Assembly: GCF_013112485.1 (NCBI RefSeq)
Contig: NZ_JABFHG010000001.1
Coordinates: 372,001-436,000, forward strand
Length of the DNA: 64,000 nucleotides
Source of the DNA: Roseicella sp. DB1501
GTDB lineage: Bacteria; Pseudomonadota; Alphaproteobacteria; Acetobacterales; Acetobacteraceae
Direction: 5' to 3'
Positions 1 through 64,000 of the stretch are shown in pieces. The notes below the pieces were generated by a model, which had not been told where the DNA came from, made no database searches, and saw nothing but the letters and a program-made list of their open reading frames with translations. Both the position numbers and the translations under genes were made by a program. How positions within the stretch are numbered: the stretch's first letter is position 1; each line of letters opens with the position of its first letter.

Positions 1-1
1 T

Positions 2-1972
2 CCCCGCCGCCTGGCCCATGCCATCCGCTTCCTCGCCATGGATGCCTGCGAACGCGTCGGGGAGGGCCATCCGGGCACGCCGCTGGGCGCCGCGGACATC
101 GCGACGGCGCTGTTCACCCGACACCTGAAATTCAACCCTGCCGATCCGCTCTGGTTCGATCGCGACCGCTTCGTGCTCTCCGCGGGCCATGGCTCGATGC
201 TGCTCTACGCGCTGCTGCACCTCACCGGCTATGCCAGCATGCCGATCGAGGCGATCCGCAGCTTCCGCGAGCTCGGCTCGGCCTGCGAGGGGCATCCGGA
301 ATACTGCCCGGCGCATGGCATCGAGGCGACGACGGGGCCGCTCGGCCAGGGCGTCGCCAATGCCGCCGGCATGGCGGTCGCCGAAGCCTTCCTCGCCGCG
401 CAGCTCGGCCCCGGGATCGTCGACCACCGCAGCTACGCCATCCTCGGGGATGGCTGCCTGCAGGAGGGCGTGGCGCAGGAGGTCACCTCCCTGGCGGGGC
501 ATCTGCGCCTCGGCAAGCTGTGCTGGCTGTGGGACGACAACCACATGACCGATGACGGCGCCATCGGCATCGCGCAGAGCGAGGACCTGCCCGCGCGCTT
601 CCGCGCCGCCCATTGGCAGGTGCTGGAGGTGGACGGCCACGATATCGACGCGGTGGATGCCGCGCTCAGCCTGGCGCGGCGCGACCCGCGGCCGAGCCTC
701 ATCGCCTGCCGCACCGTCATCGGCCGCGGCCTGCCGGGCGTCGAGGGCACCAGGGCGGCGCATAGCGGCAAGCTCACGCGGGCGCTGACGGATGCGGCGC
801 GCCGGGCGCTGGACTGGCCCCATCCCGCCTTCGAGATCCCCGCCGAGATCGCCGCCGCCTGGCGCGAGGCCGGACGGCGCAGCCTGCCCGACTACGACGC
901 CTGGCGGGGCCGCGTGGCCGCGCTCCCGGTCGAGAAGCGCCGCCTGCTGGACCGGCTGCGGGAGGGCCGCCTGCCGGCGGGCTGGGCGGACGGGCTGCGC
1001 GCCTATGCCGGCCGCGCCGCGGCGGAGGGCCTGACCCAGCATGGCTGGAAGACCTGCGGCGAGCTGGTCGATCTCGCCGCCGCGGCGATCCCCGAGATGC
1101 TCGCCGGCGCGCCGGACCTGGAGGCGGCGACGCAGCACAAGCGCCGGCTCCACGCCTTCACCGCCAAGGACCGCGCGGGCCGCTACCTGCATTACGGCGT
1201 GCGCGAGCATGCGATGGGATCGATGCTGAACGGCATCGCCGCGCATGGCGGCGTGGTGCCCTCCGGCGTGACCTATCTGGTCTTCTCGGATTACGAGCGG
1301 CCGGCCTTCCGCATGGCGGCGATGATGGGCCTGCCGGTCCTGTTCGCCTTCACCCATGACAGCATCGGCATCGGCCGCAACGGGCCGACGCACCAGCCTG
1401 TCGAATACCTGGCCTCGCTGCGCGCCATCCCGAACCTGCTGGTCTTCCGCCCCGCCGATGCCGTGGAGGCGGCGGAATGCTGGGAGCTGGCGATCGGCCA
1501 TCGCGGCGGCCCGTCCTGCCTGATCTTCGCCCGCCAGCCGCAGATGGCGGTGCGGCGAGAGGCCGGCGAGAACCGCAGCGCCCGCGGCGCCTATGTCATC
1601 GCCGAGGCGGAGGGTGGGCCGCGCGCCGCGACCATCCTGGCGACCGGCACGGAGGTCGCGCTGGCGCTGCAGGCGCGTGCGCTCCTGGCCGCCGAGGGGC
1701 TGTCCGTCGCCGTCGTCTCCATGCCCTGCTGGGAGCTGTTCGAGCAGCAGCCGCGGGACTACCGCGCCGCGGTGCTCGGCGAAGCGCCGCGCATCGGGGT
1801 GGAGGCGGCGGTGAGGCTCGGCTGGGACCGCTGGATCGGAGCCGAGGGGCCGTTCATCGGCATGTCCGGCTTCGGGGCCTCGGGCGCGGAGGAGGATCTC
1901 TGGCGCCATTTCGGCATCACCGCGGAGGCGGTTGCCGCGGCGGTCAGGGCGCGGGTGGCGGGGCCGGCGTGA
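2..1972 (+). CDS. tkt: Transketolase, 5' end outside the window
   Basis: Thiamine-diphosphate enzyme moving two-carbon ketol units in the pentose phosphate pathway; cytosolic. The reading frame is open from base 2 and the residues before the first ATG (RRLAHAIRFLAMDA) match the usual transketolase N-terminus, so the ATG at 38 is internal and the true start lies left of the window. Counted from that ATG, the TPP/metal motif GDGCLQEG begins near residue 137 and the DDN near 166; GEGHPGTPLG is near 8-17, and the pyrimidine-domain stretch HYGVREHAMG and the GRNGPTHQPVE loop are present. The 3' end overlaps the converging czcA gene by 29 bp. It diverges from the main housekeeping form in several loops, so it may be a second transketolase. 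Confidence 0.93.
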   Translation, partial: PRRLAHAIRFLAMDACERVGEGHPGTPLGAADIATALFTRHLKFNPADPLWFDRDRFVLSAGHGSMLLYALLHLTGYASMPIEAIRSFRELGSACEGHPEYCPAHGIEATTGPLGQGVANAAGMAVAEAFLAAQLGPGIVDHRSYAILGDGCLQEGVAQEVTSLAGHLRLGKLCWLWDDNHMTDDGAIGIAQSEDLPARFRAAHWQVLEVDGHDIDAVDAALSLARRDPRPSLIACRTVIGRGLPGVEGTRAAHSGKLTRALTDAARRALDWPHPAFEIPAEIAAAWREAGRRSLPDYDAWRGRVAALPVEKRRLLDRLREGRLPAGWADGLRAYAGRAAAEGLTQHGWKTCGELVDLAAAAIPEMLAGAPDLEAATQHKRRLHAFTAKDRAGRYLHYGVREHAMGSMLNGIAAHGGVVPSGVTYLVFSDYERPAFRMAAMMGLPVLFAFTHDSIGIGRNGPTHQPVEYLASLRAIPNLLVFRPADAVEAAECWELAIGHRGGPSCLIFARQPQMAVRREAGENRSARGAYVIAEAEGGPRAATILATGTEVALALQARALLAAEGLSVAVVSMPCWELFEQQPRDYRAAVLGEAPRIGVEAAVRLGWDRWIGAEGPFIGMSGFGASGAEEDLWRHFGITAEAVAAAVRARVAGPA

Positions 1973-4900
1973 CGCCCCCCGCCGATCCCGGCGCGGCATC
2001 GGCGCTGCCGAACCGCGCATAGAGGGCCGGCAGGACCATCAGGGTCAGCAGGGTGGCGGTGACGAGGCCGCCGATCACCACGGTGGCGATCGGCTTCTGC
2101 ACCTCGGCCCCTGCTCCCGTGGCGATCGCCATCGGCACGAAGCCGAGCGAGGCGACGAGGGCCGTCATCGCCACCGGCCGCAGCCGGTCCATGGCGCCCT
2201 GCCGGATCGCCTCCTCCCGGTCCAGGCCCGCGCCGCGGAGATGCTTCATGTGGTTCAGCATGACCAGGCCGTTCAGCACCGCGACGCCGGAGAGCGCGAT
2301 GAAGCCGACCGCCGCCGAGACCGAGAGCGGCATGCCGCGGAGCCAGAGCAGGGCGATGCCGCCGGTGAGCGCCAGGGGCACCGCGCTGAAGACCAGCAGG
2401 GCATCGCGCGGCGAGCCGAGCGCGGTGTAGAGCAGCAGGAAGATGAGGAAGAACACGGCAGGCACCACGACCATCAGGCGCTGCTGCGCCGCCTGCAGGT
2501 TCTCGAACTGCCCGCCCCAGGTCACGGAATGGCCGGCGGGCAGCCGCGTCTCGGCCGCGACCCGCGCCTGCGCCTCCGCCACCACCGAGGCGATGTCGCG
2601 CCCCCGGATATTGGCGGTGACCACGACGCGGCGCCTGCCATTCTCGCGGCTGACCTGGTTCGGTCCCTCGGTCAGGCGGAAGGCGGCGAGGCTGCGCAGC
2701 GGCACGGTCGCCGCGCCAGTCGCCGCGCCATCCACGCGGCGCGCCCCGGGCAGGGCGACCGGCAGGTTGCGCAGCGCCTCGAGATCGGCGCGCACCGCCT
2801 CCGGCACCCGGACGAGGATGGCGAAGCGCCGGTCGCCCTCGAAGATCCAGCCGGCCTCGCGCCCGCCGATGGCGGTGCCGATCACCTCCTGCACCGCATC
2901 CAGGCTGAGGCCGCGCCGGGCGATCTCCCCCTTGTCCACGGTGATCTCGAGGAAGGGCAGGCCCGTCGCCTGCTCCACGCGGACATCCTCGGCGCCCGCG
3001 ACGCCGCGCAGGATGCCCGCGACCTGGTTGGCGGCCACCAGCATCGGCGCGAATTCCTCGCCGAACACCTTGACCGCCAGATCGCTGCGGGTGCCGGCCA
3101 GCAGCTCGTTGAAGCGCATCTGGATGGGCTGGGTGAACTCGTAATTGTTGCCGGGTAGGCGCTTCACCGCCGCCTCGATGCGGGCGACGAGCTCGGTCTT
3201 GGGCAGCGCCGGGTCGGGCCACCGGTCGCGCGGCGTCAGGATGATGAAGGTGTCCGAGACGTTCACCGGCATCGGATCGGCGGCCACCTCGGCGGTGCCG
3301 GTCTTGGAGAAGACCACCGCGACCTCGGGGAAGCGCGAGACCGTTTGCTCGACCTGAAGCTGCATCGCCTGCGACTGGGTCAGCGAGGTCGAGGGAATGC
3401 GCAGCGCGTGCATGGCGATGTTGCCCTCATCCAGTTGCGGGATGAATTCCGAGCCGAGCCGCGTGCCAAGCAGCAGCGCGCCGAGGAAGAGCAGCGACGA
3501 GGCGCCAAGGACCGGGACCGGGCGCCGCAGGGCGAGGTCGAGCGCCGGGGCGTAGCCGCGCCTGAGGGCATGGACCAGCCGGTTGTCCCTCTCTTGCACC
3601 CGGCCGGTAACCGCCAACGCCACCATGGCCGGGACGAAGGTGAGCGAGAGGATGAAGGCCATGGCCAGGGCCATGATGACGGTCAGCGCCATGGGCGCGA
3701 ACATCTTGCCCTCGACCCCCTGGAAGGTGAGCAGCGGCAGGTAGACCAGGATGATGATGGCCTGGCCGAAGACCGAGGGCCGGATCATCTCTCGCGCCGC
3801 GGCGGCCACGGTCTCCAGCCGCTCCTCCAGGGCGAGCACCCGCCCGAGCGCGTGCTGCCGCGCGGCCAGGTGCCGCAGGCTGTTCTCGGTGATGATGACG
3901 GCGCCATCGACGATCAGGCCGAAATCGAGCGCGCCGAGGCTCATCAGATTCGCGCTGATGCCGGCCTTCAGCATGCCGGTCGCGGTGAGCAGCATGGTCA
4001 CCGGGATGACGAGCGCCGTGACCACCGCGGCGCGGAGGTTGCCCAGCAGCAGGAACAGCACCACGGCCACGAGGAGGGCGCCCTCGGCCAGGTTCCTCGC
4101 CACGGTGCGGATGGTGGCGTCCACCAGCTCGGTGCGGTTCAGCACGGTGCGGAGAGCGATGCCGGGCGGCAGCGAGCGGGCGATCTCCCCGAGCCGCGAC
4201 TCCACCGCCGCCGCGACGGTGCGGCTGTTCTCGCCGATCAGCATCAGCGCGGTGCCGATGACGGCCTCCGTCCCATTGGCGCTGCCGCTGCCGGTCCGCA
4301 GCTCCCGTCCCACCTCGACCCGGGCGATGTCGCGCACCCGCACAGGCACGCCCTCGCGCGTCGCCACCACGACGTCGCGGATCTCCTCGATGGTCTCGAG
4401 CCGCCCGCCGGAGCGGACCACATAGCCCTCGCCGCCGCGCTCGATATAGCCGGCGCCGCGGCTGGCATTGTTGCGCTCCAGCGCCTCCGCCAGTTCGGCG
4501 AAGGACAGGCCAAGGCCGATGAGCTTCGCCGGGTCGGGCTCGACATGGAACTGCTTCACCGCGCCGCCGATCGAATCCACCCCGGCCACGCCCGGCACGG
4601 TGCGGAGCTGCGGCCGGATCACCCAGTCCTGCAGCGTGCGGAGATAAGCCGTCCGCTCCAGCTCGGTCCCCAGGCGCTGGCCCTCGGGGGTCAGGTAGCT
4701 CCCGTCCGGCTGCCAGCCGGGGCGGCCCTCGCGCGCCGTGTCGCCCTCGCGGCGTGGCGCCCAGTCCACCGTCCACATGGTGATCTCGCCGAGCCCGGTC
4801 GAGATCGGTCCCAGGCGCGGCTCGACGCCCTCCGGCAGCAGCGCGCGCACCTCGGTCAGCCGCTCCAGCACCTGCTGGCGGGCGTAGTAGATATCCACCT

Positions 4901-5198
4901 CGTCGCGGAAGATGGCGACGACCTGGCTGAAGCCGTTGCGCGAGAGCGAGCGCGTGGATTGCAGCCCCTTGATGCCCGCCAGCGCCGTCTCGACCGGGAA
5001 GGTGACCTGCTTCTCCACCTCGTAGGGCGAGAGGGCGGGCGCCAGGCTGTTGATCTGCACCTGGGTGTTCGTGATGTCGGGCACGGCGTCGATGGGCAGC
5101 GTGTGCAGCGCGCGCAGGCCGAAGCCGGCGGCGGCGGCGACCAGCAGCACCACCAGCCAGCGCTGGCGGACCGAGAGGTCGAGGATGCGTGCGATCAT
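1944..5198 (-). CDS. czcA: CzcA/CusA-type heavy-metal RND efflux pump
   Basis: Inner-membrane proton-driven trimeric pump of the HME-RND family, exporting divalent metal ions (Co/Zn/Cd type) through CzcB and CzcC. The 1084-aa protein has the usual family length. The family signature DFGLIVDGAVIITEN lies at residues 425-439 with the acidic residues of the proton relay, and the periplasmic stretches QLDEGNIAMHALRIP and FNELLAGTRSDLAVKVFG are typical. I chose the ATG at 5198 (MIARILDLSVRQRW) because an extension to 5333 would translate the upstream hairpin region and has no family likeness. It is third in the minus-strand order czcC-czcB-czcA but is separated from czcB by 153 bp of structured DNA. 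Zinc/cobalt/cadmium specificity is inferred. Confidence 0.93.
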   Translation of the reverse strand: MIARILDLSVRQRWLVVLLVAAAAGFGLRALHTLPIDAVPDITNTQVQINSLAPALSPYEVEKQVTFPVETALAGIKGLQSTRSLSRNGFSQVVAIFRDEVDIYYARQQVLERLTEVRALLPEGVEPRLGPISTGLGEITMWTVDWAPRREGDTAREGRPGWQPDGSYLTPEGQRLGTELERTAYLRTLQDWVIRPQLRTVPGVAGVDSIGGAVKQFHVEPDPAKLIGLGLSFAELAEALERNNASRGAGYIERGGEGYVVRSGGRLETIEEIRDVVVATREGVPVRVRDIARVEVGRELRTGSGSANGTEAVIGTALMLIGENSRTVAAAVESRLGEIARSLPPGIALRTVLNRTELVDATIRTVARNLAEGALLVAVVLFLLLGNLRAAVVTALVIPVTMLLTATGMLKAGISANLMSLGALDFGLIVDGAVIITENSLRHLAARQHALGRVLALEERLETVAAAAREMIRPSVFGQAIIILVYLPLLTFQGVEGKMFAPMALTVIMALAMAFILSLTFVPAMVALAVTGRVQERDNRLVHALRRGYAPALDLALRRPVPVLGASSLLFLGALLLGTRLGSEFIPQLDEGNIAMHALRIPSTSLTQSQAMQLQVEQTVSRFPEVAVVFSKTGTAEVAADPMPVNVSDTFIILTPRDRWPDPALPKTELVARIEAAVKRLPGNNYEFTQPIQMRFNELLAGTRSDLAVKVFGEEFAPMLVAANQVAGILRGVAGAEDVRVEQATGLPFLEITVDKGEIARRGLSLDAVQEVIGTAIGGREAGWIFEGDRRFAILVRVPEAVRADLEALRNLPVALPGARRVDGAATGAATVPLRSLAAFRLTEGPNQVSRENGRRRVVVTANIRGRDIASVVAEAQARVAAETRLPAGHSVTWGGQFENLQAAQQRLMVVVPAVFFLIFLLLYTALGSPRDALLVFSAVPLALTGGIALLWLRGMPLSVSAAVGFIALSGVAVLNGLVMLNHMKHLRGAGLDREEAIRQGAMDRLRPVAMTALVASLGFVPMAIATGAGAEVQKPIATVVIGGLVTATLLTLMVLPALYARFGSADAAPGSAGGVTPAPPPAP

Positions 5199-5223
5199 AT
5201 GCCGTCGCCCTTTTACTGACGGA

Positions 5224-5276
5224 CCGGTCTTCCGACCGGCCCGAGGCCCCAAACGGGGCCCGCGACTTATGTCGCG
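5224..5276. promoter_or_regulatory. Three tandem hairpins upstream of czcA
   Basis: Three perfect 6-bp stems, each with a 4-nt loop, lie end to end: CCGGTC/GACCGG (5224-5239), GGCCCC/GGGGCC (5245-5260) and CGCGAC/GTCGCG (5261-5276). They sit in the czcB-czcA gap, 26 bp before the czcA start. No T-run follows, so simple intrinsic termination is unlikely; a role in mRNA processing or in setting the czcA level is inference. Confidence 0.6.
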
Positions 5277-5316
5277 AAGCCAAGCGAACCAGAGGGTCGC
5301 GCCCGGCGTCTGAGGA

Positions 5317-5344
5317 GGCCCGCATGCGGCCACGCATGCGGGCC
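5317..5344. terminator. Strong hairpin just after czcB
   Basis: A perfect 12-bp stem GGCCCGCATGCG / CGCATGCGGGCC with a 4-nt loop starts 7 bases after the czcB stop codon (minus strand). There is no U-tract, so it may be a partial terminator, attenuator or 3'-end protecting structure between czcB and czcA. Confidence 0.55.
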
Positions 5345-5351
5345 ATGAGGA

Positions 5352-6617
5352 TCAGTGCGAATGCTCGGCCTCGGCTTTCCCGAACTCGGCCTTGAGGAGG
5401 AAGGTGTTGCTGCTGGCGTAGCGCTCGCCCGGCGCGAGGCCGGAGACCACCTCGACCGCCTCCCGGTCGCCGCGGCCGAGCACCACCTCCCGCCGCCCGA
5501 ACCCTTCCGGCCCGCGGAGGAAGACGACGCTCTCCGTCCCGATCCGCTGCACCGCCGCGCGGGGCACCAGCACCGGCACGCGCTGCTCCCCAGTTTCGAC
5601 CTCGGCGGTGACGAAGCCGCCGGGCCGGAAGGCGCCCTCCGGGTTCGGCACCTCGACCACGGCGCGGGCCGAGCGCGTCTCCGGGTCCAGCACCGGGCTG
5701 AGGAAGACGATGCGGCCTTCGCCGCGCGCCTCGCCCTCGCCCTGGATCCGCGCCGCCATGCCCTCCGTCACGAAGCCCAGATCGGCGGGCGGCACCGCCA
5801 TCTCGACCCAGACGGTGGAGAGATCGGCCAGGGTGTAGACCTCCGCCTCGGCCGAGACCGCGTCGCCGAGCATCTTGGGGCGGGCGGTGATCCGCCCGGC
5901 GATCGGCGTCCGCACCTCCTGCCGCCGCAGCGCCTCGATCGGCTGGCGCGGCAGGGCCTCGATCTCCGCCTGGCCCAGGCCGATGGCGGCCAGCTTCTGG
6001 CGGGCCAGGTCGAGGCGGATCTGCGCCTCCTGCCAGTCGGTGCGCGCCTTCAGGAAATCCTGCTCGGCGGAGACCTTGCGCTGCCACAGCCGCTGCTCGC
6101 GCTCGAAGGTGAGGCGGGCCAGCTCGGTGGTGCGCAGCGCGGCGAGATACTCGCCCTTGGCGATGGCGATCTCGGCGCTCTCGACCACTGCCAGCACCTC
6201 GCCGGCCGCCACCATCTCGCCGAGGCGCTTGTTGAGCGCCGTGACGATGCCCGCCACCCGGGCCGGGACATGCGCCAGCCGGTCGGCATTCGCGGCCACG
6301 GTCCCGGGCAGGGCGGCGCGCCGCGCCACCATGCCGGGCCCCGCCTCGGCCAGCGCGATCCCGGCCGCGGCGATCTGCGCCTCCGTCATGCGGAGGGTGC
6401 CCTCGGGGGCCTCCTCGTCATGGGGATCGTCCGGCCCATGGGCATGGGGATGGGCGTGGTCGTGGTCCTCTTGCGACCCGGTCTTGCTGGCGGGGGCCGC
6501 GATCGGGGCCAGGCCAAGGCCCGACCGCAGCGTGGCGGGAAGGCCGGGGAGCAGCGCCGAGGCGCCGAGGGCGAGGGCGGCGCCCGCGAGGAAGGAGGGA
6601 AGCGGCTTCACGGTCAC
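5352..6617 (-). CDS. czcB: CzcB-type membrane fusion protein
   Basis: Periplasmic adaptor linking the RND pump CzcA to the outer-membrane channel CzcC. The 421-aa protein has an N-terminal membrane anchor (about residues 8-27) followed by a His/Asp-rich metal-binding stretch (DHDHAHPHAHG, residues 51-61), and the C-terminus again ends in EAEHSH. The central part has the biotinyl-lipoyl/alpha-hairpin/beta-barrel order of the family (ARVAGIVTALNKRLGEMV, coiled-coil residues about 165-215, RTPIAGRIT). Its start overlaps the czcC stop by 4 bp (ATGA), so the two are translationally coupled. The His-rich head supports a metal substrate. Confidence 0.92.
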   Translation of the reverse strand: MTVKPLPSFLAGAALALGASALLPGLPATLRSGLGLAPIAAPASKTGSQEDHDHAHPHAHGPDDPHDEEAPEGTLRMTEAQIAAAGIALAEAGPGMVARRAALPGTVAANADRLAHVPARVAGIVTALNKRLGEMVAAGEVLAVVESAEIAIAKGEYLAALRTTELARLTFEREQRLWQRKVSAEQDFLKARTDWQEAQIRLDLARQKLAAIGLGQAEIEALPRQPIEALRRQEVRTPIAGRITARPKMLGDAVSAEAEVYTLADLSTVWVEMAVPPADLGFVTEGMAARIQGEGEARGEGRIVFLSPVLDPETRSARAVVEVPNPEGAFRPGGFVTAEVETGEQRVPVLVPRAAVQRIGTESVVFLRGPEGFGRREVVLGRGDREAVEVVSGLAPGERYASSNTFLLKAEFGKAEAEHSH

Positions 6618-7969
6618 GGCCTCCCCATGGGCGCGGCGGCCACCGCCGCGCGGCCGCGCAGCCGGTCGATATCGGCCCGCACCTGCTGCACCTCGAGCAA
6701 GGCGGCATTGAGCTGCTCGCGGGCATCGGACAGGGCGCGCTGGGCGTCGAGCACCTCGAGCAGCGAGAACTTGCCCGCCGCATAGCCCTCCCGTGCCGCG
6801 CCGGCGGCCTCCCCGGCCGCGGGCAGGACGATGCGCCGGAGCGCATCCGCGGCGTGCCAGGCTTGGCCCAGGCGCCGCTCGGCATCGGCCAGGGCCGCGT
6901 CGAGATAGAGCCGCCCGCGCTCGGCCTCCGCCTCGGCCCGGCTCAGCTCGGCATCCGCGCGCAGGATGTTGCCCTGGTTCCGGTCGAAGACCGGCAGCGG
7001 CAGGCTGAGCCCGAGCACGAAGGCAGTGTCGCCCCCCGCCTCGCGGAAGCGGCGCAGCCCGGCGCCGATGGCAACATCCGGGATGGCGTTCCGCCGCTGC
7101 AGCTCCAGCTCGGCGCGGCGCTGCTCGATGAGCGCGTCCAGCCGGGCGCGGTCGAGCTGCCCCGGCGGCAGGGCCACCGCGCGGGCGGGATCGGGGCGCG
7201 GGCCGAGCTCGTCGAACCAGCTCGCCCGGCCCGGCATGACCTCGATCCCGGGCATGGCCAGCAGCACCGAGAGGGCGCGCAAGGCCACCGCCGCCTCCCG
7301 CTGCGCGCGGTCGAGACCCAGCAGGGCGGTCTCGCGCGCCACCTCGGCGCGCCGCTGCTGCGGGAAGGCTTCCCGTCCGGCCTCGACCCTGGCCCGCGTG
7401 GCGCGCAGCACCTCCTCGGCCAGCCGCCCCCGCTCCCGGGCGATCTCCACCGCCCGGCCGCTCGCCACCGCCGCGGCCAGGGCGCGGACCACCTCGCGCG
7501 CGAGATCGAGCCGCACCGCCTCGACATCGAGGCCGGTCAGCCCCACCGCCCGGTTCGCCGCCTCGATGCGGGCCTGCCGCTTGCCGCCGGTCTCGATGCG
7601 CTGGGACAGGCTGTAGGTGGTCTCGAGCGTGGAGAGGCCGCCATAGCGGCCGCTGCCGCCAATATTCTCGGCGTTGAGGGAAAGGTCCGGATTCGGCCGC
7701 AGCCCTGCGGTGACGCGGTCGCCCTGCGCCGCCCGGCGGCCCGCCTCGGCGCTGCGCAGGATGGGCGCGCGCGCCATGGCGAGCTCCACCGCCTGCGCCG
7801 GGGAGGTTACGACAAGCCGGCTGCCGGTCTCCGGCGCGGGGCCGGGCATTGCCGGGGCCGCCTGGCGGCGTGCCGGCTGCTCCGCCGCCGCGGGAGGCAG
7901 CAGGGTCGTGACGAGGATCGCCGCGCCCGGCAGGGCGAGCGACAGCAGGAACTGGAATCGAGGAGGCAT
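6614..7969 (-). CDS. czcC: CzcC-type outer-membrane efflux channel
   Basis: TolC-family outer-membrane factor completing the tripartite CzcCBA exporter. The 451-aa protein has a signal peptide (MPPRFQFLLSLALPGAAI, cleavage after a PPAAAE-like site), a proline-rich linker, and two OEP repeats rich in Ala/Arg/Glu heptads (LRPNPDLSLNAENIGG in the first; AIGAGLRRFREAGGD and LSLPLPVFDRNQGN in the second). It is the first of the three structural genes, 79 bp downstream of a small Cys/His protein with a hairpin in the gap. Regulation is inferred from the MerR-type promoter at 8511-8541. Confidence 0.92.
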   Translation of the reverse strand: MPPRFQFLLSLALPGAAILVTTLLPPAAAEQPARRQAAPAMPGPAPETGSRLVVTSPAQAVELAMARAPILRSAEAGRRAAQGDRVTAGLRPNPDLSLNAENIGGSGRYGGLSTLETTYSLSQRIETGGKRQARIEAANRAVGLTGLDVEAVRLDLAREVVRALAAAVASGRAVEIARERGRLAEEVLRATRARVEAGREAFPQQRRAEVARETALLGLDRAQREAAVALRALSVLLAMPGIEVMPGRASWFDELGPRPDPARAVALPPGQLDRARLDALIEQRRAELELQRRNAIPDVAIGAGLRRFREAGGDTAFVLGLSLPLPVFDRNQGNILRADAELSRAEAEAERGRLYLDAALADAERRLGQAWHAADALRRIVLPAAGEAAGAAREGYAAGKFSLLEVLDAQRALSDAREQLNAALLEVQQVRADIDRLRGRAAVAAAPMGRP

Positions 7970-7998
7970 GACACCCAGGGCTGACGACAGGCAGGCGA

Positions 7999-8029
7999 GC
8001 CGCCTTCCCCGGTCTTCGGGGCAGGCGGC
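7999..8029. promoter_or_regulatory. Hairpin between small ORF and czcC
   Basis: GCCGCCT-T-CCCCG, a 5-nt loop, then CGGGG-C-AGGCGGC: a 12-bp stem with one internal mismatch, in the 79-bp gap before czcC. It may modulate read-through from the metal-responsive promoter into czcCBA; this is inference. Confidence 0.45.
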
Positions 8030-8048
8030 CAGGACGACTGCGGTTCGA

Positions 8049-8411
8049 TCAGGCCCGGGGCGGGCGGGCGGGCGGCTCGGCCTCGAAGGAGGCGTAGGCA
8101 GGCGCCGCGACGGCCGCTTGGCGCATGGCGAGGAGGGCGCCGGGCCGGATGGGCGGCGGCGGCGTCAGGCGGTCCGCCAGCTGGCAGGCGCAGTGGGAGC
8201 CCGCATGGAGGATGCCGTGCGGGCGCGCAGGCGTGCCCGGGCTGTCATCCTGGCCGAGCGCGGCCGGGGCCGAAGCCGCCACCGTGGCGGGCACGCCGGC
8301 GCAGCCGGGCTCGGTGCAGGGCGGGACGAGCAGGGAGGCGATCAGGACGGCGGCGGCGATCAGGCGGGCGATCGCCGCCCACCCCCTCGCCTGCTGCGCC
8401 GCCTTGCGCAT
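8049..8411 (-). CDS. Small exported Cys/His protein of the czc operon
   Basis: A 120-aa protein with an N-terminal hydrophobic segment (residues 12-30) followed by cysteines at PPCTEPGC and a HAGSHCACQ cluster, then a proline-rich tail. I do not recognise a family with certainty; short Cys/His proteins (DUF2946-like) often precede Czc operons and may bind metal in the periplasm. It is the first gene after the MerR-type promoter, so it should be metal-induced with czcCBA. An upstream ATG at 8462 is in frame, but the extension is Arg/Lys-rich, so I prefer 8411. Function is unknown. Confidence 0.55.
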   Translation of the reverse strand: MRKAAQQARGWAAIARLIAAAVLIASLLVPPCTEPGCAGVPATVAASAPAALGQDDSPGTPARPHGILHAGSHCACQLADRLTPPPPIRPGALLAMRQAAVAAPAYASFEAEPPARPPRA

Positions 8412-8510
8412 GACCAGCCTGGCTCGGCCTCGCCGCACGCCCCTCTCCTTCTTCGCCCGCAACCCGTCCCGCCGCGGCTGCGGCCGGCGACGAGCGTCGT
8501 CATGCCGGGA

Positions 8511-8541
8511 GATATAGACCCTACAGCGACTGGAGGTTCAA
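8511..8541 (-). promoter_or_regulatory. MerR-type metal-responsive promoter/operator
   Basis: On the minus strand TTGAAC (-35, 8541-8536) and TATATC (-10, 8516-8511) are separated by exactly 19 bp, the overlong spacing that MerR activators correct. The spacer holds an imperfect dyad that reads ACCCTACAGCGACTGGAGGT on the plus strand, resembling operators of the CadR/PbrR branch. The -35 overlaps the stop codon of the regulator gene, and the promoter points at the small Cys/His gene and czcCBA. Confidence 0.82.
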
Positions 8542-9038
8542 GCGAGAGGCTCGCCGGACGCCGCATGGGCGGCCGAGAGGCAATGCCCATGGTTGTGGTC
8601 GGCGAGGGTCTCAAGGATGTGGCACTCGGCGGCCATGCCATCGCGGCATCCGGCTTCCACGAGGCGTGCCAGCTCGTCCCGCAGGACGGCCAGCCGCCGG
8701 AGCTTGGCCTCGACCTCGCCAAGCCGGGCGACAGCCAGGGCATGGGCGTCGCCGCAGGGGCGTTCGGGCTTGGCAGCCAGGTTGAGGAGTTGCCGGATCG
8801 CATCGAGGCCGAAGCCGAACTCCCGGGCGTGGCGGATGAAGGCCAGGCGTTCCCGGTGCGCGCGGCCATACAGGCGATGGCCGCCCCTGGTCCTGGCCGG
8901 GCTCGGCAGCAGGCCGACCTGCTCGTACCAGCGAATGGTCTGGACCTTGCAATCTGCCTCGCGGGCGAGGGCCCCGATGGGGATCAGCGGACCGTCACCG
9001 CCGGCGGCGGCGGTCCTGCGGGATGGCAACGCGTGCAT
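8538..9038 (-). CDS. MerR-family metal-responsive regulator (CadR/ZntR-like)
   Basis: A dimeric activator that binds between the -10 and -35 elements. The 166-aa protein has the N-terminal winged helix (IPIGALAREADCKVQTIRWY, then GLLPSPARTRGGHRLY), a dimerisation helix, and metal-ligand candidates C95 (ERPCGDAH), C131 (EAGCRDG), C139/H140 (AECHIL) and a His/Cys tail (HNHGHC). The ATG at 9038 is preferred over 9146, whose extension is not family-like. It lies upstream of, and in the same direction as, the efflux operon, with the target promoter overlapping its stop codon. Cd/Pb/Zn sensing is inferred from the cysteines and operator. Confidence 0.88.
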   Translation of the reverse strand: MHALPSRRTAAAGGDGPLIPIGALAREADCKVQTIRWYEQVGLLPSPARTRGGHRLYGRAHRERLAFIRHAREFGFGLDAIRQLLNLAAKPERPCGDAHALAVARLGEVEAKLRRLAVLRDELARLVEAGCRDGMAAECHILETLADHNHGHCLSAAHAASGEPLA

Positions 9039-9111
9039 GGATGCGGAGCATGGCGCCGGGCGCGGCGCAGCGCCATGGCTTTGGCCCTGCGCCGTGCCTG
9101 CGGCCCCGGTG

Positions 9112-10209
9112 TCAGGCGAGCCGGTACACCGCCTCCGCATTGCCACGGAAGATCGCCCGTCGCTCGGCCTCGCTGAGCCGGCACGGGAAGGCGTAGCGCG
9201 GGTCGTCGAAATCCCAGTGCGGGTAGTCGGAGGCGTAGAGAACCCGGTCCCAGCCGATCCAGGACAGGATGCGCCGGAGATCCTCCGGCTTCTCCGGCTC
9301 CTCCATCGGTTGGGTCGAGACCCAGAGGTTGCGCTTCATATAGGCCGAGGGCGGCTCCCGCAGCTGCGGCACCTCGCTGCGCAGCTTCCGCCAATGGGCG
9401 TCCAGCCGCCAGGCGAGGCTGGGCAGCCAGGCGAAACCGCCCTCGATCATGATGACCTTCAGCGTCGGGAACCGCTCGAAGACGCCCTCCAGCACCATGC
9501 TGGTCGCCTGGCACTGCATCGAATGGATCAGGCCGTGATGGTCCTCGATGTAGTAGGAGGGCCAGCCGGCCGCCGTCGGGGCATGTCCCGCCTCCCCGCC
9601 GATATGCATGCCGATCGGCAGGCCGTAATGCGCCGCCGCCTCGAAGATCGGCCAGTAGCGCTGCCGCCCGATCGGCTCCGTGCTGCGGGAGGTGAGCTGG
9701 ATCTGCGCGAAGGACCGATCCCGCACCCGCTTCTCGATCTCCGCGACCGACGCCTTCGGATCCTCGAAGGGCACGAGGATGGAGGCGCGCAGCCGGGACT
9801 CCTGCGTGGTGAAGGCCGCCAGCTGCCAATCGTTGATGGCGGAGCAGAGGGCGACCGAGAGCTCCAGGTTGCGCACCAGGTTGCTCGGCATCAGCGGTTC
9901 GAGGATACCGATCTCGATGTCGAAGAGATCGAGCAGCTGCGCCCGCATGAGCGCGAGGTCCGAGCCCGGCGGGCCGCCGCCCGGCGGCCAGGCGTCGCGT
10001 CGCGCGGTGTTGGGGGCCAGCCGCGGATAGGCGATGCGGTTGGCATAGGGCGCGCGGCCGAGCTTGCCGTATTCGGCGATGTGCCGCCGCCATCGCTCCG
10101 ACAGGAAGGGATGCAGATCGGCGTCCGAGCGCAAGGACGGGTGTATATCGCTGTCGATGATGCGCAGCTTCGCGTCCTGCGTCGCTGTCCGTTCGAGGAC
10201 GTCGCTCAT
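9112..10209 (-). CDS. Amidohydrolase-family protein B (COG2159 type)
   Basis: TIM-barrel metal-dependent hydrolase or decarboxylase of the amidohydrolase-2 family; substrate unknown. The 365-aa protein has the expected order: an N-terminal metal motif in the DxH form (IIDSDIHPS, about residues 17-25), a barrel histidine in GMHIGGEAGH, and the C-terminal aspartate in YASDYPHWDF. Its start overlaps the stop of the preceding paralogue by one base (TGATG), so the pair is translationally coupled. The adjacent paralogue shares SDYPHW/TDYPHW-type and WLPSL/WLPSF-type motifs. As last gene of the ABC-permease string it probably acts on the imported compound; that is inference. Confidence 0.85.
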   Translation of the reverse strand: MSDVLERTATQDAKLRIIDSDIHPSLRSDADLHPFLSERWRRHIAEYGKLGRAPYANRIAYPRLAPNTARRDAWPPGGGPPGSDLALMRAQLLDLFDIEIGILEPLMPSNLVRNLELSVALCSAINDWQLAAFTTQESRLRASILVPFEDPKASVAEIEKRVRDRSFAQIQLTSRSTEPIGRQRYWPIFEAAAHYGLPIGMHIGGEAGHAPTAAGWPSYYIEDHHGLIHSMQCQATSMVLEGVFERFPTLKVIMIEGGFAWLPSLAWRLDAHWRKLRSEVPQLREPPSAYMKRNLWVSTQPMEEPEKPEDLRRILSWIGWDRVLYASDYPHWDFDDPRYAFPCRLSEAERRAIFRGNAEAVYRLA

Positions 10210-11276
10210 CAGGGGGCCTCCTGCAGGCGGGGATAGGTGGCCAGCGGGTTGTCCCGCATGGCCTTCCGAAGCACGGCGGGCGGGATGCCGGCGGGCGCCG
10301 CCTCCATCCCCTCGAACTGCCAGTGCGGGTAGTCGGTGGCAAACAGCAGCATGTCGTCCGAGCCGATCTGCTCGATCACCTGCGCCACGGCCTCGGGATC
10401 GGAGGGCGCATCGAAGGGCTGCATGGTCAGCCGCACCTGGTCGCGGATGATCTCGGGCGGCGGGCGGTCCACCCAGGGCACTTCCGGCCGGACGCCCCGC
10501 CAGGTCTTCAGGTGGCGCCAGAGGAAGCTCGGCAGCCAGGTCACGCCGGATTCGAGCAGCACCACCTTCAAGGCCGGGAAGCGCCCGAAAGTGCCCTCCG
10601 TCACCAGGCTGAGCAGCTGATCCTCGAAGACCTGCGACGCCGCGACATAGTCGTGCAGATGGTGCGAGGGCCAGCCATTCGAGGTCGGCGCGTACCGATA
10701 GGCCAGCCCGGCATGCAGCCCGACCGGAAGCCCGAGCCGCACCGCCGCCTCCCAGATCGGCCAGTAGTAGCGCTTGCCGTAGAGCAGCTCGGCCGCCGCC
10801 GGCAGCAATACCTGCACGAAGCGCCTGTCGGGCGCCAGGCGCTCGATCTCCTCCACCGCCAGGTCCGGCGCCTGGGCGGGCACGATGATGGAGGCGCGCA
10901 GACGGTGGTCCCGCGCCAGCCATTCGGCGGCGATCCAGTCGTTCATGGCGCGGCAGATCGCGGCGCCCATGGCGTCGCTGACCGCGACCGCGCCGCCATA
11001 GAGCGGATTGCAGATGGCGTAACGCAGGCCGAAGGCGTCCAGCGCCTGGCGCCGCAACTGGTCGAAGCTGGTGCCCGCCTTGCCCTGGGGCACCCGCCAG
11101 TCCTCCCGGCAGACCAGCGGGGAGCGCGGTGGGTAGCTCGCCAGGTCGAAGTCGTCGGCGGCGCGGCGGACGAAGTGGTCGCGCCAATGCTCGTCCATAT
11201 AGGGCAGCAGCGTCCTGATCCCCTGCACGCCCGGATGGATGTCGCAATCCACCGCGCCGGGAGGCATCGCGGTCAT
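10209..11276 (-). CDS. Amidohydrolase-family protein A (COG2159 type)
   Basis: Paralogue of the next gene, 355 aa. It shows VDCDIHPG at the N-terminus (metal DxH), GLHAGLAYRYAP in mid-barrel and FATDYPHWQFEG near the C-terminus, the pattern of decarboxylating amidohydrolases. The start ATG at 11276 overlaps the binding-protein stop codon by 4 bp; an extension to 11552 would only translate that gene out of frame. Two adjacent, diverged copies suggest a heteromeric enzyme or two successive steps on a ring-containing substrate (inference). Confidence 0.84.
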   Translation of the reverse strand: MTAMPPGAVDCDIHPGVQGIRTLLPYMDEHWRDHFVRRAADDFDLASYPPRSPLVCREDWRVPQGKAGTSFDQLRRQALDAFGLRYAICNPLYGGAVAVSDAMGAAICRAMNDWIAAEWLARDHRLRASIIVPAQAPDLAVEEIERLAPDRRFVQVLLPAAAELLYGKRYYWPIWEAAVRLGLPVGLHAGLAYRYAPTSNGWPSHHLHDYVAASQVFEDQLLSLVTEGTFGRFPALKVVLLESGVTWLPSFLWRHLKTWRGVRPEVPWVDRPPPEIIRDQVRLTMQPFDAPSDPEAVAQVIEQIGSDDMLLFATDYPHWQFEGMEAAPAGIPPAVLRKAMRDNPLATYPRLQEAP

Positions 11277-12580
11277 CGCCCAATCCCCGCCCGCCGCAAG
11301 CCACGCCGCCAGTCGGATGCCACCTCGTCCAGCGCGTCCTTCGCGCTCCTCTGTCCCAGCAGCGCGGCGGAGATGCCGGTGCGCAGCGCGATGTCCAGCG
11401 TGTCCCAGGCGGGATGCGCGGGGGTTGGGATGCCGGTCTCGATGGCCTGCGCCGCGACCGGGGTCCAGCCGAGCTTCGCTGTCAGGTCGGCATCGCGCAG
11501 CACCGAGCCGCGTGGCGGCGCATTGGCCCGCTCGGCCGAGCGCCGCAGCCATTGCTTGCTGCAGGCCATGCGGATGAACTCGGTGGCCCAGTCGGCATTC
11601 TTCGTGTAGCGCGGCACCGCCAGGAAATGGCCGTCGATCCAGGTGCGGCTCTGCTCGCGGTCGGTATGGCCGGGGACGATGTCCCAGGCCCAGCAGCCGG
11701 CTGTTTTCGAATTGGCTGGGTCGTTGATCAGCGTGCCGTAGGGCGCGAAGGTCTGCGCCATCACGTATCGGTCCCGCTGGCCGCCGCCGATGATCTCGTC
11801 ATACTCCCAGGTCGTCGCTTCCGGCGGCACGACCTTATGCTTCGCCATCAGATCGGCGTAGAATTGCAGCGCCTCGACTGCCTTGGGTTGGTTGATGAAG
11901 ACCTCGCCGGTCTTGAAATCGCAGAGCTGGCCGCCGGCGGAGTAGAGCCAGGAGGCGAAGCTGGTGTAGCTGCCGGAGCCTTGCTTGCCCATGATGCCGA
12001 CGGCGTAGCGCTCGGGCGGCGCGTTCACTGCCAGCGCGACCTTGAGGAATTCCTCGAAGGTGCCGGGCGCGCGGGCGAAGCCGGCCTGCTCCAGCAATGG
12101 CTTCTGGTAGTGGAGGATGCCGGTGGTGATGCGGTAGGGGATGCCGCAGAGCTTGCCGTCATAGCTCCCGGCGCGCTTGCTGCCGCCGAGGAAGTCGTCC
12201 CAGTCGAAGTCCGGGTCGCGGGCGCGGATCTTCGCCAGCACCTCCTCGTGGTCCAGGACATGCGGCGCCATCCAGCCGGCCATCTGCACGGACCATTGCG
12301 CCACGTCCACGGCCGAGGAGCGCGCGCCGAGCTCCGCCTTCAGCCGGGCGCGCCATGGATCGGTTGGCAGCAGGGTGAACTCCACCTTGATGCCCGTCTC
12401 CTTCTCGAAGGCCGGCGCCACCTCCTCCACCAGCGCGCGTTTCCAGCCGCCCTGGTTGTCGCCGATATAGACCAGCTTCTCCGGCTTCCCCTGGGCGCGC
12501 AAGGCCGGCGCCGGCAGGGCGGAGAGCGCCCCGGCCGCCAGCCCGGCTTCCAATACGCGCCTGCGACCCGTCGCCATCAT
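11273..12580 (-). CDS. ABC transporter solute-binding protein, family 1
   Basis: Periplasmic binding protein for a carbohydrate- or polyol-type ABC importer. The 435-aa protein begins with a Tat/Sec-like leader (GRRRVLEAGLAAGALS, then an ALRAQ cleavage site). It has the cluster-B architecture: KLVYIGDNQGGWKRALVEEV, AFEKETGIKVEF, a GIPYRI hinge, and a tryptophan-rich C-lobe. It is 22 bp after the second permease and overlaps the first amidohydrolase by 4 bp, so it belongs to one transport/catabolism operon. The ligand cannot be read from sequence. Confidence 0.88.
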   Translation of the reverse strand: MMATGRRRVLEAGLAAGALSALPAPALRAQGKPEKLVYIGDNQGGWKRALVEEVAPAFEKETGIKVEFTLLPTDPWRARLKAELGARSSAVDVAQWSVQMAGWMAPHVLDHEEVLAKIRARDPDFDWDDFLGGSKRAGSYDGKLCGIPYRITTGILHYQKPLLEQAGFARAPGTFEEFLKVALAVNAPPERYAVGIMGKQGSGSYTSFASWLYSAGGQLCDFKTGEVFINQPKAVEALQFYADLMAKHKVVPPEATTWEYDEIIGGGQRDRYVMAQTFAPYGTLINDPANSKTAGCWAWDIVPGHTDREQSRTWIDGHFLAVPRYTKNADWATEFIRMACSKQWLRRSAERANAPPRGSVLRDADLTAKLGWTPVAAQAIETGIPTPAHPAWDTLDIALRTGISAALLGQRSAKDALDEVASDWRRGLRRAGIGR

Positions 12581-12602
12581 GCCCGCCCTCCCGTGTTGTG
12601 CC

Positions 12603-13451
12603 TCATCCCTTGACCGCGCCGGAGGAGAGCCCGGCGACGAGATGCTTCTGCGCCATGAAGGAGAAGACGATCACCGTCAGGATGACGAGCACGCCGGAGG
12701 CCGTCATCGGCCCCCAATCCACGCCGGAATCGCCGCCGGTGAAGCCGGCCATCAGCACCGGCAGGGTCTGGGTGTCATTGTTCGTCAGCACCGCGGCGAA
12801 GAGGAAGTCGTTCCAGGCCAATTGCAGGCAGAGGATGGCGGAGGCCACCATGCCCGGCCTGGCCAGCGGCAGGACCACGCGCTGGAAGGCCTGGCGGCGC
12901 GTCGCGCCGTCGATCCAGGCGCATTCCTCCACCTCGGAGGGCAGGTCGTCGAAGAAGCCGCGCATCACCCAGACCACCAGGGGCAGGCTGAAAGTCGTGT
13001 AGGCCAGCACGACGCTGAGATGCGTCGTCGTCAGCCCGATATCGCTGAGGATGACATACATCGGGACCAGCACGGCCACGGGCGGCAGCATGCGCATGAC
13101 GAGCAGGGAGAAGAACAGGAAGCTGCCGCCGCGGAAGGGGAAGCGGGCGAAGGCGTAGGCGGCGGGAACCCCGACGCAGAGCGAGAGCAGGACGGCGCTG
13201 CCCGAGACGATCAGCGTGTTCAGGAAGGCCTTCAGGAAATCCTTGCGGAACAGGACGTCGGCATAATGCTCGAAGGTCGGCCACCACAGCCAGACCGGCG
13301 TCTCGGCGAAGGTCTGCGCCCGGGTCTTGAGCGAGAGGCCGAGGATCCAGAGCAGCGGGAAGAGGAAGAAGGCGGTGAGCGCGGCGAGCGCCAGATAGAC
13401 CAGCATGGCGCGGATCTGCCGGGCGCGGCGGGAGCCGGTGACGGCGGCCAT
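12603..13451 (-). CDS. ABC sugar-type permease, MalG/UgpE-like
   Basis: Inner-membrane subunit of a binding-protein-dependent importer, 282 aa with about six transmembrane segments (the first at about residues 14-38). The cytoplasmic EAA loop is visible as EVEECAWIDGATRRQAFQRV, the docking site for the ATPase. ATG 13451 is used because it overlaps the stop of the upstream permease (TGATG) and gives MAAVTGSRRARQI, a normal N-terminus. No ATPase gene is nearby, so a shared MsmK/UgpC-type ATPase from elsewhere must energise it. Confidence 0.9.
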   Translation of the reverse strand: MAAVTGSRRARQIRAMLVYLALAALTAFFLFPLLWILGLSLKTRAQTFAETPVWLWWPTFEHYADVLFRKDFLKAFLNTLIVSGSAVLLSLCVGVPAAYAFARFPFRGGSFLFFSLLVMRMLPPVAVLVPMYVILSDIGLTTTHLSVVLAYTTFSLPLVVWVMRGFFDDLPSEVEECAWIDGATRRQAFQRVVLPLARPGMVASAILCLQLAWNDFLFAAVLTNNDTQTLPVLMAGFTGGDSGVDWGPMTASGVLVILTVIVFSFMAQKHLVAGLSSGAVKG

Positions 13452-14389
13452 CAGCGGGGCTCCCGGCGCCGCAGCACGGCGATGAAGAGCAGGCACATCA
13501 CCAGGGACATCAGCAGCATGAGCCAGGCCGCGGCGGCGCCGAGCCCGAAGTCGAAGCGGACGAAGCTGGTCAGGTAGGTGAACATGGACAGCAGCATGGT
13601 GGCGTTGGCGGGGCCGCCGCCGGTCATGGCATAGACATTGTCGAAGGCGCGGAACTCGAAGATCGTCCGCAGCAGCAGCGCCACCAGCAGGAAGGGCTGC
13701 AGCAGGGGCGCGGTGACGTGGCGGAACACCTGCCATCGGCTGGCGCCGTCGATCTCGGCCGCCTCATGCGGCTCCTGCGGCAGGGAGCGCAGCCCGGCGA
13801 GCAGGATCAGTGCGACATAGGGCGTGCTGTGCCAGACATTGACCAGCCAGACCGCGACCAGCGCCGTCTCCGGCACTCCCAGCCAAACGATATGCGTGCC
13901 GAGCCAGTGGTTCACCACGCCATGATTCGGATCGAGCAGCAGCTTCCAGCACAGCGCGCCGACGATGGGCGTGACCATCATCGGCAAGACGAGCGCGGTC
14001 CGGAAGGCCCGGATGCCCGGCAGGTCGAGGTTGAGCAGCAGCGCGATGCCGAGGCCCAGCAGCATCTGTGCCGCGACCGTGGCGAGGGTGAAGCCGAGCG
14101 TCACGCCGAGGCTGGCGGTGAAGACGCGGTCGGACAGCAGATCCTCGAAATTGGCCAGGCCCACATAGGCGCCGTCGAACATGCTCTGCTGCGGCGACCA
14201 GCCTGTCAGGCTGAGCCAGAGCGAGAAGAGCAGCGGCAGGCCGAAGACGGCCAGCATCACCAGGAAGGTCGGCGCCACCGCGAGCGGCAGGAAAAATCGG
14301 TCGAGGGATGCGGTCCGCAGGCCGTTCGGCATCGGCCTCCCGGTCAGCTCGGCGAAAGGCCGTGCCGCGGCCTCGCTGATCTCGCTCAT
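13451..14389 (-). CDS. ABC sugar-type permease, MalF/UgpA-like
   Basis: Partner permease, 312 aa, with an N-terminal cytoplasmic tail (residues 1-30) and about six membrane spans. The EAA loop EAAEIDGASRWQVFRHVT is clear. The C-terminal GGGPANATMLLSMFTYLTSF stretch is typical of MalF-like subunits. It heads the transport part of the string, 62 bp downstream of the Rieske gene, and is coupled to the second permease by a one-base stop/start overlap. Confidence 0.9.
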   Translation of the reverse strand: MSEISEAAARPFAELTGRPMPNGLRTASLDRFFLPLAVAPTFLVMLAVFGLPLLFSLWLSLTGWSPQQSMFDGAYVGLANFEDLLSDRVFTASLGVTLGFTLATVAAQMLLGLGIALLLNLDLPGIRAFRTALVLPMMVTPIVGALCWKLLLDPNHGVVNHWLGTHIVWLGVPETALVAVWLVNVWHSTPYVALILLAGLRSLPQEPHEAAEIDGASRWQVFRHVTAPLLQPFLLVALLLRTIFEFRAFDNVYAMTGGGPANATMLLSMFTYLTSFVRFDFGLGAAAAWLMLLMSLVMCLLFIAVLRRREPR

Positions 14390-14451
14390 GCCTCCTCCCG
14401 TCCGGCGCTCTCCTTATTCGGCGCCGTTGCGACTGCTTGCAGCGCTGGGTG

Positions 14452-14865
14452 TCAAACCTCGACGACGACGTAGTCTTCTTCGACCATGACGGAGAGCGTC
14501 TCCGCGACATAGGGGCCCTTCACCACGGTACTGCCCTGCGCGACCTCCACCGGGTACTGCCGTGTGCGGATGCGGGCCGGATCGCACCAGGACTGGCCGG
14601 TGCGGATGTCGAATTCCCAGCCATGCCAGGGGCAGCGAATGATCTCGCCGGGACGCTCCAGCCGATAACGGCCGGGCCCGTCGGCGGTGACGAGGCCCGT
14701 CACCTCGCCCTCGCACAAGCCGGCCCCCTGGTGCGGGCAGCGGTTCACGAGCGCGAAGAACTCGCCATCCAGATTGAACACGGCGATGGGGCGGCCGCGC
14801 ACGACGGCGAGCCTGCGGCTTCCCGGCGGCAATTCGGACACGGCGGCAACCACATGCTTGCCCAT
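14452..14865 (-). CDS. Rieske [2Fe-2S] ferredoxin
   Basis: Small soluble electron carrier or Rieske domain partner, 137 aa. The cluster ligands are C43 and H45 (CPHQGAG) and C78 and H81 (CPWHGWEFD), spaced as in oxygenase ferredoxins. The ATG at 14865 is preceded by a strong ribosome site (GGGGAGGA); upstream in-frame starts lack one. Its place between an MFS carrier and an ABC/amidohydrolase string suggests service to an oxygenase acting on the imported substrate, but no oxygenase subunit is in the window. Confidence 0.88.
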   Translation of the reverse strand: MGKHVVAAVSELPPGSRRLAVVRGRPIAVFNLDGEFFALVNRCPHQGAGLCEGEVTGLVTADGPGRYRLERPGEIIRCPWHGWEFDIRTGQSWCDPARIRTRQYPVEVAQGSTVVKGPYVAETLSVMVEEDYVVVEV

Positions 14866-14973
14866 GTGGATCCTCCCCAAGCGCTTCGTTGCTGCCGACC
14901 GTAGCGAGACCTGACACATCTCCGCAACACGATCCTGTCATGCCGCCTCGGGAGGGCGGGCCGGGCGATCTCC

Positions 14974-16278
14974 TCAGGCGGCGATCCGGCCCGGCACCAG
15001 CCTGACGCGGCGCGGCGCGGCGATCCAGATCGCCGCGGCGGATACCACGCACAGCGCGGCGGCCAGGGCGAAGGACAGGTCGTAGCGCCCGGTCACGTCG
15101 TGGACCGCGCCGGCGACCCAGGGGCCGGCGGCCCCGCCCGCGATCATCGCCACGTTGAGCGTGCCGAAGATGGTGCCGAAATGCGGACCCTCGAAGATCT
15201 CCAAAACGATCGGCCCCATCACCGAGGTTAGGGCGTAGCCGAGCAATCCCTGGGAGAGAACCATCATCCAGAGCAATGCCGGCGACGGCGCATGGCCGAG
15301 CGCGATCAGCGTGGCGTAGCAGACCGCGAAGCCGAGGCAGCCGATCGACCAAACCCATTCGCGCCCGATATGGTCCGACAGCGCACCGAGGCCGATCTGC
15401 CCCGGGATCGCCACGACGGCGACGATGCCCAGGGCCCAGGCCCCGACGGCGGGGCTGAAGCCGATCTCGACAAGGTATTTCGTCTGGTGGACCTGCACGG
15501 CGTACCAGGCGAAGAGCGCGCAGGAATAGCCGAGCGCGATCCACCAGAAGCGGCCCGTCCGCAGCGCCTTCGCCAAGGTCCATTCGACCGAGGCCCAGGC
15601 GGGATCCATGATGGCGGCGCCACGCCGCGGGCCGCCGGGCTCCGCGGCGCGCGGCGCGCCATCCGGCAGGAGGCCAAGATCCTCCGGCCGGCGCCGGACC
15701 AGCAGCGCCAGCGGACCGATGACCACCAGCACGAGCAGGCCCATGGCCCGGCATGCCGCGCGCCAGCCAGCCTGGTCGATGGTCGCCTGGAACCACGGCA
15801 GCAACACCACCGCCCCGGCGCCGACGCCCGCGAAGGCGAGGCCGATGGCCATGGCGCGCCGGTGCACGAACCAGTTCGGCAGGTAGAGGGATTGCACGGT
15901 GAAGCCCATGAGGTTCGTCCCGGCCCCGACGAGCACGCCGAGCGTCGCATAGAGATGCCAGGGCGCCGCGATCATCGGCGCCAGGAGCAGGCCGGCGGCC
16001 ATCATGCAGACGCCGATGCCGATGACGAAGCGCGGGCCCTGCCGGTCCACCGCCCGCCCGGCCACGGGACTGAGGACGGCCGAGACGAGGAAGCCGAAGG
16101 AGAAGGCGCCGGCCACGATCCCGCGCTCCCAACCGAATTCGTTGAGCAGCGGCGGCAGGAGGAGCGAGAAGGCGGTGCGCGCGCTCACCGCGACGCCCAT
16201 GGTGACGAAGGCGACGGCGATGACCACCCAGCCGTAGTAGAAAGGCAGGCGCGGCGCGAGGCGACGGGCGAGATCCAT
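14974..16278 (-). CDS. MFS transporter, monocarboxylate/OFA-like
   Basis: Twelve-span secondary transporter of 434 aa. Visible marks are the opening FYYGWVVIAVAFVTMGV helix, GRAVDRQGPR in the loop 2-3 position (variant of the A-motif), NWFVHRRAMAIGLAFAG in helix 4-5, a long central loop (residues about 200-235), and GALSDHIGREWV in the second half. These fit the oxalate/monocarboxylate antiporter branch. It is the first gene of the minus-strand catabolic string, 108 bp before the Rieske gene. It probably moves an organic acid (inference). Confidence 0.87.
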   Translation of the reverse strand: MDLARRLAPRLPFYYGWVVIAVAFVTMGVAVSARTAFSLLLPPLLNEFGWERGIVAGAFSFGFLVSAVLSPVAGRAVDRQGPRFVIGIGVCMMAAGLLLAPMIAAPWHLYATLGVLVGAGTNLMGFTVQSLYLPNWFVHRRAMAIGLAFAGVGAGAVVLLPWFQATIDQAGWRAACRAMGLLVLVVIGPLALLVRRRPEDLGLLPDGAPRAAEPGGPRRGAAIMDPAWASVEWTLAKALRTGRFWWIALGYSCALFAWYAVQVHQTKYLVEIGFSPAVGAWALGIVAVVAIPGQIGLGALSDHIGREWVWSIGCLGFAVCYATLIALGHAPSPALLWMMVLSQGLLGYALTSVMGPIVLEIFEGPHFGTIFGTLNVAMIAGGAAGPWVAGAVHDVTGRYDLSFALAAALCVVSAAAIWIAAPRRVRLVPGRIAA

Positions 16279-16526
16279 GCTGGCCGGCGTCAGCGATCAA
16301 GGTCAGCCGTAGCGAGACGCGGCACGGCCGCCCTCGCCAATCGCATCACCGGCATCGCCCGTCTCCTCCCCCGGCCGGCGGCGGCGCATCGATCGGCGAT
16401 GCGTCCGGTCGCAGGCATCATCCGGCGAAATGCTCGCCGGTGGGACCAGGAGACGTCAATCTCCTTGCAGCCAGCTCACCCTTCGGGCCGTTCCGCTGTC
16501 CGGGCTGCCGCGGCGAGGCCGAGCCT

Positions 16527-17366
16527 TCACTTGACCGGACTGGCCTGCACCTGCTCGGTCTGGGCGCCGCCATCCGGCCGCGGCGGCGCGAGAACCGGCT
16601 CCCCGCCCAGCGGCTCGGAGATCATCGGCTCGAACTGGCCCTTGCCGTCGAGCGAGCTGCCTTCCGTCCAACGTCCCATCGGGAAGCGCTTGTCGGTGCG
16701 ATGCCCGAAATAGGCGTAGGAGAAGCGGCTCGCCTCCTGGCTCTGCGGGAAGCTGTTCGGAATCGGCAGCTGCGCCGTCTCGCCGCCGAGCTCCTCGATG
16801 ACGGCGAGCCATTGCTGCTGATGCATGGTATCGCGGGCGATGAGGAAGGACAGCATGTCGCGCATGCCCGGATCCTCGGTCATGCCGTAGAGGCGCGTCG
16901 CCAGGGCGCGCCCGGTCGCCTCGGCGGCGACATTGGCGTACATATCGGCCGCGATGTTGCCGCTGGCATAGACATGGCTGGCATTGAAGGGCACGCCGTT
17001 GCAGTTCTCCGGCGTCGCGGCGAGGCCGGTCGAGAGAATGTGCCGCAGGTTCATCCCGCCCAGCACCGCGCCGGCGACGCCGTCCCTGGCCGCATCCTCC
17101 TGCATCGACAGCGGCGCGCCTTCGAGGTTCAGCGCGACGGCGGTCGAGAGCATCTCGATATGGCCGATCTCCTCCGTGCCGGTGTTGATCAGCATGTCGC
17201 GGTACTTCGTCGGGCCACGGCTGCCCCAGCCCTGGAAGAGATACTGCATCATGACGCGGATCTCGCCCTCCACGCCGCCGATCGCCTGCTGCAGCGCGCG
17301 GGCAAAGATCGGGTTCGGCGTCTCGGCGCGGACGGGATATTGCAACTTGCCGTCGGTATAGAACAT
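16527..17366 (-). CDS. Manganese catalase
   Basis: Non-haem dimanganese catalase destroying hydrogen peroxide; a ferritin-like four-helix bundle, probably a hexamer. The 279-aa protein has the metal-ligand helices EGEIRVMMQYLFQGW (E35) and TGTEEIGHIEML (E66, H69), then EATGRALATRLYG and IARDTMHQQQW with further Glu/His ligands. The tail is Pro/Gly-rich and probably disordered. ATG 17366 (MFYTDGKLQYPV) is supported by an AGGAAA ribosome site and by the universal family N-terminus. It stands alone between the MFS gene and the DUF2950 gene. Confidence 0.93.
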   Translation of the reverse strand: MFYTDGKLQYPVRAETPNPIFARALQQAIGGVEGEIRVMMQYLFQGWGSRGPTKYRDMLINTGTEEIGHIEMLSTAVALNLEGAPLSMQEDAARDGVAGAVLGGMNLRHILSTGLAATPENCNGVPFNASHVYASGNIAADMYANVAAEATGRALATRLYGMTEDPGMRDMLSFLIARDTMHQQQWLAVIEELGGETAQLPIPNSFPQSQEASRFSYAYFGHRTDKRFPMGRWTEGSSLDGKGQFEPMISEPLGGEPVLAPPRPDGGAQTEQVQASPVK

Positions 17367-17579
17367 GCGGGTTTCCTGAAGGTCGGCTGTCCCGTCAACA
17401 GGCCAGGAGGGGCGGCGGTTCAGGCGCGATGCGGCAATGACGCCGCTCGCTCCCCAAAGCGTGCGGCGGGAGGACGGCATCCGTCCCGGCCGGATCGCAG
17501 GGCGAAGGATGCAACCGCGTTGCGTCGCCGCCGGGCATGCATCCGTCTGTTCAACCCCGGCCTGTCCGGCCGCTGCCCG

Positions 17580-18533
17580 CTACCCTTTCTCGTCGCTCAC
17601 GCGCGTCCATCCCGGCGCCGGGTCGAAGGCGGTGATGCGCGCTACCTCCCCGGCCGTCCCGGCGCCGAATTCGCGCTCGTAGATCGTGCCGGCCTGGTTC
17701 ATGATGAATGTCGACAGGCCGCTGGTGCCGGGCTGGGCCGGCCAGGCGATGACGGCGAATCCCTCGGTCAGGCGGTCATGCGTGAGGTAGGACTTCGCCC
17801 CGCCTTCGGCATTCTGCCCCTGCGCCGACAGGATGCGATAGACATAGCCGCCGGGCGGATCAGGCATCCTCTGGCCGCGCGGCGCCTCCGCGGCGGCGAA
17901 GGCATCGTTCAGCAGGCTCGAGGTCGGCCCGGGGACGGGATCGCCATCGCCGACGACCAGCCCGTCGCGCCGTCCTGGCGAGCTGCGAATCCGGGCGGCA
18001 TAGCACAGGATGCCATCGCCGCTCCGGTCGCTGGTACGGAACCGCTGCTGCGCCGCGGCGAGCGCATGCAAGGCGCGGATCGCATTCGCCTCGTGCACGC
18101 CGATCCGCCGCTCGCGCATGGCCTGCATCGTCGCCGCCTGATCGAAGGCCCAACCCCGCGACGATTTCCGCAGCACCGCCGGCAGTTGCGCATGCGCATC
18201 CCCGAATTCGGCGACCGCCCGACGGTCTTCGCCATCGAGGTAGCGGATCTCGAACCGTTCCGATGCCAGCTTGGCGCCCGCTGCGCGACGGACCGCCGCC
18301 TGCTGCCGCTCGCCAAGGGGAATGTCGTCCAGTACGGCGCGTCCGAGCACCGCTTCCAGCGCGGCCAGCCGAGGTTCCTGGATCGCGCTGACCAGCGCCT
18401 GAACGGCGGCTTCCGGCGTCGGGAAATGCCGGATCGCTGCTGCGGCGCGGGGGGCGGTCTCGGCCCCGCCCGGCGAGCTCAAGGCGGATGCGAGGGCGAA
18501 GGCCGCCATGATGGTCCTCGCCTTCCGCCACAT
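17580..18533 (-). CDS. DUF2950 family exported protein
   Basis: Uncharacterised exported protein with signal peptide MWRKARTIMAAFALASALSS and mature start near GGAETAP. The family pattern is clear: FPTPEAAVQALVSAI at the front, a central Gln/Arg-rich helix, and the C-terminal block GGYVYRILSAQGQNAEGGAKSY, then GFAVIAWPAQPG and TFIMNQAGTIYEREFG. An internal ATG at 18509 has a better ribosome site (GAGG) but would lose the charged signal-peptide head. It follows the DUF3300 gene by 47 bp; the two families commonly occur as a pair. Function is unknown. Confidence 0.82.
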   Translation of the reverse strand: MWRKARTIMAAFALASALSSPGGAETAPRAAAAIRHFPTPEAAVQALVSAIQEPRLAALEAVLGRAVLDDIPLGERQQAAVRRAAGAKLASERFEIRYLDGEDRRAVAEFGDAHAQLPAVLRKSSRGWAFDQAATMQAMRERRIGVHEANAIRALHALAAAQQRFRTSDRSGDGILCYAARIRSSPGRRDGLVVGDGDPVPGPTSSLLNDAFAAAEAPRGQRMPDPPGGYVYRILSAQGQNAEGGAKSYLTHDRLTEGFAVIAWPAQPGTSGLSTFIMNQAGTIYEREFGAGTAGEVARITAFDPAPGWTRVSDEKG

Positions 18534-18580
18534 CCTGGATCGTGCCGCTTCGTCGCCAGCTACCACCCTGTCCTCCCCGC

Positions 18581-19813
18581 TTACCGACGACGCATGCCGC
18601 CGCGACCATGGAAGCCGGCCGTGGGGACGCGCGCCCGGGATGCCGCCATGGCGTCCGACATGCCGCGCGTCGGCCCCCATCCCGAATGGTGGATCGCGCC
18701 CTGGAACGCCGGCTCTGGCGCGCCCGGTCGAGGCCGCCGCGCGGCGTTGCCGGTCAACGGATGCTGCCCCGCGATTGCCGCGGCGCGACGCTGCGCGCCC
18801 GTCGTCGTGGCTTGCTGTCTCTGCGCTTGCCGTGCAGCCTGTGCCGATTGTCGCTGGGCCTGGCGTTGGCTCGTCGCGGCTTGCTGCTGCTGCCGCTGCG
18901 CCGCCTCGAAGGATTGGCGATTGGCTTGCAGGTTGCTCGCCGCGGCGACGCGATTGTTCTGCAGGTTGCTCGCCGCCGCGATGCGGTTCGCCTGAAGCCC
19001 GGCTGCGTTGCCGCCCCCATAGGGCATGTAGGGCGGCGGCACGCCGTAGGGGCCGGGATAGCCCCAGCCATCGTTGTCATGGGCGAGTTCCGAGATCAGC
19101 AACCCCGCCCCAAGGCCGATCGCGCCACCGGCCAACGCCGCGCCCGCGGGGCTGGGGCCGGTCGCCGGCGGCGGCGGAACCACGACGGCCTGCGGCGGGG
19201 CCGCCGGCGCTGAGGCCGATGGCGCCGGCGCGGCAGCGGGCGGCGCACTCGCCGGAGCGCGATGCGGGCCGTCGCTCGACCTGGCTCGATCCGACCCAGC
19301 GGGGCGCGCTTCCGTCGCTGGAACAGGCTCCTTCTGGAGCTGGGCCTGCACCCGTGCGTGACGCTCGGTCACGCGACCATAGGCGAGCCAGACATCATTC
19401 GGTTGGCTCCCATAGGCTGAGCCGAGCGCCGCGGTCGTCGCCAGGTCTCGCGTCAGATAGTCCAGCGTTTGCGGCGCCCGTTCCGCGAGGATGCGCACCG
19501 TCGGCGCCCAGGACTCCTTGACCGCTCCCCGCGACGCTTCCGGCGTCCGGGCCCAGAGCGACGCCTCGATCAGGTCATTCGGATAGCGACCGGCGTCGAG
19601 GACGATGCCGAGCGAATCCTGCGGCGCTCCCGCGAAGGGTTCGAGCAGCCGGTCCAGCGCCTCGGCGCTCAGGGCCTGGCTGCCAGCCGCGGACACCGCG
19701 CCCGGGCTGCCAACTGGCGCGACGCTGCCTTGCGCCCAGGCCGGCACCGCCGCGGGGATTGCCATGACAAGCATGACCAGCCCCGGCAACAGCCCCTGCC
19801 ACGGTCGCGGCAT
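18581..19813 (-). CDS. DUF3300 family exported protein with Gln-rich tail
   Basis: A 410-aa exported protein. The signal peptide (MPRPWQGLLPGLVMLVMAIP, AWAQ cleavage) is followed by the DUF3300 domain: ALDRLLEPFAGAPQDSLGIV, YPNDLIEASLWAR, SWAPTVRILAERAPQTL, LGSAYGSQPNDVWLAYGRV. A Pro/Ala linker, a Gly-rich hydrophobic stretch and a low-complexity Gln/Ala/Arg region follow, with an SNLQ(A/N)NR unit repeated. The start at 19813 is chosen for the signal peptide. It is upstream of the DUF2950 gene and probably cotranscribed with it; the role is unknown, cell-envelope location likely. Confidence 0.8.
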   Translation of the reverse strand: MPRPWQGLLPGLVMLVMAIPAAVPAWAQGSVAPVGSPGAVSAAGSQALSAEALDRLLEPFAGAPQDSLGIVLDAGRYPNDLIEASLWARTPEASRGAVKESWAPTVRILAERAPQTLDYLTRDLATTAALGSAYGSQPNDVWLAYGRVTERHARVQAQLQKEPVPATEARPAGSDRARSSDGPHRAPASAPPAAAPAPSASAPAAPPQAVVVPPPPATGPSPAGAALAGGAIGLGAGLLISELAHDNDGWGYPGPYGVPPPYMPYGGGNAAGLQANRIAAASNLQNNRVAAASNLQANRQSFEAAQRQQQQAATSQRQAQRQSAQAARQAQRQQATTTGAQRRAAAIAGQHPLTGNAARRPRPGAPEPAFQGAIHHSGWGPTRGMSDAMAASRARVPTAGFHGRGGMRRR

Positions 19814-20613
19814 GGCCTGCAGCCTTCTGCCTGCGCACCGCATGTCAGGCCGCGCCAGGATCTGCGCCCATGGCGAGGGGAAACGCCATGGCACGGGAGG
19901 ATCGCATCCGTCTTCTCCTCTCCATCAACGACGCGACCGGGATGCCGCGGGCGCAACCGGGCACGGACAGCGCGCCGTGGCCGACCGAAGGCCGGCCCAT
20001 CGCCATGTTCGGGCCTGGCGCATGCCCGCTGCACGAAGGCCTGGCATGCCCTGTCGAATGTCGGCGATGGCGTCGTCAGCCGGCGGGATGCGGATCAATC
20101 AGTGGGCTCCATCGCCCCGTGTCGCGACAGGAAATCTTCGTGCAGTCGAAGACCGGCAGGCTACAGGCCCGACTGCGGCCGGCGAAATGCGGGCCTCCCC
20201 CTAGGATCGTCCGTATTAGACCCTAGGCCGATTTCGTAGCTTACGTCTGGGAAAATTCTACCGAACACGCCCAGGCCGGATCATTTTCCCGGACGTCCTC
20301 CGGCACAATCGCAAAAATGAGCCGCATCAGTCGGTTTCGATGGCCCTGCCCTGCTCCGGCCGATGAAGCCGAGCAGGCATTCATCGGGTGCGATGCGCCA
20401 TCGTCTCAGGGTTTTCCCCGATGGGAGCACCTTCGCAGCACGATTAAGCTGCGACGTGGCAAGGGATCCTGCCGTCGCAACGACGTCGATATGGGGAAGC
20501 GCCATGGCCGGTCGGATGACGATGCGGATTGCTCGACCGAGCAGGGCGCGCCACGCCGTCGCCAGCCACCGCCTCTGCGCCGCCCCGGGACGCGGTTCGG
20601 AGCGGCATGCCCC
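19814..20613. promoter_or_regulatory. 800-bp divergent intergenic region before the sulfatase operon
   Basis: No convincing gene is seen. The right half is less GC-rich than its surroundings. Two direct copies of CCCTAGG lie at 20199-20205 and 20221-20227, 22 bp apart (about two helical turns), a spacing expected for a regulator binding one DNA face. The region should carry the promoters of the leftward DUF3300 gene and the rightward porin/sulfatase operon. Promoter positions are not assigned. Confidence 0.45.
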
Positions 20614-21447
20614 ATGACGCATCTGGTGCCGCACGGGAGCATCCTGGCTCTCGCCGCGGCGATCTTGGCCGTCGCCGTGACGGGGCATCGCTCGGCGGCG
20701 CAGACCTCGGACCCGCCTGGCAGCGACGCGGAACTGGCCCAGAAGCTGCAGAATCCCATCGCTGACCTGATCAGCGTACCCTTCCAGAACAACCTGGATT
20801 TCGGTGCCGGCAGCAAGGATGACGGCTTCGGCTACACGCTCAACCTGCAGCCGGTCATTCCCTTTCGCCTGACCGACGATTGGACGCTGATCACCCGCAC
20901 CATCGTGCCGTTCATCTACCGCGAGCGCTACACGCCGGACCACGAGGCCGGGCTCGGAGACGTCACGCAGAGCTTTTTCTTCTCGCGCCGCACGAGCGTC
21001 CCTGGCCTGACCTGGGGCGTCGGGCCGGCCGTGCTCTGGCCGACCGCGACCCGCCCCGCCTTCCAGGCACGGCAATGGGGCATCGGGCCAACCGGCATCC
21101 TGGTGCAGACGATCGGGTCCTGGACCTTCGGCGCCCTGGCCAATCACCTCTGGGGCTTCGCCGATTCCGCCAACCGGCAGGGTCGGCCCGACCTCAACCA
21201 GACCTTCCTCCAGCCTTTCGTATCGCACAACTTCAAGGGCGGCTTCGCGCTGACCGCGACGCTGGAGGCAACCTACGACTGGAGCGACCGGCAATGGACG
21301 CTGCCGCTCGCCATCGGCGGCAGCCAGCTGGTGAAGCTCGGCAAGGTGCCGATGAACCTCGTCGGCCAAGCCCGCTACTGGCTCGACGGCCCGAGCGACG
21401 CACCGCAATGGGGCCTGCGCTTCGCGGCCGTCTTCGTTCTCCATTGA
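20614..21447 (+). CDS. Outer-membrane beta-barrel, phenol-MetA/'neuromedin U' type
   Basis: A 277-aa exported protein with signal peptide GSILALAAAILAVAVTGHRSAAQ and a mature part of amphipathic strands (LAQKLQNPIADLISVPFQNN, FGYTLNLQPVIPFRLTDDW, GLGDVTQSFFFS), ending in a barrel-like AVFVLH. This pattern is that of the MetA-pathway/transporter-like barrel family often seen beside sulfatases. The ATG at 20614 is chosen because sequence upstream is non-family and the signal peptide starts here. It is the first gene of an 11-gene plus-strand run, 11 bp before the next barrel. Substrate passage is inferred. Confidence 0.8.
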   Translation: MTHLVPHGSILALAAAILAVAVTGHRSAAQTSDPPGSDAELAQKLQNPIADLISVPFQNNLDFGAGSKDDGFGYTLNLQPVIPFRLTDDWTLITRTIVPFIYRERYTPDHEAGLGDVTQSFFFSRRTSVPGLTWGVGPAVLWPTATRPAFQARQWGIGPTGILVQTIGSWTFGALANHLWGFADSANRQGRPDLNQTFLQPFVSHNFKGGFALTATLEATYDWSDRQWTLPLAIGGSQLVKLGKVPMNLVGQARYWLDGPSDAPQWGLRFAAVFVLH

Positions 21448-21458
21448 AGGCCGACGGC

Positions 21459-22232
21459 ATGCGCAAGCCGATCCTCATCCTGACCGCCCTGGTCCCCCTG
21501 ACGATGCCGTCGCCGGGACAGGCGCAACCGAGCCAACTCGCATCGGGCTGGACGCTCGATCTCTCGGTCTACAGCTGGGCCACGGCCGTCACCGGCACCA
21601 CCGGCGCGGGGCCGCTGCAGGTGAAGATCGACAACAGCGCCATCGATACCATCCGCCAGTCGGATTCGCTGCTGTCCTTCATGGCGCGCGGCGAGCTGCG
21701 GCGCGGCCGGCTCGGCTTCTTCCTGGATGGCGAGTATTCCGATCTCGGCTATGACGACGTCCGCCTCGGCCCGGCCAGGGTCGATGCGACCAGCGTGATA
21801 GGCATGCTCGAATTCGGCGCGGCCTATGAGATGGCCGGCGGCCGCTTCGGCCGGACGCAGGACTTCCCATGGGCGGTCGACCTGCTGGGCGGCGGCAGGT
21901 GGATGCACCTGCACAACAAGATCTCGATCGTCCAGGTCTCGACGACGAAGAGCACGACCGACTGGGTAGATCCCTTCGCCGGCGCGCGGCTGCGTGGCCG
22001 CCTGGGCGAGAGGTGGGAATACATCCTGCGGGGCGACATAGGCGGCGGCATCGGCGGCAGCCGCTTCGCCTGGCAGGTCGTCTCCACCATCGGCTACCGC
22101 TTCACGATGTTCGGGCTCGAGAGCACGGCGCTCCTCGGCTACCGCGCCCTCTCGCAGGACTATGAGAGCGCCAAGCTCGTCTACGACACGACCATGCATG
22201 GCCCCGTCATCGGCCTGAACATTCGCTTCTGA
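21459..22232 (+). CDS. Outer-membrane beta-barrel protein
   Basis: A 257-aa protein with a signal peptide (MRKPILILTALVPLTMPSPG, QAQ cleavage) and an all-beta mature region: GWTLDLSVYSWATAV, RGRLGFFLDGEYSDLG, RWEYILRGDIGGGIGGSR, closing with terminal Phe (GLNIRF), the signal for BAM insertion. It is 11 bp downstream of the first barrel and 35 bp before the FGE-like gene. No precise family is recognised; an outer-membrane role in sulfated-substrate uptake is inference from context. Confidence 0.75.
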   Translation: MRKPILILTALVPLTMPSPGQAQPSQLASGWTLDLSVYSWATAVTGTTGAGPLQVKIDNSAIDTIRQSDSLLSFMARGELRRGRLGFFLDGEYSDLGYDDVRLGPARVDATSVIGMLEFGAAYEMAGGRFGRTQDFPWAVDLLGGGRWMHLHNKISIVQVSTTKSTTDWVDPFAGARLRGRLGERWEYILRGDIGGGIGGSRFAWQVVSTIGYRFTMFGLESTALLGYRALSQDYESAKLVYDTTMHGPVIGLNIRF

Positions 22233-22267
22233 AGGGGTGACGCGCATGCCGGAGGAGTGCGGCGGGG

Positions 22268-22942
22268 ATGACGCAGGGCCAGCCAGGGGCCGGGACGGGT
22301 GCGGCGCAGCGCGCCATGCGGCCGGTGCCGGGCGGCGGGTTCCTGATGGGGTCGGACCGCCATTACCCCGAGGAACGCCCGGCCCACCGCATGCAGGTGG
22401 CTGCCTTCTCGATGGACGCGACCGCGGTGACGAATGCCGCATTCGCCGCCTTCGTCGCGGCGACGGGCTATGTCACGGTGGCCGAACGCCCGATCGACCC
22501 GGCGCAGTATCCCGGTGTGCAGCCGGAGCTTCTGGCGCCCGGCAGCCTGGTCTTCCGCAAGACCGACGGGCCCGTGGACACCTCCGATGTCCGGAACTGG
22601 TGGAGCTGGGTGCCGGGTGCCTGCTGGCGCTTCCCGGAGGGGCCGGGCAGCGATCTGACTGGCCGTTCCGACCATCCGGTGGTGCAGGTGGCCTATGAGG
22701 ACGCCCTGGCCTTCGCCGACCCCTCCTGCTGCGGCGCCGAGGCGGTCCTTGCCGCGCGGGAGGCGAGCATGGACCCGCGACAGCCTGCCATCCGCATCCC
22801 ACGCAAGGTGGTCAAGGGCGGCTCCTTCCTCTGCGCGCCCAGCTATTGCCGCCGCTACCGGCCGGCGGCCCGGCACGCGCAGATGGTCGATTCCGGATCG
22901 AGCCATATTGGCTTCCGCTGCATCCGACGCGCCAGGCCCTGA
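22268..22942 (+). CDS. Internally deleted formylglycine-generating enzyme (SUMF1/FGE) homologue
   Basis: FGE oxidises the active-site cysteine of sulfatases to formylglycine. This 224-aa version keeps the N-terminal part (RPVPGGGFLMGSDRHYPEE, DATAVTNAAFAAFV) and the C-terminal active site KGGSFLCAPSYCRRYR with C189 and C194. It lacks about 97 residues between A150 (base 22717) and D151. The missing part, present as residues 159-255 of the full-length FGE at 37834-38823, contains the LPTEAEWE and NVWEW motifs and the calcium-site region. The frame is intact. It is probably not catalytic alone; it could be a decaying gene or a binding-only subunit. It lies 58 bp before the sulfatase. Confidence 0.85.
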   Translation: MTQGQPGAGTGAAQRAMRPVPGGGFLMGSDRHYPEERPAHRMQVAAFSMDATAVTNAAFAAFVAATGYVTVAERPIDPAQYPGVQPELLAPGSLVFRKTDGPVDTSDVRNWWSWVPGACWRFPEGPGSDLTGRSDHPVVQVAYEDALAFADPSCCGAEAVLAAREASMDPRQPAIRIPRKVVKGGSFLCAPSYCRRYRPAARHAQMVDSGSSHIGFRCIRRARP

Positions 22943-23000
22943 CGCCTGCGCGGCTGCATCGGCCGCAGGTGCAGAAGGTCCCAACCGAGGAGACGAGAGA

Positions 23001-24616
23001 ATGAGCGACGACACGGCAAAACCACAGGCCTCCCGCTCCGCACGGCGCGACATGCTGCTCGGCAGCGCGGCCGGCCTCGCCGCCACGCTCTTCGCGCCGG
23101 CCAGGGCACAGCAGAGCCCGGCCCCGGCGCCGCAGCCGGGCGCCGGTTCCGGTCAGAAGCCGAACATCCTGGTGATCTACGGCGACGATATCGGCTTGTG
23201 GAACATCAGCTACAACAACCGCGGCGATATGCAGTACCGCACGCCGAACATCGACCGCATCCATGCCGAGGGCGCGACCTTCAGCGACTATTACAGCGAG
23301 CAGAGCTGCACTGCCGGCCGTGCCGCCTTCATCACCGGCCAGTCCCCGGTGCGCACCGGCCTCACCAAGGTCGGCGTGCCGGGCGCGGCGATCGGGTTGC
23401 AGAAGGAAGACCCCACCATCGCCGAGCTGCTGAAGCCGCTCGGCTACGCCAACGGCCAGTTCGGCAAGAACCACCTAGGCGACAAGGACGAGTACCTGCC
23501 GACGCAGCACGGCTTCGACGAGTTCTTCGGCAACCTCTACCACCTGAACGCCGAGGAGGAGCCGGAGCGGCCGAACTATCCGCAGGACCCGGAATTCCGC
23601 CGCCGCTTCGGCCCGCGCGGCGTGATCCGCAGCTTCGCCGATGGCCGCATCGAGGATACCGGGCCGCTCAACAAGAAGCGGATGGAGACGATCGACGACG
23701 AGACGACGGCCGCCTGCATCGACTTCATCGACCGCCAGCACCGCGCGGGCAAGCCCTTCTTCATCTGGCACAACGCCACGCGCATGCACATCTACACGCA
23801 CGTCCCGCCGGCCTATGATGGTAAGACGGGCCTGAATTTCTATGCTGACGGCATGGTGCAGCATGACGACCATGTCGGGTTGATCCTGAAGAAGCTCGAC
23901 GACCTCGGCATCGCCGACAACACCCTCGTGGTCTATTCCACGGATAATGGCCCGCATTTCAACGAATGGCCGGACGGCGCCATCACCCCCTATCGCAGCG
24001 AGAAGGACACGAATTGGGAAGGCGGCTACCGCGTGCCCTGCGCCGTCCGCTGGCCCGGGAAGATCCCGGCCGGCAAGCGCATCACTGGCATCGTGCAGGC
24101 CAATGACTGGATGCCCACCCTGCTCGCCGCCGCCGGCGTACCGGATATCAAGGAGAAGCTGCTGACCGGCCATGCCGCGGGGGACAAGACCTTCAAGGTG
24201 CATCTCGACGGCTACAACCAGCTTCCCACCCTGACCGGTGACACGCCGAGCCCGCGCAAGGAATTTTTCTACTTCAACGATGATGGTGATCTGGTCGCCG
24301 TGCGCCACGAGCGCTTCAAGATCATCTTCGGCGAGCAACGCGCGCACCAGTTCCAGGTCTGGTCGGAACCTTTCGTGCGGTTGCGCGTGCCCTTGCTCAT
24401 CGACCTTAAGATGGATCCTTTCGAGCGGGCGCCGGTTGACTCAAACAACTACAACCATTGGCTGATCACCAACGCGTTTCTGATCCAGGCGTCGCAGGGA
24501 ATCGTTGCCAGGTTCGTGGAGAGCTTCAAGGAGTTTCCGCCGCGGCAGGAGCCGGCCTCCTTCAACGTCGACCAGATCCTGCGGCAGATGACGCGGGCGG
24601 CGAGCGGGGTCGGGAA

Positions 24617-24620
<4 letters not shown>
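23001..24620 (+). CDS. Exported type-I sulfatase 1 (arylsulfatase family)
   Basis: Periplasmic sulfate-ester hydrolase, 539 aa. An RR-type leader (SARRDMLLGSAAGLAATLF) suggests Tat export after cytoplasmic cysteine activation. The metal aspartates are in YGDDIG (D62, D63); the FGE target is C103 in CTAGR (the CxAxR form), followed by AAFITGQ; the distal metal motif STDNGPHFN and the KTFKVHLDGYNQLP block are present. ATG 23001 follows a GAGG/GAGA ribosome site. The stop overlaps the MoxR start by 4 bp. A close paralogue of the same length is at 31952-33571. Substrate unknown. Confidence 0.93.
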
Positions 24621-25633
<1,013 letters not shown>

Positions 25634-25637
25634 GCGC

Positions 25638-26603
25638 ATGGCGGAGGCCGCTCCCGATCCGCGCCTGATCCCGACGCTCGGCAGCCTGATCCGGGCGCAG
25701 TTCCAGGCGCGCGGCTTCTCCTTCCTGCACCGCCAGCCGGTGACCAGCCTGCTCGCCGGCCGTCGCGCCTCGCGCATCCGCGGCCGTGGCCTCGCCTTCG
25801 AGGAGATCCGCGCCTACCGGCCGGGTGACGACGTGCGGCAGATCGACTGGCGGGCCAGCGCACGCACCGGCCGCACCCAGACCCGGGTCTTCACCGAGGA
25901 GCGCGACCGCCCCACCCTGCTGCTGGTCGACCTCACCGCCGCGACGGTCTTCGGCAGCGTGCACGCCACCAAGACGGCGGTGATCGCCGAGAGCGCCGCC
26001 CTCGCCGCTTGGCTGGCCCTGCGCTTCGGCGACCGCGTCGGCGCCATCCTGTTCGGCGATGACGGGCTGGAGGAGCACCGGCCGCAGCGCAGCCGGGCGG
26101 CGGTGATGCGGGTGCTGGGGGCGATCGCCGGGCGCGCTGCGGCCCTGGCCGGGGCGCCGCCGCGGCCGGTCGAGGCCGCGCCGCTCAATGCCGCGCTCGC
26201 CCGCGCCGAGGCGGTCGCCGGCCATGACTGGCTGGTGCTGGTGGCGGCCGACCTGCAGGCCTTCGACCTCGCCGCCGGGCGGGCGATCGGTCGGCTCGCG
26301 CGGCACAACGACGTGGTGGCGATCGGCGTCTCGGACCCGCTCGAGCGCGCGCTGCCGGCCGCCCCCTGGCGCGGCCGCGCCACCGATGACGGCCGCCGGG
26401 TCGTGGTGCTCGACCCGGCGCGGGGCGGGCTCGGCGCGCAGGTCGCCGCCGAGCATGCACGCCGGATCGAGGCGGTGCGGCGGGGCGGGTTGCGGCTGCA
26501 GACGCCGGTGCTGCCGATCGGGACCGAGGAAGACGCCGCGCCGCAGCTCCGCCGCCTGCTCGGCGGGGCGGCGGCGCCGCATCGCCGCGGGCCGGGCGCA
26601 TGA
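25638..26603 (+). CDS. DUF58 protein of the MoxR module
   Basis: A 321-aa cytoplasmic DUF58 protein, a VWA-like fold usually partnered with MoxR. The family signature GRGLAFEEIRAYRPGDDVRQ, then DWRASARTG (around residues 47-75) is complete, followed by a Rossmann-like half with RPTLLLVDLTAATVFG, the degenerate MIDAS edge, and GDRVGAILFG. It starts 4 bp after the MoxR stop and overlaps DUF4381 by 4 bp. It probably docks the ATPase to the membrane VWA proteins. Confidence 0.92.
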   Translation: MAEAAPDPRLIPTLGSLIRAQFQARGFSFLHRQPVTSLLAGRRASRIRGRGLAFEEIRAYRPGDDVRQIDWRASARTGRTQTRVFTEERDRPTLLLVDLTAATVFGSVHATKTAVIAESAALAAWLALRFGDRVGAILFGDDGLEEHRPQRSRAAVMRVLGAIAGRAAALAGAPPRPVEAAPLNAALARAEAVAGHDWLVLVAADLQAFDLAAGRAIGRLARHNDVVAIGVSDPLERALPAAPWRGRATDDGRRVVVLDPARGGLGAQVAAEHARRIEAVRRGGLRLQTPVLPIGTEEDAAPQLRRLLGGAAAPHRRGPGA

Positions 26604-27049
26604 ACCCGGCCGACATGCCGAGCCGCGAGGCGATGCAGGGGCTCCTGGCGCCGCCGCCCGTGCCCTTCTGGCCGGCGACGCCGGCCTGGGCGGCGCTCCT
26701 GCTGCTGCTGCTCGCCCTCATCGGCTGGCTCGCCTGGCGGGGCTGGCGCGCCTGGCGCCGCGACGCCTATCGGCGGGAGGCGCTGCGGGCGCTCGCCGGG
26801 GCTGGGCCGGCGGCGATCGCCGCGATCCTCAAGCGCACCGCGCTCGCCGCCTGGCCACGCGAGCGGGTGGCGGCGCTCAGCGGCTCCGGCTGGGCCGCCT
26901 TCCTGCGCCGCAGCGCGCCGCGCGCCGGGCTCGACGCGGCGACGGCGGCGGCGCTCGCCGCCCTGGCGCATGCGCCCGCCGCGGCTGCGACGCCGGGGCT
27001 GCGCGATGCCGCCGCCCGCTGGATCCGCCGCCATGACCCTCGGCTCTGA
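26600..27049 (+). CDS. DUF4381 small membrane protein
   Basis: A 149-aa protein with one transmembrane helix (PAWAALLLLLLALIGWLAW, residues 28-46) and a cytoplasmic Arg/Ala-rich helical tail (RREALRALAGAG, then LKRTALAAWPRERVAALSGSGWAAFL), the DUF4381 pattern. It overlaps both neighbours (4 bp and 17 bp), so coupling is tight. Its role in MoxR modules is unknown; it may link DUF58 to the VWA membrane proteins. Confidence 0.85.
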   Translation: MNPADMPSREAMQGLLAPPPVPFWPATPAWAALLLLLLALIGWLAWRGWRAWRRDAYRREALRALAGAGPAAIAAILKRTALAAWPRERVAALSGSGWAAFLRRSAPRAGLDAATAAALAALAHAPAAAATPGLRDAAARWIRRHDPRL

Positions 27050-28022
27050 TCAGTTCGCGCTCGATCACCCCTGGGCGCTGGCGCTGCTGCCGCTGCCGCT
27101 GCTTGCCTGGCTGCTGCTGCCCGCCTATCGCCCGCCCGGGGTGGCGCTGCGCCTGCCCGCGCTCGGCCGCCTCACCGCCGGGGCCGGCGCCGCCCCGCCC
27201 GCGGCGGCGCGTCTGGGCCGCTGGCGCGCGGCGATGGCGCTGCTCGCCTGGGCCTTGCTCGTCATCGCCCTCGCCGCGCCGGTGCGCATCGAGCCGCCGC
27301 TGACGCGCGAGACCGGCGGCCGCGACGTGCTGCTCGCCCTCGACCTCTCGGGCTCGATGGCGACCGAAGACATGGCCGGGCCGGACGGCGGCAGGCTCAG
27401 CCGGCTGGACGCCGCGCGCGCGGTGCTGAAGCAGTTCGTCGCGCGGCGGAAGGACGACCGGCTCGGCCTCATCGTCTTCGGCAGCGCGGCCTTCGTGCTC
27501 GCCCCCTTCACCCGCGACCACGACGCGCTGCTCGCCCTGCTCGACGAGACCTTCCCGCGCATGGCCGGGCCGCAGACGATGCTCGGCGACGCCATCGGCC
27601 TCGCCGCGCAGAGCTTCGAGCGCGCGCAGGTGTCCGGGCGGCTGCTGGTGCTGCTCACCGATGGCAACGACACCGGCAGCCGCGTGCCGCCGGCCCGCGC
27701 CGCGGCGATCGCCGCCGGGTTCGGGGTGAAGATCGACGCGGTCTCGCTCGGCGATCCGGCGGCGGCGGGCGAGACCGCGCTCGACCTCGCGGCGCTGGAC
27801 GCGATCGCGGCGGCCACCCACGGCGCGCATCTGCATGCCGATGATCCGGCGGCGCTGGCCGAGGCCTACCGGCAGATCGACGCCATGGAGCCGACGCCGG
27901 CCCAGGCCGTCTCCTGGCGGCCGCGCAGCCCGCTCTTCGCCTGGCCACTCGGCGGCTTCGCCGGGCTGGCCGTGCTGCTGCTCGGTCCCGGCCTCGCCCC
28001 CGCGGGGCGGCGGGCGGCATGA
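27033..28022 (+). CDS. VWA-domain membrane protein (BatA-like)
   Basis: A 329-aa inner-membrane protein with N-terminal membrane spans (ALALLPLPLLAWLLLPAY and MALLAWALLVIALAAPV), a VWA domain with an intact MIDAS site (LLALDLSGSM about residue 103; TDGNDTGS), and a C-terminal membrane helix before the stop. ATG 27033 gives the short family N-terminus (MTLGSDQFALDHPWAL) and overlaps DUF4381 by 17 bp. It is the MoxR client/adaptor-type component; metal-dependent protein binding is expected from the MIDAS. Confidence 0.9.
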   Translation: MTLGSDQFALDHPWALALLPLPLLAWLLLPAYRPPGVALRLPALGRLTAGAGAAPPAAARLGRWRAAMALLAWALLVIALAAPVRIEPPLTRETGGRDVLLALDLSGSMATEDMAGPDGGRLSRLDAARAVLKQFVARRKDDRLGLIVFGSAAFVLAPFTRDHDALLALLDETFPRMAGPQTMLGDAIGLAAQSFERAQVSGRLLVLLTDGNDTGSRVPPARAAAIAAGFGVKIDAVSLGDPAAAGETALDLAALDAIAAATHGAHLHADDPAALAEAYRQIDAMEPTPAQAVSWRPRSPLFAWPLGGFAGLAVLLLGPGLAPAGRRAA

Positions 28023-29545
28023 GCGCGCTGCTCGCCGCCTTCCATTTCCTTCGCCCCTGGTGGCTGCTGCTGGCGCTGGCCGGGCCGGCGGCGCTGTGGC
28101 TCGAGCGGGCCAGCCGGCGCGCGGCGGGCGGCTGGCGCGGCGTGGTGGCGCCGCATCTGCTCCGGGCGCTGCTGGTCGCCGATGGCGCGCGGCCGCGCCT
28201 CCGCCCGGCGACCGTCGCACTGCTGCTCTTCCCCGTGCTGGCCCTCGCTCTCGCCGGCCCGACCTGGCGGCGCGAGCCAAGCCCCTTCGTCGCCGACAGC
28301 GCGCGGTTGGTGGTGGCCCTCGATCTCTCCCGCGCCGCCGAGCCCGCGCTCGCCGCCGGGAAGCGCAAGGTGCGCGACCTGCTGATCGCCCGCGCCGGGA
28401 CGCGCATCGGCCTTCTCGCCTATGCCGGCACCGCGCATCCGGCGCTGCCGCCGACCGACGATCCGCGGCTGGTGGAGAGCTATCTCGACGCGCTCTCGCC
28501 CCAGGTGATGCCGCGCGACGGCACGGCCGCGGGCGCCGCCCTCCGGGCCGCGCTGGCGATGCTCGGCGACGCGCCGGGCGGCGCGGGCACGGTGGTCTTC
28601 GTCACGCCCGGCGTGCCGGCGACCGAGGCGGCGGCGTTCCGGGCCGCGGCGGCGGAGGCAGGGCCGCATGCGGTGGTGGTGCTGGCGACCGGTCCCGGCC
28701 CCCTCGCCGGCGCGCCAGGCGCCCGGCTGGTCGCGGCCACGCCCAACGGCGCCGATGTCGCGCGGGTCGCGGGCCTCGCCCTCAGCCACTTCGCCGCCGC
28801 GCGGGCCGAAGACCCGACCCAGCGCTGGCAGGATATGGGCCCCTGGGTGGCGCTGCTCGCCGCGCCCCTGGCGCTGCTCTTCGCCCGCCGCGGCTTCCTG
28901 GCAATGGCGCTGCTGCTGCTGCTGCTCGGCGCGGCGCCGGCGATGGCAGCCGATGGCGATCTCGGCTGGTTCTGGCGGCTCTGGCTGACCCCCGACCAGC
29001 GGGCACAGCTGCTGCTCGACCGCGGCGAGCCGGCGCGCGCCGCGGGGTTGTTCACCGACCCGGTGCGGCGCGGCGTTGCCCTCTACCAGGCCGGCGACTA
29101 CCAGGGCGCGGCCACCGCCTTCGCCCAGGCGGGCACGGCCATGGCGGCCTACGACCTCGGCAATGCCCATATGATGCTGCCGCGCGACTGGGAGGCGGCG
29201 ATCGCCGCCTATGACCGCGCGCTGGCGCTGCAGCCCGACTTTTCGGCCGCCCGCGCGAACCGCGAACTGGCCCAGGCCTTCCTGCGTGTCTGGCAGGCCG
29301 CCTCGGCGGATCGCGCCGCCAACCAGACCGACGACCCCGGCGCCCGGCCGCCCGATCCGAGCCAGCTGGTGGCCGACCAGCCGCCGCAGCCCCCGGGGCA
29401 GCAGCCGCAGCAGCCGGGCGATACGCCCGGCCAGGGCCTCTCGGATGGCGAGATCCAGGCGATGTGGATGCGCCGCGTCGGCGGCACCCCGGCCGATTTC
29501 CTGCGCCTGCGCTTCGCCCGCCAGGCGGCGGGCGGCGCGCCGTGA
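28019..29545 (+). CDS. VWA-TPR membrane protein (BatB/BatC fusion)
   Basis: A 508-aa protein joining a VWA domain to TPR repeats. N-terminal membrane spans (about residues 10-28 and 60-80) precede a degenerate VWA: the MIDAS DxSxS is VALDLSRAA, so metal binding is doubtful. After a membrane segment (FLAMALLLLLLGAAPAMA) comes a periplasmic TPR part (GVALYQAGDYQGAATAFAQA, NAHMMLPRDWEAAIAAYDRA), then a Pro/Gln-rich low-complexity linker and GEIQAMWMRRVGGTPADFL. It overlaps BatA by 4 bp and BatD by 4 bp. Confidence 0.88.
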   Translation: MSALLAAFHFLRPWWLLLALAGPAALWLERASRRAAGGWRGVVAPHLLRALLVADGARPRLRPATVALLLFPVLALALAGPTWRREPSPFVADSARLVVALDLSRAAEPALAAGKRKVRDLLIARAGTRIGLLAYAGTAHPALPPTDDPRLVESYLDALSPQVMPRDGTAAGAALRAALAMLGDAPGGAGTVVFVTPGVPATEAAAFRAAAAEAGPHAVVVLATGPGPLAGAPGARLVAATPNGADVARVAGLALSHFAAARAEDPTQRWQDMGPWVALLAAPLALLFARRGFLAMALLLLLLGAAPAMAADGDLGWFWRLWLTPDQRAQLLLDRGEPARAAGLFTDPVRRGVALYQAGDYQGAATAFAQAGTAMAAYDLGNAHMMLPRDWEAAIAAYDRALALQPDFSAARANRELAQAFLRVWQAASADRAANQTDDPGARPPDPSQLVADQPPQPPGQQPQQPGDTPGQGLSDGEIQAMWMRRVGGTPADFLRLRFARQAAGGAP

Positions 29546-30840
29546 GGCGCCTCGCCCTGCTGCTGCCGCTGCTCGGCCCGCCGGCGGCGATGGCGCAGGA
29601 GCAGCCGGAGCTGCTGCTGCGGCTCACCCTCTCGCCGCAGCAGCCCGTGGCGGTGAAGCAGCGGGTGACGGTGACGCTGACGGCGCTGACGCCAGTGCGC
29701 TTCATCGACCCGCCGCGCTGGCCCGATCTCGTCATCGCCAGCGGCCGTGCCGTGGTGCTGCCCGAGGCCGATACCGTGCCGGGAACCGAGCGGGTCGGCG
29801 GCGCGAGCTATGCGGCGCTGCAACGCAGCTACGCGCTGTTCCCGGCGAGCCCCGGCGAGATCGTGCTGGCGCCGGTGGAGATGCGCCTGCGCGTGGGCGG
29901 CGCCGCAGGCCAGCCCGTCGAGGCGAGTGCCGCCACCGCGCCGGCGCGCCTCACCGCGCGACTGCCGCCCGGCATCGGCGATGTCGGGCGCCTCGTCGTC
30001 TCGCCCGACTTCCGGCTGGAGAGCTCGACCGAGGGCGCCGAGGGCACGGTGCGCGTCGGCCAGGCGGTGACGCGCCGGCTGCGCATGGCGGCCGAGGACA
30101 GCACCGCCATGCTGCTGCCGCCGGCCCCCTGGGGCGAGCCCGCGAGGCTGCGCGTCTATGCCGATCCGCCGGTGCTGCAGGATCGCACCGAACGCGGCAC
30201 CCTGCATGCCGAGCGGCGCGAGAGCGCGGCCTATGTGCCGCAGCAGCCGGGCCCGGTCGAGTTGCCGGGCTTCGCCGTGCAATGGTTCGACCCCCGCCGC
30301 GGCACCCTGCAGAGCCTGGCGGTGCCGCCGGTTCGCTTCACCGCATTGCCCGCCGCCGAGGTCGTCGCCCCGGCGGGGCGGCGCTCCCCGGCGCTCCTGG
30401 CCGCGCTCGCAGCGGGGCTGCTGGCCATCGGCGCGCTCGGCTGGTGGCTGGCCCGGCGACGCGCCCGCCGCCTGCCCTCGCCGCTCGCCGCCCTCGCCCT
30501 CGCCTGCCGGGCCGATGACGGGCAGGCGGCCATGACGGCGCTCTACCGCTGGGCGGAGGCCCATTCGGCGCGCGGCGAGGAGCGGGGCGTGGCGAGCCTG
30601 GCCGAGCGCGCGGGCGTGCCCGCGCTGGCGACCGAGGCGACCGCGCTCGAGGCGAGGCTCTATGGCGGCGCCCCCGGCCCGACCTGGCGTGGCGAGCCGC
30701 TGCTCGCCGCGGCCCGGCAGGCGGAGCGACGGCTGCGCCATCCCGCGCGGGCCGGCGGGACGAAGGCCGCGCTGCCGCCGCTCAACCCTTCGGGCGCCGC
30801 ATCCGCGCCGCGGCTGACCGAACCACGCTGGGCGCGATAG
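29542..30840 (+). CDS. BatD-like protein of the MoxR module
   Basis: A 432-aa exported membrane protein. I use GTG 29542, which overlaps the previous stop (GTGA) and gives a signal peptide RRLALLLPLLGPPAAMAQ; the upstream ATG at 29464 would only extend into the VWA-TPR gene. Beta-rich BatD domains follow (ELLLRLTLSPQQPVAVKQRV, FALQRSY-like strands, RVGQAVTRRLRM), then a C-terminal membrane helix (LLAALAAGLLAIGALGWWLA, about residues 292-311) and a cytoplasmic tail. It completes the MoxR-VWA membrane machine. Confidence 0.85.
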   Translation: MRRLALLLPLLGPPAAMAQEQPELLLRLTLSPQQPVAVKQRVTVTLTALTPVRFIDPPRWPDLVIASGRAVVLPEADTVPGTERVGGASYAALQRSYALFPASPGEIVLAPVEMRLRVGGAAGQPVEASAATAPARLTARLPPGIGDVGRLVVSPDFRLESSTEGAEGTVRVGQAVTRRLRMAAEDSTAMLLPPAPWGEPARLRVYADPPVLQDRTERGTLHAERRESAAYVPQQPGPVELPGFAVQWFDPRRGTLQSLAVPPVRFTALPAAEVVAPAGRRSPALLAALAAGLLAIGALGWWLARRRARRLPSPLAALALACRADDGQAAMTALYRWAEAHSARGEERGVASLAERAGVPALATEATALEARLYGGAPGPTWRGEPLLAAARQAERRLRHPARAGGTKAALPPLNPSGAASAPRLTEPRWAR

Positions 30841-30856
30841 CAAGCAGGAGGATCGC

Positions 30857-31864
30857 ATGTCGCCTATCTCCACCCTGCCCCGCCGGAGCCTTGCCGGGCT
30901 GCTGCTCGCTGCGGCGGCCACGGCCCCGGCCCAGGTCCACGCGCAGGCGCAGGCGGATCCGCTGCCTTCCTGGCGCGACGGCGAGGCCAGGCGGGCGATC
31001 CTCGACTTCCTGCGCGCGGTGACGACGGAGGGCGGCCGCGAGTACCGGCCGCCGGAGGAGCGCCTCGCCGTGTTCGACAATGACGGGACGCTCTGGGTGG
31101 AGCAGCCGATCTACACCCAGGTCGTCTTCGCCTTCGACCGCCTGCGCGCCATGGCGCCGCAGCACCCGGACTGGGCGAGCCGCGAGCCCTTCCGCGCGGC
31201 GATCTCCGGGGACAAGGCGGCCCTCGCCGCGGCCGGCGAGAAGGCGATCGTCGAGATCATCGCCGCGACGCATACCGGCATGACGCCGGAAGCCTTCCGC
31301 CAGACCGCGCTGGACTGGCTGGCGACCGCCCGCCACCCGCGCTTCGACCGGCCCTACACCGAATGCATCTACCAGCCGATGCTGGAGGTGATGCGGCTGT
31401 TCCGGGCGCAGGGCTTCCGCACCTGCATCGTCTCCGGCGGCACCACCGAGTTCATGCGCCCCTGGGCCGAGCGGGTCTATGGCGTGCCGCCGGGGCAGGT
31501 GGTCGGCACCACCTTCAAGCTCCGCTACGAGCTGCAGCGGAACCGGGGCGAGCTGCTGACCCTGCCGGAGATCGACGCGGTCGATGACGGGCCGGGCAAG
31601 CCCGTGGGCATCTCGCGCTTCATCGGCCAGCGGCCCCTCGCCGCCTTCGGCAATTCCGATGGCGATTACGAGATGCTGCAATACACGACCACGGGCGATG
31701 GCCGGCGCCTCGGCATGATCGTGCACCACGATGATGCCGAGCGCGAATTCGCTTACGACCGGCTCTCGCCCATCGGCCGGCTCGACCGCGCGCTGCGCGA
31801 TGCGCCGGCGGCGGGCTGGCAGTTGATCTCGATGCGGCAGGATTGGGGGCAGGTGCTTCCGTGA
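30857..31864 (+). CDS. Exported HAD-superfamily phosphatase
   Basis: A 335-aa phosphatase with a signal peptide (RRSLAGLLLAAAATAPAQVHAQ). HAD motif I is FDNDGTLW (D74 nucleophile, D76), motif II is IVSGGTTEF, and motif IV is FGNSDGDYEM. The long cap between I and II resembles phosphoserine-phosphatase-like proteins. AGGAGG lies 7 bp before the ATG. It ends the plus-strand run, 16 bp after BatD, followed by a strong hairpin. Export of a HAD enzyme with a sulfatase suggests release of phosphate and sulfate from the same outside substrates (inference). Confidence 0.88.
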   Translation: MSPISTLPRRSLAGLLLAAAATAPAQVHAQAQADPLPSWRDGEARRAILDFLRAVTTEGGREYRPPEERLAVFDNDGTLWVEQPIYTQVVFAFDRLRAMAPQHPDWASREPFRAAISGDKAALAAAGEKAIVEIIAATHTGMTPEAFRQTALDWLATARHPRFDRPYTECIYQPMLEVMRLFRAQGFRTCIVSGGTTEFMRPWAERVYGVPPGQVVGTTFKLRYELQRNRGELLTLPEIDAVDDGPGKPVGISRFIGQRPLAAFGNSDGDYEMLQYTTTGDGRRLGMIVHHDDAEREFAYDRLSPIGRLDRALRDAPAAGWQLISMRQDWGQVLP

Positions 31865-31886
31865 CGGCCGGCGGCGATTCATGACA

Positions 31887-31918
31887 GCGGCCGTTGATGG
31901 GGTGCCATCAACGGCCGC
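31887..31918. terminator. Bidirectional hairpin between HAD phosphatase and sulfatase 2
   Basis: A perfect 14-bp stem, GCGGCCGTTGATGG / CCATCAACGGCCGC, with a 4-nt loop GGTG, lies between the converging stops at 31864 and 31952. No long T-run is seen, but position and stem strength support transcription termination in both directions. Confidence 0.8.
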
Positions 31919-31951
31919 CGCAATCGCCGTGTCGCCGGCAGGGATGCGCCG

Positions 31952-33571
31952 TCAGTCGCCGCCGCCGGATGCCGCGCTTTCCATCTGCTGTATCACGCGG
32001 TCCAGGTTGAAGCTGTCCGGCTTCTGCCGCAGCGGGAAATCGCGGAAGGTCTGGAGGAACTGCCCCGCCATGGCCTGGGCCGGCACCAGCAGGAAGACGC
32101 GGCGGATCAGCCAGTCATTATAGGTGTTGCTGCTGTCATCGGCCCGCTCATAGGGGTCCATGCGCAGGTCGAAGAGCTTCGGCACCCGCAGATCGACGAA
32201 GGGCTCGCGCCACACGCCGAAGCCGACGCCCCTGTTCTCCATGAACACGACCTTCCAGCGCTCGTAGCGCATGGCGACGAGCTGGGTGTCGTCGTTGAAG
32301 TAGAAGAATTCCTTGCGCGGACCCTCCTGGGTCTGGCCGGTCAGCAGCGGCAGCTGGTTGTAGCCGTCCAGATGCACCTTGTAGGTCCGGCCACCCACGG
32401 CGAAGCCGGCTTTCAGCTTGTCCTTGATGTCGGTGTCGCCGGCCGCGGCGACCAGGGTGGGGAACCAGTCCATCCCGGCGAAGAGCTGGTTGGTGACGCC
32501 GGACTGGATCTTGCCGGGCCAGCGGATCGCCGCCGGCACGCGATAGGCGCCTTCCCAATTCGAATTCTTCTCGCTCCGAAAGGGGGTGACGGCCGCATCC
32601 GGCCAGGCATTGAAATGCGGGCCGTTATCGGTCGAGTAGACGAGGATGGTGTTGTCGGCGATGCCGAGGTCGTCGATCTTCTTCAGGATCTTCCCGACCC
32701 AGTCGTCATGCTGCAGCATGCCGTCGGCATATTCGTTCAGCCCGGATCTTCCCCGCCACGCTTCCGGCACATGCGTATAGAGGTGCATGCGCGTGGCATT
32801 CAGCCAGACGAACATCGGCTTGCCGGCCGCGTGCTGGCGATCCATGAAGTCCAGGCCGGCGACGAGGAACTCGTCATCGACCGTTTCCATGCGCTTCTTG
32901 TTGAGCGGTCCGGTATTCTCGATGCGCCCGTCCGCCCAGCTCTTGATCACGCCCCGCGGGCCGAAGCGACGGCGGAATTCGGGATTCTGCGGATAGTCGG
33001 GATTCTCGGGCTCCTCCTCGGCGTTCAGGTGGTAGAGATTGCCGAAGAACTCGTCGAAGCCATGCGCGGTCGGCAGGTGCTCGTCGCGGTCGCCGAGATG
33101 GTTCTTGCCGAACTGGCCGGTCGCGTAGCCCATGCCCTTCAGGACGGTGGCGATGGTCGGATCCTCGGCTTGCATGCCGGCCTTCGCGCCAGGAAGCCCG
33201 ACCTTCGACAGGCCGGTGCGCAAGGTGCACTGGCCGGTGATGAAGGTGGAGCGGCCCGCGGTGCAGGATTGCTCGGCATAGTAGTCGGTGAAGGTCATGC
33301 CTTCGTTGTGGACGCGGTCGATATTGGGCGTGCGGAAGCCCATCAGGCCGCGCGTATAGTAGCTGATGTTCGACTGGCCGACGTCATCGCCGAAGATGAC
33401 CACGATGTTCGGCTTCCGATCGCCCGATGCCGACGCCGTGCCCTGCGCGGATGGCGCGGGCCGAGCCGCCGGCTGCTGCGATTGGGCGAGCGTCGGCCCG
33501 GCGAAGGCGGGTGCTGCGACGCCGGCGATGCTGCCGAGCAGCATGCTGCGGCGGTTCGGTGCCTGACTCAT
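31952..33571 (-). CDS. Exported type-I sulfatase 2 (arylsulfatase family)
   Basis: Paralogue of sulfatase 1 with the same length (539 aa) and the same key positions: a Tat-like leader (NRRSMLLGSIAGVAAPAF), metal aspartates D62/D63 (FGDDVG), target cysteine C103 in CTAGR, and STDNGPHFN. Long identical runs such as DEFFGNLYHLNAEEEPE show recent or conserved duplication. ATG 33571 has a GGAGGGG ribosome site. It converges on the sulfatase-1 operon and lacks the barrel/MoxR partners, so it may be separately regulated. FGE activation must come from the gene at 37834-38823 or an FGE elsewhere in the genome. Confidence 0.93.
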   Translation of the reverse strand: MSQAPNRRSMLLGSIAGVAAPAFAGPTLAQSQQPAARPAPSAQGTASASGDRKPNIVVIFGDDVGQSNISYYTRGLMGFRTPNIDRVHNEGMTFTDYYAEQSCTAGRSTFITGQCTLRTGLSKVGLPGAKAGMQAEDPTIATVLKGMGYATGQFGKNHLGDRDEHLPTAHGFDEFFGNLYHLNAEEEPENPDYPQNPEFRRRFGPRGVIKSWADGRIENTGPLNKKRMETVDDEFLVAGLDFMDRQHAAGKPMFVWLNATRMHLYTHVPEAWRGRSGLNEYADGMLQHDDWVGKILKKIDDLGIADNTILVYSTDNGPHFNAWPDAAVTPFRSEKNSNWEGAYRVPAAIRWPGKIQSGVTNQLFAGMDWFPTLVAAAGDTDIKDKLKAGFAVGGRTYKVHLDGYNQLPLLTGQTQEGPRKEFFYFNDDTQLVAMRYERWKVVFMENRGVGFGVWREPFVDLRVPKLFDLRMDPYERADDSSNTYNDWLIRRVFLLVPAQAMAGQFLQTFRDFPLRQKPDSFNLDRVIQQMESAASGGGD

Positions 33572-33927
33572 CCGGTTCCCCTCCATCACTCCGCGTCCGC
33601 GATCCTGCGACGCGGCGTCCGTCGACGCGCTTCGGTGCGGCGCGATGCTCCATGCCGCCGTTCGGAACGCTCGGCCGATTGCGGGAGAGGCGGCCGGCGG
33701 GCGCTCGGTCGGGGCGTCTTCCGCCACGCGACCGAGACGGGAAGCGAGGCCGCTGCCGCTCCTGGCCGGAAAGCCGGATCCATGTCCTCATCCCCGCAAT
33801 CCGTCGCTGCGGAAATTCTATTTGTGCCGCGTGAGTGCCGGTATGAGGTGACGACCCCAGGCGATGCGCTTCGTCACCCCGGGGAGCCATGGGCTGGCAT
33901 GGAGTGCAGGCTGTTCTCGAGGGCCGG
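33572..33927. other. Intergenic region, no gene seen
   Basis: This 356-bp stretch lies upstream of sulfatase 2 and downstream of the response-regulator gene, both on the minus strand. I see no credible coding frame. It should hold the sulfatase 2 promoter; part of it (about 33800-33850) is less GC-rich, but I cannot assign boxes with confidence. Confidence 0.4.
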
Positions 33928-34587
33928 CTACCGATCCGGCCGTCCCGGCCCTGCGAAGGTGATGTTGTTCCGCTCGGCGAAGCGCACGACATCCAGCACG
34001 CTATGCGCGTGGATCTTCCGCATCAGCGAGGCGCGATGCGATTCCACCGTCTTGAAGCTGATGCCGAGCCGGTGCGCGATCTCCTTGTTGGCGAGGCCTT
34101 CGCAGATCGCCTGCGCCACCTCCCGCTCCCGCAGGGTAAGCGGCTCCTGCTCGGCGAGCTTGGTGCCGGCGCCGCGCAGATACTCATCGAGTATATGGAC
34201 AGACGCGGACGGGTTGAGGAACGGCTTTCCGGCCGCCAGCGCTTCGACGGCGGCCATGATCAAGCGGTCCGCATCGGATTTGAGCAGATAGCCCCGCGCC
34301 CCGGCAGAAAACACTTCCCGGATGAGTTCCTCGCTGTCTACCATGGTGAAGATCAGGACTGCGCTCTTCGGGCTGACCTGCCTGAGGTGGCGGGTTGCGT
34401 CCAATCCGTTCATCTTCGGCATGGCAATGTCGATGATGACGACATCCGGCTGCAGGTCACGTGCCAGTTCTATGCCGGCTCGTCCGTCAGCCGCTTCGCC
34501 GACGACGGTCCAATCCGCCCGTGTCTCGAGCATCGCGCGCAGGCCGCGCCGGACCACGCCATGATCATCGAGGATCAGGATATTCAC
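33928..34587 (-). CDS. NarL/FixJ-family response regulator
   Basis: Two-component transcription regulator with receiver and LuxR-type HTH domains. From GTG 34587 it is 219 aa: acidic pair D7/D8, phosphoacceptor D53 (VIIDIAMPKMNG), K103 (YLLKSDAD), and the C-terminal HTH LTLREREVAQAICEGLANKE, then IAHRLGISFKTVESHRASLM. The sequence before GTG includes GGAGG 10 bp upstream; a TTG one codon earlier has 7-bp spacing and is an alternative start, while the distant ATG at 34626 would place this ribosome site inside the gene. It is divergent from its likely kinase (274-bp gap) and could control the nearby sulfatase genes. Confidence 0.9.
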   Translation of the reverse strand: MNILILDDHGVVRRGLRAMLETRADWTVVGEAADGRAGIELARDLQPDVVIIDIAMPKMNGLDATRHLRQVSPKSAVLIFTMVDSEELIREVFSAGARGYLLKSDADRLIMAAVEALAAGKPFLNPSASVHILDEYLRGAGTKLAEQEPLTLREREVAQAICEGLANKEIAHRLGISFKTVESHRASLMRKIHAHSVLDVVRFAERNNITFAGPGRPDR

Positions 34588-34861
34588 CAAGGGTTCACCT
34601 CCCCGGTCTCGGCACCGTGCATACAATCAACGCGCGAGGTGATGCAGGTCTGTCGTCAGGTAGTTTAGACGATCCGGAGGCCGGTGTTTATCGGGTCCAC
34701 ACCTGAGGCATGGCTTTTCGGGTTGCTTTTGCCCACAATGAAATAATTTGGCGGGGATTGCTTCGTGCGACTTGCCCGCACCTCGGCGAAGCCGCGGTTC
34801 GTCCAAGGCAGGCCCGCGGCGTTCTGCTCGGCCCGCAACCCCGTCGCGACAGGAGAGGAAC
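34588..34861. promoter_or_regulatory. Divergent promoter region of the two-component pair
   Basis: The 274 bp between the divergent regulator and kinase starts contain an AT-richer core (about 34700-34760). Both promoters must lie here. An AGGAGAGG ribosome site at the right edge fixes the kinase start. No operator was identified. Confidence 0.45.
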
Positions 34862-36658
34862 GTGAAGCTTCGGACTTTCCTCTTCCTGCTTACGGCAGCG
34901 ACGATGTTTCCGCTTCTGCTGTTCGCGCTCGGCGCCGCCTGGTGGGCCGCATCCGGGGAGGCCGCACGGGAGCGGATGGAACTCGCCCGCGCGGCCGTGC
35001 ATGCCGTGAATGCCGTCGAGATCTCGATCCGCGAGCGCTTCACCCTTGTTCGCGCCTTCGCGCGCAGCGTCGAGCGGCTCGGGGCCGATCGCGAGGCGAT
35101 CGCCGCGGCGGCGCGCGAGGTCCAGGCGGCGACGGGAATCCATATCATCGTGGGCACGGCCGAAGGGCGGCAAATCGTCAACACGACCGTGCCGCAGGGC
35201 GTGGAAGCCAGCCTGCCGCCCGGTCCAGGCGTCGCGCGGCGGGCGATCGCTCGCCAGGATGCCTTTCTCACGGAAGTCTATCAGCGCCCGCGCGGCAGTG
35301 GTGCGGTGGCGCTGGTCGCCATCGCCGCCCGCCCGCCCGGTTCCGATCCCTGGGGCGTCGGTGCATCCGTCGAACCCGCGCAACTCGCCGCCGTGCTGCC
35401 GGTGCCGGAGGTTCCGGGTGCCTTCGCCGCCGTCGTCGATGGTGCAGGCCGGGTTGTCGCCGCCGCACCGACGCCGGAGGGCGATGGCGCCGCCACGGAT
35501 CCCGCACGCGGCGGGACGGCATTGCCCGCCCTGCCCGCCCTCAAAACCAAGGGCGTGCGCCATGCGTCCGCCGCCGTACCCGGAACAGATTGGGGTGTGA
35601 TCGTCGGCATCCCGAAAGACGCGTCGCCCATGCCGGCGGACCGCGCGCTGCGCCTCATCTTCTGCGCCGGCATCGCCGGGCTGCTCATCGCGGCGCTGCT
35701 GGCCGCCCTTCTGTCGCGGACCTTGCTGCGCCAGGCGCAGGAGCTGGTGTCGGTGGCCGGTGCCAGGATGCCTGCGCCGGCTGCGCATTCCATGGGCCCG
35801 CGCATCAGCGAGCTTTGCCTGCTGCGAGACAGCTTGAGAGCCGCACGTTCGAGCTTCGAGGACCGGACGCAGCAGGCCGCGCGCCTCGCCATGATGGCGG
35901 AAGTCGCCGCGTGCCTCGAGGCGACGGTATCGGAACGCACGGCCGCGCTCGAGCATACCATCGGCCGCCTGCTGAATGCCGAGGATGACGAACGGCGACG
36001 GATCGCCCGGGAGATCCATGACGGAACGGCCCAGGACCTCCATGCGGCGGCCATGATGATCGGCGTGGCCCAGGCTCGCATCGCCTCCACCCAGCCGGCG
36101 GAGGCAATCGCCTCGCTCGCCGATGCGCGCGATGCCCTCGACCATGCCAGGGAGGAGTTGCGGACGCTCGCTTTCCTGCTGCAGCCGCCGCTTCTCGACG
36201 AATGCGGGTTGGCGATGGCGCTTCGGGTCTATGCGGAGGGCTTCGCGCGCCGCACCGGCCTCGCCATCACCCTGCATGCCACGACCTGGCCGGACTACAC
36301 GCCGCGGGCCGTGGAGACGGTGCTGTTCCGCGTGGCGCAGGAGGCGCTCGGCAATATCCACCGGCATGCCATGGCGCGCCATGTTGAACTCCATCTCGCC
36401 GATGCGAATGGCATGGCGGTCATGACCGTCATCGATGACGGGCGAGGCTTGCGCAGGGCCGAACGTGCAGCCGGCCCCGTGCTCGGCGTCGGCATCCCCA
36501 GCATGCGGGCCAGGCTGCGGCAACTCGGCGGGAATCTGGCGATCACCTCCGATCGCCACGGTACCAGGATCGTCGCGCAGGTGCCCCATGGCAATTTGCC
36601 GAAGACCTCCCGGCACGTCGCCGGTCGTCCCGATTTCGTAGCGAGACCGGTCGGTTAG
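34862..36658 (+). CDS. Sensor histidine kinase (HisKA_3, NarX/UhpB-like)
   Basis: A 598-aa membrane kinase. GTG 34862 follows AGGAGAGGAAC and starts just before transmembrane helix 1 (LRTFLFLLTAATMFPLLLFA); a periplasmic sensor of about 230 residues follows, then helix 2 (LIFCAGIAGLLIAALLAALL). The HisKA_3 H-box is ERRRIAREIHDGTAQDLHAA with H386, and the ATPase domain shows FRVAQEALGNIHRHA, DDGRGL and GVGIPSMRARLRQLGG. The divergent NarL-type regulator is its natural partner. The periplasmic ligand is unknown; position inside the sulfatase region suggests a sulfated or related envelope signal (inference). Confidence 0.9.
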   Translation: MKLRTFLFLLTAATMFPLLLFALGAAWWAASGEAARERMELARAAVHAVNAVEISIRERFTLVRAFARSVERLGADREAIAAAAREVQAATGIHIIVGTAEGRQIVNTTVPQGVEASLPPGPGVARRAIARQDAFLTEVYQRPRGSGAVALVAIAARPPGSDPWGVGASVEPAQLAAVLPVPEVPGAFAAVVDGAGRVVAAAPTPEGDGAATDPARGGTALPALPALKTKGVRHASAAVPGTDWGVIVGIPKDASPMPADRALRLIFCAGIAGLLIAALLAALLSRTLLRQAQELVSVAGARMPAPAAHSMGPRISELCLLRDSLRAARSSFEDRTQQAARLAMMAEVAACLEATVSERTAALEHTIGRLLNAEDDERRRIAREIHDGTAQDLHAAAMMIGVAQARIASTQPAEAIASLADARDALDHAREELRTLAFLLQPPLLDECGLAMALRVYAEGFARRTGLAITLHATTWPDYTPRAVETVLFRVAQEALGNIHRHAMARHVELHLADANGMAVMTVIDDGRGLRRAERAAGPVLGVGIPSMRARLRQLGGNLAITSDRHGTRIVAQVPHGNLPKTSRHVAGRPDFVARPVG

Positions 36659-36784
36659 GATGACGTCCGCAGCATCGCTTCCGGTATTGCCGCCTCGGTG
36701 CAGGGCGGATGGAAGCTGGGAGGGCAGCCGGCGACATGCCCCGACTTGTCCCGGAAAGCGGCGGTCATCATGGAGACGATTGCG

Positions 36785-37141
36785 ATGCAGGCTTACAATC
36801 GCGGGCGATGGGTTCTGCTCCTCGGCCTGCTGGCCGCCACCGCCGCCTGCTCGACCAGGCAGGGTTTCGAGCAACGGATGGCGGCCCATATCGGCCGAAG
36901 CGAGGGCGACCTCGTCGCCGCCCTCGGCGTTCCCACCCGCACCTACCAGGCCGATGGGCAGCGCTTCATCCAGTATGACCGGCAGCAGATCCTCGCCGAT
37001 GCCTATCCCGGCTGGGGCTGGCGCTGGGGCGGCCCGACGGTGGAGGTCCTGGATTGCCATGTGACCTTCGAGATCGAGCGGGATCGCGTGCAGAGCTTCA
37101 CCAGCCGCGGGAATGACTGCGTCGCGCGGCCCCCATCCTGA
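36785..37141 (+). CDS. Small BamE/SmpA-like lipoprotein
   Basis: A 118-aa lipoprotein: an Arg-containing N-region, hydrophobic core WVLLLGLLAATAAC with the lipobox cysteine at about residue 22, then AHIGRSEGDLVAALGVPTRT, then FIQYDRQQILAD, a pattern like the SmpA/OmlA (BamE) fold. Two further cysteines (DCHV, NDCVARP) may form a disulfide. ATG 36770, five codons upstream, is a possible alternative start. It follows the kinase by 126 bp; no functional link is evident. Confidence 0.68.
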   Translation: MQAYNRGRWVLLLGLLAATAACSTRQGFEQRMAAHIGRSEGDLVAALGVPTRTYQADGQRFIQYDRQQILADAYPGWGWRWGGPTVEVLDCHVTFEIERDRVQSFTSRGNDCVARPPS

Positions 37142-37185
37142 GCACCGTTCCATCGGCGACGGCATGGGCCGCCCTTTCCTCGAGC

Positions 37186-37779
37186 TTACGGAGGTCCGGC
37201 CGCTGCATCCCGGGCTGGCCTCGCCGGGGCCCCTTCCAGCAATTCGCGCATGCCGAGGCCCCAGGACGAGATCGCCCGCAGAAAGGGCAGCAGCGGCACG
37301 TCGAGGAAGATGACCTTCTCGACCCCGAAGATGTAGAGCGCGCCCGACATCGGGGCTGGCGTGCCTGGCACGAAGACCAGCAGGCTGCCATCGGCGAACT
37401 CTTCCATGACCAGCGCGGGGCAATGCCCCTCCTCGACAGCGGCGAGGGCCGGGCGGATCCGGCTTCTCCCGGCGGCCTCGGGCAGCCCGTTGCCCAGCAG
37501 CGCCTTTGCGAGACGATAGCCGGGAACGCGCTCGAACAGGTTGGTCTCGAGCGCCTGCCTGACCCAATGGCCGATCGCCGACCGCACCGCCAGTCCGACG
37601 ACGAGAAGCAGCAGCAGCAGCAATGCGGCGGCGGCGAGCAGCGGGTGGAGGTATCCGCCCAGCAGCGGATCCGCCACGCCTTGCAGGGAGCGGATGAGGT
37701 GAATGAGGAGCAGCGCGATCGCGCCGAGAGGGACGACCACCAAGGCCCCGTCCAGGATGGCGCGCGGCAGCAGCCTCAT
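37186..37779 (-). CDS. DUF502 membrane protein
   Basis: A 197-aa inner-membrane protein with two hydrophobic segments (GALVVVPLGAIALLLIHLIR and PLLAAAALLLLLLLVVGLAV) and the conserved DUF502 soluble part: FERVPGYRLAKALLGNG, VMEEFADGSLLVFVPGTPAP, SGALYIFGVEKVIFLDVPLL. Function unknown. It is 54 bp downstream of the full-length FGE gene in the same direction, so cotranscription is likely. Confidence 0.82.
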   Translation of the reverse strand: MRLLPRAILDGALVVVPLGAIALLLIHLIRSLQGVADPLLGGYLHPLLAAAALLLLLLLVVGLAVRSAIGHWVRQALETNLFERVPGYRLAKALLGNGLPEAAGRSRIRPALAAVEEGHCPALVMEEFADGSLLVFVPGTPAPMSGALYIFGVEKVIFLDVPLLPFLRAISSWGLGMRELLEGAPARPARDAAAGPP

Positions 37780-37833
37780 GACCGAAAGAGCCTCCGTCCC
37801 GGGATGTCGTGCCGCGCCGTCCTCATGGCGCCT

Positions 37834-38823
37834 TCAGGGCGCGTCGCGTCGGACGCAGCGAAAGCCGATATGGCTCATGCCGCTATCCACCATCTGCGCA
37901 TGGCGCGCCGCGGGACGGTAGCGACGGCAATAGGAGGGTGCGCACAGGAAGGATCCGCCCTTGACCACCTTGCGCGGCACGCGGATGGCGGGCTGGGCGG
38001 GATCGAAGGAGCCTTCGAGCGCCGGCCCGCGGGGATTCTGCGGCGTGCAGCAGGGATGGGCCGCGGCGGCGCCGTGACCTCCGCCCCACCAATCCGTCGT
38101 CCACTCCCATACATTGCCGCAGATCTCGAACAATCCGTAGCCATTGGGGGGAAAGCTGCGGACGGGACAGGTGCCGGCGAAGCCATCGGCCTCGAAATTC
38201 CGCCAGGGAAAGGGACCCTGCCAGGTATTCGCCAGATGCCGGCCGTTCGGCGCGAACTCGTTGCCCCAGGCGAATTCGGCGCCATCGAGCCCACCGCGTG
38301 CGGCACACTCCCACTCGGCCTCGGTCGGCAATGCCTTGCCGGCCCAATGCGCGAAGGCCGCGGCATCCTCGAAGGCGACCTGGACGACCGGGTGCCGTTC
38401 CCGCCCCAGGATCGTGCTGCCGGGCCCTTCCGGGGCATGCCAGCAGGCACCGGGAGTCCATTGCCACCAATGGCTGATGTCGCGCAGATCGACACGTCCC
38501 TCGGTCATGCGGAAGACCAGCGATCCGGGGTCGAGCATGGCAGGGTCGGCACCGGGATAGACGGCAGGATCGAGCGGACGTTCGGCGACGGTGCGGTAGC
38601 CGGTCGCCGCGACGAAGCTGGCGAAATCGGCGTTGGTGACCGCGCTGGCATCCATCCAGAACGGATCGACCTGGACGGCATGTGCCGGCCGTTCCTCGGC
38701 ATAATGGGCATCCGAGCCCATCAGGAAGCGTCCGCCCGGAATTCGCACCATGCCCGCATCGGAGACGGACGGGTCGGGCACGGCCTGCCTGTCCGCTGCC
38801 GAGACCTGATCGATGAATGCCAT
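37834..38823 (-). CDS. Full-length formylglycine-generating enzyme (FGE/SUMF1 family)
   Basis: Copper-dependent oxidase converting the sulfatase cysteine to formylglycine, cytoplasmic. The 329-aa protein is complete: MVRIPGGRFLMGSDAHYAEE, LPTEAEWECAARGG, NGYGLFEICGNVWEWTTDWW, and the active site KGGSFLCAPSYCRRYR with C294 and C299. Compared with the shorter copy at 22268-22942 it retains residues 159-255. ATG 38823 is preferred; the extension to 38877 reads into a repeat element. It should activate both sulfatases in this region. Downstream is a DUF502 gene. Confidence 0.92.
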   Translation of the reverse strand: MAFIDQVSAADRQAVPDPSVSDAGMVRIPGGRFLMGSDAHYAEERPAHAVQVDPFWMDASAVTNADFASFVAATGYRTVAERPLDPAVYPGADPAMLDPGSLVFRMTEGRVDLRDISHWWQWTPGACWHAPEGPGSTILGRERHPVVQVAFEDAAAFAHWAGKALPTEAEWECAARGGLDGAEFAWGNEFAPNGRHLANTWQGPFPWRNFEADGFAGTCPVRSFPPNGYGLFEICGNVWEWTTDWWGGGHGAAAAHPCCTPQNPRGPALEGSFDPAQPAIRVPRKVVKGGSFLCAPSYCRRYRPAARHAQMVDSGMSHIGFRCVRRDAP

Positions 38824-38849
38824 GGTGCCGCCGCAACCTGTTGTTTCCA

Positions 38850-38899
38850 GAGCAGATTCACGCGCCCGGGCATTCACGCCCTCCCACGACCTGCTCTAG
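38850..38899. repeat. 50-nt palindromic repeat, family 1, degenerate copy
   Basis: Same 50-nt length and ends (GAGCA...TGCTCTAG) as the copies at 53671-53720 and 56194-56243. The inner stem is only partly paired, but some pairs are compensated (A-T to G-C). It lies immediately upstream of the FGE start. Confidence 0.5.
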
Positions 38900-39189
38900 C
38901 CTTTTTGACCCTGAAGGAGGGTAGCGCCCAGGCAGGTCCGGCTCCATCGGGTGCAGACCCGATCCGGGCTTCCCAATGAGGCGAGCGAGAGCACCGGTTG
39001 TTCGATCGAGTTTGCAGGGATTTCCGGACAATGTTTCCGGGAATGTGGACGTTCTCGCCATGCTGCTGAAGTCCGAACCGCCCGTCATGTCTTCCCTGGC
39101 CAACAGCCGGCGCCTTCGTGGCCGTGGCCTGCAGCGGGTTGAGATGCAGGTATGACAGGAGGATGCCGCACTGGTACGCGCCGTGGCTC

Positions 39190-39345
39190 CGGCCGATCCT
39201 GAGCGGGCCGCCGCAGCGCGCAGTCTCCTGCGCGGCTGCTTCGCACCGGCCCGCAGCCTCAAGGACCTGCTCGCCGCTATCCTGCTGGAGTTGTGGAACT
39301 CAACCGCTCGCGCGACGCCGGGCGCGACATGGAGCCACGACTTGG
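39190..39345 (+). pseudogene. Frameshifted remnant of a FitA/VapB-like antitoxin
   Basis: Residues RSLLRGCFAPARSLKDLLAAI in one frame and ELNRSRDAGRDMEP in another resemble the C-terminal half of FitA/VapB-type antitoxins (HRxLLR..., SFxELL, then RxRDxGRDV). The frame changes between about 39280 and 39295. The start and DNA-binding half are not recognisable. It abuts the toxin-like remnant. This is a tentative reading. Confidence 0.35.
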
Positions 39346-39759
39346 CGGATCAACGCCAACGTCATCTCGGAGGTCTGCAAGGACGTGCGCTGCCACCGAG
39401 ACGTTGCCGTGTGGTGGGTCGGTGCTGCGAACTGGGGCCTGTTCCTCAACGCCCTCACCCTCGGTGAGATCCGCGAGAGCATCGAAGGGGTGCGGCAACG
39501 CGACCCGGTGAGAGCCATCGTCCTGGAGACCTGGCTCAGTGAGGTCACGAAGGTTTTCGGATCCCGCGTGCTGACCATGGATGCGGCCAGAGCTACAGCC
39601 CGGGGGCGGATGGCAGCGGTTCGTACTGTTCCGACAAGCGATGCACTATCAGCCGTCACTGCTCGTGTACTTGGTCTGGCGCTGGTCACCCGCAACGCCG
39701 CCGATGTCGAAGGCCAGGGCGTGCCCGTCCTCTATCCATTCGTGGTCACGCCGCGCTGA
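39343..39759 (+). pseudogene. Decayed VapC/FitB-type PIN toxin
   Basis: The frame reads INANVISEVCKD, FLNALTLGEIRESI, GSRVLTMDAARA, ALVTRNAADVEGQG and VPVLYPF, matching the PIN-domain toxin layout. The first catalytic aspartate of the LDTNVISE motif is Asn/Ala here, and the aspartate usually found before the ATRN motif is absent (SAVTARV), so RNase activity is unlikely. No start codon with a ribosome site precedes it. Two lost acidic residues plus a broken antitoxin suggest a dead module. Confidence 0.6.
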
Positions 39760-40221
39760 CCGCAGCGGCAGGGGCGCATGAGGGCCGGGGCTGACACCTC
39801 AGCTTTTTTAAGCCAAGCCAATCAATCAGGAGGCGATAAACGTCTTCTCTACAGTCACTCGATCGTACATGCCTTCAATCAAGCATTGAGTGGGCCATTT
39901 GTGGCAAAGGCGGCTCGGATCGAAATTACACCACAAAGATGCAGGCACTTCGCAGCCTCTATTATGACGCTGTCATATATTGGACGAGGAGCAGGAGTTG
40001 CATGACGAGTTCTGTTGCTCGCTGCGCCGATGCAGTGCCAACAGCCCGCGCGAGATCGAACCGCTTCCCATAGCTACTTTCTGGCATGTCGAGCTGGAGT
40101 ACCGGCTTGCCCTACCGGCCCAATCGATCGTTGTGCGCATTTTATTGTATTTCCCCGCAACTCCAGCGTGATCCTTAAGAGGTCGCCAATACGGGAAATT
40201 TCCTATGAGCCAGGCTTGTAA
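39760..40221. other. AT-richer intergenic patch, no gene seen
   Basis: About 460 bp of visibly lower GC content than the rest of the window, with stop codons in all long frames. It lies between the toxin remnant and the recombinase remnant, and I read it as the leftover of an acquired element. No inverted repeats or direct att duplication were found by eye. Confidence 0.45.
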
Positions 40222-40485
40222 CCCCAGGGAGCATGCAAAGCCGGGCGATGGTGTCGGTACTTTGTCTCGAACCGCCTGGTCAGCGGCACGCGGGATGACC
40301 ACGCCGATGCCCCTCGCTTGCCCGCGGCCACGCTGGAGCAGGTCGTCATGACGAGGATCGCCCACTTCCTTGCCAATGGGCCGGAACTGCTCGATGCGCC
40401 GCGGTCCGCAATGGTGCTTCCGGCAGAGGGCGCGGATCAGCGCAGGATCCTCTCCGCAGTCGAGGGCTTGGCCAGCCAGCGGCAG
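40222..40485 (+). pseudogene. C-terminal fragment of a large serine recombinase
   Basis: The open frame contains RWCRYFVSNRLVSGTRDD, then RLPAATLEQVVMTRIAHFL and ANGPELLDA, the usual sequence just after the zinc-ribbon part of large serine recombinases (RYYVS..LV.G..., RLPA..LE..V...L..FL). The catalytic resolvase domain and zinc-ribbon cysteines are missing; a stop codon precedes at 40219. It is therefore a truncated remnant of a mobile element, about 110 bp from the 3' end of tRNA-Gln. Confidence 0.6.
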
Positions 40486-40591
40486 CGGCCGGGCCACGGC
40501 ACGCAACGCGAGACCTTGTGGGGCCGGAAAACCGCGTCTTTCGTCGGCCGCCCGCGCAAAAACCGGAACCGTCCGCGTCAAGCAGACTGGC

Positions 40592-40666
40592 TGGCTGGGG
40601 CGCCAGGATTCGAACCTGGGAATGGCGGTACCAAAAACCGCTGCCTTACCGCTTGGCTACGCCCCA
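40592..40666 (-). tRNA. tRNA-Gln (anticodon UUG)
   Basis: On the minus strand the 75-nt gene folds as a full cloverleaf: acceptor TGGGGCG/CGCCCCA, anticodon stem GCGGT/ACCGC with loop TTTTGGT (anticodon TTG), T-arm GGTTCGAATCC, discriminator G and an encoded CCA (40594-40592). It follows ispE by 26 bp. The 3' end faces the decayed element at 38.9-40.5 kb. Confidence 0.96.
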
Positions 40667-40692
40667 TCCGTCGCCTGGGCGCTGAATAGGCG

Positions 40693-41547
40693 TCAGCCGC
40701 CCCCGCCGTAAAGCCCCCCCGCCTCGCGCCACCAGGCAGCCGGCAGCCCGCCTGCCGCCGCACGGGCCGCCGCCGCATCGGGAAAGAGCCCGAAGCAGGT
40801 CGCGCCGGAGCCGCTCATCCGCGCCAGCAGGCAGCCCGGCAGGCTGCGCAGCGCCGCCAGCACGGTGGCCACCTGCGGGCAGAGCGCGATCGCCGGTGCC
40901 TCCAGGTCGTTGCGCAGCGCCGCCAGGTCCCGCGCCATGGCAGCGGCATCGGGCCAGCGCGTCGGCAGGACGGCCGGCGGCGTGAAGGCGCCCTGCCGGG
41001 CCCGGAAGACCGCCGGCGTGGCCAGCGCGATGCCCGGATTGACCAGCAGCAACCCGCATTCGGGCAGAATGGGCGCCGGCCTCAGCACCTCGCCGATGCC
41101 GCCCATGCGCGTCGGCCGGCTGAGCAGGCAGACTGGGATATCAGCCCCGAGCGGCGCGGCGATGCGGGCGAGCGCCGCGGCCTCCAGCCCCAGGCCCCAG
41201 AGGCGGTCGAGCCCGCGCAGCGCCGCCGCGGCATCGGCCGAGCCGCCACCGATGCCCGAGGCGACGGGCAGGCCTTTGCTCAGGGTGAGCCTCGCCCCGG
41301 CCACCCGCCCGGCCGCCGTCGCCAGGGCCCGCGCCGCGCGCAGCACGAGGTTGTCGGGCTCCGCCGTCAGCGCGCCGCCGAAGGGCCCGTCGAGCGCGAG
41401 GGTCAGAGTCGCGGCCGGGACCAGGGTGAGCAGGTCGCCGGCTGGCCCGAAGACCGCGAGGCTGTCGAGCAGGTGGTAGCCATCCTCCCGCCGGCCGGTC
41501 ACATGCAGGTAGAGGTTGACCTTGGCCGGCGCGAATTCGGCGAGCAT
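40693..41547 (-). CDS. ispE: 4-diphosphocytidyl-2-C-methyl-D-erythritol kinase
   Basis: GHMP kinase of the MEP isoprenoid pathway, phosphorylating CDP-ME in the cytosol. The 284-aa protein has the IspE N-terminus [20 protein letters not shown] (K9), the ATP-binding glycine loop [19 protein letters not shown] near 92-110, and a C-terminal [21 protein letters not shown] 41547 overlaps the stop of the TPR gene by one base (TGATG), so the two are coupled. tRNA-Gln follows. Confidence 0.94.
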
Positions 41548-43250
41548 CACCGCTGCGCGGTGCTGGACGGGTCCCCGGCCAGGCCGTCGCGCAGCTTGGC
41601 CTCGATCTTCCCCACCTCGTCCGGCTCGGGATCCATGGTCAGGGCGCGCTGCCACTGGAAGCGCGCCTCGCGCTGCCGGCCGCTGGCCCAATAGGCATCG
41701 CCGAGATGGTCGTTGACCACGCTGTTGCGCGATTCCAGCTCGGCCGCCTTCTCCAGCCAGGTCACCGCCTCCGGCAGGTCGCCGAGGCGGTACAGCACCC
41801 AGCCTAGGCTGTCGGCGATGTTGCCGTCCTGCGGCCGCAGCTCGGTCGCCCGCAGCAGCATCGCCTTGGCCCGGTCGAGGTTCTTGCCCTGCTCGGCCCA
41901 GGTATAGCCGAGATAGTTGAGGACATAGGGCTGCTCCGGCGCCAGCTCGAGCGCCCGCAGCAAATCCGCCTCGGCCCGCGGCCAGTCGCCGGACCGCTCG
42001 AGGGCGATGCCGCGGGAATAGAGCAGCGGCCAGTCCTGCGCCGTGATCTCGCCGCTGCGGGCCATCGCCTGGTCATAGGCCGCCGCCGCCTCGGCGAAGC
42101 GGCTCCGCCGGCGCAGCAGGTCGCCGAGCCGCGCCGGGGCCTGCGGCAGCGACGGATAGGCATCGGTCAGCCGGCGCAGCAAGGTCACCGCCTCCTCCGC
42201 CCGGTCGAGCTTGTCGAGCAGCACGGCGCGGCGGAGATCGATCACCGGCGTCAGCGGATCATCGGCCGGGATGCGGCCCAGCATCGCCAGCGCCTCGGCG
42301 GTGTGCCCCTGATCAGCCAGCGTATCGGCGGTCAGCGCCAGGGCGGGGGCGAAGCCGGGCCGCAGCCGGCTGGCGAGCTGCGCCAGGACCAGCGCGAAAT
42401 CACCCGATCCCTGCGCCCTGAGCGCCGAGGCGAGCGCCGTATAGGCCTCGGCCCAGCCATCAGCCGGCGAGGCGACGCTGCGCTGCGCCAGCAGCGTGCG
42501 GCGGTTCTGCTCGGTCACGGCCAGCGCCGCGTCGTCGCCGCTCTCGGCCATCTGGTCGAGCAGGTGCTGCGCCTCCTGCACCTTGCCGGCGCGGTTGAAC
42601 ACCCCGGCCCCCAGCACCGCGAGCCGCCAGGAGGGCTGCGGCTGGTCGGCGACGGCAAGCCGGGCGAAGCGCTCCGCCTCGCGCGGGCGGTTGGCGAGGT
42701 CGGCGATCAGGGCGGCATGCAGGCTGTTCAGCGCCCGCACCCGGTTCTGCTCAACCAGCGGCCGCAGGGTGGCGATGGCCTGCTCCGGCTGGCCGCGGCC
42801 GAACTGCACCCAGGCGGTGAGCACGGGCTGCAGCATCTGCACCGGGCCGGTGCGGCCCATGCTTCGCAGCCGCTGCTCCGCCTTGTCCCAGCGGCCGGCC
42901 TGCACGTCGGTGCCGGCCAGCAGCAGGTTCGCCGCCGGGTTGTCGGTCAGGCGGCGAGCCAGGCGCGACGCCTCCGGCCGGCCGTCCAGCAGGGTGGCGA
43001 GGAAGGCGCGGTTCAGCACCTCCGGCTGGTCCGGATCGGCCCGCAGCGCCGCCAGCATGTTGGTGGCCGCCGCGGCCGTATCGGTCTCGGCGGCGGCGAA
43101 GCGCCCGGCGAGATAGGCGCCGAAGGCCCCGGCGCCCGGCGGGCCGGAGGCGCCCCGCGCCCCGCGCTCGCTGGGCGCCGCGGCAGCGCCGGCGGAGAGA
43201 AGCAGGGCGGCGAGGACGGCGAGCCGCGACGGCAGGGCGGGAAGCTGCAT
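41547..43250 (-). CDS. TPR-repeat exported protein
   Basis: A 567-aa protein with a signal peptide ([25 protein letters not shown] cleavage) and many tetratricopeptide repeats through its length, for example [63 protein letters not shown] and [20 protein letters not shown]. Such TPR proteins often sit directly upstream of ispE in alphaproteobacteria. It is probably a periplasmic protein-interaction scaffold; no specific partner is known. Confidence 0.85.
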
Positions 43251-43463
43251 GCGCCGAGGCTAGCAGCGGCACGGCGCGCACGCCACGGTCAGGACAGCCG
43301 GCGGGTCATTCCAGCGGAGGTTCATGGCGGCGCACCTCGATGGTGACCCAGCGAGGCCCTCGATCGCCGGGCGCAAGCCTCCGGCTCGCTTGGCTACGCC
43401 ACGCTTGGCGCCGCCCATTCGGGCGCTCAGCCGGCTGCAGGCCAGAACTTGTGCAGGCCGGTG

Positions 43464-44099
43464 TCACAGCACGCGGCCATAGCCGCCGAATTGCGCATGC
43501 ACCTCGGCCAGCTCCGCCTCGGTCAGCAGCACCGGGGCGAGGCCGGCGCTGCGCAGCGCCAGGTATTGCCGCGCCAGGTTCTCCACCTCGATCGCCAGCA
43601 CCCGCGCCCCCGCCAGGCTGGCGCCCAGCGCCACCACGCCATGATTGGCCAGCAGGGCCGCCTTCCGCCCGGCCAACGCCGCGACGCAGGCCTCGGCCAG
43701 GGCGGCGGTGCCGAAGGTGGCATAGGCCGAGCAGCGGATGTCGTCGCCGCCGCCGAGGGCGATCATGTAGTGGAAGGGCGGGATGCCCTGCCGGGCGCAG
43801 GCGAGCGCGGTGGCGAAGGGGCTGTGGGTATGCACCACCGCCCCCGCCTCCGGCCGCGCCGCATAAACCGCGGCGTGAAGCTGCCATTCCGAGGAGGGCC
43901 GGCGATGCCCGGCCAGCACCCGTCCCGCAGGATCGAGCGCCACCAGATCCGCCTCGGTGGTCTCGGCATAGGCCAGGCCGGCGGGGGTGATGAGGAAGCC
44001 GGTCTCGAGGCGGCGCGAGAGGTTGCCGGATTTCGAGGGCATGAAGCCCATCGCATCCAGCAGCCGCGCCGCCGCGATCAGCTCCGCCGCCGGCGTCAT
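43464..44099 (-). CDS. Class II aldolase/adducin family protein
   Basis: Zinc-dependent aldolase-type enzyme, 211 aa. It has the N-terminal SGNLSRRLETGFLITPAG, the sugar-phosphate/zinc stretch SSEWQLHAAVYAARP (E71, H75), the zinc histidines VVHTHSPFATALA (H90, H92) and ALLANHGVVALG. This is the fuculose/ribulose-phosphate aldolase fold; MtnB-type dehydratases are also possible. It begins 3 bp after a cupin gene, which suggests a two-gene sugar-acid catabolic unit (inference). Confidence 0.86.
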   Translation of the reverse strand: MTPAAELIAAARLLDAMGFMPSKSGNLSRRLETGFLITPAGLAYAETTEADLVALDPAGRVLAGHRRPSSEWQLHAAVYAARPEAGAVVHTHSPFATALACARQGIPPFHYMIALGGGDDIRCSAYATFGTAALAEACVAALAGRKAALLANHGVVALGASLAGARVLAIEVENLARQYLALRSAGLAPVLLTEAELAEVHAQFGGYGRVL

Positions 44100-44102
44100 G
44101 CG

Positions 44103-44381
44103 TCAGGCCGGGTGGCGGCGGCCGACGAGGAGCTCCGCCCCCGCCGGCCCGGCCGCCTCAGTGTGGCGGTGCCCGGCCGCCAGGGTGAAGACTTGGCCCG
44201 GGCCGCAATCCTGCCGCCGGTCCTCGGCGGTGATGATGAAGCGGCCGCGCAGGACCAGCCCGCGCACCTCCCAGTCATGGTCGTGCTCGTCGAGCGCCAT
44301 CCCGGCCGGCACCTCCCGCCGCACCGTCTCTTGGAACCCGTCCGCGCGCAGCGCGGCCTCGAAGGCGGTGGCGTCGGTCAT
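44103..44381 (-). CDS. Small cupin-domain protein
   Basis: A 92-aa single-cupin protein. Cupin motif 1 is LDEHDHDWEVRGLVLRGRF, and motif 2 is GPGQVFTLAAGHRHTE, so the His/Glu metal ligands look present. ATG 44381 gives a standard N-terminus (MTDATAFEAALRADGF). It is immediately upstream of the class II aldolase and divergent from the TctC-like gene (244-bp gap). The enzymatic role is unknown. Confidence 0.82.
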   Translation of the reverse strand: MTDATAFEAALRADGFQETVRREVPAGMALDEHDHDWEVRGLVLRGRFIITAEDRRQDCGPGQVFTLAAGHRHTEAAGPAGAELLVGRRHPA

Positions 44382-44625
44382 CGAGCCTCTCCCTGGGCGT
44401 TGCGCGCCGGCCATGGCTGCCGGTTCCTGCCGGTCGAGGCTAGCGCGAAACTCGCTCCGCGCCGATGCCGCAATCGCCGCCGGCGGGTTGCTTCTTCGCC
44501 ACGCCCGGGCCGCCGCAGCCTGGTCCGGGAAGCGGGCCGGCGGCGAAGCCCGGTCCCGCTGGATCGCGCTTCGCTGTAGCATCCCGGGCGGATGGGGCCG
44601 CAGCGCCCCACGGGAGGAAACCACG

Positions 44626-45633
44626 ATGCACCGACGCCGCCTCTTGCCGGGCCTGGCGGCCCTGCCCTGGACCACTCTGCCCGGGGTCGCCACCGCCATC
44701 CGCCCCGCCCAGGCCCAGCCCGCGGCCGGGCCGGGCTGGGTGCCGGACCGGCCGATCCGCATGCTCGTCGGCTTCGCCGCCGGCGGCAGCACCGACACCA
44801 CGGCACGGATCGTGGCGCAGGCCCTCACCCCGGCGCTCGGCCAGTCGGTGGTGGTCGAGAACCGCAGCGGCGCCGGTGGCAACGTCGCCTCCGAGGCGGG
44901 GGCGCGGGCCGAGCCGGACGGGCTCACGCTGGTCATGGGCTCGATGGGCACGCATGCGGTGAACCAGTCGCTCTACCGCTCCCTGCCCTTCGACGTGGCA
45001 CGGGACTTCACCCCCATCTCGCTGGTCGCGCTCAGCCATTGCCTGCTGGTGGTGCACCCCTCGGTGCCGGCGCGCAGCGTGGCGGAGCTGCTGGCGCTGG
45101 CCCGGGCGAAGCCGGGATCGCTGAATGCCGGGACCGGCGGCTCGGGCAGCTCGCAGCATTTCGCGCTGGCGCTGTTCGAGCACGAGGCCAAGGTCCGCTT
45201 CACCCAGGTGCATTATCGCGGCGGCGCCCCGGCCATGGCCGATCTCGTCTCCGGCCGGGTGGAGCTCGTCTTCGCGCCGGTGGTCGAGAGCATCCAGCAG
45301 GTCCGCGCCGGCCAGATCCGGCCGCTCGGCATCACCCGGCAGGAACGCTCGCCGCAACTGCCCGACGTGCCGACCATCCGCGAGACGGTGCCGAGCTACG
45401 GCTTCCAGAGCTGGCTCGGCGTCTTCGCGCCGGCCAACACGCCGGCGCCGATCGTCGAGCGGATCTCGACGGCGATCCAGGCGGCGATGCGCGAGCCCGC
45501 CATGCGCAGCCGCATGACCGAGCTGGGCTACGAGCCGGTCGGCAGCACGGCGGAGGAGTTCGCCAGCTTCCAGCAGGCGGAGATCCGCCGCACCGCGGAG
45601 CTGGTGCGGATCTCCGGCGCGGCGGTGGAATAG
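44626..45633 (+). CDS. TctC/Bug-family solute-binding protein
   Basis: Periplasmic binding protein of the tripartite tricarboxylate transporter family, 335 aa. It has a leader (MHRRRLLPGLAALPWTTLPG, then AQA-type cleavage), the diagnostic ADRPIR-like start PDRPIRMLVGFAAGGSTD, VVENRSGAGGNVAS, and the ligand loop HYRGGAPAMADLVSGRVEL. GGGAGGAAACC precedes the ATG. No TctA/TctB membrane genes are nearby, as is usual for the many orphan Bug proteins in related bacteria. The ligand is unknown; an organic acid is likely. Confidence 0.91.
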   Translation: MHRRRLLPGLAALPWTTLPGVATAIRPAQAQPAAGPGWVPDRPIRMLVGFAAGGSTDTTARIVAQALTPALGQSVVVENRSGAGGNVASEAGARAEPDGLTLVMGSMGTHAVNQSLYRSLPFDVARDFTPISLVALSHCLLVVHPSVPARSVAELLALARAKPGSLNAGTGGSGSSQHFALALFEHEAKVRFTQVHYRGGAPAMADLVSGRVELVFAPVVESIQQVRAGQIRPLGITRQERSPQLPDVPTIRETVPSYGFQSWLGVFAPANTPAPIVERISTAIQAAMREPAMRSRMTELGYEPVGSTAEEFASFQQAEIRRTAELVRISGAAVE

Positions 45634-45650
45634 ACGGCGTCTCCCATTGC

Positions 45651-45742
45651 CCTGCCGTGGCTTTGCCGCGGCAGGACGTGACGCATCTCGGGCCCAAGAC
45701 GAATCACGGGCCCCCGCGACGGCGCGCAGCGACGTCGCGGGG
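45651..45742. terminator. Convergent terminator hairpins
   Basis: Two hairpins between converging stops: a 10-bp stem CCTGCCGTGG/CCGCGGCAGG with a 5-nt loop (45651-45675, one G-U pair) and a 9-bp stem CCCCGCGAC/GTCGCGGGG with a 13-nt loop (45712-45742). They serve the TctC-like gene and the ETF-QO gene respectively. U-runs are absent. Confidence 0.6.
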
Positions 45743-45748
45743 AACAGC

Positions 45749-47464
45749 CTACATGCCGCCGATGTAGTTCGGGCCGCCGCCGCCCTCGGGCGTCGTCCAG
45801 TCGATGTTCTGCGACGGGTCCTTGATGTCGCAGGTCTTGCAGTGCACGCAGTTCTGCGCGTTGATCACCAGCCGCGCCCCGGCATCGCCGGCCTCGACCT
45901 CGGCGCCCTCGCCCGTCGCCTCGGCATCCGGCGTGCCCTTCAGCTCCCGCTCCGCCTCCGGCCCCACCGCCTCGTAGACCGCGGCCGGGCAGTAGCGGCT
46001 CTCCGGACTGCGGAACTGGTCCCAGTTCACGCCCTTCCAGCGCCCCGGATCGCGCAGCTTCAGATGCGCCGGCTGGTCCTCCTCGTGGTTGGTGTTGGAG
46101 AGGAAGACCGAGGAGAGCCGGTCGAAGGTCAGCTTGCCGTCCGGCTTCGGATAGACGATCCGCTTGGCCTCGGAGGCCTTCTTCAGCGTCTCGTTGTCCG
46201 CATGATGCCCCCAGGTCCAGGGCGCCTTGCCGCGGAAGAGGTAGGTGTCGAGCGCGGCATTCACCAACCCACCCCAGAGGCCGTACTTGGCGAAGCCCGG
46301 GCGGATGTTCCGCACGCCCTGCAGCTCGGTCCAGACCCAGCTCTTGCTGAGCGCCTCGGGATAGGCCTCGAGTACCGGCGGCCGCGCCTCGCCGGCCAGC
46401 GCCGCGGCCACCGCCTCGGCCGCGACCATGCCGGACTTCATGGAGGTGTGCGTGCCCTTGATCTTCGGCACGTTGAGGAAGCCGGCGGTGTCGCCGATCA
46501 GCATGCCGCCCGGGAAGACCAGCTTCGGGATGGCCTGGAAGCCGCCCTCGTTCAGCGCCCGCGCGCCATAGGCGATGCGCTTGCCGCCCTCCAGCATCTT
46601 GCGCACCTCCGGGTGCGTCTTGAAGCGCTGGAACTCGTCGAAGGGCGAGAGCCAGGGATTAGGATAGTCGAGCCCGATCACGAAGCCGATCGAGACCAGG
46701 TTCTCGCCCAGCATGTAGAGCCAGGAGCCGCCATAGGTGTCGCTCGCGAGCGGCCAGCCGGTGGAGTGCCAGACCAGGCCCGGTGTGTGCCGCTCCTTCG
46801 GGATCTCCCACAGCTCCTTCATGCCGAGGGCGAAGGTCTGCGGCGCGACGCCCTCGCGCAGCTTGTAGCGCTCGAAGAGCTGCTTGGTGAGCGAGCCGCG
46901 GCAGCCCTCGGCGAAGAGGGTGTAGGTGGCGCGCAGCTCCATGCCCGGCTCGTAATTCTGGCCCTTGGTGCCGTCCTTCAGGATGCCGGCGACGCCGGCG
47001 ATGACGCCCTTGACCGTGGCTCCCCCTGGCCCCTCCTCGACGATGGTCTCGGAGGCCGCGAAGCCCGGATAGATCTCGACACCGAGCGCCTCGGCCTTGG
47101 CGCCGAGCCAGCGGCAGACATTGCCAAGGCTAACGATGTAATTGCCGTGGTTGTTCATCTGCGGCGGCGTCGGCAGCTTGTAGGCCTTCGTCTCCGTCAG
47201 CAGCATGAAGCGGTCGTCGGTGGCGGGGGTCGCCAGGGCCGGCGGGTCCTCGCGCCAGTCGGGGAGCAGCTCGTCCAGCGCCCGCGGCTCGACCACCGCG
47301 CCCGAGAGGATATGGGCGCCGATCTCGCTGCCTTTCTCGACCAAGCAGACTGTGGCGTCGGGCGCGGCCTGTTTGAGGCGGATCGCCGCGGCGAGCCCGG
47401 CGGGACCGCCACCCACGATCAGCACGTCGAACTCCATCGCCTCGCGCTGTTCCGCCTCCGACAT
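45749..47464 (-). CDS. Electron-transfer flavoprotein-ubiquinone oxidoreductase (ETF-QO)
   Basis: Membrane-bound flavoprotein passing electrons from ETF (fatty acid and amino acid oxidation) to ubiquinone. The 571-aa protein has the FAD motif [14 protein letters not shown] near residue 13, [17 protein letters not shown] and the C-terminal [4Fe-4S] ferredoxin motif [21 protein letters not shown] 47464 follows GGAGGAG at 7-8 bp; an ATG at 47479 would cover that site. The acidic insert [15 protein letters not shown] before the cluster is unusual but probably a loop. Confidence 0.95.
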
Positions 47465-47588
47465 GCCCGGCTCCTCCATTGTGCTGAGGCATGTAGCCCC
47501 GCGCCGGGTTGCGCGGAACCCCGTCCCGGCGCGATACCGGCCGGGAGACCCAACGGGCGAGAGCAACGGGCGGGAGCATCGGGCGAGC

Positions 47589-48422
47589 ATGGAGGCCGTG
47601 ACGCCGGAGGCGCTGCTCGCGGCGCTCAGGCTGCAGATCGACTGGGGGGCGGACGAGGCGCTGGACGCGGCGCCGCTCGACCGCACCCGGCCGGCCGGCC
47701 GCCCCGAATCGGCGGATGCCGCGGCCGCCGCCCCCTTCCCCGATGCCACCTCCCCCGGCGCCCGGCCGCCGCGCCCGGCCCTTGTCACGCCGCGCCGGGC
47801 TGCCATCGCCGCGCCGCCGGCAGCGAGCCGGGCCGCCGCCCTCGCCGCGGCGGCGGACAGCCTGCCGGCGCTGCGCGAGGCCATGGCCCGCTTCGACGGC
47901 AGCCCGCTGCGCGAGACGGCGACCAACCTCGTCTTCGCCGATGGCGCGCCGGAGAGCGGGCTGATGCTGATCGGCGAGGCGCCGGGCGGCGACGAGGACC
48001 GCCAGGGCAGGCCCTTCGTCGGCGTCTCCGGCCAGCTGCTCGACCGGATGCTGGCCTCGATCGGGCTGCGGCGGGAGGCGGGCGGCTTCTACATCACCAA
48101 TATCCTGCCCTTCCGGCCGCCGGGGAACCGCACCCCGACCGATGCCGAGATCACGCTCTTCCTGCCCTTCGTGCTGCGCCACATCGCCCTGGCCCGGCCG
48201 CGGCACCTGGTGCTGCTCGGCGGCGTCGCGGCCAAGTCGCTGCTGCGCTCGCGCGAGGGGATCACCCGGCTGCGCGGCCGCTGGCACGAGGTGACGGCGG
48301 AGGACGGGCAGGCCTGGCCGGCGCTGGCGACGCTGCACCCGGCCTATCTGCTGCGGACCCCCTCCGCCAAGCGGGAGGCCTGGCGCGACCTGCTGCTGCT
48401 GCAACGGCGCCTGGCGTCCTGA
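47589..48422 (+). CDS. Family-4-type uracil-DNA glycosylase lacking all cysteines
   Basis: DNA repair glycosylase homologue, 277 aa. After a variable, Ala/Pro-rich N-terminus (1-85) come the family motifs: [17 protein letters not shown] (129-145), [16 protein letters not shown] (169-184), and HPAYLLR (250-256). The protein contains no cysteine: positions that bind the [4Fe-4S] cluster in typical members are S105 (FDGSPL), F175 (LPFRPP) and F191 (LFLPF). It therefore cannot hold the usual cluster. It is divergent from ETF-QO and followed by three hairpins. Confidence 0.88.
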
Positions 48423-48426
48423 TCGA

Positions 48427-48515
48427 GACGTCCTTCGGACGTCACTCTCAGGCCACCAGCCTTCGTATTCAGTGGCCTGCTTGTCCCTTCCGTTCGTGGG
48501 CGAAGCCCACGAACG
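48427..48515. repeat. Three successive perfect hairpins after the UDG gene
   Basis: GACGTCC/GGACGTC with a 3-nt loop (48427-48443), CAGGCCAC/GTGGCCTG with a 15-nt loop (48449-48479) and CGTTCGTGGGC/GCCCACGAACG with a 3-nt loop (48491-48515). The first begins 5 bp after the UDG stop. The set may be a terminator or a composite palindromic element. Confidence 0.6.
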
Positions 48516-48595
48516 TCCGGGGCAGGACACTGGCCTGACCATGGGGGGCTTCCTTGTTGTATTGAATTCACACTGAATGGTAACGGGAATGTGCC

Positions 48596-50386
48596 ATGCC
48601 CGTGACTCTTCCCGGGGCCCTGCGCGCCCTGCTGGCCGCGATGCCGCTCACCATGCCTCTCACCCTGGCGCTGCCCGGCGCGCCCGCCTCGGCGCAGCCG
48701 ACGCCGCAGCAGGCCATCGCGGCTGGCCCTGCCGCCCTGCCGCAGCTTCTCGCCCCCGCCGAGGCGGCGCGGCTGCGGCGCATCCTGGCGCTGCAGGCGC
48801 AAGGCGACCTCGCCGCCGCCCAGCAGGAGACGGAGCGCCTGGCCGACCGGCGGCTGCTCGGCCATGTGCTGGCCGACCGCTACCTGCGGCCGGGCGCCGA
48901 CCCGGGCCGCGCCGCGCTGCAATCCTGGCTCGCGCTCTATGGCGACCATCCCGAGGCGGGTGCGATCCAGGCCCTGCTCCGCCGGCTGCCGCCGCGCGAC
49001 GCGGTCCCGCCGGAGGCCGCCCCCGCTTCCGAGGCCGACCTCGCCGTCCCTGAGCAGTCGCCGCCCGACCCGGCGCTGCGACGCGACCCAGCCCTGGAGC
49101 GCGCGGTGCGCGAGCGGGCTGCGGCCGGCGATGCGGCGGGCGGCCTGGCCCGCATCGCCGAGGCGAAGGGCATCGCCCCCGCCTATGCCGCACGGCTGCA
49201 GGCCGAGCTCGGCATCGGCCTGTTCCGCGCCGGCCACGACGAGGCGGCGCTGCGCATCGCCGCCGAGGCGGCCCGCGCCGGCGAGGCCAGCGGCCTCGCT
49301 GCCTTCGCCGCCGGCTTGGCCGCCTGGGGCGCCGGCCAGCCGGACGCCGCCCTGCCCTATCTCGAACGCGCCGCGCGACAGGAGGGGGCGCCGCCGGCGC
49401 TGCGGGCCGCCGCCGCCTTCTGGACCGCGCGCGCCGCGGTGCGGGCCCGCCAGCCGGCGCTATACGTGCCCTGGATGCTGCAGGCGGCGCAGGCGCCGCG
49501 CAGCTTCTACGGGCTGCTGGCCCGCCGGGCGCTCGGCATCGGCGCGCAATTCGCCTGGGAGGCGCCGGCCGGCGCCGCCGCCTCGCCCCTCGCCCCCCTG
49601 GCCGAGAGTGCCGGCGGCTGGCGGGCCCTCGCCCTGCTGCAAATCGGCGCGACGGACCCGGCCGAGGCCGAGCTGCGCCAGCTTCAGGCCCAGGCCGGCC
49701 GCAACCCCGCCCTGCTGCGGGCGATGCGGATGGTCGCCGGGCAGGCGGGGCTGCACGGCCTCGCCGCGCAGCTCGCCGCCGCGCCGGAGGCCGCCGGGGA
49801 CGGCCCGCGCGACCTCGCCCGCTTCCCGCTGCCGGTGCTGCAGCCGCAAGGCGGCTACCGCATCGACCCGGCCCTGCTCTATGCCGTGGCGCTGCAGGAG
49901 AGCCGCTTCGATGCCGGCGCTGTCTCGCCCGCCGGCGCCCGCGGGCTGATGCAGATCATGCCGGCCACGGCGAGCTTCGTGGCGCATGACCCGGGCCTGC
50001 GGGGCGAGGCCGTCCGGCGGCTGCACGATCCGGGTCTCTCGCTCGAGCTCGGGCAGCGCTACCTGCACCATCTCGCGCAGCATGAGGGGATCGAGGGCAA
50101 CCTCGTCCGGCTGCTCGCCGCCTACAATGCCGGGCCAGGCAACCTGCTGAGATGGCTGCCGGCGCATGGCCATCGCGAGGACCCCTTCCTGTTCATCGAG
50201 GCGATCCCCTTCGAGGAGACGCGCCTCTACGTGCAGCGGGTGCTGGCCTTTTCCTGGATCTACGCCTCCCGCCTCGGCCTGCCGGCGCCGAGCCTGGAGG
50301 CGCTGGCGGCGGGGCGCTTCCCGCGCTTCGCCGGGCCGGAGCAGGTGGCGGCCTTGCTGGATGGGCGGGACCGTCCCCACCCTTAG
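48596..50386 (+). CDS. Soluble lytic murein transglycosylase
   Basis: Periplasmic enzyme cleaving peptidoglycan glycan strands with 1,6-anhydro product. The 596-aa protein has a signal peptide (to about LPGAPASAQ), a long alpha-helical superhelix (Ala-rich repeats, 40-400) and a C-terminal SLT domain: IDPALLYAVALQESRFDAGA with catalytic E435, GARGLMQIMPATA, and AAYNAGPGNLLRWL. GGGAA lies 7 bp before the ATG. A multi-hairpin region precedes it and moaB follows 49 bp later. Confidence 0.93.
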   Translation: MPVTLPGALRALLAAMPLTMPLTLALPGAPASAQPTPQQAIAAGPAALPQLLAPAEAARLRRILALQAQGDLAAAQQETERLADRRLLGHVLADRYLRPGADPGRAALQSWLALYGDHPEAGAIQALLRRLPPRDAVPPEAAPASEADLAVPEQSPPDPALRRDPALERAVRERAAAGDAAGGLARIAEAKGIAPAYAARLQAELGIGLFRAGHDEAALRIAAEAARAGEASGLAAFAAGLAAWGAGQPDAALPYLERAARQEGAPPALRAAAAFWTARAAVRARQPALYVPWMLQAAQAPRSFYGLLARRALGIGAQFAWEAPAGAAASPLAPLAESAGGWRALALLQIGATDPAEAELRQLQAQAGRNPALLRAMRMVAGQAGLHGLAAQLAAAPEAAGDGPRDLARFPLPVLQPQGGYRIDPALLYAVALQESRFDAGAVSPAGARGLMQIMPATASFVAHDPGLRGEAVRRLHDPGLSLELGQRYLHHLAQHEGIEGNLVRLLAAYNAGPGNLLRWLPAHGHREDPFLFIEAIPFEETRLYVQRVLAFSWIYASRLGLPAPSLEALAAGRFPRFAGPEQVAALLDGRDRPHP

Positions 50387-50435
50387 GGGATGAACGGCGC
50401 CCCACCCGCCGCCCATCCCACGCCCCGGAGCCCCC

Positions 50436-50975
50436 ATGCCGATCGACGAGAGCCTGCCCTTCCTCCCCGTCAACATCGCGGTGCTGACCGTCTCCGACAC
50501 CCGCGACCTGGCCAGCGACCGCTCCGGCCAGACCCTGCAGGAACGGATCGAGGGCGCCGGCCACCGCTGCGCCGCCCGCGAGATCACCCGCGACGAGGCG
50601 GATGCGATCGAGGCCATCCTGCGCCGCTGGATCGCCGACCCGGCCATCGACTGCGTCATCACCACCGGCGGCACCGGCATCACCGGCCGCGACGTGACGC
50701 CGGAGGCCTTCCAGCGCGTGCTGGAGAAGGAGATCGAGGGCTTCGGCGAGCTGTTCCGGATGCTGAGCTACCGCAAGATCGGCACCAGCACGATGCAGAG
50801 CCGGGCGCTCGGCGGCGTCGCCGACGGCACCTACCTGTTCGCCCTGCCCGGCAGCACCGGCGCGTGCAAGGATGCCTGGGACGACATCCTGGTGTTCCAG
50901 CTCGATGCCCGGCACCGGCCCTGCAACCTGGTGGAGCTGATGCCGCGGCTGAAGGAGCATGTGCGGGCGGCGTGA
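50436..50975 (+). CDS. moaB: MoaB/Mog-family molybdopterin protein
   Basis: Molybdenum cofactor biosynthesis protein (adenylylation of molybdopterin in the MogA/MoaB fold). The 179-aa protein has [19 protein letters not shown] at the N-terminus, the signature [17 protein letters not shown], and [15 protein letters not shown], the substrate-binding loops. Length and motifs match bacterial MoaB. It is 49 bp after the transglycosylase gene and converges on an amidase gene. Confidence 0.93.
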
Positions 50976-50985
50976 GACGGGGCCT

Positions 50986-52437
50986 TCAGGCTGTCTCCAC
51001 CGGCGGCACCACCCCCTCGCGCGGCAGGATCGGCAGCGCCCGGTCCAGCCCAACGATGCGCTCGAACACCGCCGCCGCGGCCAGCGCCACCGCGTCGCGC
51101 CGCGGCGGCGCCGCCACCTGCAGCCCGACCGGGCGGCCATACCGGTCCTGGCCGCAAGGCACCGCCACGGCGGGGCAGCCGGCCAGGGTGAAGGCGGCGT
51201 TCCACATCGAGCCGGCCATGTAATTCTCGAGCTTGCGGCCGCCGATGCTCTCCGGATGCCGCAGCATGACGTCGAAGGCGGGCGTGCCGGCGCCGGGTGT
51301 CACGATCACGTCGAACGCCGCGAAGACGGCGCTGACCCGGCGGTACCAGGCGGCGCGCTCGCGCTCGGCCCAGGCGAGTTGGCTCGGCGTCGCCGCCAGG
51401 CCGCGCTCGGTGTTCCAGACGATATCCGGCTTGATCCGCGCCCGGTGCGCGGCGAGCTGCAATTCGCGGTCGATGACGAATTGCTGGCTGCGCAGCACCA
51501 GGAAGGCCTCCTGCAGCGCGCCGAGCGGCAGGTCGATCGCCTCCACCGCGCAGCCCGCCTCGGCGAAGCGGCGCACCGCCGCATCGCACAGGGCGCGCAT
51601 CTCGCGGTCGATTGGCAGGCTGCCGAAATCGGCTGTATACGCGACGCGCCGGGGCGGCCGCGCCGCCGCGACGGCCGCCGCATAGGGCGTGGCCGGCGCG
51701 TCATAGGTCAGCGGGTCGCGCGCGTCCCAGCCGGCCATGGTGTCGAGGAACAGCGCCAGGTCGGGGATGCTGCGCGCCATCGGCCCCTGCACCGAGAGCG
51801 GCGAGAACAGCGCGTTCACCGTGCCCCGCGTCACCCGCCCCGGCGAGGGCCGCAGCCCGGTCACGCCGCAATAGGTGGCCGGCCGGCGCAGGCTGCCGCC
51901 GTGATCGGTGCCCTGGGCCAGCCAGCACTCGCCGGTCGCCAGCGCCACCGCCCCGCCGCCGGTGCTGCCGGCAGGGGTGAGCGCGGTGTTCCAGGGGTTG
52001 CGGGTGCGGCCGAAGACCTCGTTGAAGGTGGAGCCGCCGGCGCCGAATTCCGGCGTGTTGGACTTGCCGACGACGATGCCGCCGAGCGCCTCGATCCGCT
52101 CGACCAGCGGGTGCGAGCGCTCCGGCACATGGTCGCGGAAGAGCGGCGAGCCATAGGTGGTGCGGACGCCCGCGACATCGGTGAGGTCCTTGATCGTCAC
52201 CGGCAGCCCGGCGAGCCAGCCGGGCTCGCCCTCCCGCTTCGCGCCCTCGCCGGCCATCAGCCGCCGGGCATGCGCCCGCGCCCGGTCGAGGCAGAGGGTC
52301 GGCAGGGCGTTCACCGCCGGCTCGACCGCGGCGATGCGCCGCTCGGCGGCGTCGATCAGCTCGAGCGGCGAGACCTCCCGCCGCCGCAGGCGGGCGACGG
52401 CCTCGGTGGCGGTCAGGCGGATCAGCGCGTCGGACAT
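50986..52437 (-). CDS. Amidase-signature family hydrolase
   Basis: Ser-cisSer-Lys amidohydrolase, 483 aa. The triad residues are K83 (PVTIKDLTDVAG), the glycine/serine loop PAGSTGGGAVALA (S158/T159, with Thr at the usual cis-Ser place) and S182 (GTDHGGSLRRPA). SNTPEFGAGG is also typical. The Thr in place of the usual cis-Ser is a notable variation and may alter rate or specificity. It is 23 bp after the enolase-superfamily gene in the same direction, so they probably form an operon. Confidence 0.88.
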   Translation of the reverse strand: MSDALIRLTATEAVARLRRREVSPLELIDAAERRIAAVEPAVNALPTLCLDRARAHARRLMAGEGAKREGEPGWLAGLPVTIKDLTDVAGVRTTYGSPLFRDHVPERSHPLVERIEALGGIVVGKSNTPEFGAGGSTFNEVFGRTRNPWNTALTPAGSTGGGAVALATGECWLAQGTDHGGSLRRPATYCGVTGLRPSPGRVTRGTVNALFSPLSVQGPMARSIPDLALFLDTMAGWDARDPLTYDAPATPYAAAVAAARPPRRVAYTADFGSLPIDREMRALCDAAVRRFAEAGCAVEAIDLPLGALQEAFLVLRSQQFVIDRELQLAAHRARIKPDIVWNTERGLAATPSQLAWAERERAAWYRRVSAVFAAFDVIVTPGAGTPAFDVMLRHPESIGGRKLENYMAGSMWNAAFTLAGCPAVAVPCGQDRYGRPVGLQVAAPPRRDAVALAAAAVFERIVGLDRALPILPREGVVPPVETA

Positions 52438-52460
52438 GCGGCACTCCCCAGGGCGGCCGG

Positions 52461-53549
52461 TCAGGCCCGCACCTTCTCCAGCCCCGCCCAGTCGAAGCCG
52501 ATGCCATGGCCCGGCCGCTCCGGCGCCACCGCCATGCCCTCCTCGATCCGCAGCGGCTGCTCGATGAAGCGGTCGAGGCCGAAGCCATGCGCTTCCAGGT
52601 AGAAGCGGTTCGGGCAGGCGGCGAGGAGCTGAACCGTCACGTCATGCGCGCCATGGCTGGTCAGCGGCAGGTGATGCGCCTCGGCCAGATGCGCGATCTT
52701 CATGAAGGCGGTGACGCCGCCGCAATTGGTCACGTCCGGCTCGGGATAGGAGACGCCGCCGGCGGCGATCAGCGCCTGGAAGTCCCAGAGCGAGCGCAGG
52801 TTCTCGCCGGTGGCGATCGGCACCCCGCCCTCGCGCAGCACCCGGGCATGGCCGGCGACATCCTCCGGCACCACCGGCTCCTCCAGCCAGGTCGGGTCGT
52901 GCGGCGCGAAGGCGCGGGCGGCGCGGATCGCCACATCGGCGGTCCAGCGCATATTGGCGTCCACCATCATCGGGAAGCCCTCGCCGAGATGCGCCCGCAT
53001 GGCGGCGAGCTTCGCCACATCCTCGGAGAGGCGCGGCCGGCCGACCTTCATCTTGATGGCGCGGAAGCCGCGCGCCAGGTTGCCCTCGGTCTGCCGGATC
53101 AGCGCCTTGGCGTCGAGCTCGAGATCGATGCCGCCGGCATAGCAGGGCACGCGCGGATCGTAGCCGCCGAGCAGCCGCCAGAGCGGCAGCCTGGCGCGCC
53201 GCGCCTTCAGGTCCCAGAGCGCGATGTCGATGGCCGATTGCGCCAGCACCGCCGGCCCGCCGCGGCCGCCGTAATGCAGGCCCCACCAGAGATGCTGCCA
53301 CAGCGCCTCGATCGCATCCGCCTCGTGGCCCATGGCGAGCTCGGCGATCTCGCGCGCCAGGATGTCATGCGCCGCGCCGCCATTGCGGCCGACGGTGTAG
53401 GTGTAGCCACTGCCCTCGGCCCCGTCGGCGTCGCGCAGGCGGCAGGTGACGAGCTCGAAATGCGTCATCGCGCCATGGGTGCTGTCGGTCAGCACCTCCG
53501 GCAGCGGGATGCGGTAATGCCCGGCCTCGATGCGTTCGAGCTTCGGCAT
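52461..53549 (-). CDS. Mandelate racemase/muconate-lactonizing enzyme family
   Basis: Enolase-superfamily enzyme that abstracts an alpha proton from a carboxylate, 362 aa. It has an N-terminal capping domain and barrel residues KMK (K166, K168), metal ligands D197 (VDANMRW), E223 (WLEEPV) and E249 (GENL), and D272/H299 (PDVTN, TSHGAH) as the general acid/base pair, so it looks active. It probably acts on an acid sugar; the exact substrate cannot be read. The downstream amidase suggests a joint pathway. Confidence 0.9.
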   Translation of the reverse strand: MPKLERIEAGHYRIPLPEVLTDSTHGAMTHFELVTCRLRDADGAEGSGYTYTVGRNGGAAHDILAREIAELAMGHEADAIEALWQHLWWGLHYGGRGGPAVLAQSAIDIALWDLKARRARLPLWRLLGGYDPRVPCYAGGIDLELDAKALIRQTEGNLARGFRAIKMKVGRPRLSEDVAKLAAMRAHLGEGFPMMVDANMRWTADVAIRAARAFAPHDPTWLEEPVVPEDVAGHARVLREGGVPIATGENLRSLWDFQALIAAGGVSYPEPDVTNCGGVTAFMKIAHLAEAHHLPLTSHGAHDVTVQLLAACPNRFYLEAHGFGLDRFIEQPLRIEEGMAVAPERPGHGIGFDWAGLEKVRA

Positions 53550-53612
53550 GGCGTCTCTCCCCTTCTCGCCTTGCGCGGCAGGCTACGCCGCGAGGCCGGG
53601 CGGCGCGAGGGG

Positions 53613-53658
53613 GCTGGAGCATGCTGCGTTCACATGCGTTCACGCAGCATGCTCCAGC
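53613..53658. repeat. Perfect 17-bp inverted repeat (40-nt family 2 element)
   Basis: GCTGGAGCATGCTGCGT and its exact reverse complement flank a 12-nt loop. The core (53616-53655) aligns with similar 40-nt units at 61366-61405 (reverse orientation) and more loosely 60334-60372. It lies upstream of the enolase-superfamily gene. Confidence 0.75.
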
Positions 53659-53670
53659 GTGTGATTTTGC

Positions 53671-53720
53671 GAGCATCTTCACGCGTTCGGATGACTCCAT
53701 CCGAACGCGATCTGCTCTAG
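53671..53720. repeat. 50-nt palindromic repeat, family 1, copy A
   Basis: GAGCATCTTCA, then a perfect 12-bp stem CGCGTTCGGATG/CATCCGAACGCG with loop ACTC (53682-53709), then ATCTGCTCTAG. It matches the copy at 56194-56243 with compensatory stem changes. The CTA at 53717-53719 is the stop codon (TAG) of the adjacent minus-strand DUF3293 gene. Confidence 0.8.
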
Positions 53721-54106
53721 CCGGCACGCAACCAGCGCAGCCGGGCCGGCTGGCCGAGGCGCAGCGTGACGATGGCCCGCTGCCGGAAGCGCCGGCCGAG
53801 CACGGCGAGGCGGCGCGGATCGCCGGCCAGCAGCAGGTGGCGCTCGCGCCAGCGCGGCGTGCCGCCCCAGCCCTCGACACCCGGCAGGCGCCGCGCCGCC
53901 GCCCGCAGCGCCGCGTGCCGGCGCGCGTTCCAGCCGGGCGGATGCCGGCGGCTGCCGGGATTCCAGGCGCCGACGAAGCCGCCTTCCCGGGCGCCGAACC
54001 GGCGCAGCAGCGCCTCCACCGCCGGGCTGCGCCGGCCGATCCGCGCCACCGCGCCCGCCGCCTCGTACGCGCTCGCCCGGTAGGCGGCGCCGAGCGCGGT
54101 GGTCAC
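53717..54106 (-). CDS. DUF3293 family protein
   Basis: A 129-aa protein of unknown function. The family core is visible: FVGAWNPGSRRHPPGWNARRH, GWGGTPRWRERHLLLAGD, then RLAVLGRRFRQRAIVTLRLG. It overlaps the start/stop of the RlmI-like methyltransferase (ATGA): this gene lies downstream of it. The stop TAG belongs to a palindromic repeat that extends past the gene. Confidence 0.75.
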   Translation of the reverse strand: MTTALGAAYRASAYEAAGAVARIGRRSPAVEALLRRFGAREGGFVGAWNPGSRRHPPGWNARRHAALRAAARRLPGVEGWGGTPRWRERHLLLAGDPRRLAVLGRRFRQRAIVTLRLGQPARLRWLRAG

Positions 54107-55299
54107 GGCAGTTGGAAGAGCAGCGCCTTCAGATAGGCGCTCTCCGGCAGCTGCGGATGCACCGGATGGTCGGGGCCGGCGCCGCCCTGGAAGAGCAGCT
54201 TCGCCTCCCGCCGGGCCCGCCCGAGGCCCCAGATCACCGCATCGGCGAAGTCCCCCGGCGCCACGTGATGCGAGCAGGAGGCGATGAAGAGGAAGCCGCC
54301 CGGCGCCACCAGCGGCGCCGCGAGGCGCGCCAGCTTGCCATAGCCGCGCAGCGCCTGCGGCTGGTCCTTGCGCGACTTGGCGAAGGCCGGCGGGTCGGCG
54401 ACGACGATGTCGAAGCGCGTCCCGGCGGCGCCCATCCGCTCCAGCGCCTCCAGCGCCTCGCCGCGCTGCGCCTCCACCCGCTCCGCCAGGCCGTTGCCGC
54501 GCGCCGTCTCCATGGTGAGGTCGAGCGCATGCGCGCTGCGGTCGAGCAGCGTCACCCGCGCCGCCCCGGCCGCGGCGCAGCGCAGGCCGAAGCCTCCGGT
54601 ATGGCAGAAGGCGTCGAGCACCGTCGCGGAGCGGGCGAGCCGCGCCACCCGGTCGCGATTCTCCCGCTGGTCGTAGAACCAGCCGGTCTTTTGGCCGCCG
54701 AGCAGGTCCACCGCGAAGCCGAGCCCGCCCTCCTCGACCCGCGCGGTGGTGTCGCTGCCGAGCAGCGGCGCCACGCCCTCCTCCAGCCCCTCCAGCCGGC
54801 GCACCGCGGCGTCGTTGCGGGCGACGACGAGGCGCGGCGCGAGCAGGCGCCGCAGCGCCTCGACCAGCACCGGCGTCAGCGCCTCCATGCCGGCGGTATT
54901 GGCCTGCAGCGCCAGGGCATCGCCGTAGCGGTCGATGACGAGGCCGGGCAGGCCATCCGCCTCGGCATGCACGAGGCGGTAGAAGGGCGCGTCGTAGAGC
55001 CTCTCGCGCAGCGCCAGGGCGGCGCCGAGGCGGCGCTCCGCCCAGGCGGCATCCAGCGCCGCCGCCGGATCGCGGTCGAGCAGCCGGGCGGCGATCAGGC
55101 TGTGCGGGTTGAAGCTCCAGCTGCCGTGCCGCCAGCCATCATCGCCCTCCAGCCGCACCGCGCCGCCCGGCGGCAGGGCGCGGATCGCCGGGGTCATGGC
55201 GATCTCGTTCGAGAAGGCCCAGGGGTGGCCGGCCTTCACCCGGCGGTCATGGCCGGGCAGGAGGCGGATCAGGGGGCGGTCTGCGGGCGTGTCGCTCAT
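54103..55299 (-). CDS. Class I SAM-dependent rRNA methyltransferase, RlmI/RlmK-like
   Basis: 23S rRNA m5C-type methyltransferase family member, 398 aa. An N-terminal PUA domain (LLPGHDRRVKAGHPWAFSNE, residues 13-32) is followed by the EEHUD/RlmI domain (GDALALQANTAGMEALTP) and the MTase domain: VLDAFCHTGGFGLRCAAAGA, DIVVADPPAFAKS and SCSHHVAPGDF. ATG 55299 is chosen because upstream residues are unrelated. It is divergent from panC (64-bp gap), and the DUF3293 gene follows with a 4-bp overlap. Confidence 0.9.
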   Translation of the reverse strand: MSDTPADRPLIRLLPGHDRRVKAGHPWAFSNEIAMTPAIRALPPGGAVRLEGDDGWRHGSWSFNPHSLIAARLLDRDPAAALDAAWAERRLGAALALRERLYDAPFYRLVHAEADGLPGLVIDRYGDALALQANTAGMEALTPVLVEALRRLLAPRLVVARNDAAVRRLEGLEEGVAPLLGSDTTARVEEGGLGFAVDLLGGQKTGWFYDQRENRDRVARLARSATVLDAFCHTGGFGLRCAAAGAARVTLLDRSAHALDLTMETARGNGLAERVEAQRGEALEALERMGAAGTRFDIVVADPPAFAKSRKDQPQALRGYGKLARLAAPLVAPGGFLFIASCSHHVAPGDFADAVIWGLGRARREAKLLFQGGAGPDHPVHPQLPESAYLKALLFQLP

Positions 55300-55363
55300 G
55301 GGGCCGCGGGTATGCGCCGGCCGGGCCTTGCGGCGCAATCGGCAACGGTGCAGATGCTGGGGC

Positions 55364-56194
55364 ATGAGGATCGCCCGAGACCTGAGCAGCCTGCGCGCCG
55401 AGACGGCACGCCTCGGCCCCATCGCCCTGGTGCCCACCATGGGGGCGCTGCACGAGGGGCATCTGTCGCTGATCCGCGCGGCGCGGCGCGAGGCCACGGC
55501 GATGGGCGGCGCGGTCGCCGCCTCGATCTTCGTCAACCCGCTGCAATTCGGCCCGAACGAGGACCTCTCCCGCTACCCGCGCGACGAGGCCGGCGACCTG
55601 GCGGCGCTGGAGAGCGCGGGCTGCGACCTCGCCTGGCTGCCGAGCGTCGAGGCAATGTACCCGCCCGGCCGCGCCACCACGATCGAGGTCGGCGGCCCCT
55701 CGGAGGGCTGGGAGGGCGCGGCGCGCCCGGGGCATTTCCGCGGCGTCGCCACGGTCTGCGCCAAGCTCTTCCTGCAGACCGGCGCCCGGGCGGCGATGTT
55801 CGGCGAGAAGGACTGGCAGCAGTTGCAGGTGATCCGGCGCATGGTGGCGGATCTCGACCTGCCGCTGCGGATCATCGGCTGCCCGACGGTGCGGGAGGCG
55901 GATGGGTTGGCCATGTCCTCGCGCAACCGCTTCCTCGCGCCGGCGGAGCGGCGGCAGGCGGCCGGCCTCCATGCCGCGCTCACCGAGGCGGCGGCGGCGC
56001 TCGGCGCCGGGCAGCCGGCCGATGCGGTGCTGGCGGCAGCGCGGAGCCGCCTCGCCGCGGCGGGCTTCGGCCTCGACTACCTGGCGCTGGTCGAGCCGGA
56101 GAGCCTGCGCGAGACCACGGCGCTGCCCGGCCGCCTGGTCGCCGCCGCGCGCCTCGGCAGCGTGCGGCTGCTGGACAACATCGCAGTCGGCTAG
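55364..56194 (+). CDS. panC: Pantothenate synthetase
   Basis: ATP-dependent ligation of pantoate and beta-alanine for coenzyme A synthesis. The 276-aa protein has PTMGALHEGHLSL (24-36, HxGH motif), FVNPLQFGPNEDLSRYPR, FGEKDWQQLQ, and AMSSRNRFL, all diagnostic. ATG 55364 (MRIARDLSSLRAET) is chosen as the first residue of the conserved region. The stop TAG overlaps a 50-nt palindromic repeat that follows the gene directly. Confidence 0.95.
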   Translation: MRIARDLSSLRAETARLGPIALVPTMGALHEGHLSLIRAARREATAMGGAVAASIFVNPLQFGPNEDLSRYPRDEAGDLAALESAGCDLAWLPSVEAMYPPGRATTIEVGGPSEGWEGAARPGHFRGVATVCAKLFLQTGARAAMFGEKDWQQLQVIRRMVADLDLPLRIIGCPTVREADGLAMSSRNRFLAPAERRQAAGLHAALTEAAAALGAGQPADAVLAAARSRLAAAGFGLDYLALVEPESLRETTALPGRLVAAARLGSVRLLDNIAVG

Positions 56195-56243
56195 AGCATT
56201 TTCACCCGTTCGAGTGCTTCCACTCGAACGGGATCCGCTCTAG
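56194..56243. repeat. 50-nt palindromic repeat, family 1, copy B
   Basis: GAGCATTTTCA, then a perfect 12-bp stem CCCGTTCGAGTG/CACTCGAACGGG with loop CTTC (56205-56232), then ATCCGCTCTAG. The G at 56194 is the last base of the panC stop TAG (GGC TAG AGC), as in copy A, where the stop of DUF3293 reads GGC TAG AGC too. It may also act as the panC terminator. Confidence 0.8.
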
Positions 56244-56253
56244 GCAGCCGCCC

Positions 56254-59200
56254 TCACTCGGCGCTGCCGGTCAGCGCCGCCGGGCCGATGTCCGACCGGT
56301 CCCGCCGCGCCGCCACCTCGCCCGCCCAGACCTCCATGCCGAGGCGGCGGAACCCGGCCTCGGCGCGCCGCCAGTGCTGCCGGGCCGGGCCGGGCCGGCC
56401 GAGCATCCGCTCCAGCAGGCCGAGATCGAGCTGCGCCTTGGCCAGGGCCGGGCCGATATGCAGCCGGCGCGCCGTCTCGGCCGCCTGCAGCAGGTCCTGT
56501 CGCGCCGCCTCCGCCGATCCACCCCGCCACAGCCTCGCCTTCGCCCGCAGCCGCAGGGCGGAGCAGACATAGCCGGTCTCCTCCCCCGCCTCGGCGAGGC
56601 GCAGCGCGGTCTCGGCATGCGCCATCCCCTCCTCCGGCAGGCCGGCGGCGAGGCAGGCCTCGGCGAGGCGGGCGCACCAGCGCGAGCGGCCGGCATAGAC
56701 CCCGATGCGCTCGGCGGCCTGCATGCCGCGGCGGGCGAGCGCGACCCCCTCGGCGGCCTGCCCGGTCGCGGCCATCTGGTAGCCGAGCTGCGAGCCGAGC
56801 ACCGGGATGATGAAGGCGATGTCGCGCTCATCGGCGGCGGCGAGGGCGCGCGCGCTCGCCTCCCGCGCCGCCGCCATCTGGCCTTCCAGCATCAGCACGA
56901 AGCCGGCCGCGGTCTCGGCATAGATGTATTCGAAGGGCAGCAGCTCGTCGGCGATGGTCAGCATCCGCTCGCAGAGCTGGCGGGCGGGCGCGAAGCGGCC
57001 GAGCTCGGCCTGGGCGATGGCCAGCCAGTACCAGCCCATCAGCAGCGGCCGCACCGGCAGGCCGAGCGCCGCGCCCGGCAGGCCGGCATCGAGGTTGCGC
57101 AGCACCGGGTTGAGGACCCGCAGCACCTCGCCATAGCGGCCGAGCCCGTAGAGCGCCTGCGCCAGGTAGAGGCTCGGGGCGATGCGCAGATTGGGGTCGG
57201 TGCCCTCCCGGCAGAGCTGCAGCGCCTCGCGGCACAGCGCCTCCGAGGGCTTGGCGCTGCGGGTCAGATAGGCATGACCGGCGAGGAAGCCGGTGATCCG
57301 GGCGAGCTGGTCGCGATGACCGAGGCGCTGCGCCAGCTGCCGCGCCTCCTCGAGCAGCCCGCCCACCCGGTCGAGGCGCAGCAGCGGCAGGCTGGCGGCG
57401 CGCAGTTCCAGCCGCAGCTCGAGCGCGCTCTCCAGCCGCAGCCCGTCCGGATCGGCCTGGCCGAGGGCGTGCAGCGCGTTCTCCAGGTGGTGCGCCGCCT
57501 CGCGATGCGCGTAGCGCGCGGCGGCCCGCCGCCCGGCCCGCCAGCAGAGGCGGAAGGCCTCCTCCCAGAGCTCGCCATGCAGGGCGTGGAAGGCGAGGGA
57601 TTCGACCTGGGCGGCCTCCGGCTCGCGCTGCCGCTGCCGCAGCGCGAGGAAGGCCGCCTCGTGCAGGCGGCGCCGGTTCGCCTTCAGCAGGGTGGCGTAG
57701 CCGACCTCCTGGAACAGCGCATGGTCGAAGGCGTACAGCCCGGCCGCGGGATCGACGCTGCGCAGGAACTCGGCCCGCTCCAGGATGCGGAGCTGCTCGG
57801 GCAGCCGCTCCGGCGGCTCGCGGGTGAGGCGGGCGAGCAGGTCGAGCGAGAATTGCGTCCCGATGACGCTCGCCGCCAGCAGCACCGCCTTCGCGTCCGG
57901 CGCCAGCCGGTCGATGCGCTCGGCGATGACCGCGGTGACCGAGCGCGGGATGGCGATCGTCTCGGGATCCGGCAGCGTGGCCGCCGGCGCCCCGGCGGGC
58001 CCGGGCGCGACCATGCCCGCTTCGATCAGCGCGTTGATGCTCTCGCGCAGGAAGAGCGGGTTGCCGCGGCTCAGCGCCAGGATGCGCCGCTCGAGCAGCG
58101 GCAGCAGCCCGGCGCCGGCCTGGTGCCGGATCAGCGCCCGCGTCTCCTCCTCGTCGAGGCGGTCGAGCCGCAGGGCGCGGAAGATGGGGCTGTCGGCCCA
58201 GGGCGGCTGGAATTCCGGCCGGTGCGTGAGCAGCAGCAGGATGCCATGCGTGCCGAGCTGCCGCGCCAGCAGGCCCAGCAGGTCGATCGTCGCCGAATCG
58301 GCCCATTGCAGGTCCTCGAGGACGACCAGCAGCGGGCAGTGCCGGCTCTCGCGCAGCAGCAGCTCGGCGAAGCTCGCCGCCATGCGTGCCCGGCGCTGCT
58401 GCGCCCCGAGCCGCGCCCATTCCGCATCGGCGCTGGCGAGGTCGAAGAGCTCGAGCAGCGGCGGGGCGCTGATCTCCGGCGTCAGGTCCAGCACCTGCAG
58501 CCGCGCCAGCAGGGCGGCGCGTCGCTCCTCTGGCGCGACCTGGTGCAGCTCGAGCAGGTCGAGCATCAGCGCCCGCAGCGGCTGGAAGGGCGCCGCGCTC
58601 AGGTAGCGCTCGGCGGCGCCGCGCACCAGCCGCGCCGCCGGGGGCCGCGCGGCGAGGAAGCGCTCGACCAGCGCGGTCTTGCCGATGCCGGCCTCGCCGC
58701 TCACCGCGAGCAGCGCGCCGCGGCCCTGCAGCGCCGCCGCATGTGCCTCCAGCAGCGCCGCCAGCGGGGCGCCGCGGCCGACGAAGGAGGCCTGCCGGCG
58801 GTGCTCCGGCCGCGGCTGCGCCGGCAGCGGGCCGAGCAGGCGGTGCAGGTCGACGCTCCGCTCCAGCCCCTTCAGGGCGAAGCGGCCGAGCGGCTCGGTG
58901 AGCATCTCGGCCTGCACGAGCATACTGGTCTCGGCCGAGAGGACGGTGCGGCCGGGCGCCGCGAGCTGCTGCAGACGGGAGGCGATGTGCACCGCCGCGC
59001 CGGTCGCGCTGATCTCGGCCGGCGCGGTGCCGATCGCCACCTCGCCCGAATGCAGGCCGACGCGCACCGCGACGCGGCCACTGCCGGGCCGGATGCCCGC
59101 CACCCAATCATGCAGCAGCAGCGCCGCATGGCAGGCGCGCATCGCGTGGTCCTCCTGCGCGAGGGGCGCGCCGAAGACGGCCATGATCCCGTCGCCCATG

Positions 59201-59577
59201 GTGTTAGCGACGCTGCCGCCATAGGCGCGCACCGCCTGCGCCATGGCGTCGAGCGTGGCGGAAAGGAGCGCATGCGCCTCCTCCGGGTCGACGCCCTCGA
59301 TGGCGCGGAGCGAATCGACGATGTCGGCGAAGAGGATGGTGACGAGCTTCCGCTCGGACAGGATCCCGGGACCCACCTGCCGCTCGGTGCCGCGGATCGG
59401 CGCATGCATCGAGGGCGCGGGCATCGAGCCCACGGGCATCGGGACGGCGCGAGTCCAGGCAGGCGCTCGGAGCGGCGCGAGGGCGGCGATGGGCCAGGCG
59501 GAGGGCGCCATATCCCCGGCGCCCTCGGTCAGCGAGGATGGCGCGGGGAACCGGTCTCGTGGCTCGTCATCGCTCAT
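56254..59577 (-). CDS. Class III adenylate/guanylate cyclase with AAA ATPase and TPR region
   Basis: A giant 1107-aa cytoplasmic signalling protein. N-terminal cyclase domain: LVTILFADIVDSL (metal Asp, about 84), NTMGDGIMAVFG (127-130), VGLHSGEVAIG. A LuxR/MalT-like ATPase follows with Walker A GEAGIGKT (294-301) and LLVVLEDLQWADSATIDL. The C-terminal 500 residues are TPR-type helices. No N-terminal zinc-ribbon (seen in some relatives) is present. Such proteins produce cAMP or sense stress through the ATPase/TPR part; ligand unknown. It is 30 bp from the next gene upstream. Confidence 0.9.
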   Translation of the reverse strand: MSDDEPRDRFPAPSSLTEGAGDMAPSAWPIAALAPLRAPAWTRAVPMPVGSMPAPSMHAPIRGTERQVGPGILSERKLVTILFADIVDSLRAIEGVDPEEAHALLSATLDAMAQAVRAYGGSVANTMGDGIMAVFGAPLAQEDHAMRACHAALLLHDWVAGIRPGSGRVAVRVGLHSGEVAIGTAPAEISATGAAVHIASRLQQLAAPGRTVLSAETSMLVQAEMLTEPLGRFALKGLERSVDLHRLLGPLPAQPRPEHRRQASFVGRGAPLAALLEAHAAALQGRGALLAVSGEAGIGKTALVERFLAARPPAARLVRGAAERYLSAAPFQPLRALMLDLLELHQVAPEERRAALLARLQVLDLTPEISAPPLLELFDLASADAEWARLGAQQRRARMAASFAELLLRESRHCPLLVVLEDLQWADSATIDLLGLLARQLGTHGILLLLTHRPEFQPPWADSPIFRALRLDRLDEEETRALIRHQAGAGLLPLLERRILALSRGNPLFLRESINALIEAGMVAPGPAGAPAATLPDPETIAIPRSVTAVIAERIDRLAPDAKAVLLAASVIGTQFSLDLLARLTREPPERLPEQLRILERAEFLRSVDPAAGLYAFDHALFQEVGYATLLKANRRRLHEAAFLALRQRQREPEAAQVESLAFHALHGELWEEAFRLCWRAGRRAAARYAHREAAHHLENALHALGQADPDGLRLESALELRLELRAASLPLLRLDRVGGLLEEARQLAQRLGHRDQLARITGFLAGHAYLTRSAKPSEALCREALQLCREGTDPNLRIAPSLYLAQALYGLGRYGEVLRVLNPVLRNLDAGLPGAALGLPVRPLLMGWYWLAIAQAELGRFAPARQLCERMLTIADELLPFEYIYAETAAGFVLMLEGQMAAAREASARALAAADERDIAFIIPVLGSQLGYQMAATGQAAEGVALARRGMQAAERIGVYAGRSRWCARLAEACLAAGLPEEGMAHAETALRLAEAGEETGYVCSALRLRAKARLWRGGSAEAARQDLLQAAETARRLHIGPALAKAQLDLGLLERMLGRPGPARQHWRRAEAGFRRLGMEVWAGEVAARRDRSDIGPAALTGSAE

Positions 59578-59607
59578 GCGCCGCTGCGGTGATCCGTCCT
59601 TCGTCGG

Positions 59608-60258
59608 TCAGCAGATTGCCTCGATCAAGGCCGCCGCGGCCACCCCGCATTGCATGGCCACCACCGCGCGCAACTCGCCGAAGGCGCGGTCGGGCGCGTG
59701 CAGCGCGATGCAGCGGCGGATATCGGCCGGGTCGTGCGGGCCAGGATTGGTGACGTCGACCTTGCCGATGAGGCCGAGCTTGTTGGCCCGCGTCGCCTGC
59801 GAGCCGCGCACCGTCCAGCTGGCGCTGGCCTCGGCGATGCGCTGCGGCGAGGGCGCGGCGCGCGCCTTGCCCTCGTCGAGGCGGAGCTCGGCGGCGACGG
59901 TGAGCAGCGTCGGCTCGGACGGGCCCTGCAGCGTGCCCTCGACCGTGCCGACGATGTCGCCGACGCCGAAATGCGCGAAGAAGGCGCCGCGCCAGGAGGG
60001 GATCCCCTGCGGCGTGCCGGTGGCGGTGGGCGCCAGGGTCGTCAGGTAGAAGGCGGCGCCGTCCGGCTTCAGCGCGGCGCCGAAGAACTGCGCATAGGTG
60101 AGCGGCGCGCGATCCAGGTCCTTGATGGCCGAGATGCCGAGCATGCCGCGCATCTCGGTCTCGCCGAGCTTGCACAGCGCATCCACGTCGTCGAGCGGCA
60201 GCGGGAAGATCTCCCGCATCGGGCTGCCACCCTGAATCGGGGCGAACATGCAGGACAT
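59608..60258 (-). CDS. Unrecognised conserved-looking protein
   Basis: A 216-aa protein that I cannot place in a family. It has no signal peptide or membrane helix. The sequence is an even alpha/beta mix with segments LPLDDVDALCKLGETEMRGM, SWRGAFFAHFGVGDIVGTVE, IAEASASWTVRGSQATRANK and a cysteine-ending C-terminus. The ATG at 60258 has GAAGGAG 7-8 bp upstream, supporting it over two later ATGs. It precedes the cyclase gene by 30 bp in the same direction, so it could be cotranscribed with it. Confidence 0.65.
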   Translation of the reverse strand: MSCMFAPIQGGSPMREIFPLPLDDVDALCKLGETEMRGMLGISAIKDLDRAPLTYAQFFGAALKPDGAAFYLTTLAPTATGTPQGIPSWRGAFFAHFGVGDIVGTVEGTLQGPSEPTLLTVAAELRLDEGKARAAPSPQRIAEASASWTVRGSQATRANKLGLIGKVDVTNPGPHDPADIRRCIALHAPDRAFGELRAVVAMQCGVAAAALIEAIC

Positions 60259-60333
60259 CGCATGGCTCCTTCGAAGCGGCTCAAATGGTTTGCAAGGCTT
60301 AAGCAGGAAAATTCGGCTCTAAAACGAGCGCTC

Positions 60334-60372
60334 GGAATATTCGGCGCCGATGCAAGCGAGGGAATATGCTTC
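60334..60372. repeat. Possible family 2 repeat, diverged
   Basis: A 39-nt unit in reverse orientation beginning GAAGCATATTCC and ending GAATATTCC aligns with the 40-nt unit at 61366-61405 with one gap each way. It lies in the 145-bp gap between the unrecognised gene and gluQ. Confidence 0.4.
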
Positions 60373-60403
60373 ACTCGCATGTGACACGATCCGCATCCGG
60401 CCG

Positions 60404-61288
60404 TCACCATCCTGCCAGGCGCCGCACCTCCTCCGGGCCGTGGCCGGCCGCGCGCAGCGCCTGCAGGCTCGGCGCCCGGTCGCGCTTCGCCAGCCGCCGC
60501 CCATCCGCGCCGAGGATCAGGCCGTGATGCGCATAGGCCGGCTCCGGCCAGCCGAGCAGCGCCTGCAGCAGGCGGTGCAGATGCGTCGCCGGCTTCAGGT
60601 CGAGGCCGCGGGTGACCAGCGTCACCCCTTGCAGCGCATCGTCATGCGTGACGCAGAGATGGTAGCTCGCCGGGATCTCCTTGCGGGCGAGCACCACGTC
60701 GCCGAAGGGCGCCGGATCGCAGGGCAGCCGCCCCTCCCCCAGTTCGTGGAAGGAGAGGCCGGGCGGCGCCGCGGCCAGGGCGGCCGCCATGTCGAGGCGC
60801 AGCGCATGCGGCGCCCCTGCGGCCAGCCGCGCTGCCCGCTCATCCGCGGAGAGGCGCCGGCAGGTGCCCGGATAGGCCGGGCCGTCCGGGCCTTGCGGCG
60901 CGCCGCCGGCGGCCGCGATCTCGCGCTGAATCCCGGCCCGGCTGCAGAAGCAGGGATAGAGCAGGCCCCGCGCTTCCAACCGGGCGAGCGCGGCGCGATA
61001 CTCCGGCATGTGCCGCGACTGCACCCGCACCGGCCCCGCCCAGCGGAGGCCGAGCCAAGCCAGGTCGGTCTCGATCGCCGCGGCGAAGTGGGGACGGCAG
61101 CGGGTGCCGTCGATATCCTCGAGCCGCAGCAGGAAGCGGCCGCCCGCCGCCCGCGCCAGGGCGTCGGCGAAGAGCGCGGCATGGACATGGCCGAGATGCA
61201 ACAGCCCGGTCGGGCTCGGCGCGAAGCGGGTGACGGCGCCCGCGGGCAGGTCGGGCAGCAGGGGGCGCAGGCTGGCCGGGACTGGCAT
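60404..61288 (-). CDS. gluQ: Glutamyl-Q tRNA(Asp) synthetase
   Basis: GluRS-like enzyme that glutamylates queuosine in tRNA-Asp; cytosolic. The 294-aa protein lacks the anticodon-binding half, as expected. It has TRFAPSPTGLLHLGHVHAAL with the HIGH-like HLGH, the zinc site CFC...YPGTC, and LGADGRRLAKRD (KMSKS-like). ATG 61288 gives the family N-terminus. It is divergent from a carboxylesterase (147-bp gap with a palindromic repeat). Confidence 0.94.
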   Translation of the reverse strand: MPVPASLRPLLPDLPAGAVTRFAPSPTGLLHLGHVHAALFADALARAAGGRFLLRLEDIDGTRCRPHFAAAIETDLAWLGLRWAGPVRVQSRHMPEYRAALARLEARGLLYPCFCSRAGIQREIAAAGGAPQGPDGPAYPGTCRRLSADERAARLAAGAPHALRLDMAAALAAAPPGLSFHELGEGRLPCDPAPFGDVVLARKEIPASYHLCVTHDDALQGVTLVTRGLDLKPATHLHRLLQALLGWPEPAYAHHGLILGADGRRLAKRDRAPSLQALRAAGHGPEEVRRLAGW

Positions 61289-61365
61289 CGGGGCCTGCGC
61301 GTAGAGCAGATCCCGATCATGTGGAACCACCTGATCGGCTGAAGATGCTCTGCAAACAACAGGCT

Positions 61366-61405
61366 GGAGTATTTGCCGCGAACGCAGGTGAGCGGAAAAT
61401 GCTCC
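61366..61405. repeat. Family 2 palindromic repeat, reverse copy
   Basis: A 40-nt unit flanked by GGAGTATTTG and CGGAAAATGCTCC; its reverse complement starts GGAGCATTTTCCGC and aligns base for base in length with 53616-53655. Both are preceded by GGCT. It ends 30 bp before the carboxylesterase start. Confidence 0.6.
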
Positions 61406-61435
61406 GGCGGCCGGGGCAGGAGAGGAGCAAGAGGC

Positions 61436-62101
61436 ATGGTGCAACTCAGCGGACCCCGTTTCGGCCCCCTGTCCAAGGGGCCGGCGCAGCAGCTCGTGGT
61501 GGTGCTGCACGGTCTCGGCGCCGATGGCCAGGACCTGATCGAGCTCGCGCCGCATTGGGCCAAGGCGCTGCCGGACGCCGCCTTCGTCGCGCCCGATGCG
61601 CCCGATCCCTGCGACATGGGCCCCTATGGCCGGCAGTGGTTCAGCCTGCAGGACCGCCAGCCGGCAAGGATGGCGGCTGGGGCGCGGGCGGCACGCGGCG
61701 CGCTCGATGCCTTCCTCGATGCCGAGCTGGCGCGGCTGAGCCTGCCGGGCTCGGCCCTCGCCCTCGCCGGCTTCAGCCAGGGCTGCATGATGGCGCTCTA
61801 TGCCGGGCTGCGCCGGGCGGTGCCGCCGGCCGCCATCCTCGGCTATTCCGGCGCCCTGGTCGCGCCCGAGACGCTGGCCGCCGAGATGACCGGCCGGCCG
61901 CCGGTGCTGCTGGTGCATGGCGAGGCGGATGACGTGGTGCCGGCGGCGGCGAGCCGGGCCGCCGAGTCGGCGCTGCGGGCGGCGGGCGTCCCGGTGGAGG
62001 CGCTGTACCGCCCCGGCCTCGCCCATAGCATCGATATTGTGGGCATCGAGGCCGGCGCCAGGGCCCTGAAGGCGGCCTTCGCCGGGCCGGCCCTGGCATG
62101 A
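61436..62101 (+). CDS. Phospholipase/carboxylesterase family hydrolase
   Basis: Alpha/beta-hydrolase of the acyl-protein-thioesterase/carboxylesterase branch, 221 aa. Oxyanion region VVVLHGLGADGQDL, nucleophile elbow LAGFSQGCMM, acid DDVVP in VHGEADDVVPAA and histidine GLAHSID form the triad. ATG 61436 is preceded by an AGGAGAGGAGC-rich ribosome region; the earlier ATG at 61373 would read through the palindrome. Cytosolic, substrate probably short acyl esters. Confidence 0.92.
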   Translation: MVQLSGPRFGPLSKGPAQQLVVVLHGLGADGQDLIELAPHWAKALPDAAFVAPDAPDPCDMGPYGRQWFSLQDRQPARMAAGARAARGALDAFLDAELARLSLPGSALALAGFSQGCMMALYAGLRRAVPPAAILGYSGALVAPETLAAEMTGRPPVLLVHGEADDVVPAAASRAAESALRAAGVPVEALYRPGLAHSIDIVGIEAGARALKAAFAGPALA

Positions 62102-62261
62102 CGATGGGATGAAAGGCACACCCCCGCCGGTCGGGCAGCTTGCGCAGTCGCACCGAGGGGGGCAAGAATGCCGGGTAACACGGCGGTGCCACAGGATATG
62201 GGGCCCAATCGTTGTTCGGCCCTCTATCTGTAGTTGGCACCGCTTCGAAAAGGAGCGGCAC

Positions 62262-62837
62262 TTGCCAGACGGCGGTAGTTTCATCACCGGCCAGTCCTTC
62301 CCGGCCCTCGTGCTGAACGCGGATTTCCGCCCGCTCTCCTATTTCCCGCTATCGATCTGGGCCTGGCAGGATGCGGTGAAGGCCGTCTTCCTCGACCGCG
62401 TCTCGGTGCTCAACGAATACGAGGTCGCGGTCCATTCCCCGACCCTGTCCATGCGCCTGCCGAGCGTGATCGCGTTGAAGGAATACATCCCGGCGGCGCG
62501 GCGGCCGGCCTTCACCCGCTTCAACGTCTTCCTGCGCGACCGCTTCGAATGCCAGTATTGCGGCGAGGGGCGGCCGACCCACGACCTGACCTTCGACCAT
62601 GTGATCCCGCGCAGCCGCGGCGGCCGCACCACCTGGGAGAATGTCTGCACCGCCTGCGGCCCCTGCAACCTGCGCAAGGGCAACAAGCTGCCGCGCGAAT
62701 GCCACATGCAGCCGCGCCAGGCGCCGCGCCAGCCGACGAGCTGGGAGCTGCAGGAGAATGGCCGCGCCTTCCCGCCGAACTACCTGCATGAGAGCTGGCG
62801 GGACTATCTCTACTGGGATTCCGAGCTGGAGAGCTGA
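62262..62837 (+). CDS. HNH endonuclease
   Basis: A 191-aa protein with the compact alphaproteobacterial HNH layout: FPALVLNADFRPLSYFPLS and WAWQDAVKAVFLDRV at the N-terminus; the HNH/zinc core FECQYCGEG, TFDHVIPRSRGGRTTWENV, and TACGPCNLRKGNK. The start is a TTG at 62262, 6 bp after an AGGAG; the in-frame ATG at 62109 lacks a ribosome site and its extension is unlike relatives. Role unknown; possibly DNA repair or restriction. Confidence 0.85.
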   Translation: MPDGGSFITGQSFPALVLNADFRPLSYFPLSIWAWQDAVKAVFLDRVSVLNEYEVAVHSPTLSMRLPSVIALKEYIPAARRPAFTRFNVFLRDRFECQYCGEGRPTHDLTFDHVIPRSRGGRTTWENVCTACGPCNLRKGNKLPRECHMQPRQAPRQPTSWELQENGRAFPPNYLHESWRDYLYWDSELES

Positions 62838-62862
62838 GGGCGTCCTGGGAGGGGGCCGCGCC

Positions 62863-63858
62863 TCAGCGGTGCCGCGTCTCCCAGGATGGCGGCCGGCCGG
62901 CGAAGACCTCGCGCAGCCAGCCCGTCGCCTCCCGCATCGCCGCCGTCGCGTGGTCCACCTTGCCGGTCCAGGAATAGAAGCCGTGGTTCAGCCCGAGCCA
63001 GCGCGTGCAGGCGACCGTGACGCCCGCCTTGCGCAGCGCCTCGGCATAGGCCTCGCCCTCGTCGCGCAGCGGGTCGTATTCGGCGGTGGTGACGAGGGCA
63101 GGCGGCAGCTTGGCGAGGCTTTCGGCGCGGATCGGCGCGGCATGCGGATGCGCGGCCTCGCGCGCCGGGTCGGCCAGGTAATGGCCCCAGAACCACTCCA
63201 TCGTCGCCCGGCCGAGCCCGTAGCCCTCGGCATTCTCGGCATAGGAGGGCCAGCCGGGCGTGTGCCAGTCGGTCACCGGATAGAGCAGCATCTGGCCGAG
63301 CACGGCCGGCCTGCCCTCGTCGCGCAGCCGCAGCGCGGTGACCGCCGCGAGGTTACCGCCGGCGCTGTCGCCGCCGATGACGACCCGCGCCGGATCGGCG
63401 CCGAGCTCGGCGGCCTGCGCGGCGCACCAGCGGGTGGCGGCGAGGCAGTCCTCCGGCGCCGCCGGGAAGCGGTGCTCCGGCGCCAGCCGGTAATCGACCG
63501 AGGCGACGACGCAGCCCGCCCCGGCGCAGAGGTTGCGGCAGGTGCCGTCATGCGTATCCAGGCTGCAGAGCACGAAGCCGCTGCCATGGAAGAAGACCAG
63601 CAGCGGGAAAGGCCCCTCCCCGTCTCCCTCCCCGTCTCTCTCCCCTGGCCCCTCCGGCGTGTAGACCCGCAGGCGCAGCGGCGCGCCCGCCGGGCCGGGG
63701 ATCATCCGCTCCTCGACCCGCGCGACGCGCGCCGGCGGCGCATAGGCGGCGGTGCGTGCCTCGTACATCGCCCGCGCCTCGGCGACGGGCAGGCTCTCGG
63801 TGCGCGGCAGGTGGCGGCCGGCATCGAGCAGCGCCTGGATCTGCGGATCGACGGGCAT
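62863..63858 (-). CDS. Alpha/beta hydrolase, hormone-sensitive-lipase type
   Basis: A 331-aa esterase. The HSL-type oxyanion motif is present in variant form, LVFFHGSGFVLCSLDTHDG (HGS for HGG), then the elbow VIGGDSAGGNLAAVTAL (Ser nucleophile), YDPLRDEGEAYAEAL (acid) and LGLNHGFYSW (His). GGAAGG lies 8-13 bp before the ATG at 63858. It converges on the HNH gene (25-bp gap). Confidence 0.91.
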   Translation of the reverse strand: MPVDPQIQALLDAGRHLPRTESLPVAEARAMYEARTAAYAPPARVARVEERMIPGPAGAPLRLRVYTPEGPGERDGEGDGEGPFPLLVFFHGSGFVLCSLDTHDGTCRNLCAGAGCVVASVDYRLAPEHRFPAAPEDCLAATRWCAAQAAELGADPARVVIGGDSAGGNLAAVTALRLRDEGRPAVLGQMLLYPVTDWHTPGWPSYAENAEGYGLGRATMEWFWGHYLADPAREAAHPHAAPIRAESLAKLPPALVTTAEYDPLRDEGEAYAEALRKAGVTVACTRWLGLNHGFYSWTGKVDHATAAMREATGWLREVFAGRPPSWETRHR

Positions 63859-63969
63859 GGCGGGCCTTCCTTCCTCGGTCTTTGCGCCGAAGGGTGGCGC
63901 AGCCCCGGCCGCGCCACAACCGGGGCCGGGCGGCGCCGGAGCATGCTGCGTGCGGATGCCTCCACCGGG

Positions 63970-63990
63970 GCGCGGTATGATCTACCGCGC
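63970..63990. repeat. 8-bp hairpin at the window end
   Basis: GCGCGGTA/TACCGCGC with a 5-nt loop, just after a GGAGCATGCTGCGT stretch (63938-63951) that is shared with the repeat at 53616. It may be part of a further repeat copy cut by the window edge. Confidence 0.4.
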
Positions 63991-64000
63991 CTTGATCGGC

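What the first reader, a model, noticed from the sequence alone, without database searches (positions are those of the whole stretch)
20614..31864. An exported sulfatase welded to a complete MoxR-VWA machine in one 11-gene operon
Two outer-membrane barrels, an FGE-like protein, a sulfatase, MoxR ATPase, DUF58, DUF4381, VWA, VWA-TPR, BatD and an exported HAD phosphatase run in one direction with gaps of at most 58 bp. From the sulfatase through BatD the gaps are -4, 4, -4, -17, -4 and -4 bp. MoxR starts inside the sulfatase stop codon. MoxR/VWA systems are known to support maturation of certain enzymes (for example methanol dehydrogenase); the coupling here suggests a sulfatase or its envelope assembly as client. 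I know of no described system of exactly this composition.
Basis: partly seen in the sequence, partly recalled or inferred. Interest (0 to 1): 0.78.

Follow-up and report, generated by a model that had tools for sequence, protein, structure and literature searches.

The report
Sulfatase operon with its own MoxR
A group of bacterial sulfatases with an unusual active-site motif travels across several bacterial phyla next to its own branch of an ATP-driven, membrane-spanning MoxR/VWA machine, which suggests (but does not prove) that the machine helps make these exported enzymes work.

Summary
One correction: the operon's FGE gene has lost 97 central residues in frame and is probably dead. An intact FGE and a second sulfatase of the same subfamily lie within 15 kb.

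The proposed coupling survives its main computational test. Both window sulfatases belong to a subfamily with CTAGR instead of CxPxR. In 299 genomes sampled without regard to MoxR, 23 of 55 such sulfatases lie within 10 kb of a MoxR gene (0.37 expected); choline-sulfatase-type controls give 0 of 27. The linkage occurs in Alpha- and Gammaproteobacteria, Bacteroidota, Calditrichota and Desulfobacterota. The linked MoxRs fall on one side of a fully supported branch (44 of 53 linked); the generic Bat-type MoxRs on the other have no sulfatase (0 of 40).

Best explanation: an Mxa-like MoxR-DUF58-VWA-BatD machine, dedicated to maturing or activating the exported, Ca2+-dependent CTAGR sulfatase. The client is inferred, not shown. 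Some genomes have the sulfatase without such a MoxR, so it is not universally required. I found no description of this pairing in the library searched.

The parts
20614..21447 (+). Outer-membrane beta-barrel channel 1
   Evidence: AlphaFold2 pLDDT 81, all-beta barrel-like model; best PDB match 4rl8, COG4313 channel, E 5e-8; homologue in the same operon place in L185 and L190
21459..22232 (+). Outer-membrane beta-barrel 2
   Evidence: all-beta AlphaFold2 model, pLDDT 79; homologues of 26-30% near some related sulfatases and MoxR modules
22268..22942 (+). FGE-like gene with a 97-residue in-frame internal deletion, probably non-functional
   Evidence: Pfam PF03781 only in two end pieces; alignment with intact FGE
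23001..24620 (+). Exported (Tat-like RRDMLLG) S1 sulfatase, CTAGR motif
   Evidence: PF00884 E 1e-49; active-site D62 D63 C103 R107 K156 H158 H263 D315 N316 K335 invariant in 10 relatives
24617..25633 (+). MoxR AAA+ ATPase of the sulfatase-linked branch
   Evidence: AAA_3 E 2e-63; Walker A GLPGVAKT, Walker B VLVDEIN; trees
25638..26603 (+). DUF58 protein (MxaS homologue), no TM predicted
   Evidence: PF01882 E 3e-36; profile matches MxaS
26600..27049 (+). DUF4381 protein, one TM
   Evidence: PF14316 E 2e-24; TM 23-49
27033..28022 (+). Membrane VWA protein (BatA/MxaC type), MIDAS DLSGS intact
   Evidence: VWA_2 E 2e-16, BatA model E 8e-38; MxaC match; motif
28019..29545 (+). Membrane VWA-TPR protein (BatB/BatC fused), degenerate MIDAS DLSRA
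   Evidence: VWA_2 E 1e-7, sub-threshold TPR matches; motif
29542..30840 (+). BatD-like protein, signal-like N-terminus, one TM near 282-304
   Evidence: DUF7939 E 1e-14; TM
30857..31864 (+). Exported HAD-IB phosphatase-like protein (FDNDGT)
   Evidence: PF12710 E 1e-12; homologue in 16 of 31 clusters
31952..33586 (-). Second CTAGR sulfatase of the same subfamily, Tat-like signal (RRSMLLG)
   Evidence: 66% identity to the first; a different sub-branch of the tree
37834..38877 (-). Intact FGE with the Cys pair (SFLCAPSYC), the likely modifier of both sulfatases
   Evidence: PF03781 E 3e-78 over the full domain; genome search
33928..34626 (-). Response regulator (REC-LuxR), possible regulator of the cluster
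   Evidence: Pfam; homologue near the cluster in L185
34865..36658 (+). Histidine kinase, possible partner of the regulator
   Evidence: Pfam HisKA_3; homologue near the cluster in L190

Best explanation
The operon encodes a sulfatase and its dedicated maturation or activation machine. FGE (here supplied by the intact copy at 37834-38877) turns the cysteine of CTAGR into formylglycine in the cytoplasm, and the folded sulfatase leaves by the Tat route. A membrane-spanning MoxR-DUF58-DUF4381-VWA-VWA/TPR-BatD machine, built like the MxaRSACKL machine for methanol dehydrogenase, uses ATP to remodel the exported sulfatase into its active form, most plausibly by helping to seat the active-site Ca2+. 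The outer-membrane barrels would admit the sulfated substrate, and the HAD protein would act on a companion ester. Shown here: gene content, conservation of linkage, a distinct MoxR branch, component homology to Mxa. Inferred: one transcript, the sulfatase as client, the Ca2+ step, localisation, and the roles of the barrels and HAD.
For: Linkage: 23 of 55 CTAGR sulfatases in a MoxR-blind sample lie under 10 kb from MoxR against 0.37 expected, in 17 of 30 genomes; choline-sulfatase-type controls 0 of 27. Breadth: Alpha- and Gammaproteobacteria, Bacteroidota, Calditrichota, Desulfobacterota. Dedicated branch: 93-row MoxR tree, SH-aLRT 100, 44 of 53 linked on one side; on the other 1 of 40, and that one is a 22% FGE match without a sulfatase; 8 label changes against 31 in shuffles (the 59-row tree agrees with 100/100). 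Co-occurrence: 12 of 15 examined sulfatase-bearing genomes against 1 of 22 others carry the branch (p 3e-6). On the sulfatase tree the link changes 22 times, so it was re-formed or lost repeatedly; in one family the sulfatase beside MoxR was swapped for a different sub-branch. Sulfatase is the commonest extra partner, 27 of 31 clusters. Mxa homology: MxaR, MxaS, MxaC and MxaL matched by profile. mxa genes include those required for Ca2+ insertion (PMC3615186); NorQD, another MoxR/VWA pair, inserts metal (PMC13036017). The Ca2+-ligand positions of S1 sulfatases are invariant.
Against: Eight of 30 sampled genomes have the sulfatase but no MoxR at E <= 1e-80, and three more that were examined have only the generic branch. 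CTAGR occurs equally in linked and unlinked sulfatases, so the motif is not what needs the machine. HAD, FGE and a multihaem cytochrome are also linked. DUF4381 has no Mxa counterpart, and MxaA/BatD and MxaK/TPR similarity is weak. No experiment.
Confidence: 0.5

Rival explanations
1. Sulfated-substrate utilisation island: the MoxR machine and the sulfatase serve the same nutritional or envelope task and are co-regulated and co-transferred, but the machine does not touch the sulfatase; it stabilises the envelope or another transport step.
For: Sulfatases without a close MoxR exist. Outer-membrane barrels, HAD, DUF1254 and a two-component system share the neighbourhood. Bat-type modules are otherwise linked to envelope stress (own knowledge). 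Three same-genus genomes lack the sulfatase, so the island is patchy.
Against: Other island genes vary, while sulfatase and machine stay together in 27 of 31 clusters. A separate MoxR branch, rather than the generic Bat-type one present in the same genomes, is used. The start-stop overlap with the sulfatase suggests coupled translation.
Confidence: 0.3
2. The real client is another linked exported protein: the HAD phosphatase-like protein, the multihaem cytochrome-TPR protein of gammaproteobacterial clusters, or an outer-membrane barrel.
For: HAD is in 16 of 31 clusters and directly neighbours the MoxR module in L031, L177 and the window. A cytochrome-TPR protein lies between sulfatase and MoxR in Vibrio. 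Known MoxR clients are often metal or redox enzymes.
Against: Sulfatase is commoner than each linked gene counted (27 against 16 HAD, 13 FGE and 6 cytochrome).
Confidence: 0.13
3. Ordinary gene crowding: a Bat-type operon that happens to be near a sulfatase, with no shared function.
For: Bat-type MoxR operons are common in this phylum (143 of 299 genomes).
Against: 23 observed against 0.37 expected, control sulfatases 0 of 27, and phylogenetic clustering.
Confidence: 0.02

Closest known systems
mxaRSACKL genes of methanol dehydrogenase (Ca2+ insertion/assembly)
   Same: MoxR, DUF58, two VWA proteins, a TPR protein and a possibly BatD-like protein encoded beside an exported Ca2+ enzyme; MxaR, MxaS, MxaC and MxaL are matched by profiles built from this module
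   Different: Client candidate is a sulfatase, not a PQQ dehydrogenase; DUF4381 has no Mxa counterpart; VWA and TPR fused; MxaR itself is only 30% identical to this MoxR
Bat-type (Bacteroides aerotolerance) MoxR-BatA/B/C/D operons, generic gammaproteobacterial form
   Same: Same six-part composition and order
   Different: The generic form sits on the other side of a fully supported MoxR branch and has no sulfatase, HAD or credible FGE neighbour
NorQ/NorD and RavA/ViaA MoxR-VWA pairs
   Same: MoxR with VWA partner acting on a specific enzyme; NorQD inserts a metal (PMC13036017)
   Different: Two-protein systems without the membrane Bat parts, other MoxR subfamilies, other clients
S1 arylsulfatases with FGE maturation
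   Same: PF00884 fold, formylglycine cysteine, Ca2+ ligands; closest solved chain 7aj0
   Different: CTAGR motif in place of CxPxR; MoxR machine attached
MoxR-vWA ternary conflict systems (PMC7159879)
   Same: MoxR + VWA, and some carry an FGE-fold domain
   Different: Different MoxR (AAA_3 213 bits against bpMoxR 62 bits); no effector or third component seen; membrane Bat parts instead

Membership tests
MoxR AAA+ ATPase (MRP-like) | AAA_3 domain with Walker A, Walker B and lid | tested here: met
   AAA_3 E 1.7e-63, AAA_lid_2 E 7e-20; GLPGVAKT and VLVDEIN
Bat-type MoxR module | MoxR, DUF58, BatA and BatB VWA, TPR, BatD together | tested here: met
Bat-type MoxR module | Placement with generic Bat MoxRs in the tree | tested here: not met
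   Falls on the other side of a branch with 100/100 support and SH-aLRT 100
Mxa machine (mxaRSACKL) | Homologues of MxaR, MxaS, MxaC, MxaL | tested here: met
   Profile E 4e-63, 5e-11, 9e-23, 3e-10
Mxa machine (mxaRSACKL) | Homologues of MxaA and MxaK | tested here: inconclusive
   MxaA against BatD E 0.009; MxaK against the TPR part E 5e-5
Mxa machine (mxaRSACKL) | Encoded with methanol dehydrogenase MxaF | tested here: not met
   Operon neighbours are a sulfatase, FGE, barrels and HAD
S1 sulfatase | Sulfatase domain with catalytic and Ca2+ residues | tested here: met
S1 sulfatase | Canonical CxPxR modification motif | tested here: not met
   CTAGR here and in 96 of 99 subfamily members in which a motif was read
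Formylglycine-generating enzyme, operon copy 22268-22942 | Complete domain including the central core | tested here: not met
   97 residues missing; split Pfam match
Formylglycine-generating enzyme, copy 37834-38877 | Complete domain with the Cys pair | tested here: met
   PF03781 positions 3-255 of 255
MoxR client relationship | Sulfatase activity depends on MoxR | not testable with these tools
   Needs mutants and enzyme assays
MoxR-vWA ternary conflict system | bpMoxR/VMAP-type core with effector genes | tested here: not met
   bpMoxR far below AAA_3; no effector among the neighbours

The most novel reading that the evidence does not exclude
A MoxR subfamily has specialised as a dedicated ATP-driven maturase of exported CTAGR sulfatases, giving sulfatases a second maturation step beyond formylglycine formation (for example Ca2+ seating across the inner membrane), spread across several phyla.
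Probability: 0.4. Interest if true: 0.85.

Novelty: new variant of a known kind. Interest (0 to 1): 0.7.

Why it matters
Few clients of MoxR/VWA machines are known, and sulfatase maturation is thought to end with formylglycine formation. A phylum-spanning tie between one MoxR branch and one sulfatase subfamily gives a specific, testable client for a widespread orphan machine. It may also explain why some sulfatases are hard to obtain active in foreign hosts (inference).

Tried and rejected
Chance adjacency: rejected. CTAGR as the reason a MoxR is needed: rejected, it is equally common in unlinked sulfatases. Methylobacterium crusticola MoxR regions as an mxa reference: neither was the mxa cluster; Methylobacter psychrophilus L196 was used instead. 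Conflict-system reading from PMC7159879: rejected on domain scores. Literature: MoxR with sulfatase, arylsulfatase, sulphatase or formylglycine, and sulfatase/DUF58/VWA combinations, gave no paper on this pairing as far as titles, abstracts and the passages read show; the library is open-access only. A sigma-70 scan gave no usable promoter. The MoxRs placed on the tree were chosen by me for spread, not drawn at random; the 299-genome linkage count does not have that bias, but Vibrionaceae contribute several of its links.

Full report
1. Observation. Eleven genes at 20614-31864, plus strand, were re-found with gaps 11, 35, 58, -4, 4, -4, -17, -4, -4 and 16. The MoxR ATG overlaps the sulfatase TGA. 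Pfam and NCBIfam assign FGE-sulfatase, S1 sulfatase, MoxR, DUF58, DUF4381, BatA-like VWA, VWA-TPR, a BatD-like protein with DUF7939, and HAD-IB. The two leading genes model as barrels; the first resembles the COG4313 channel 4rl8.

2. Two corrections. The operon FGE lacks 97 central residues in frame although its C-terminal Cys pair remains, so it is probably dead; relatives have an intact FGE at this place (L185, L187, L190). An intact FGE (37834-38877) and a second sulfatase (31952-33586), 66% identical to the first, stand on the other strand, with a two-component pair between them. Genome-wide there are three Pfam sulfatases and two MoxRs at E <= 1e-20. The third sulfatase carries canonical CTPSR and lies on another contig.

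3. Sulfatase subfamily. The motif is CTAGR in 96 of 99 subfamily members in which it could be read, linked or not. CTAGR is described as a substrate of the AtsB-type iron-sulfur enzyme of Methanosarcina mazei, in contrast to CTPSR for classical FGE (PMC8068374). The ten catalytic and Ca2+ positions are invariant in ten relatives (position roles from established S1 sulfatase structures, own knowledge).

4. Conservation of the link. A profile of ten relatives brought 80 loci from many phyla. About a quarter hold the MoxR module within 10 kb, including Echinicola, Galbibacter, Vibrio, Photobacterium, Aliivibrio, Shewanella, Marinobacter, Marinobacterium, Pseudomonas, Pantoea, Bosea, Bradyrhizobium, Rhizobium, Caldithrix and Desulfoluna. 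Complete FGE-sulfatase-MoxR-DUF58-DUF4381-VWA-VWATPR-BatD runs occur in other genera of the window's own family.

5. Test against chance. In 299 phylum genomes drawn without regard to MoxR, 30 have the subfamily (55 copies). 23 copies in 17 genomes lie under 10 kb from MoxR; 0.37 copies are expected from MoxR counts and genome sizes. The window's own genome is among them and gives two of the 23 copies. Choline-sulfatase-type genes in the same sample: 0 of 27 in genomes with a listed MoxR, read by eye from the coordinates (one further genome could not be checked because its MoxR place was not listed); Fisher p 7e-7.

6. A dedicated MoxR branch. In the 59-row tree a 15-row generic Bat clade (100/100) has no linked member, while all 34 linked rows lie elsewhere. 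Adding MoxRs from independently sampled genomes (93 rows) keeps the split at SH-aLRT 100: 44 of 53 linked on one side; 1 of 40 on the other, which is a 22% FGE match without a sulfatase. Of the nine unlinked rows on the first side, eight lie in genomes that do carry a CTAGR sulfatase elsewhere. Genomes such as Pseudomonas and Vibrio hold both kinds side by side, so phylogeny of the hosts does not explain the split.

7. The sulfatase side. On the sulfatase tree the link changes 22 times (shuffles 38), with at least 18 forced by supported branches. The link has therefore been lost or formed repeatedly. In the window's family the sulfatase directly before MoxR is of one sub-branch in the window, L185 and L186 and of another in L187, while their MoxRs are close kin. 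Such exchange at a kept position speaks for a functional tie.

8. What it works like. Methylobacter psychrophilus L196 gives a reference mxaFJGIRSACKL cluster, identified by gene order and the PQQ domain of MxaF. Profiles of this module match MxaR, MxaS, MxaC and MxaL; MxaK and MxaA only weakly. mxa genes include those needed for Ca2+ insertion into methanol dehydrogenase (PMC3615186), and NorQD drives metal insertion (PMC13036017). S1 sulfatases hold Ca2+ in the active site (own knowledge). Hence the proposed mechanism: ATP-driven remodelling of an exported Ca2+ enzyme. The Ca2+ step itself is inference from analogy.

9. Limits. Eight sampled genomes have the sulfatase without a close MoxR. 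A Paraburkholderia-Burkholderia-Variovorax-Methylobacterium-actinobacterial sulfatase clade is wholly unlinked. The machine is thus at most a partner of part of the subfamily. Other linked genes (HAD 16, FGE 13, multihaem cytochrome-TPR 6 of 31 clusters) leave other clients possible. One transcript and all activities are untested.

10. Verdict. It is a new variant of a known kind: a Bat/Mxa-like MoxR machine with a new, repeatedly conserved partner.

Noticed in passing
window 22268-22942: FGE gene with a clean 97-residue in-frame internal deletion but intact ends, reading frame and Cys pair; decay of a duplicated maturation enzyme or a binding-only remnant.
   Followed up: partly
L041:11565-13937, L104:17730-20033, L075:7366-9720: Multihaem cytochrome c-TPR proteins recur in gammaproteobacterial and Desulfoluna sulfatase-MoxR clusters; role unexplained.
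   Followed up: partly
window 36698-37141; L185:9484-9789; L186:3915-4241: A small lipoprotein-like protein without Pfam match; its homologue sits inside the MoxR operon between DUF58 and DUF4381 in two relatives but several kb away from the operon in the window.
   Followed up: no
window 33928-36658; L185:256-888; L190:16141-16842: A REC-LuxR regulator and histidine kinase lie in the cluster and have homologues near related clusters; possible regulator of the sulfatase system.
   Followed up: no
G024, G112, G166 (same genus): None of three same-genus genomes has a sulfatase of this kind, so the cluster is accessory; a tRNA-Gln gene lies at window 40592-40666 near its end.
   Followed up: no
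whole CTAGR sulfatase subfamily: The entire subfamily carries CTAGR instead of CxPxR, although FGE genes often lie beside it; which enzyme modifies it in genomes without a nearby FGE is open.
   Followed up: partly
L146 (Ensifer): A MoxR module of the linked branch with FGE and HAD but no sulfatase within 9 kb.
   Followed up: no

Follow-up and report, generated by a model that had tools for sequence, protein, structure and literature searches.

The cysteine-free gene analysed here lies in a 64,000-nucleotide stretch of the genome of Roseicella sp. DB1501 (the window). It encodes an alphaproteobacterial orthologue of the family-4 uracil-DNA glycosylases (UDGs), and we propose that the protein is very probably an active glycosylase whose fold does without a [4Fe-4S] cluster (probability roughly 0.8, from sequence comparisons and a predicted structure). 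We also lean towards a broader proposal: the Alphaproteobacteria ancestrally swapped the family-4 cluster for an aromatic plug, with phenylalanine at ligand 1 and tryptophan at ligand 3, and the stranded pair of cysteines decayed many times. UdgX would have lost all three of its cluster cysteines at once, separately, in some of the same genomes.

A probable variant of family 4 without the cluster

The earlier note had described the gene as a family-4 UDG homologue of 277 amino acids without any cysteine, and this is correct. The open reading frame is in place on the forward strand (Table 1), its product has 0 cysteines, and it scores 182.2 bits against the family-4 profile (TIGR00758 UDG_fam4; cut-off 125.3 bits) and E = 4e-34 against the Pfam UDG profile. 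Motif A is GEAPG (residues 129–133) and motif B is HPAYLLR (residues 250–256), in agreement with the family-4 motifs GE(A/G)PG and HPA. Among named relatives, Roseicella frigidaeris (L036) is the closest; its UDG is 88% identical.

Table 1. Features of the UDG gene and its neighbours, with positions in the window.
Feature	Position	Strand	Basis or remark
Family-4-type UDG homologue, 277 aa, without cysteine	47589..48422	+	ORF, profiles
N-terminal helix, residues 6–27, motif aLxxQ/WxxxGADEAL..P.DR	47604..47669	+	Model and motif score
F102, site of cluster ligand Cys 1	47892..47894	+	Alignment; codon TTC
S105, site of cluster ligand Cys 2	47901..47903	+	Alignment; codon AGC
E130 (Thermus UDGa E41), motif A GEAPG	47976..47978	+	Alignment
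N171 (Thermus UDGa N80), bidentate uracil recognition	48099..48101	+	Alignment
F175, site of cluster ligand Cys 3 (mostly W across the class)	48111..48113	+	Alignment; codon TTC
N180 (Thermus UDGa N89), water positioning	48126..48128	+	Alignment
F191, site of cluster ligand Cys 4	48159..48161	+	Alignment; codon TTC
H250 (Thermus UDGa H155), leaving-group stabilisation, motif B HPAYLLR	48336..48338	+	Alignment
Divergent neighbour: electron transfer flavoprotein-ubiquinone oxidoreductase (ETF-QO), with its own 4Fe-4S domain	45749..47464	-	Conserved neighbour, separate from the enzyme
Downstream neighbour: SLT-domain lytic transglycosylase	48596..50386	+	
Downstream neighbour: MoCF_biosynth domain (MoaB-like) protein	50436..50975	+	

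Family 4 is also recognised by four cysteines that bind the [4Fe-4S] cluster, and all four are missing: the sites hold F102, S105, F175 and F191. The last three align with the second, third and fourth cysteines of Thermus UDGa (C16, C84 and C100). The earlier note had named these three replacements correctly, but it had missed the fourth site, F102. Because the protein is an orthologue of family 4, yet the defining cluster ligands were tested for and are absent, it is best described as a family-4 variant without the cluster, a form typical of Alphaproteobacteria. Its function is probably family-4-like, although by its cluster ligands it is not a member of the family.

We also considered the neighbouring UDG families. 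The protein shares its fold and an overall family resemblance with UdgX (Mycobacterium smegmatis type, PDB 6ail), but motif A is GEAPG instead of GEQPG (with Gln), the KRRIH loop is absent, the score against TIGR03914 (119.7 bits) is below the cut-off of 189.95, and UdgX is encoded by another gene of the genome (L002). Family-5 UDGs (UdgB) are defined by GLAPA as motif A and HPSPLN as motif B, as given in PMC10359453, and the window protein has GEAPG and HPAYLLR instead. The intact frame and dN/dS values well under 1 rule out a pseudogene. A literature search, which covered few subscription journals, found no account of a cluster-free alphaproteobacterial family-4 UDG or of a cluster-free UdgX.

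A complete uracil pocket and a confident predicted fold

The residues known to form the uracil pocket of Thermus UDGa (E41, G42, E47, F54, N80, N89 and H155, according to PMC5387724) correspond one to one to E130, A131, E136, F143, N171, N180 and H250, so the protein has every residue with a known role in the chemistry. The statement in the earlier note that the glycosylase motifs are intact extends to every mapped pocket residue. If catalysis follows the family-4 mechanism, the flipped uracil would be bound by N171 and F143, H250 would stabilise the leaving uracilate, and N180 would place the attacking water. All these pocket residues are kept in 105 of the 109 orthologues sampled from the class (described below) and in 30 of the 32 Acetobacteraceae sequences that have neither cysteine 2 nor cysteine 4.

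The predicted model has a mean pLDDT of 82, rising to 91–98 per ten-residue block across residues 81–200, which include all four ligand sites. Its best match in the PDB is Thermus thermophilus UDGa (1ui0; TM score for the target 0.89, rmsd 1.5). With 1ui1 included, the TM scores are 0.89–0.91, at 38% amino acid identity. Besides the fold, the two proteins share motif A, motif B and all the uracil-pocket and catalytic residues. Unlike Thermus UDGa, the window protein has 0 of the 4 cysteine ligands, and it carries an additional N-terminal helix and Ala/Pro linker (about 90 residues).

Several other signs point to function. Ten pairs of relatives without ligand cysteines have dN/dS of 0.035–0.235. 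ETF-QO is the divergent neighbour at 29 of 31 loci, distant ones included, and the other two loci begin at a contig end just upstream. The genome has five UDG-superfamily genes, and the TIGR00628 profile for Ung (family 1) found no match in the whole genome at E ≤ 1. Caulobacter is described as having four UDG-family genes, none of them similar to E. coli Ung (PMC1839093). The model, the purifying selection, the conserved synteny and the absence of Ung all support a working enzyme.

Work on families 4 and 5 suggests that such an enzyme could do without its cluster. From mutants of both families, PMC5295032 reports that the cluster is non-essential for excision and adds stability: archaeal family-4 enzymes with cysteine-to-serine changes lost only about 40% of their activity, and a family-5 enzyme without the cluster was still active, with lower thermostability. 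These engineered enzymes (from P. furiosus, A. fulgidus and S. acidocaldarius) resemble the window protein in that the cluster has been removed, and the mutants keep partial activity. They are laboratory mutants, however, whereas the window protein belongs to a natural lineage with replacement residues.

Cluster ligands 1 and 3 are missing from the sampled Alphaproteobacteria

In a search at the protein level, 186 of 192 genomes sampled from the class and 149 of 150 sampled from the order contained the gene or a relative. From the 186 genomes with a match we took the 109 best-ranked orthologues, one fetched per genome, so this is a non-random sample. None of the 109 has cysteine at ligand 1 (101 have phenylalanine) or at ligand 3 (108 have tryptophan). 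At ligands 2 and 4, both cysteines are present in 85, one only in 12 and neither in 12. The commonest form, with F-C-W-C at the four sites, accounts for 81 of the 109. Similarly, ligands 1 and 3 are cysteine in 0 of 69 sequences from Acetobacteraceae, and ligands 2 and 4 are both cysteine in 32, with neither in 32 and one only in 5. The whole core is free of cysteine in 28 of these 69 and in 3 of the 109 class sequences. (We dropped L031, which had no tblastn match, and merged identical cores, which reduced 239 sequences to 231. The named loci L036–L066 share organisms with unnamed ones, such as L007 and L038, and were therefore kept out of the counts.)

The window protein resembles the F-C-W-C orthologues in its aromatic residues at ligands 1 and 3, in the N-terminal motif, which is frequent among them, and in its ETF-QO neighbour, which is shown for Reyranella/Enhydrobacter-type loci. 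It differs from them in having serine and phenylalanine in place of cysteines 2 and 4. Serine and phenylalanine are also the usual residues at these two sites in the Roseomonas group.

Outside the Alphaproteobacteria, 49 of 49 family-4 sequences, all from Pseudomonadota, have cysteine at all four sites (22/22 within the best 30 matches and 27/27 more, lower-scoring ones included). The ligands of the latter 27 were read by eye, including nine loci outside the motif pattern. The family-4 PDB sequences of Thermus, Sulfolobus and Thermotoga visibly have cysteine at ligands 2–4. Non-alphaproteobacterial family-4 loci with a decayed motif A (L302 and L305–L309) also keep all four cluster cysteines.

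A probable order of loss

On a FastTree tree of 225 sequences, built without the four ligand columns, ligands 1 and 3 change once each and ligands 2 and 4 change 17 times each, counts that do not in themselves separate gains from losses. Because ligands 1 and 3 change only once each and cysteine is found there in none of the class sequences, each of these two ligands was probably lost once, near the base of the class, and the cluster probably went with them, to judge from the FastTree topology and from sequences of one phylum together with those of family 4 in the PDB. Most likely, then, loss of the cluster is class-wide, and complete loss of cysteine came later and repeatedly.

The earlier note had asked for a phylogeny that could reveal a cysteine-free clade. 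In a tree of 75 sequences, again without the ligand columns, 23 Acetobacteraceae sequences that lack the ligand cysteines do form a clade (support 98/93), which L024 joins weakly (82/28). To explain the sequences with neither cysteine 2 nor cysteine 4, the best tree requires at least six changes, and the well-supported branches by themselves at least four. Because of these repeated changes, sequences outside the clade (for example L069, L089/L092, L135/L155 and L136/L165) are placed by the tree as independent losses of the pair. The clade, the confident model at the cluster site, the purifying selection and the complete pocket support the idea, also from the earlier note, that a structure-stable, cluster-free branch exists. 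But this branch is wider than the cysteine-free genes, since cysteine at ligands 1 and 3 is absent from 109/109 class sequences.

Our proposal for how this came about is as follows. Near the base of the Alphaproteobacteria, cysteine 1 would have become phenylalanine and cysteine 3 tryptophan, and the bulky side chains of these two residues would fill the space of the cluster. In families 4 and 5, the cluster mainly braces a loop and is dispensable for chemistry. Cysteines 2 and 4, stranded with no cluster to hold, would then have been lost repeatedly, often both together. Losses at positions 105 and 191 do fall on the same branch in 7 of 16 cases (1.6e-7 by chance if all branches are treated as equal, which ignores branch lengths), and a coupled loss of the two cysteines is likely. 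A test for paired loss with independent pairs had 3 usable pairs only (median p = 1). As a rough indication, the shared-branch losses hint at a disulfide, or some other common role, for the leftover cysteines in the two-cysteine form.

Alternative explanations

In other Acetobacteraceae, the orthologue has decayed in the opposite way. The pocket is not intact in 30 of the 69 sequences, and of these 30, 23 keep both cysteines, 5 keep one and 2 keep none. The uracil-binding N171 is proline in 25/69 and N180 is glycine in 24/69. In Thermus UDGa, the N80A change is reported to lower activity about 40-fold (PMC5387724). Most of L216–L245, as well as L065 and L066, have lost pocket residues while mostly keeping the cysteine pair, and the ETF-QO neighbourhood is shown for L065 and L066. 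These orthologues are possible candidates for an inactive or repurposed UDG.

We therefore considered that the cysteine-free protein might also have a lost or altered glycosylase activity and serve just to bind DNA or another partner, a role for which synteny and the N-terminal motif would have been kept. The decayed orthologues show that the gene can stay beside ETF-QO without an intact pocket, two pairs of them have dN/dS of 0.24–0.38, and the conserved N-terminal helix hints at a partner. However, the decayed pockets are mainly in sequences that keep the cysteine pair, and the window gene, like nearly all Acetobacteraceae sequences with neither cysteine, retains every pocket residue. So we consider loss of activity in the window protein unlikely, and the suggestion in the earlier note that activity has been altered fits instead those Acetobacteraceae that kept the cysteine pair and lost the uracil-binding asparagine. 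It is very improbable that a metal or cluster is still held by other ligands, such as Asp, Ser or His near residues 103–105. Non-cysteine cluster ligands exist in other proteins and D103 adjoins two former ligand positions, but neither the phenylalanine at ligand 1 nor the W/F at ligand 3 can coordinate a metal, and the replacements at ligands 2 and 4 vary by lineage (S, T, L, F, M and Q), as would be expected if no ligand is needed there. We consider it extremely unlikely that this lineage started out without the cluster and that other lineages acquired it. The counts of changes on the tree do not give a direction, but the conserved cysteines of Thermus, Sulfolobus, Thermotoga and the other Pseudomonadota, and the two cysteines that remain in most alphaproteobacterial sequences, lead us to argue for loss rather than gain. 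Finally, the chance that sequencing or assembly errors created three or four of the replacements is negligible: the four sites also read F/S/F/F in the independent genomes of R. frigidaeris and Paracraurococcus (L037), and none of the 23 sequences in the clade has cysteine at any of them.

UdgX and other cluster enzymes

The Roseicella genome itself encodes a second UDG that lacks cluster cysteines (L002:421-2016, on G000:C44). In this fusion protein a TIGR03915 domain precedes the UdgX part, which retains GEQPG and GRRRLH and has 0 of 3 cluster cysteines. (We take the three UdgX cysteines to be cluster ligands, as in the M. smegmatis enzyme.) Among 42 UdgX domains, 30 of which come from a selection biased towards the cysteine-free query, all three cysteines are present in 21 and none in 21, with 0 intermediates. 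Two further families of the class also have cysteine-free UdgX (L317 and L318). On a tree that includes the ligand columns, the cysteine-free sequences make up one group. Without these columns and with 12 more sequences, the best tree requires two changes of the cysteine state, only one of which is forced; L320 is outside the UdgX tree. M. smegmatis UdgX is described as carrying a cluster (PMC10359453).

Going by the ligand residues, the losses in family 4 and in UdgX are not strictly linked, because opposite combinations occur: genome G066 has a cysteine-free family-4 gene and a cysteine-bearing UdgX (L008 and L116), and G068 and G149 have the reverse (L215/L111 and L213/L112). We also rejected the idea that repair clusters have been lost throughout the genome. 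The UdgB-like family-5 gene of the same genome (L003) keeps its cysteines (CPLC, RC and TC), and two EndIII_4Fe-2S loops score above the cut-off; the proteins that bear them are presumably Nth and MutY. As a side note, three UdgX matches contain one in-frame TGA each (G126:C2:77832-78437, G033:C1:933934-934521 and G121:C2:789-1364) and are possibly decaying copies or sequencing errors.

BdiUng of Bradyrhizobium is reportedly cluster-free. Like the window protein, it is an alphaproteobacterial enzyme of the UDG superfamily (PDB 5gn2), but it belongs to a different family and is only a distant fold match (TM 0.37, 16% identity).

Implications for the role of the cluster

Whether the [4Fe-4S] clusters of DNA-repair enzymes serve structure, DNA contact or redox signalling is debated. 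If our broader proposal is true, then the cluster in this group of enzymes is a repeatedly replaceable structural brace and not a required cofactor for redox or for searching DNA, even though the genome's proteins resembling UdgB, Nth and MutY retain their clusters. With one fold and one active site, relatives with all four cysteines, two-cysteine intermediates and cysteine-free end points would be ready-made controls, from a class-wide lineage, for the contribution of the cluster. Labelling these proteins as iron-sulfur family-4 enzymes would probably be wrong for most of a bacterial class.

An N-terminal helix motif

Many of the alphaproteobacterial orthologues begin with a helix motif, W/Q xxx G A/V D E A.... 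P. D R, that precedes a disordered linker. In the window protein, the linker is Ala/Pro-rich and modelled with low confidence (about residues 30–75). By an ad hoc score, at least 6 of 8 motif positions are found in 77/109 class sequences, 58/69 Acetobacteraceae sequences and 1/22 non-alphaproteobacterial sequences; 23 of 178 alphaproteobacterial sequences gave no candidate, perhaps partly from short fetched frames. The motif is a candidate partner-binding peptide.
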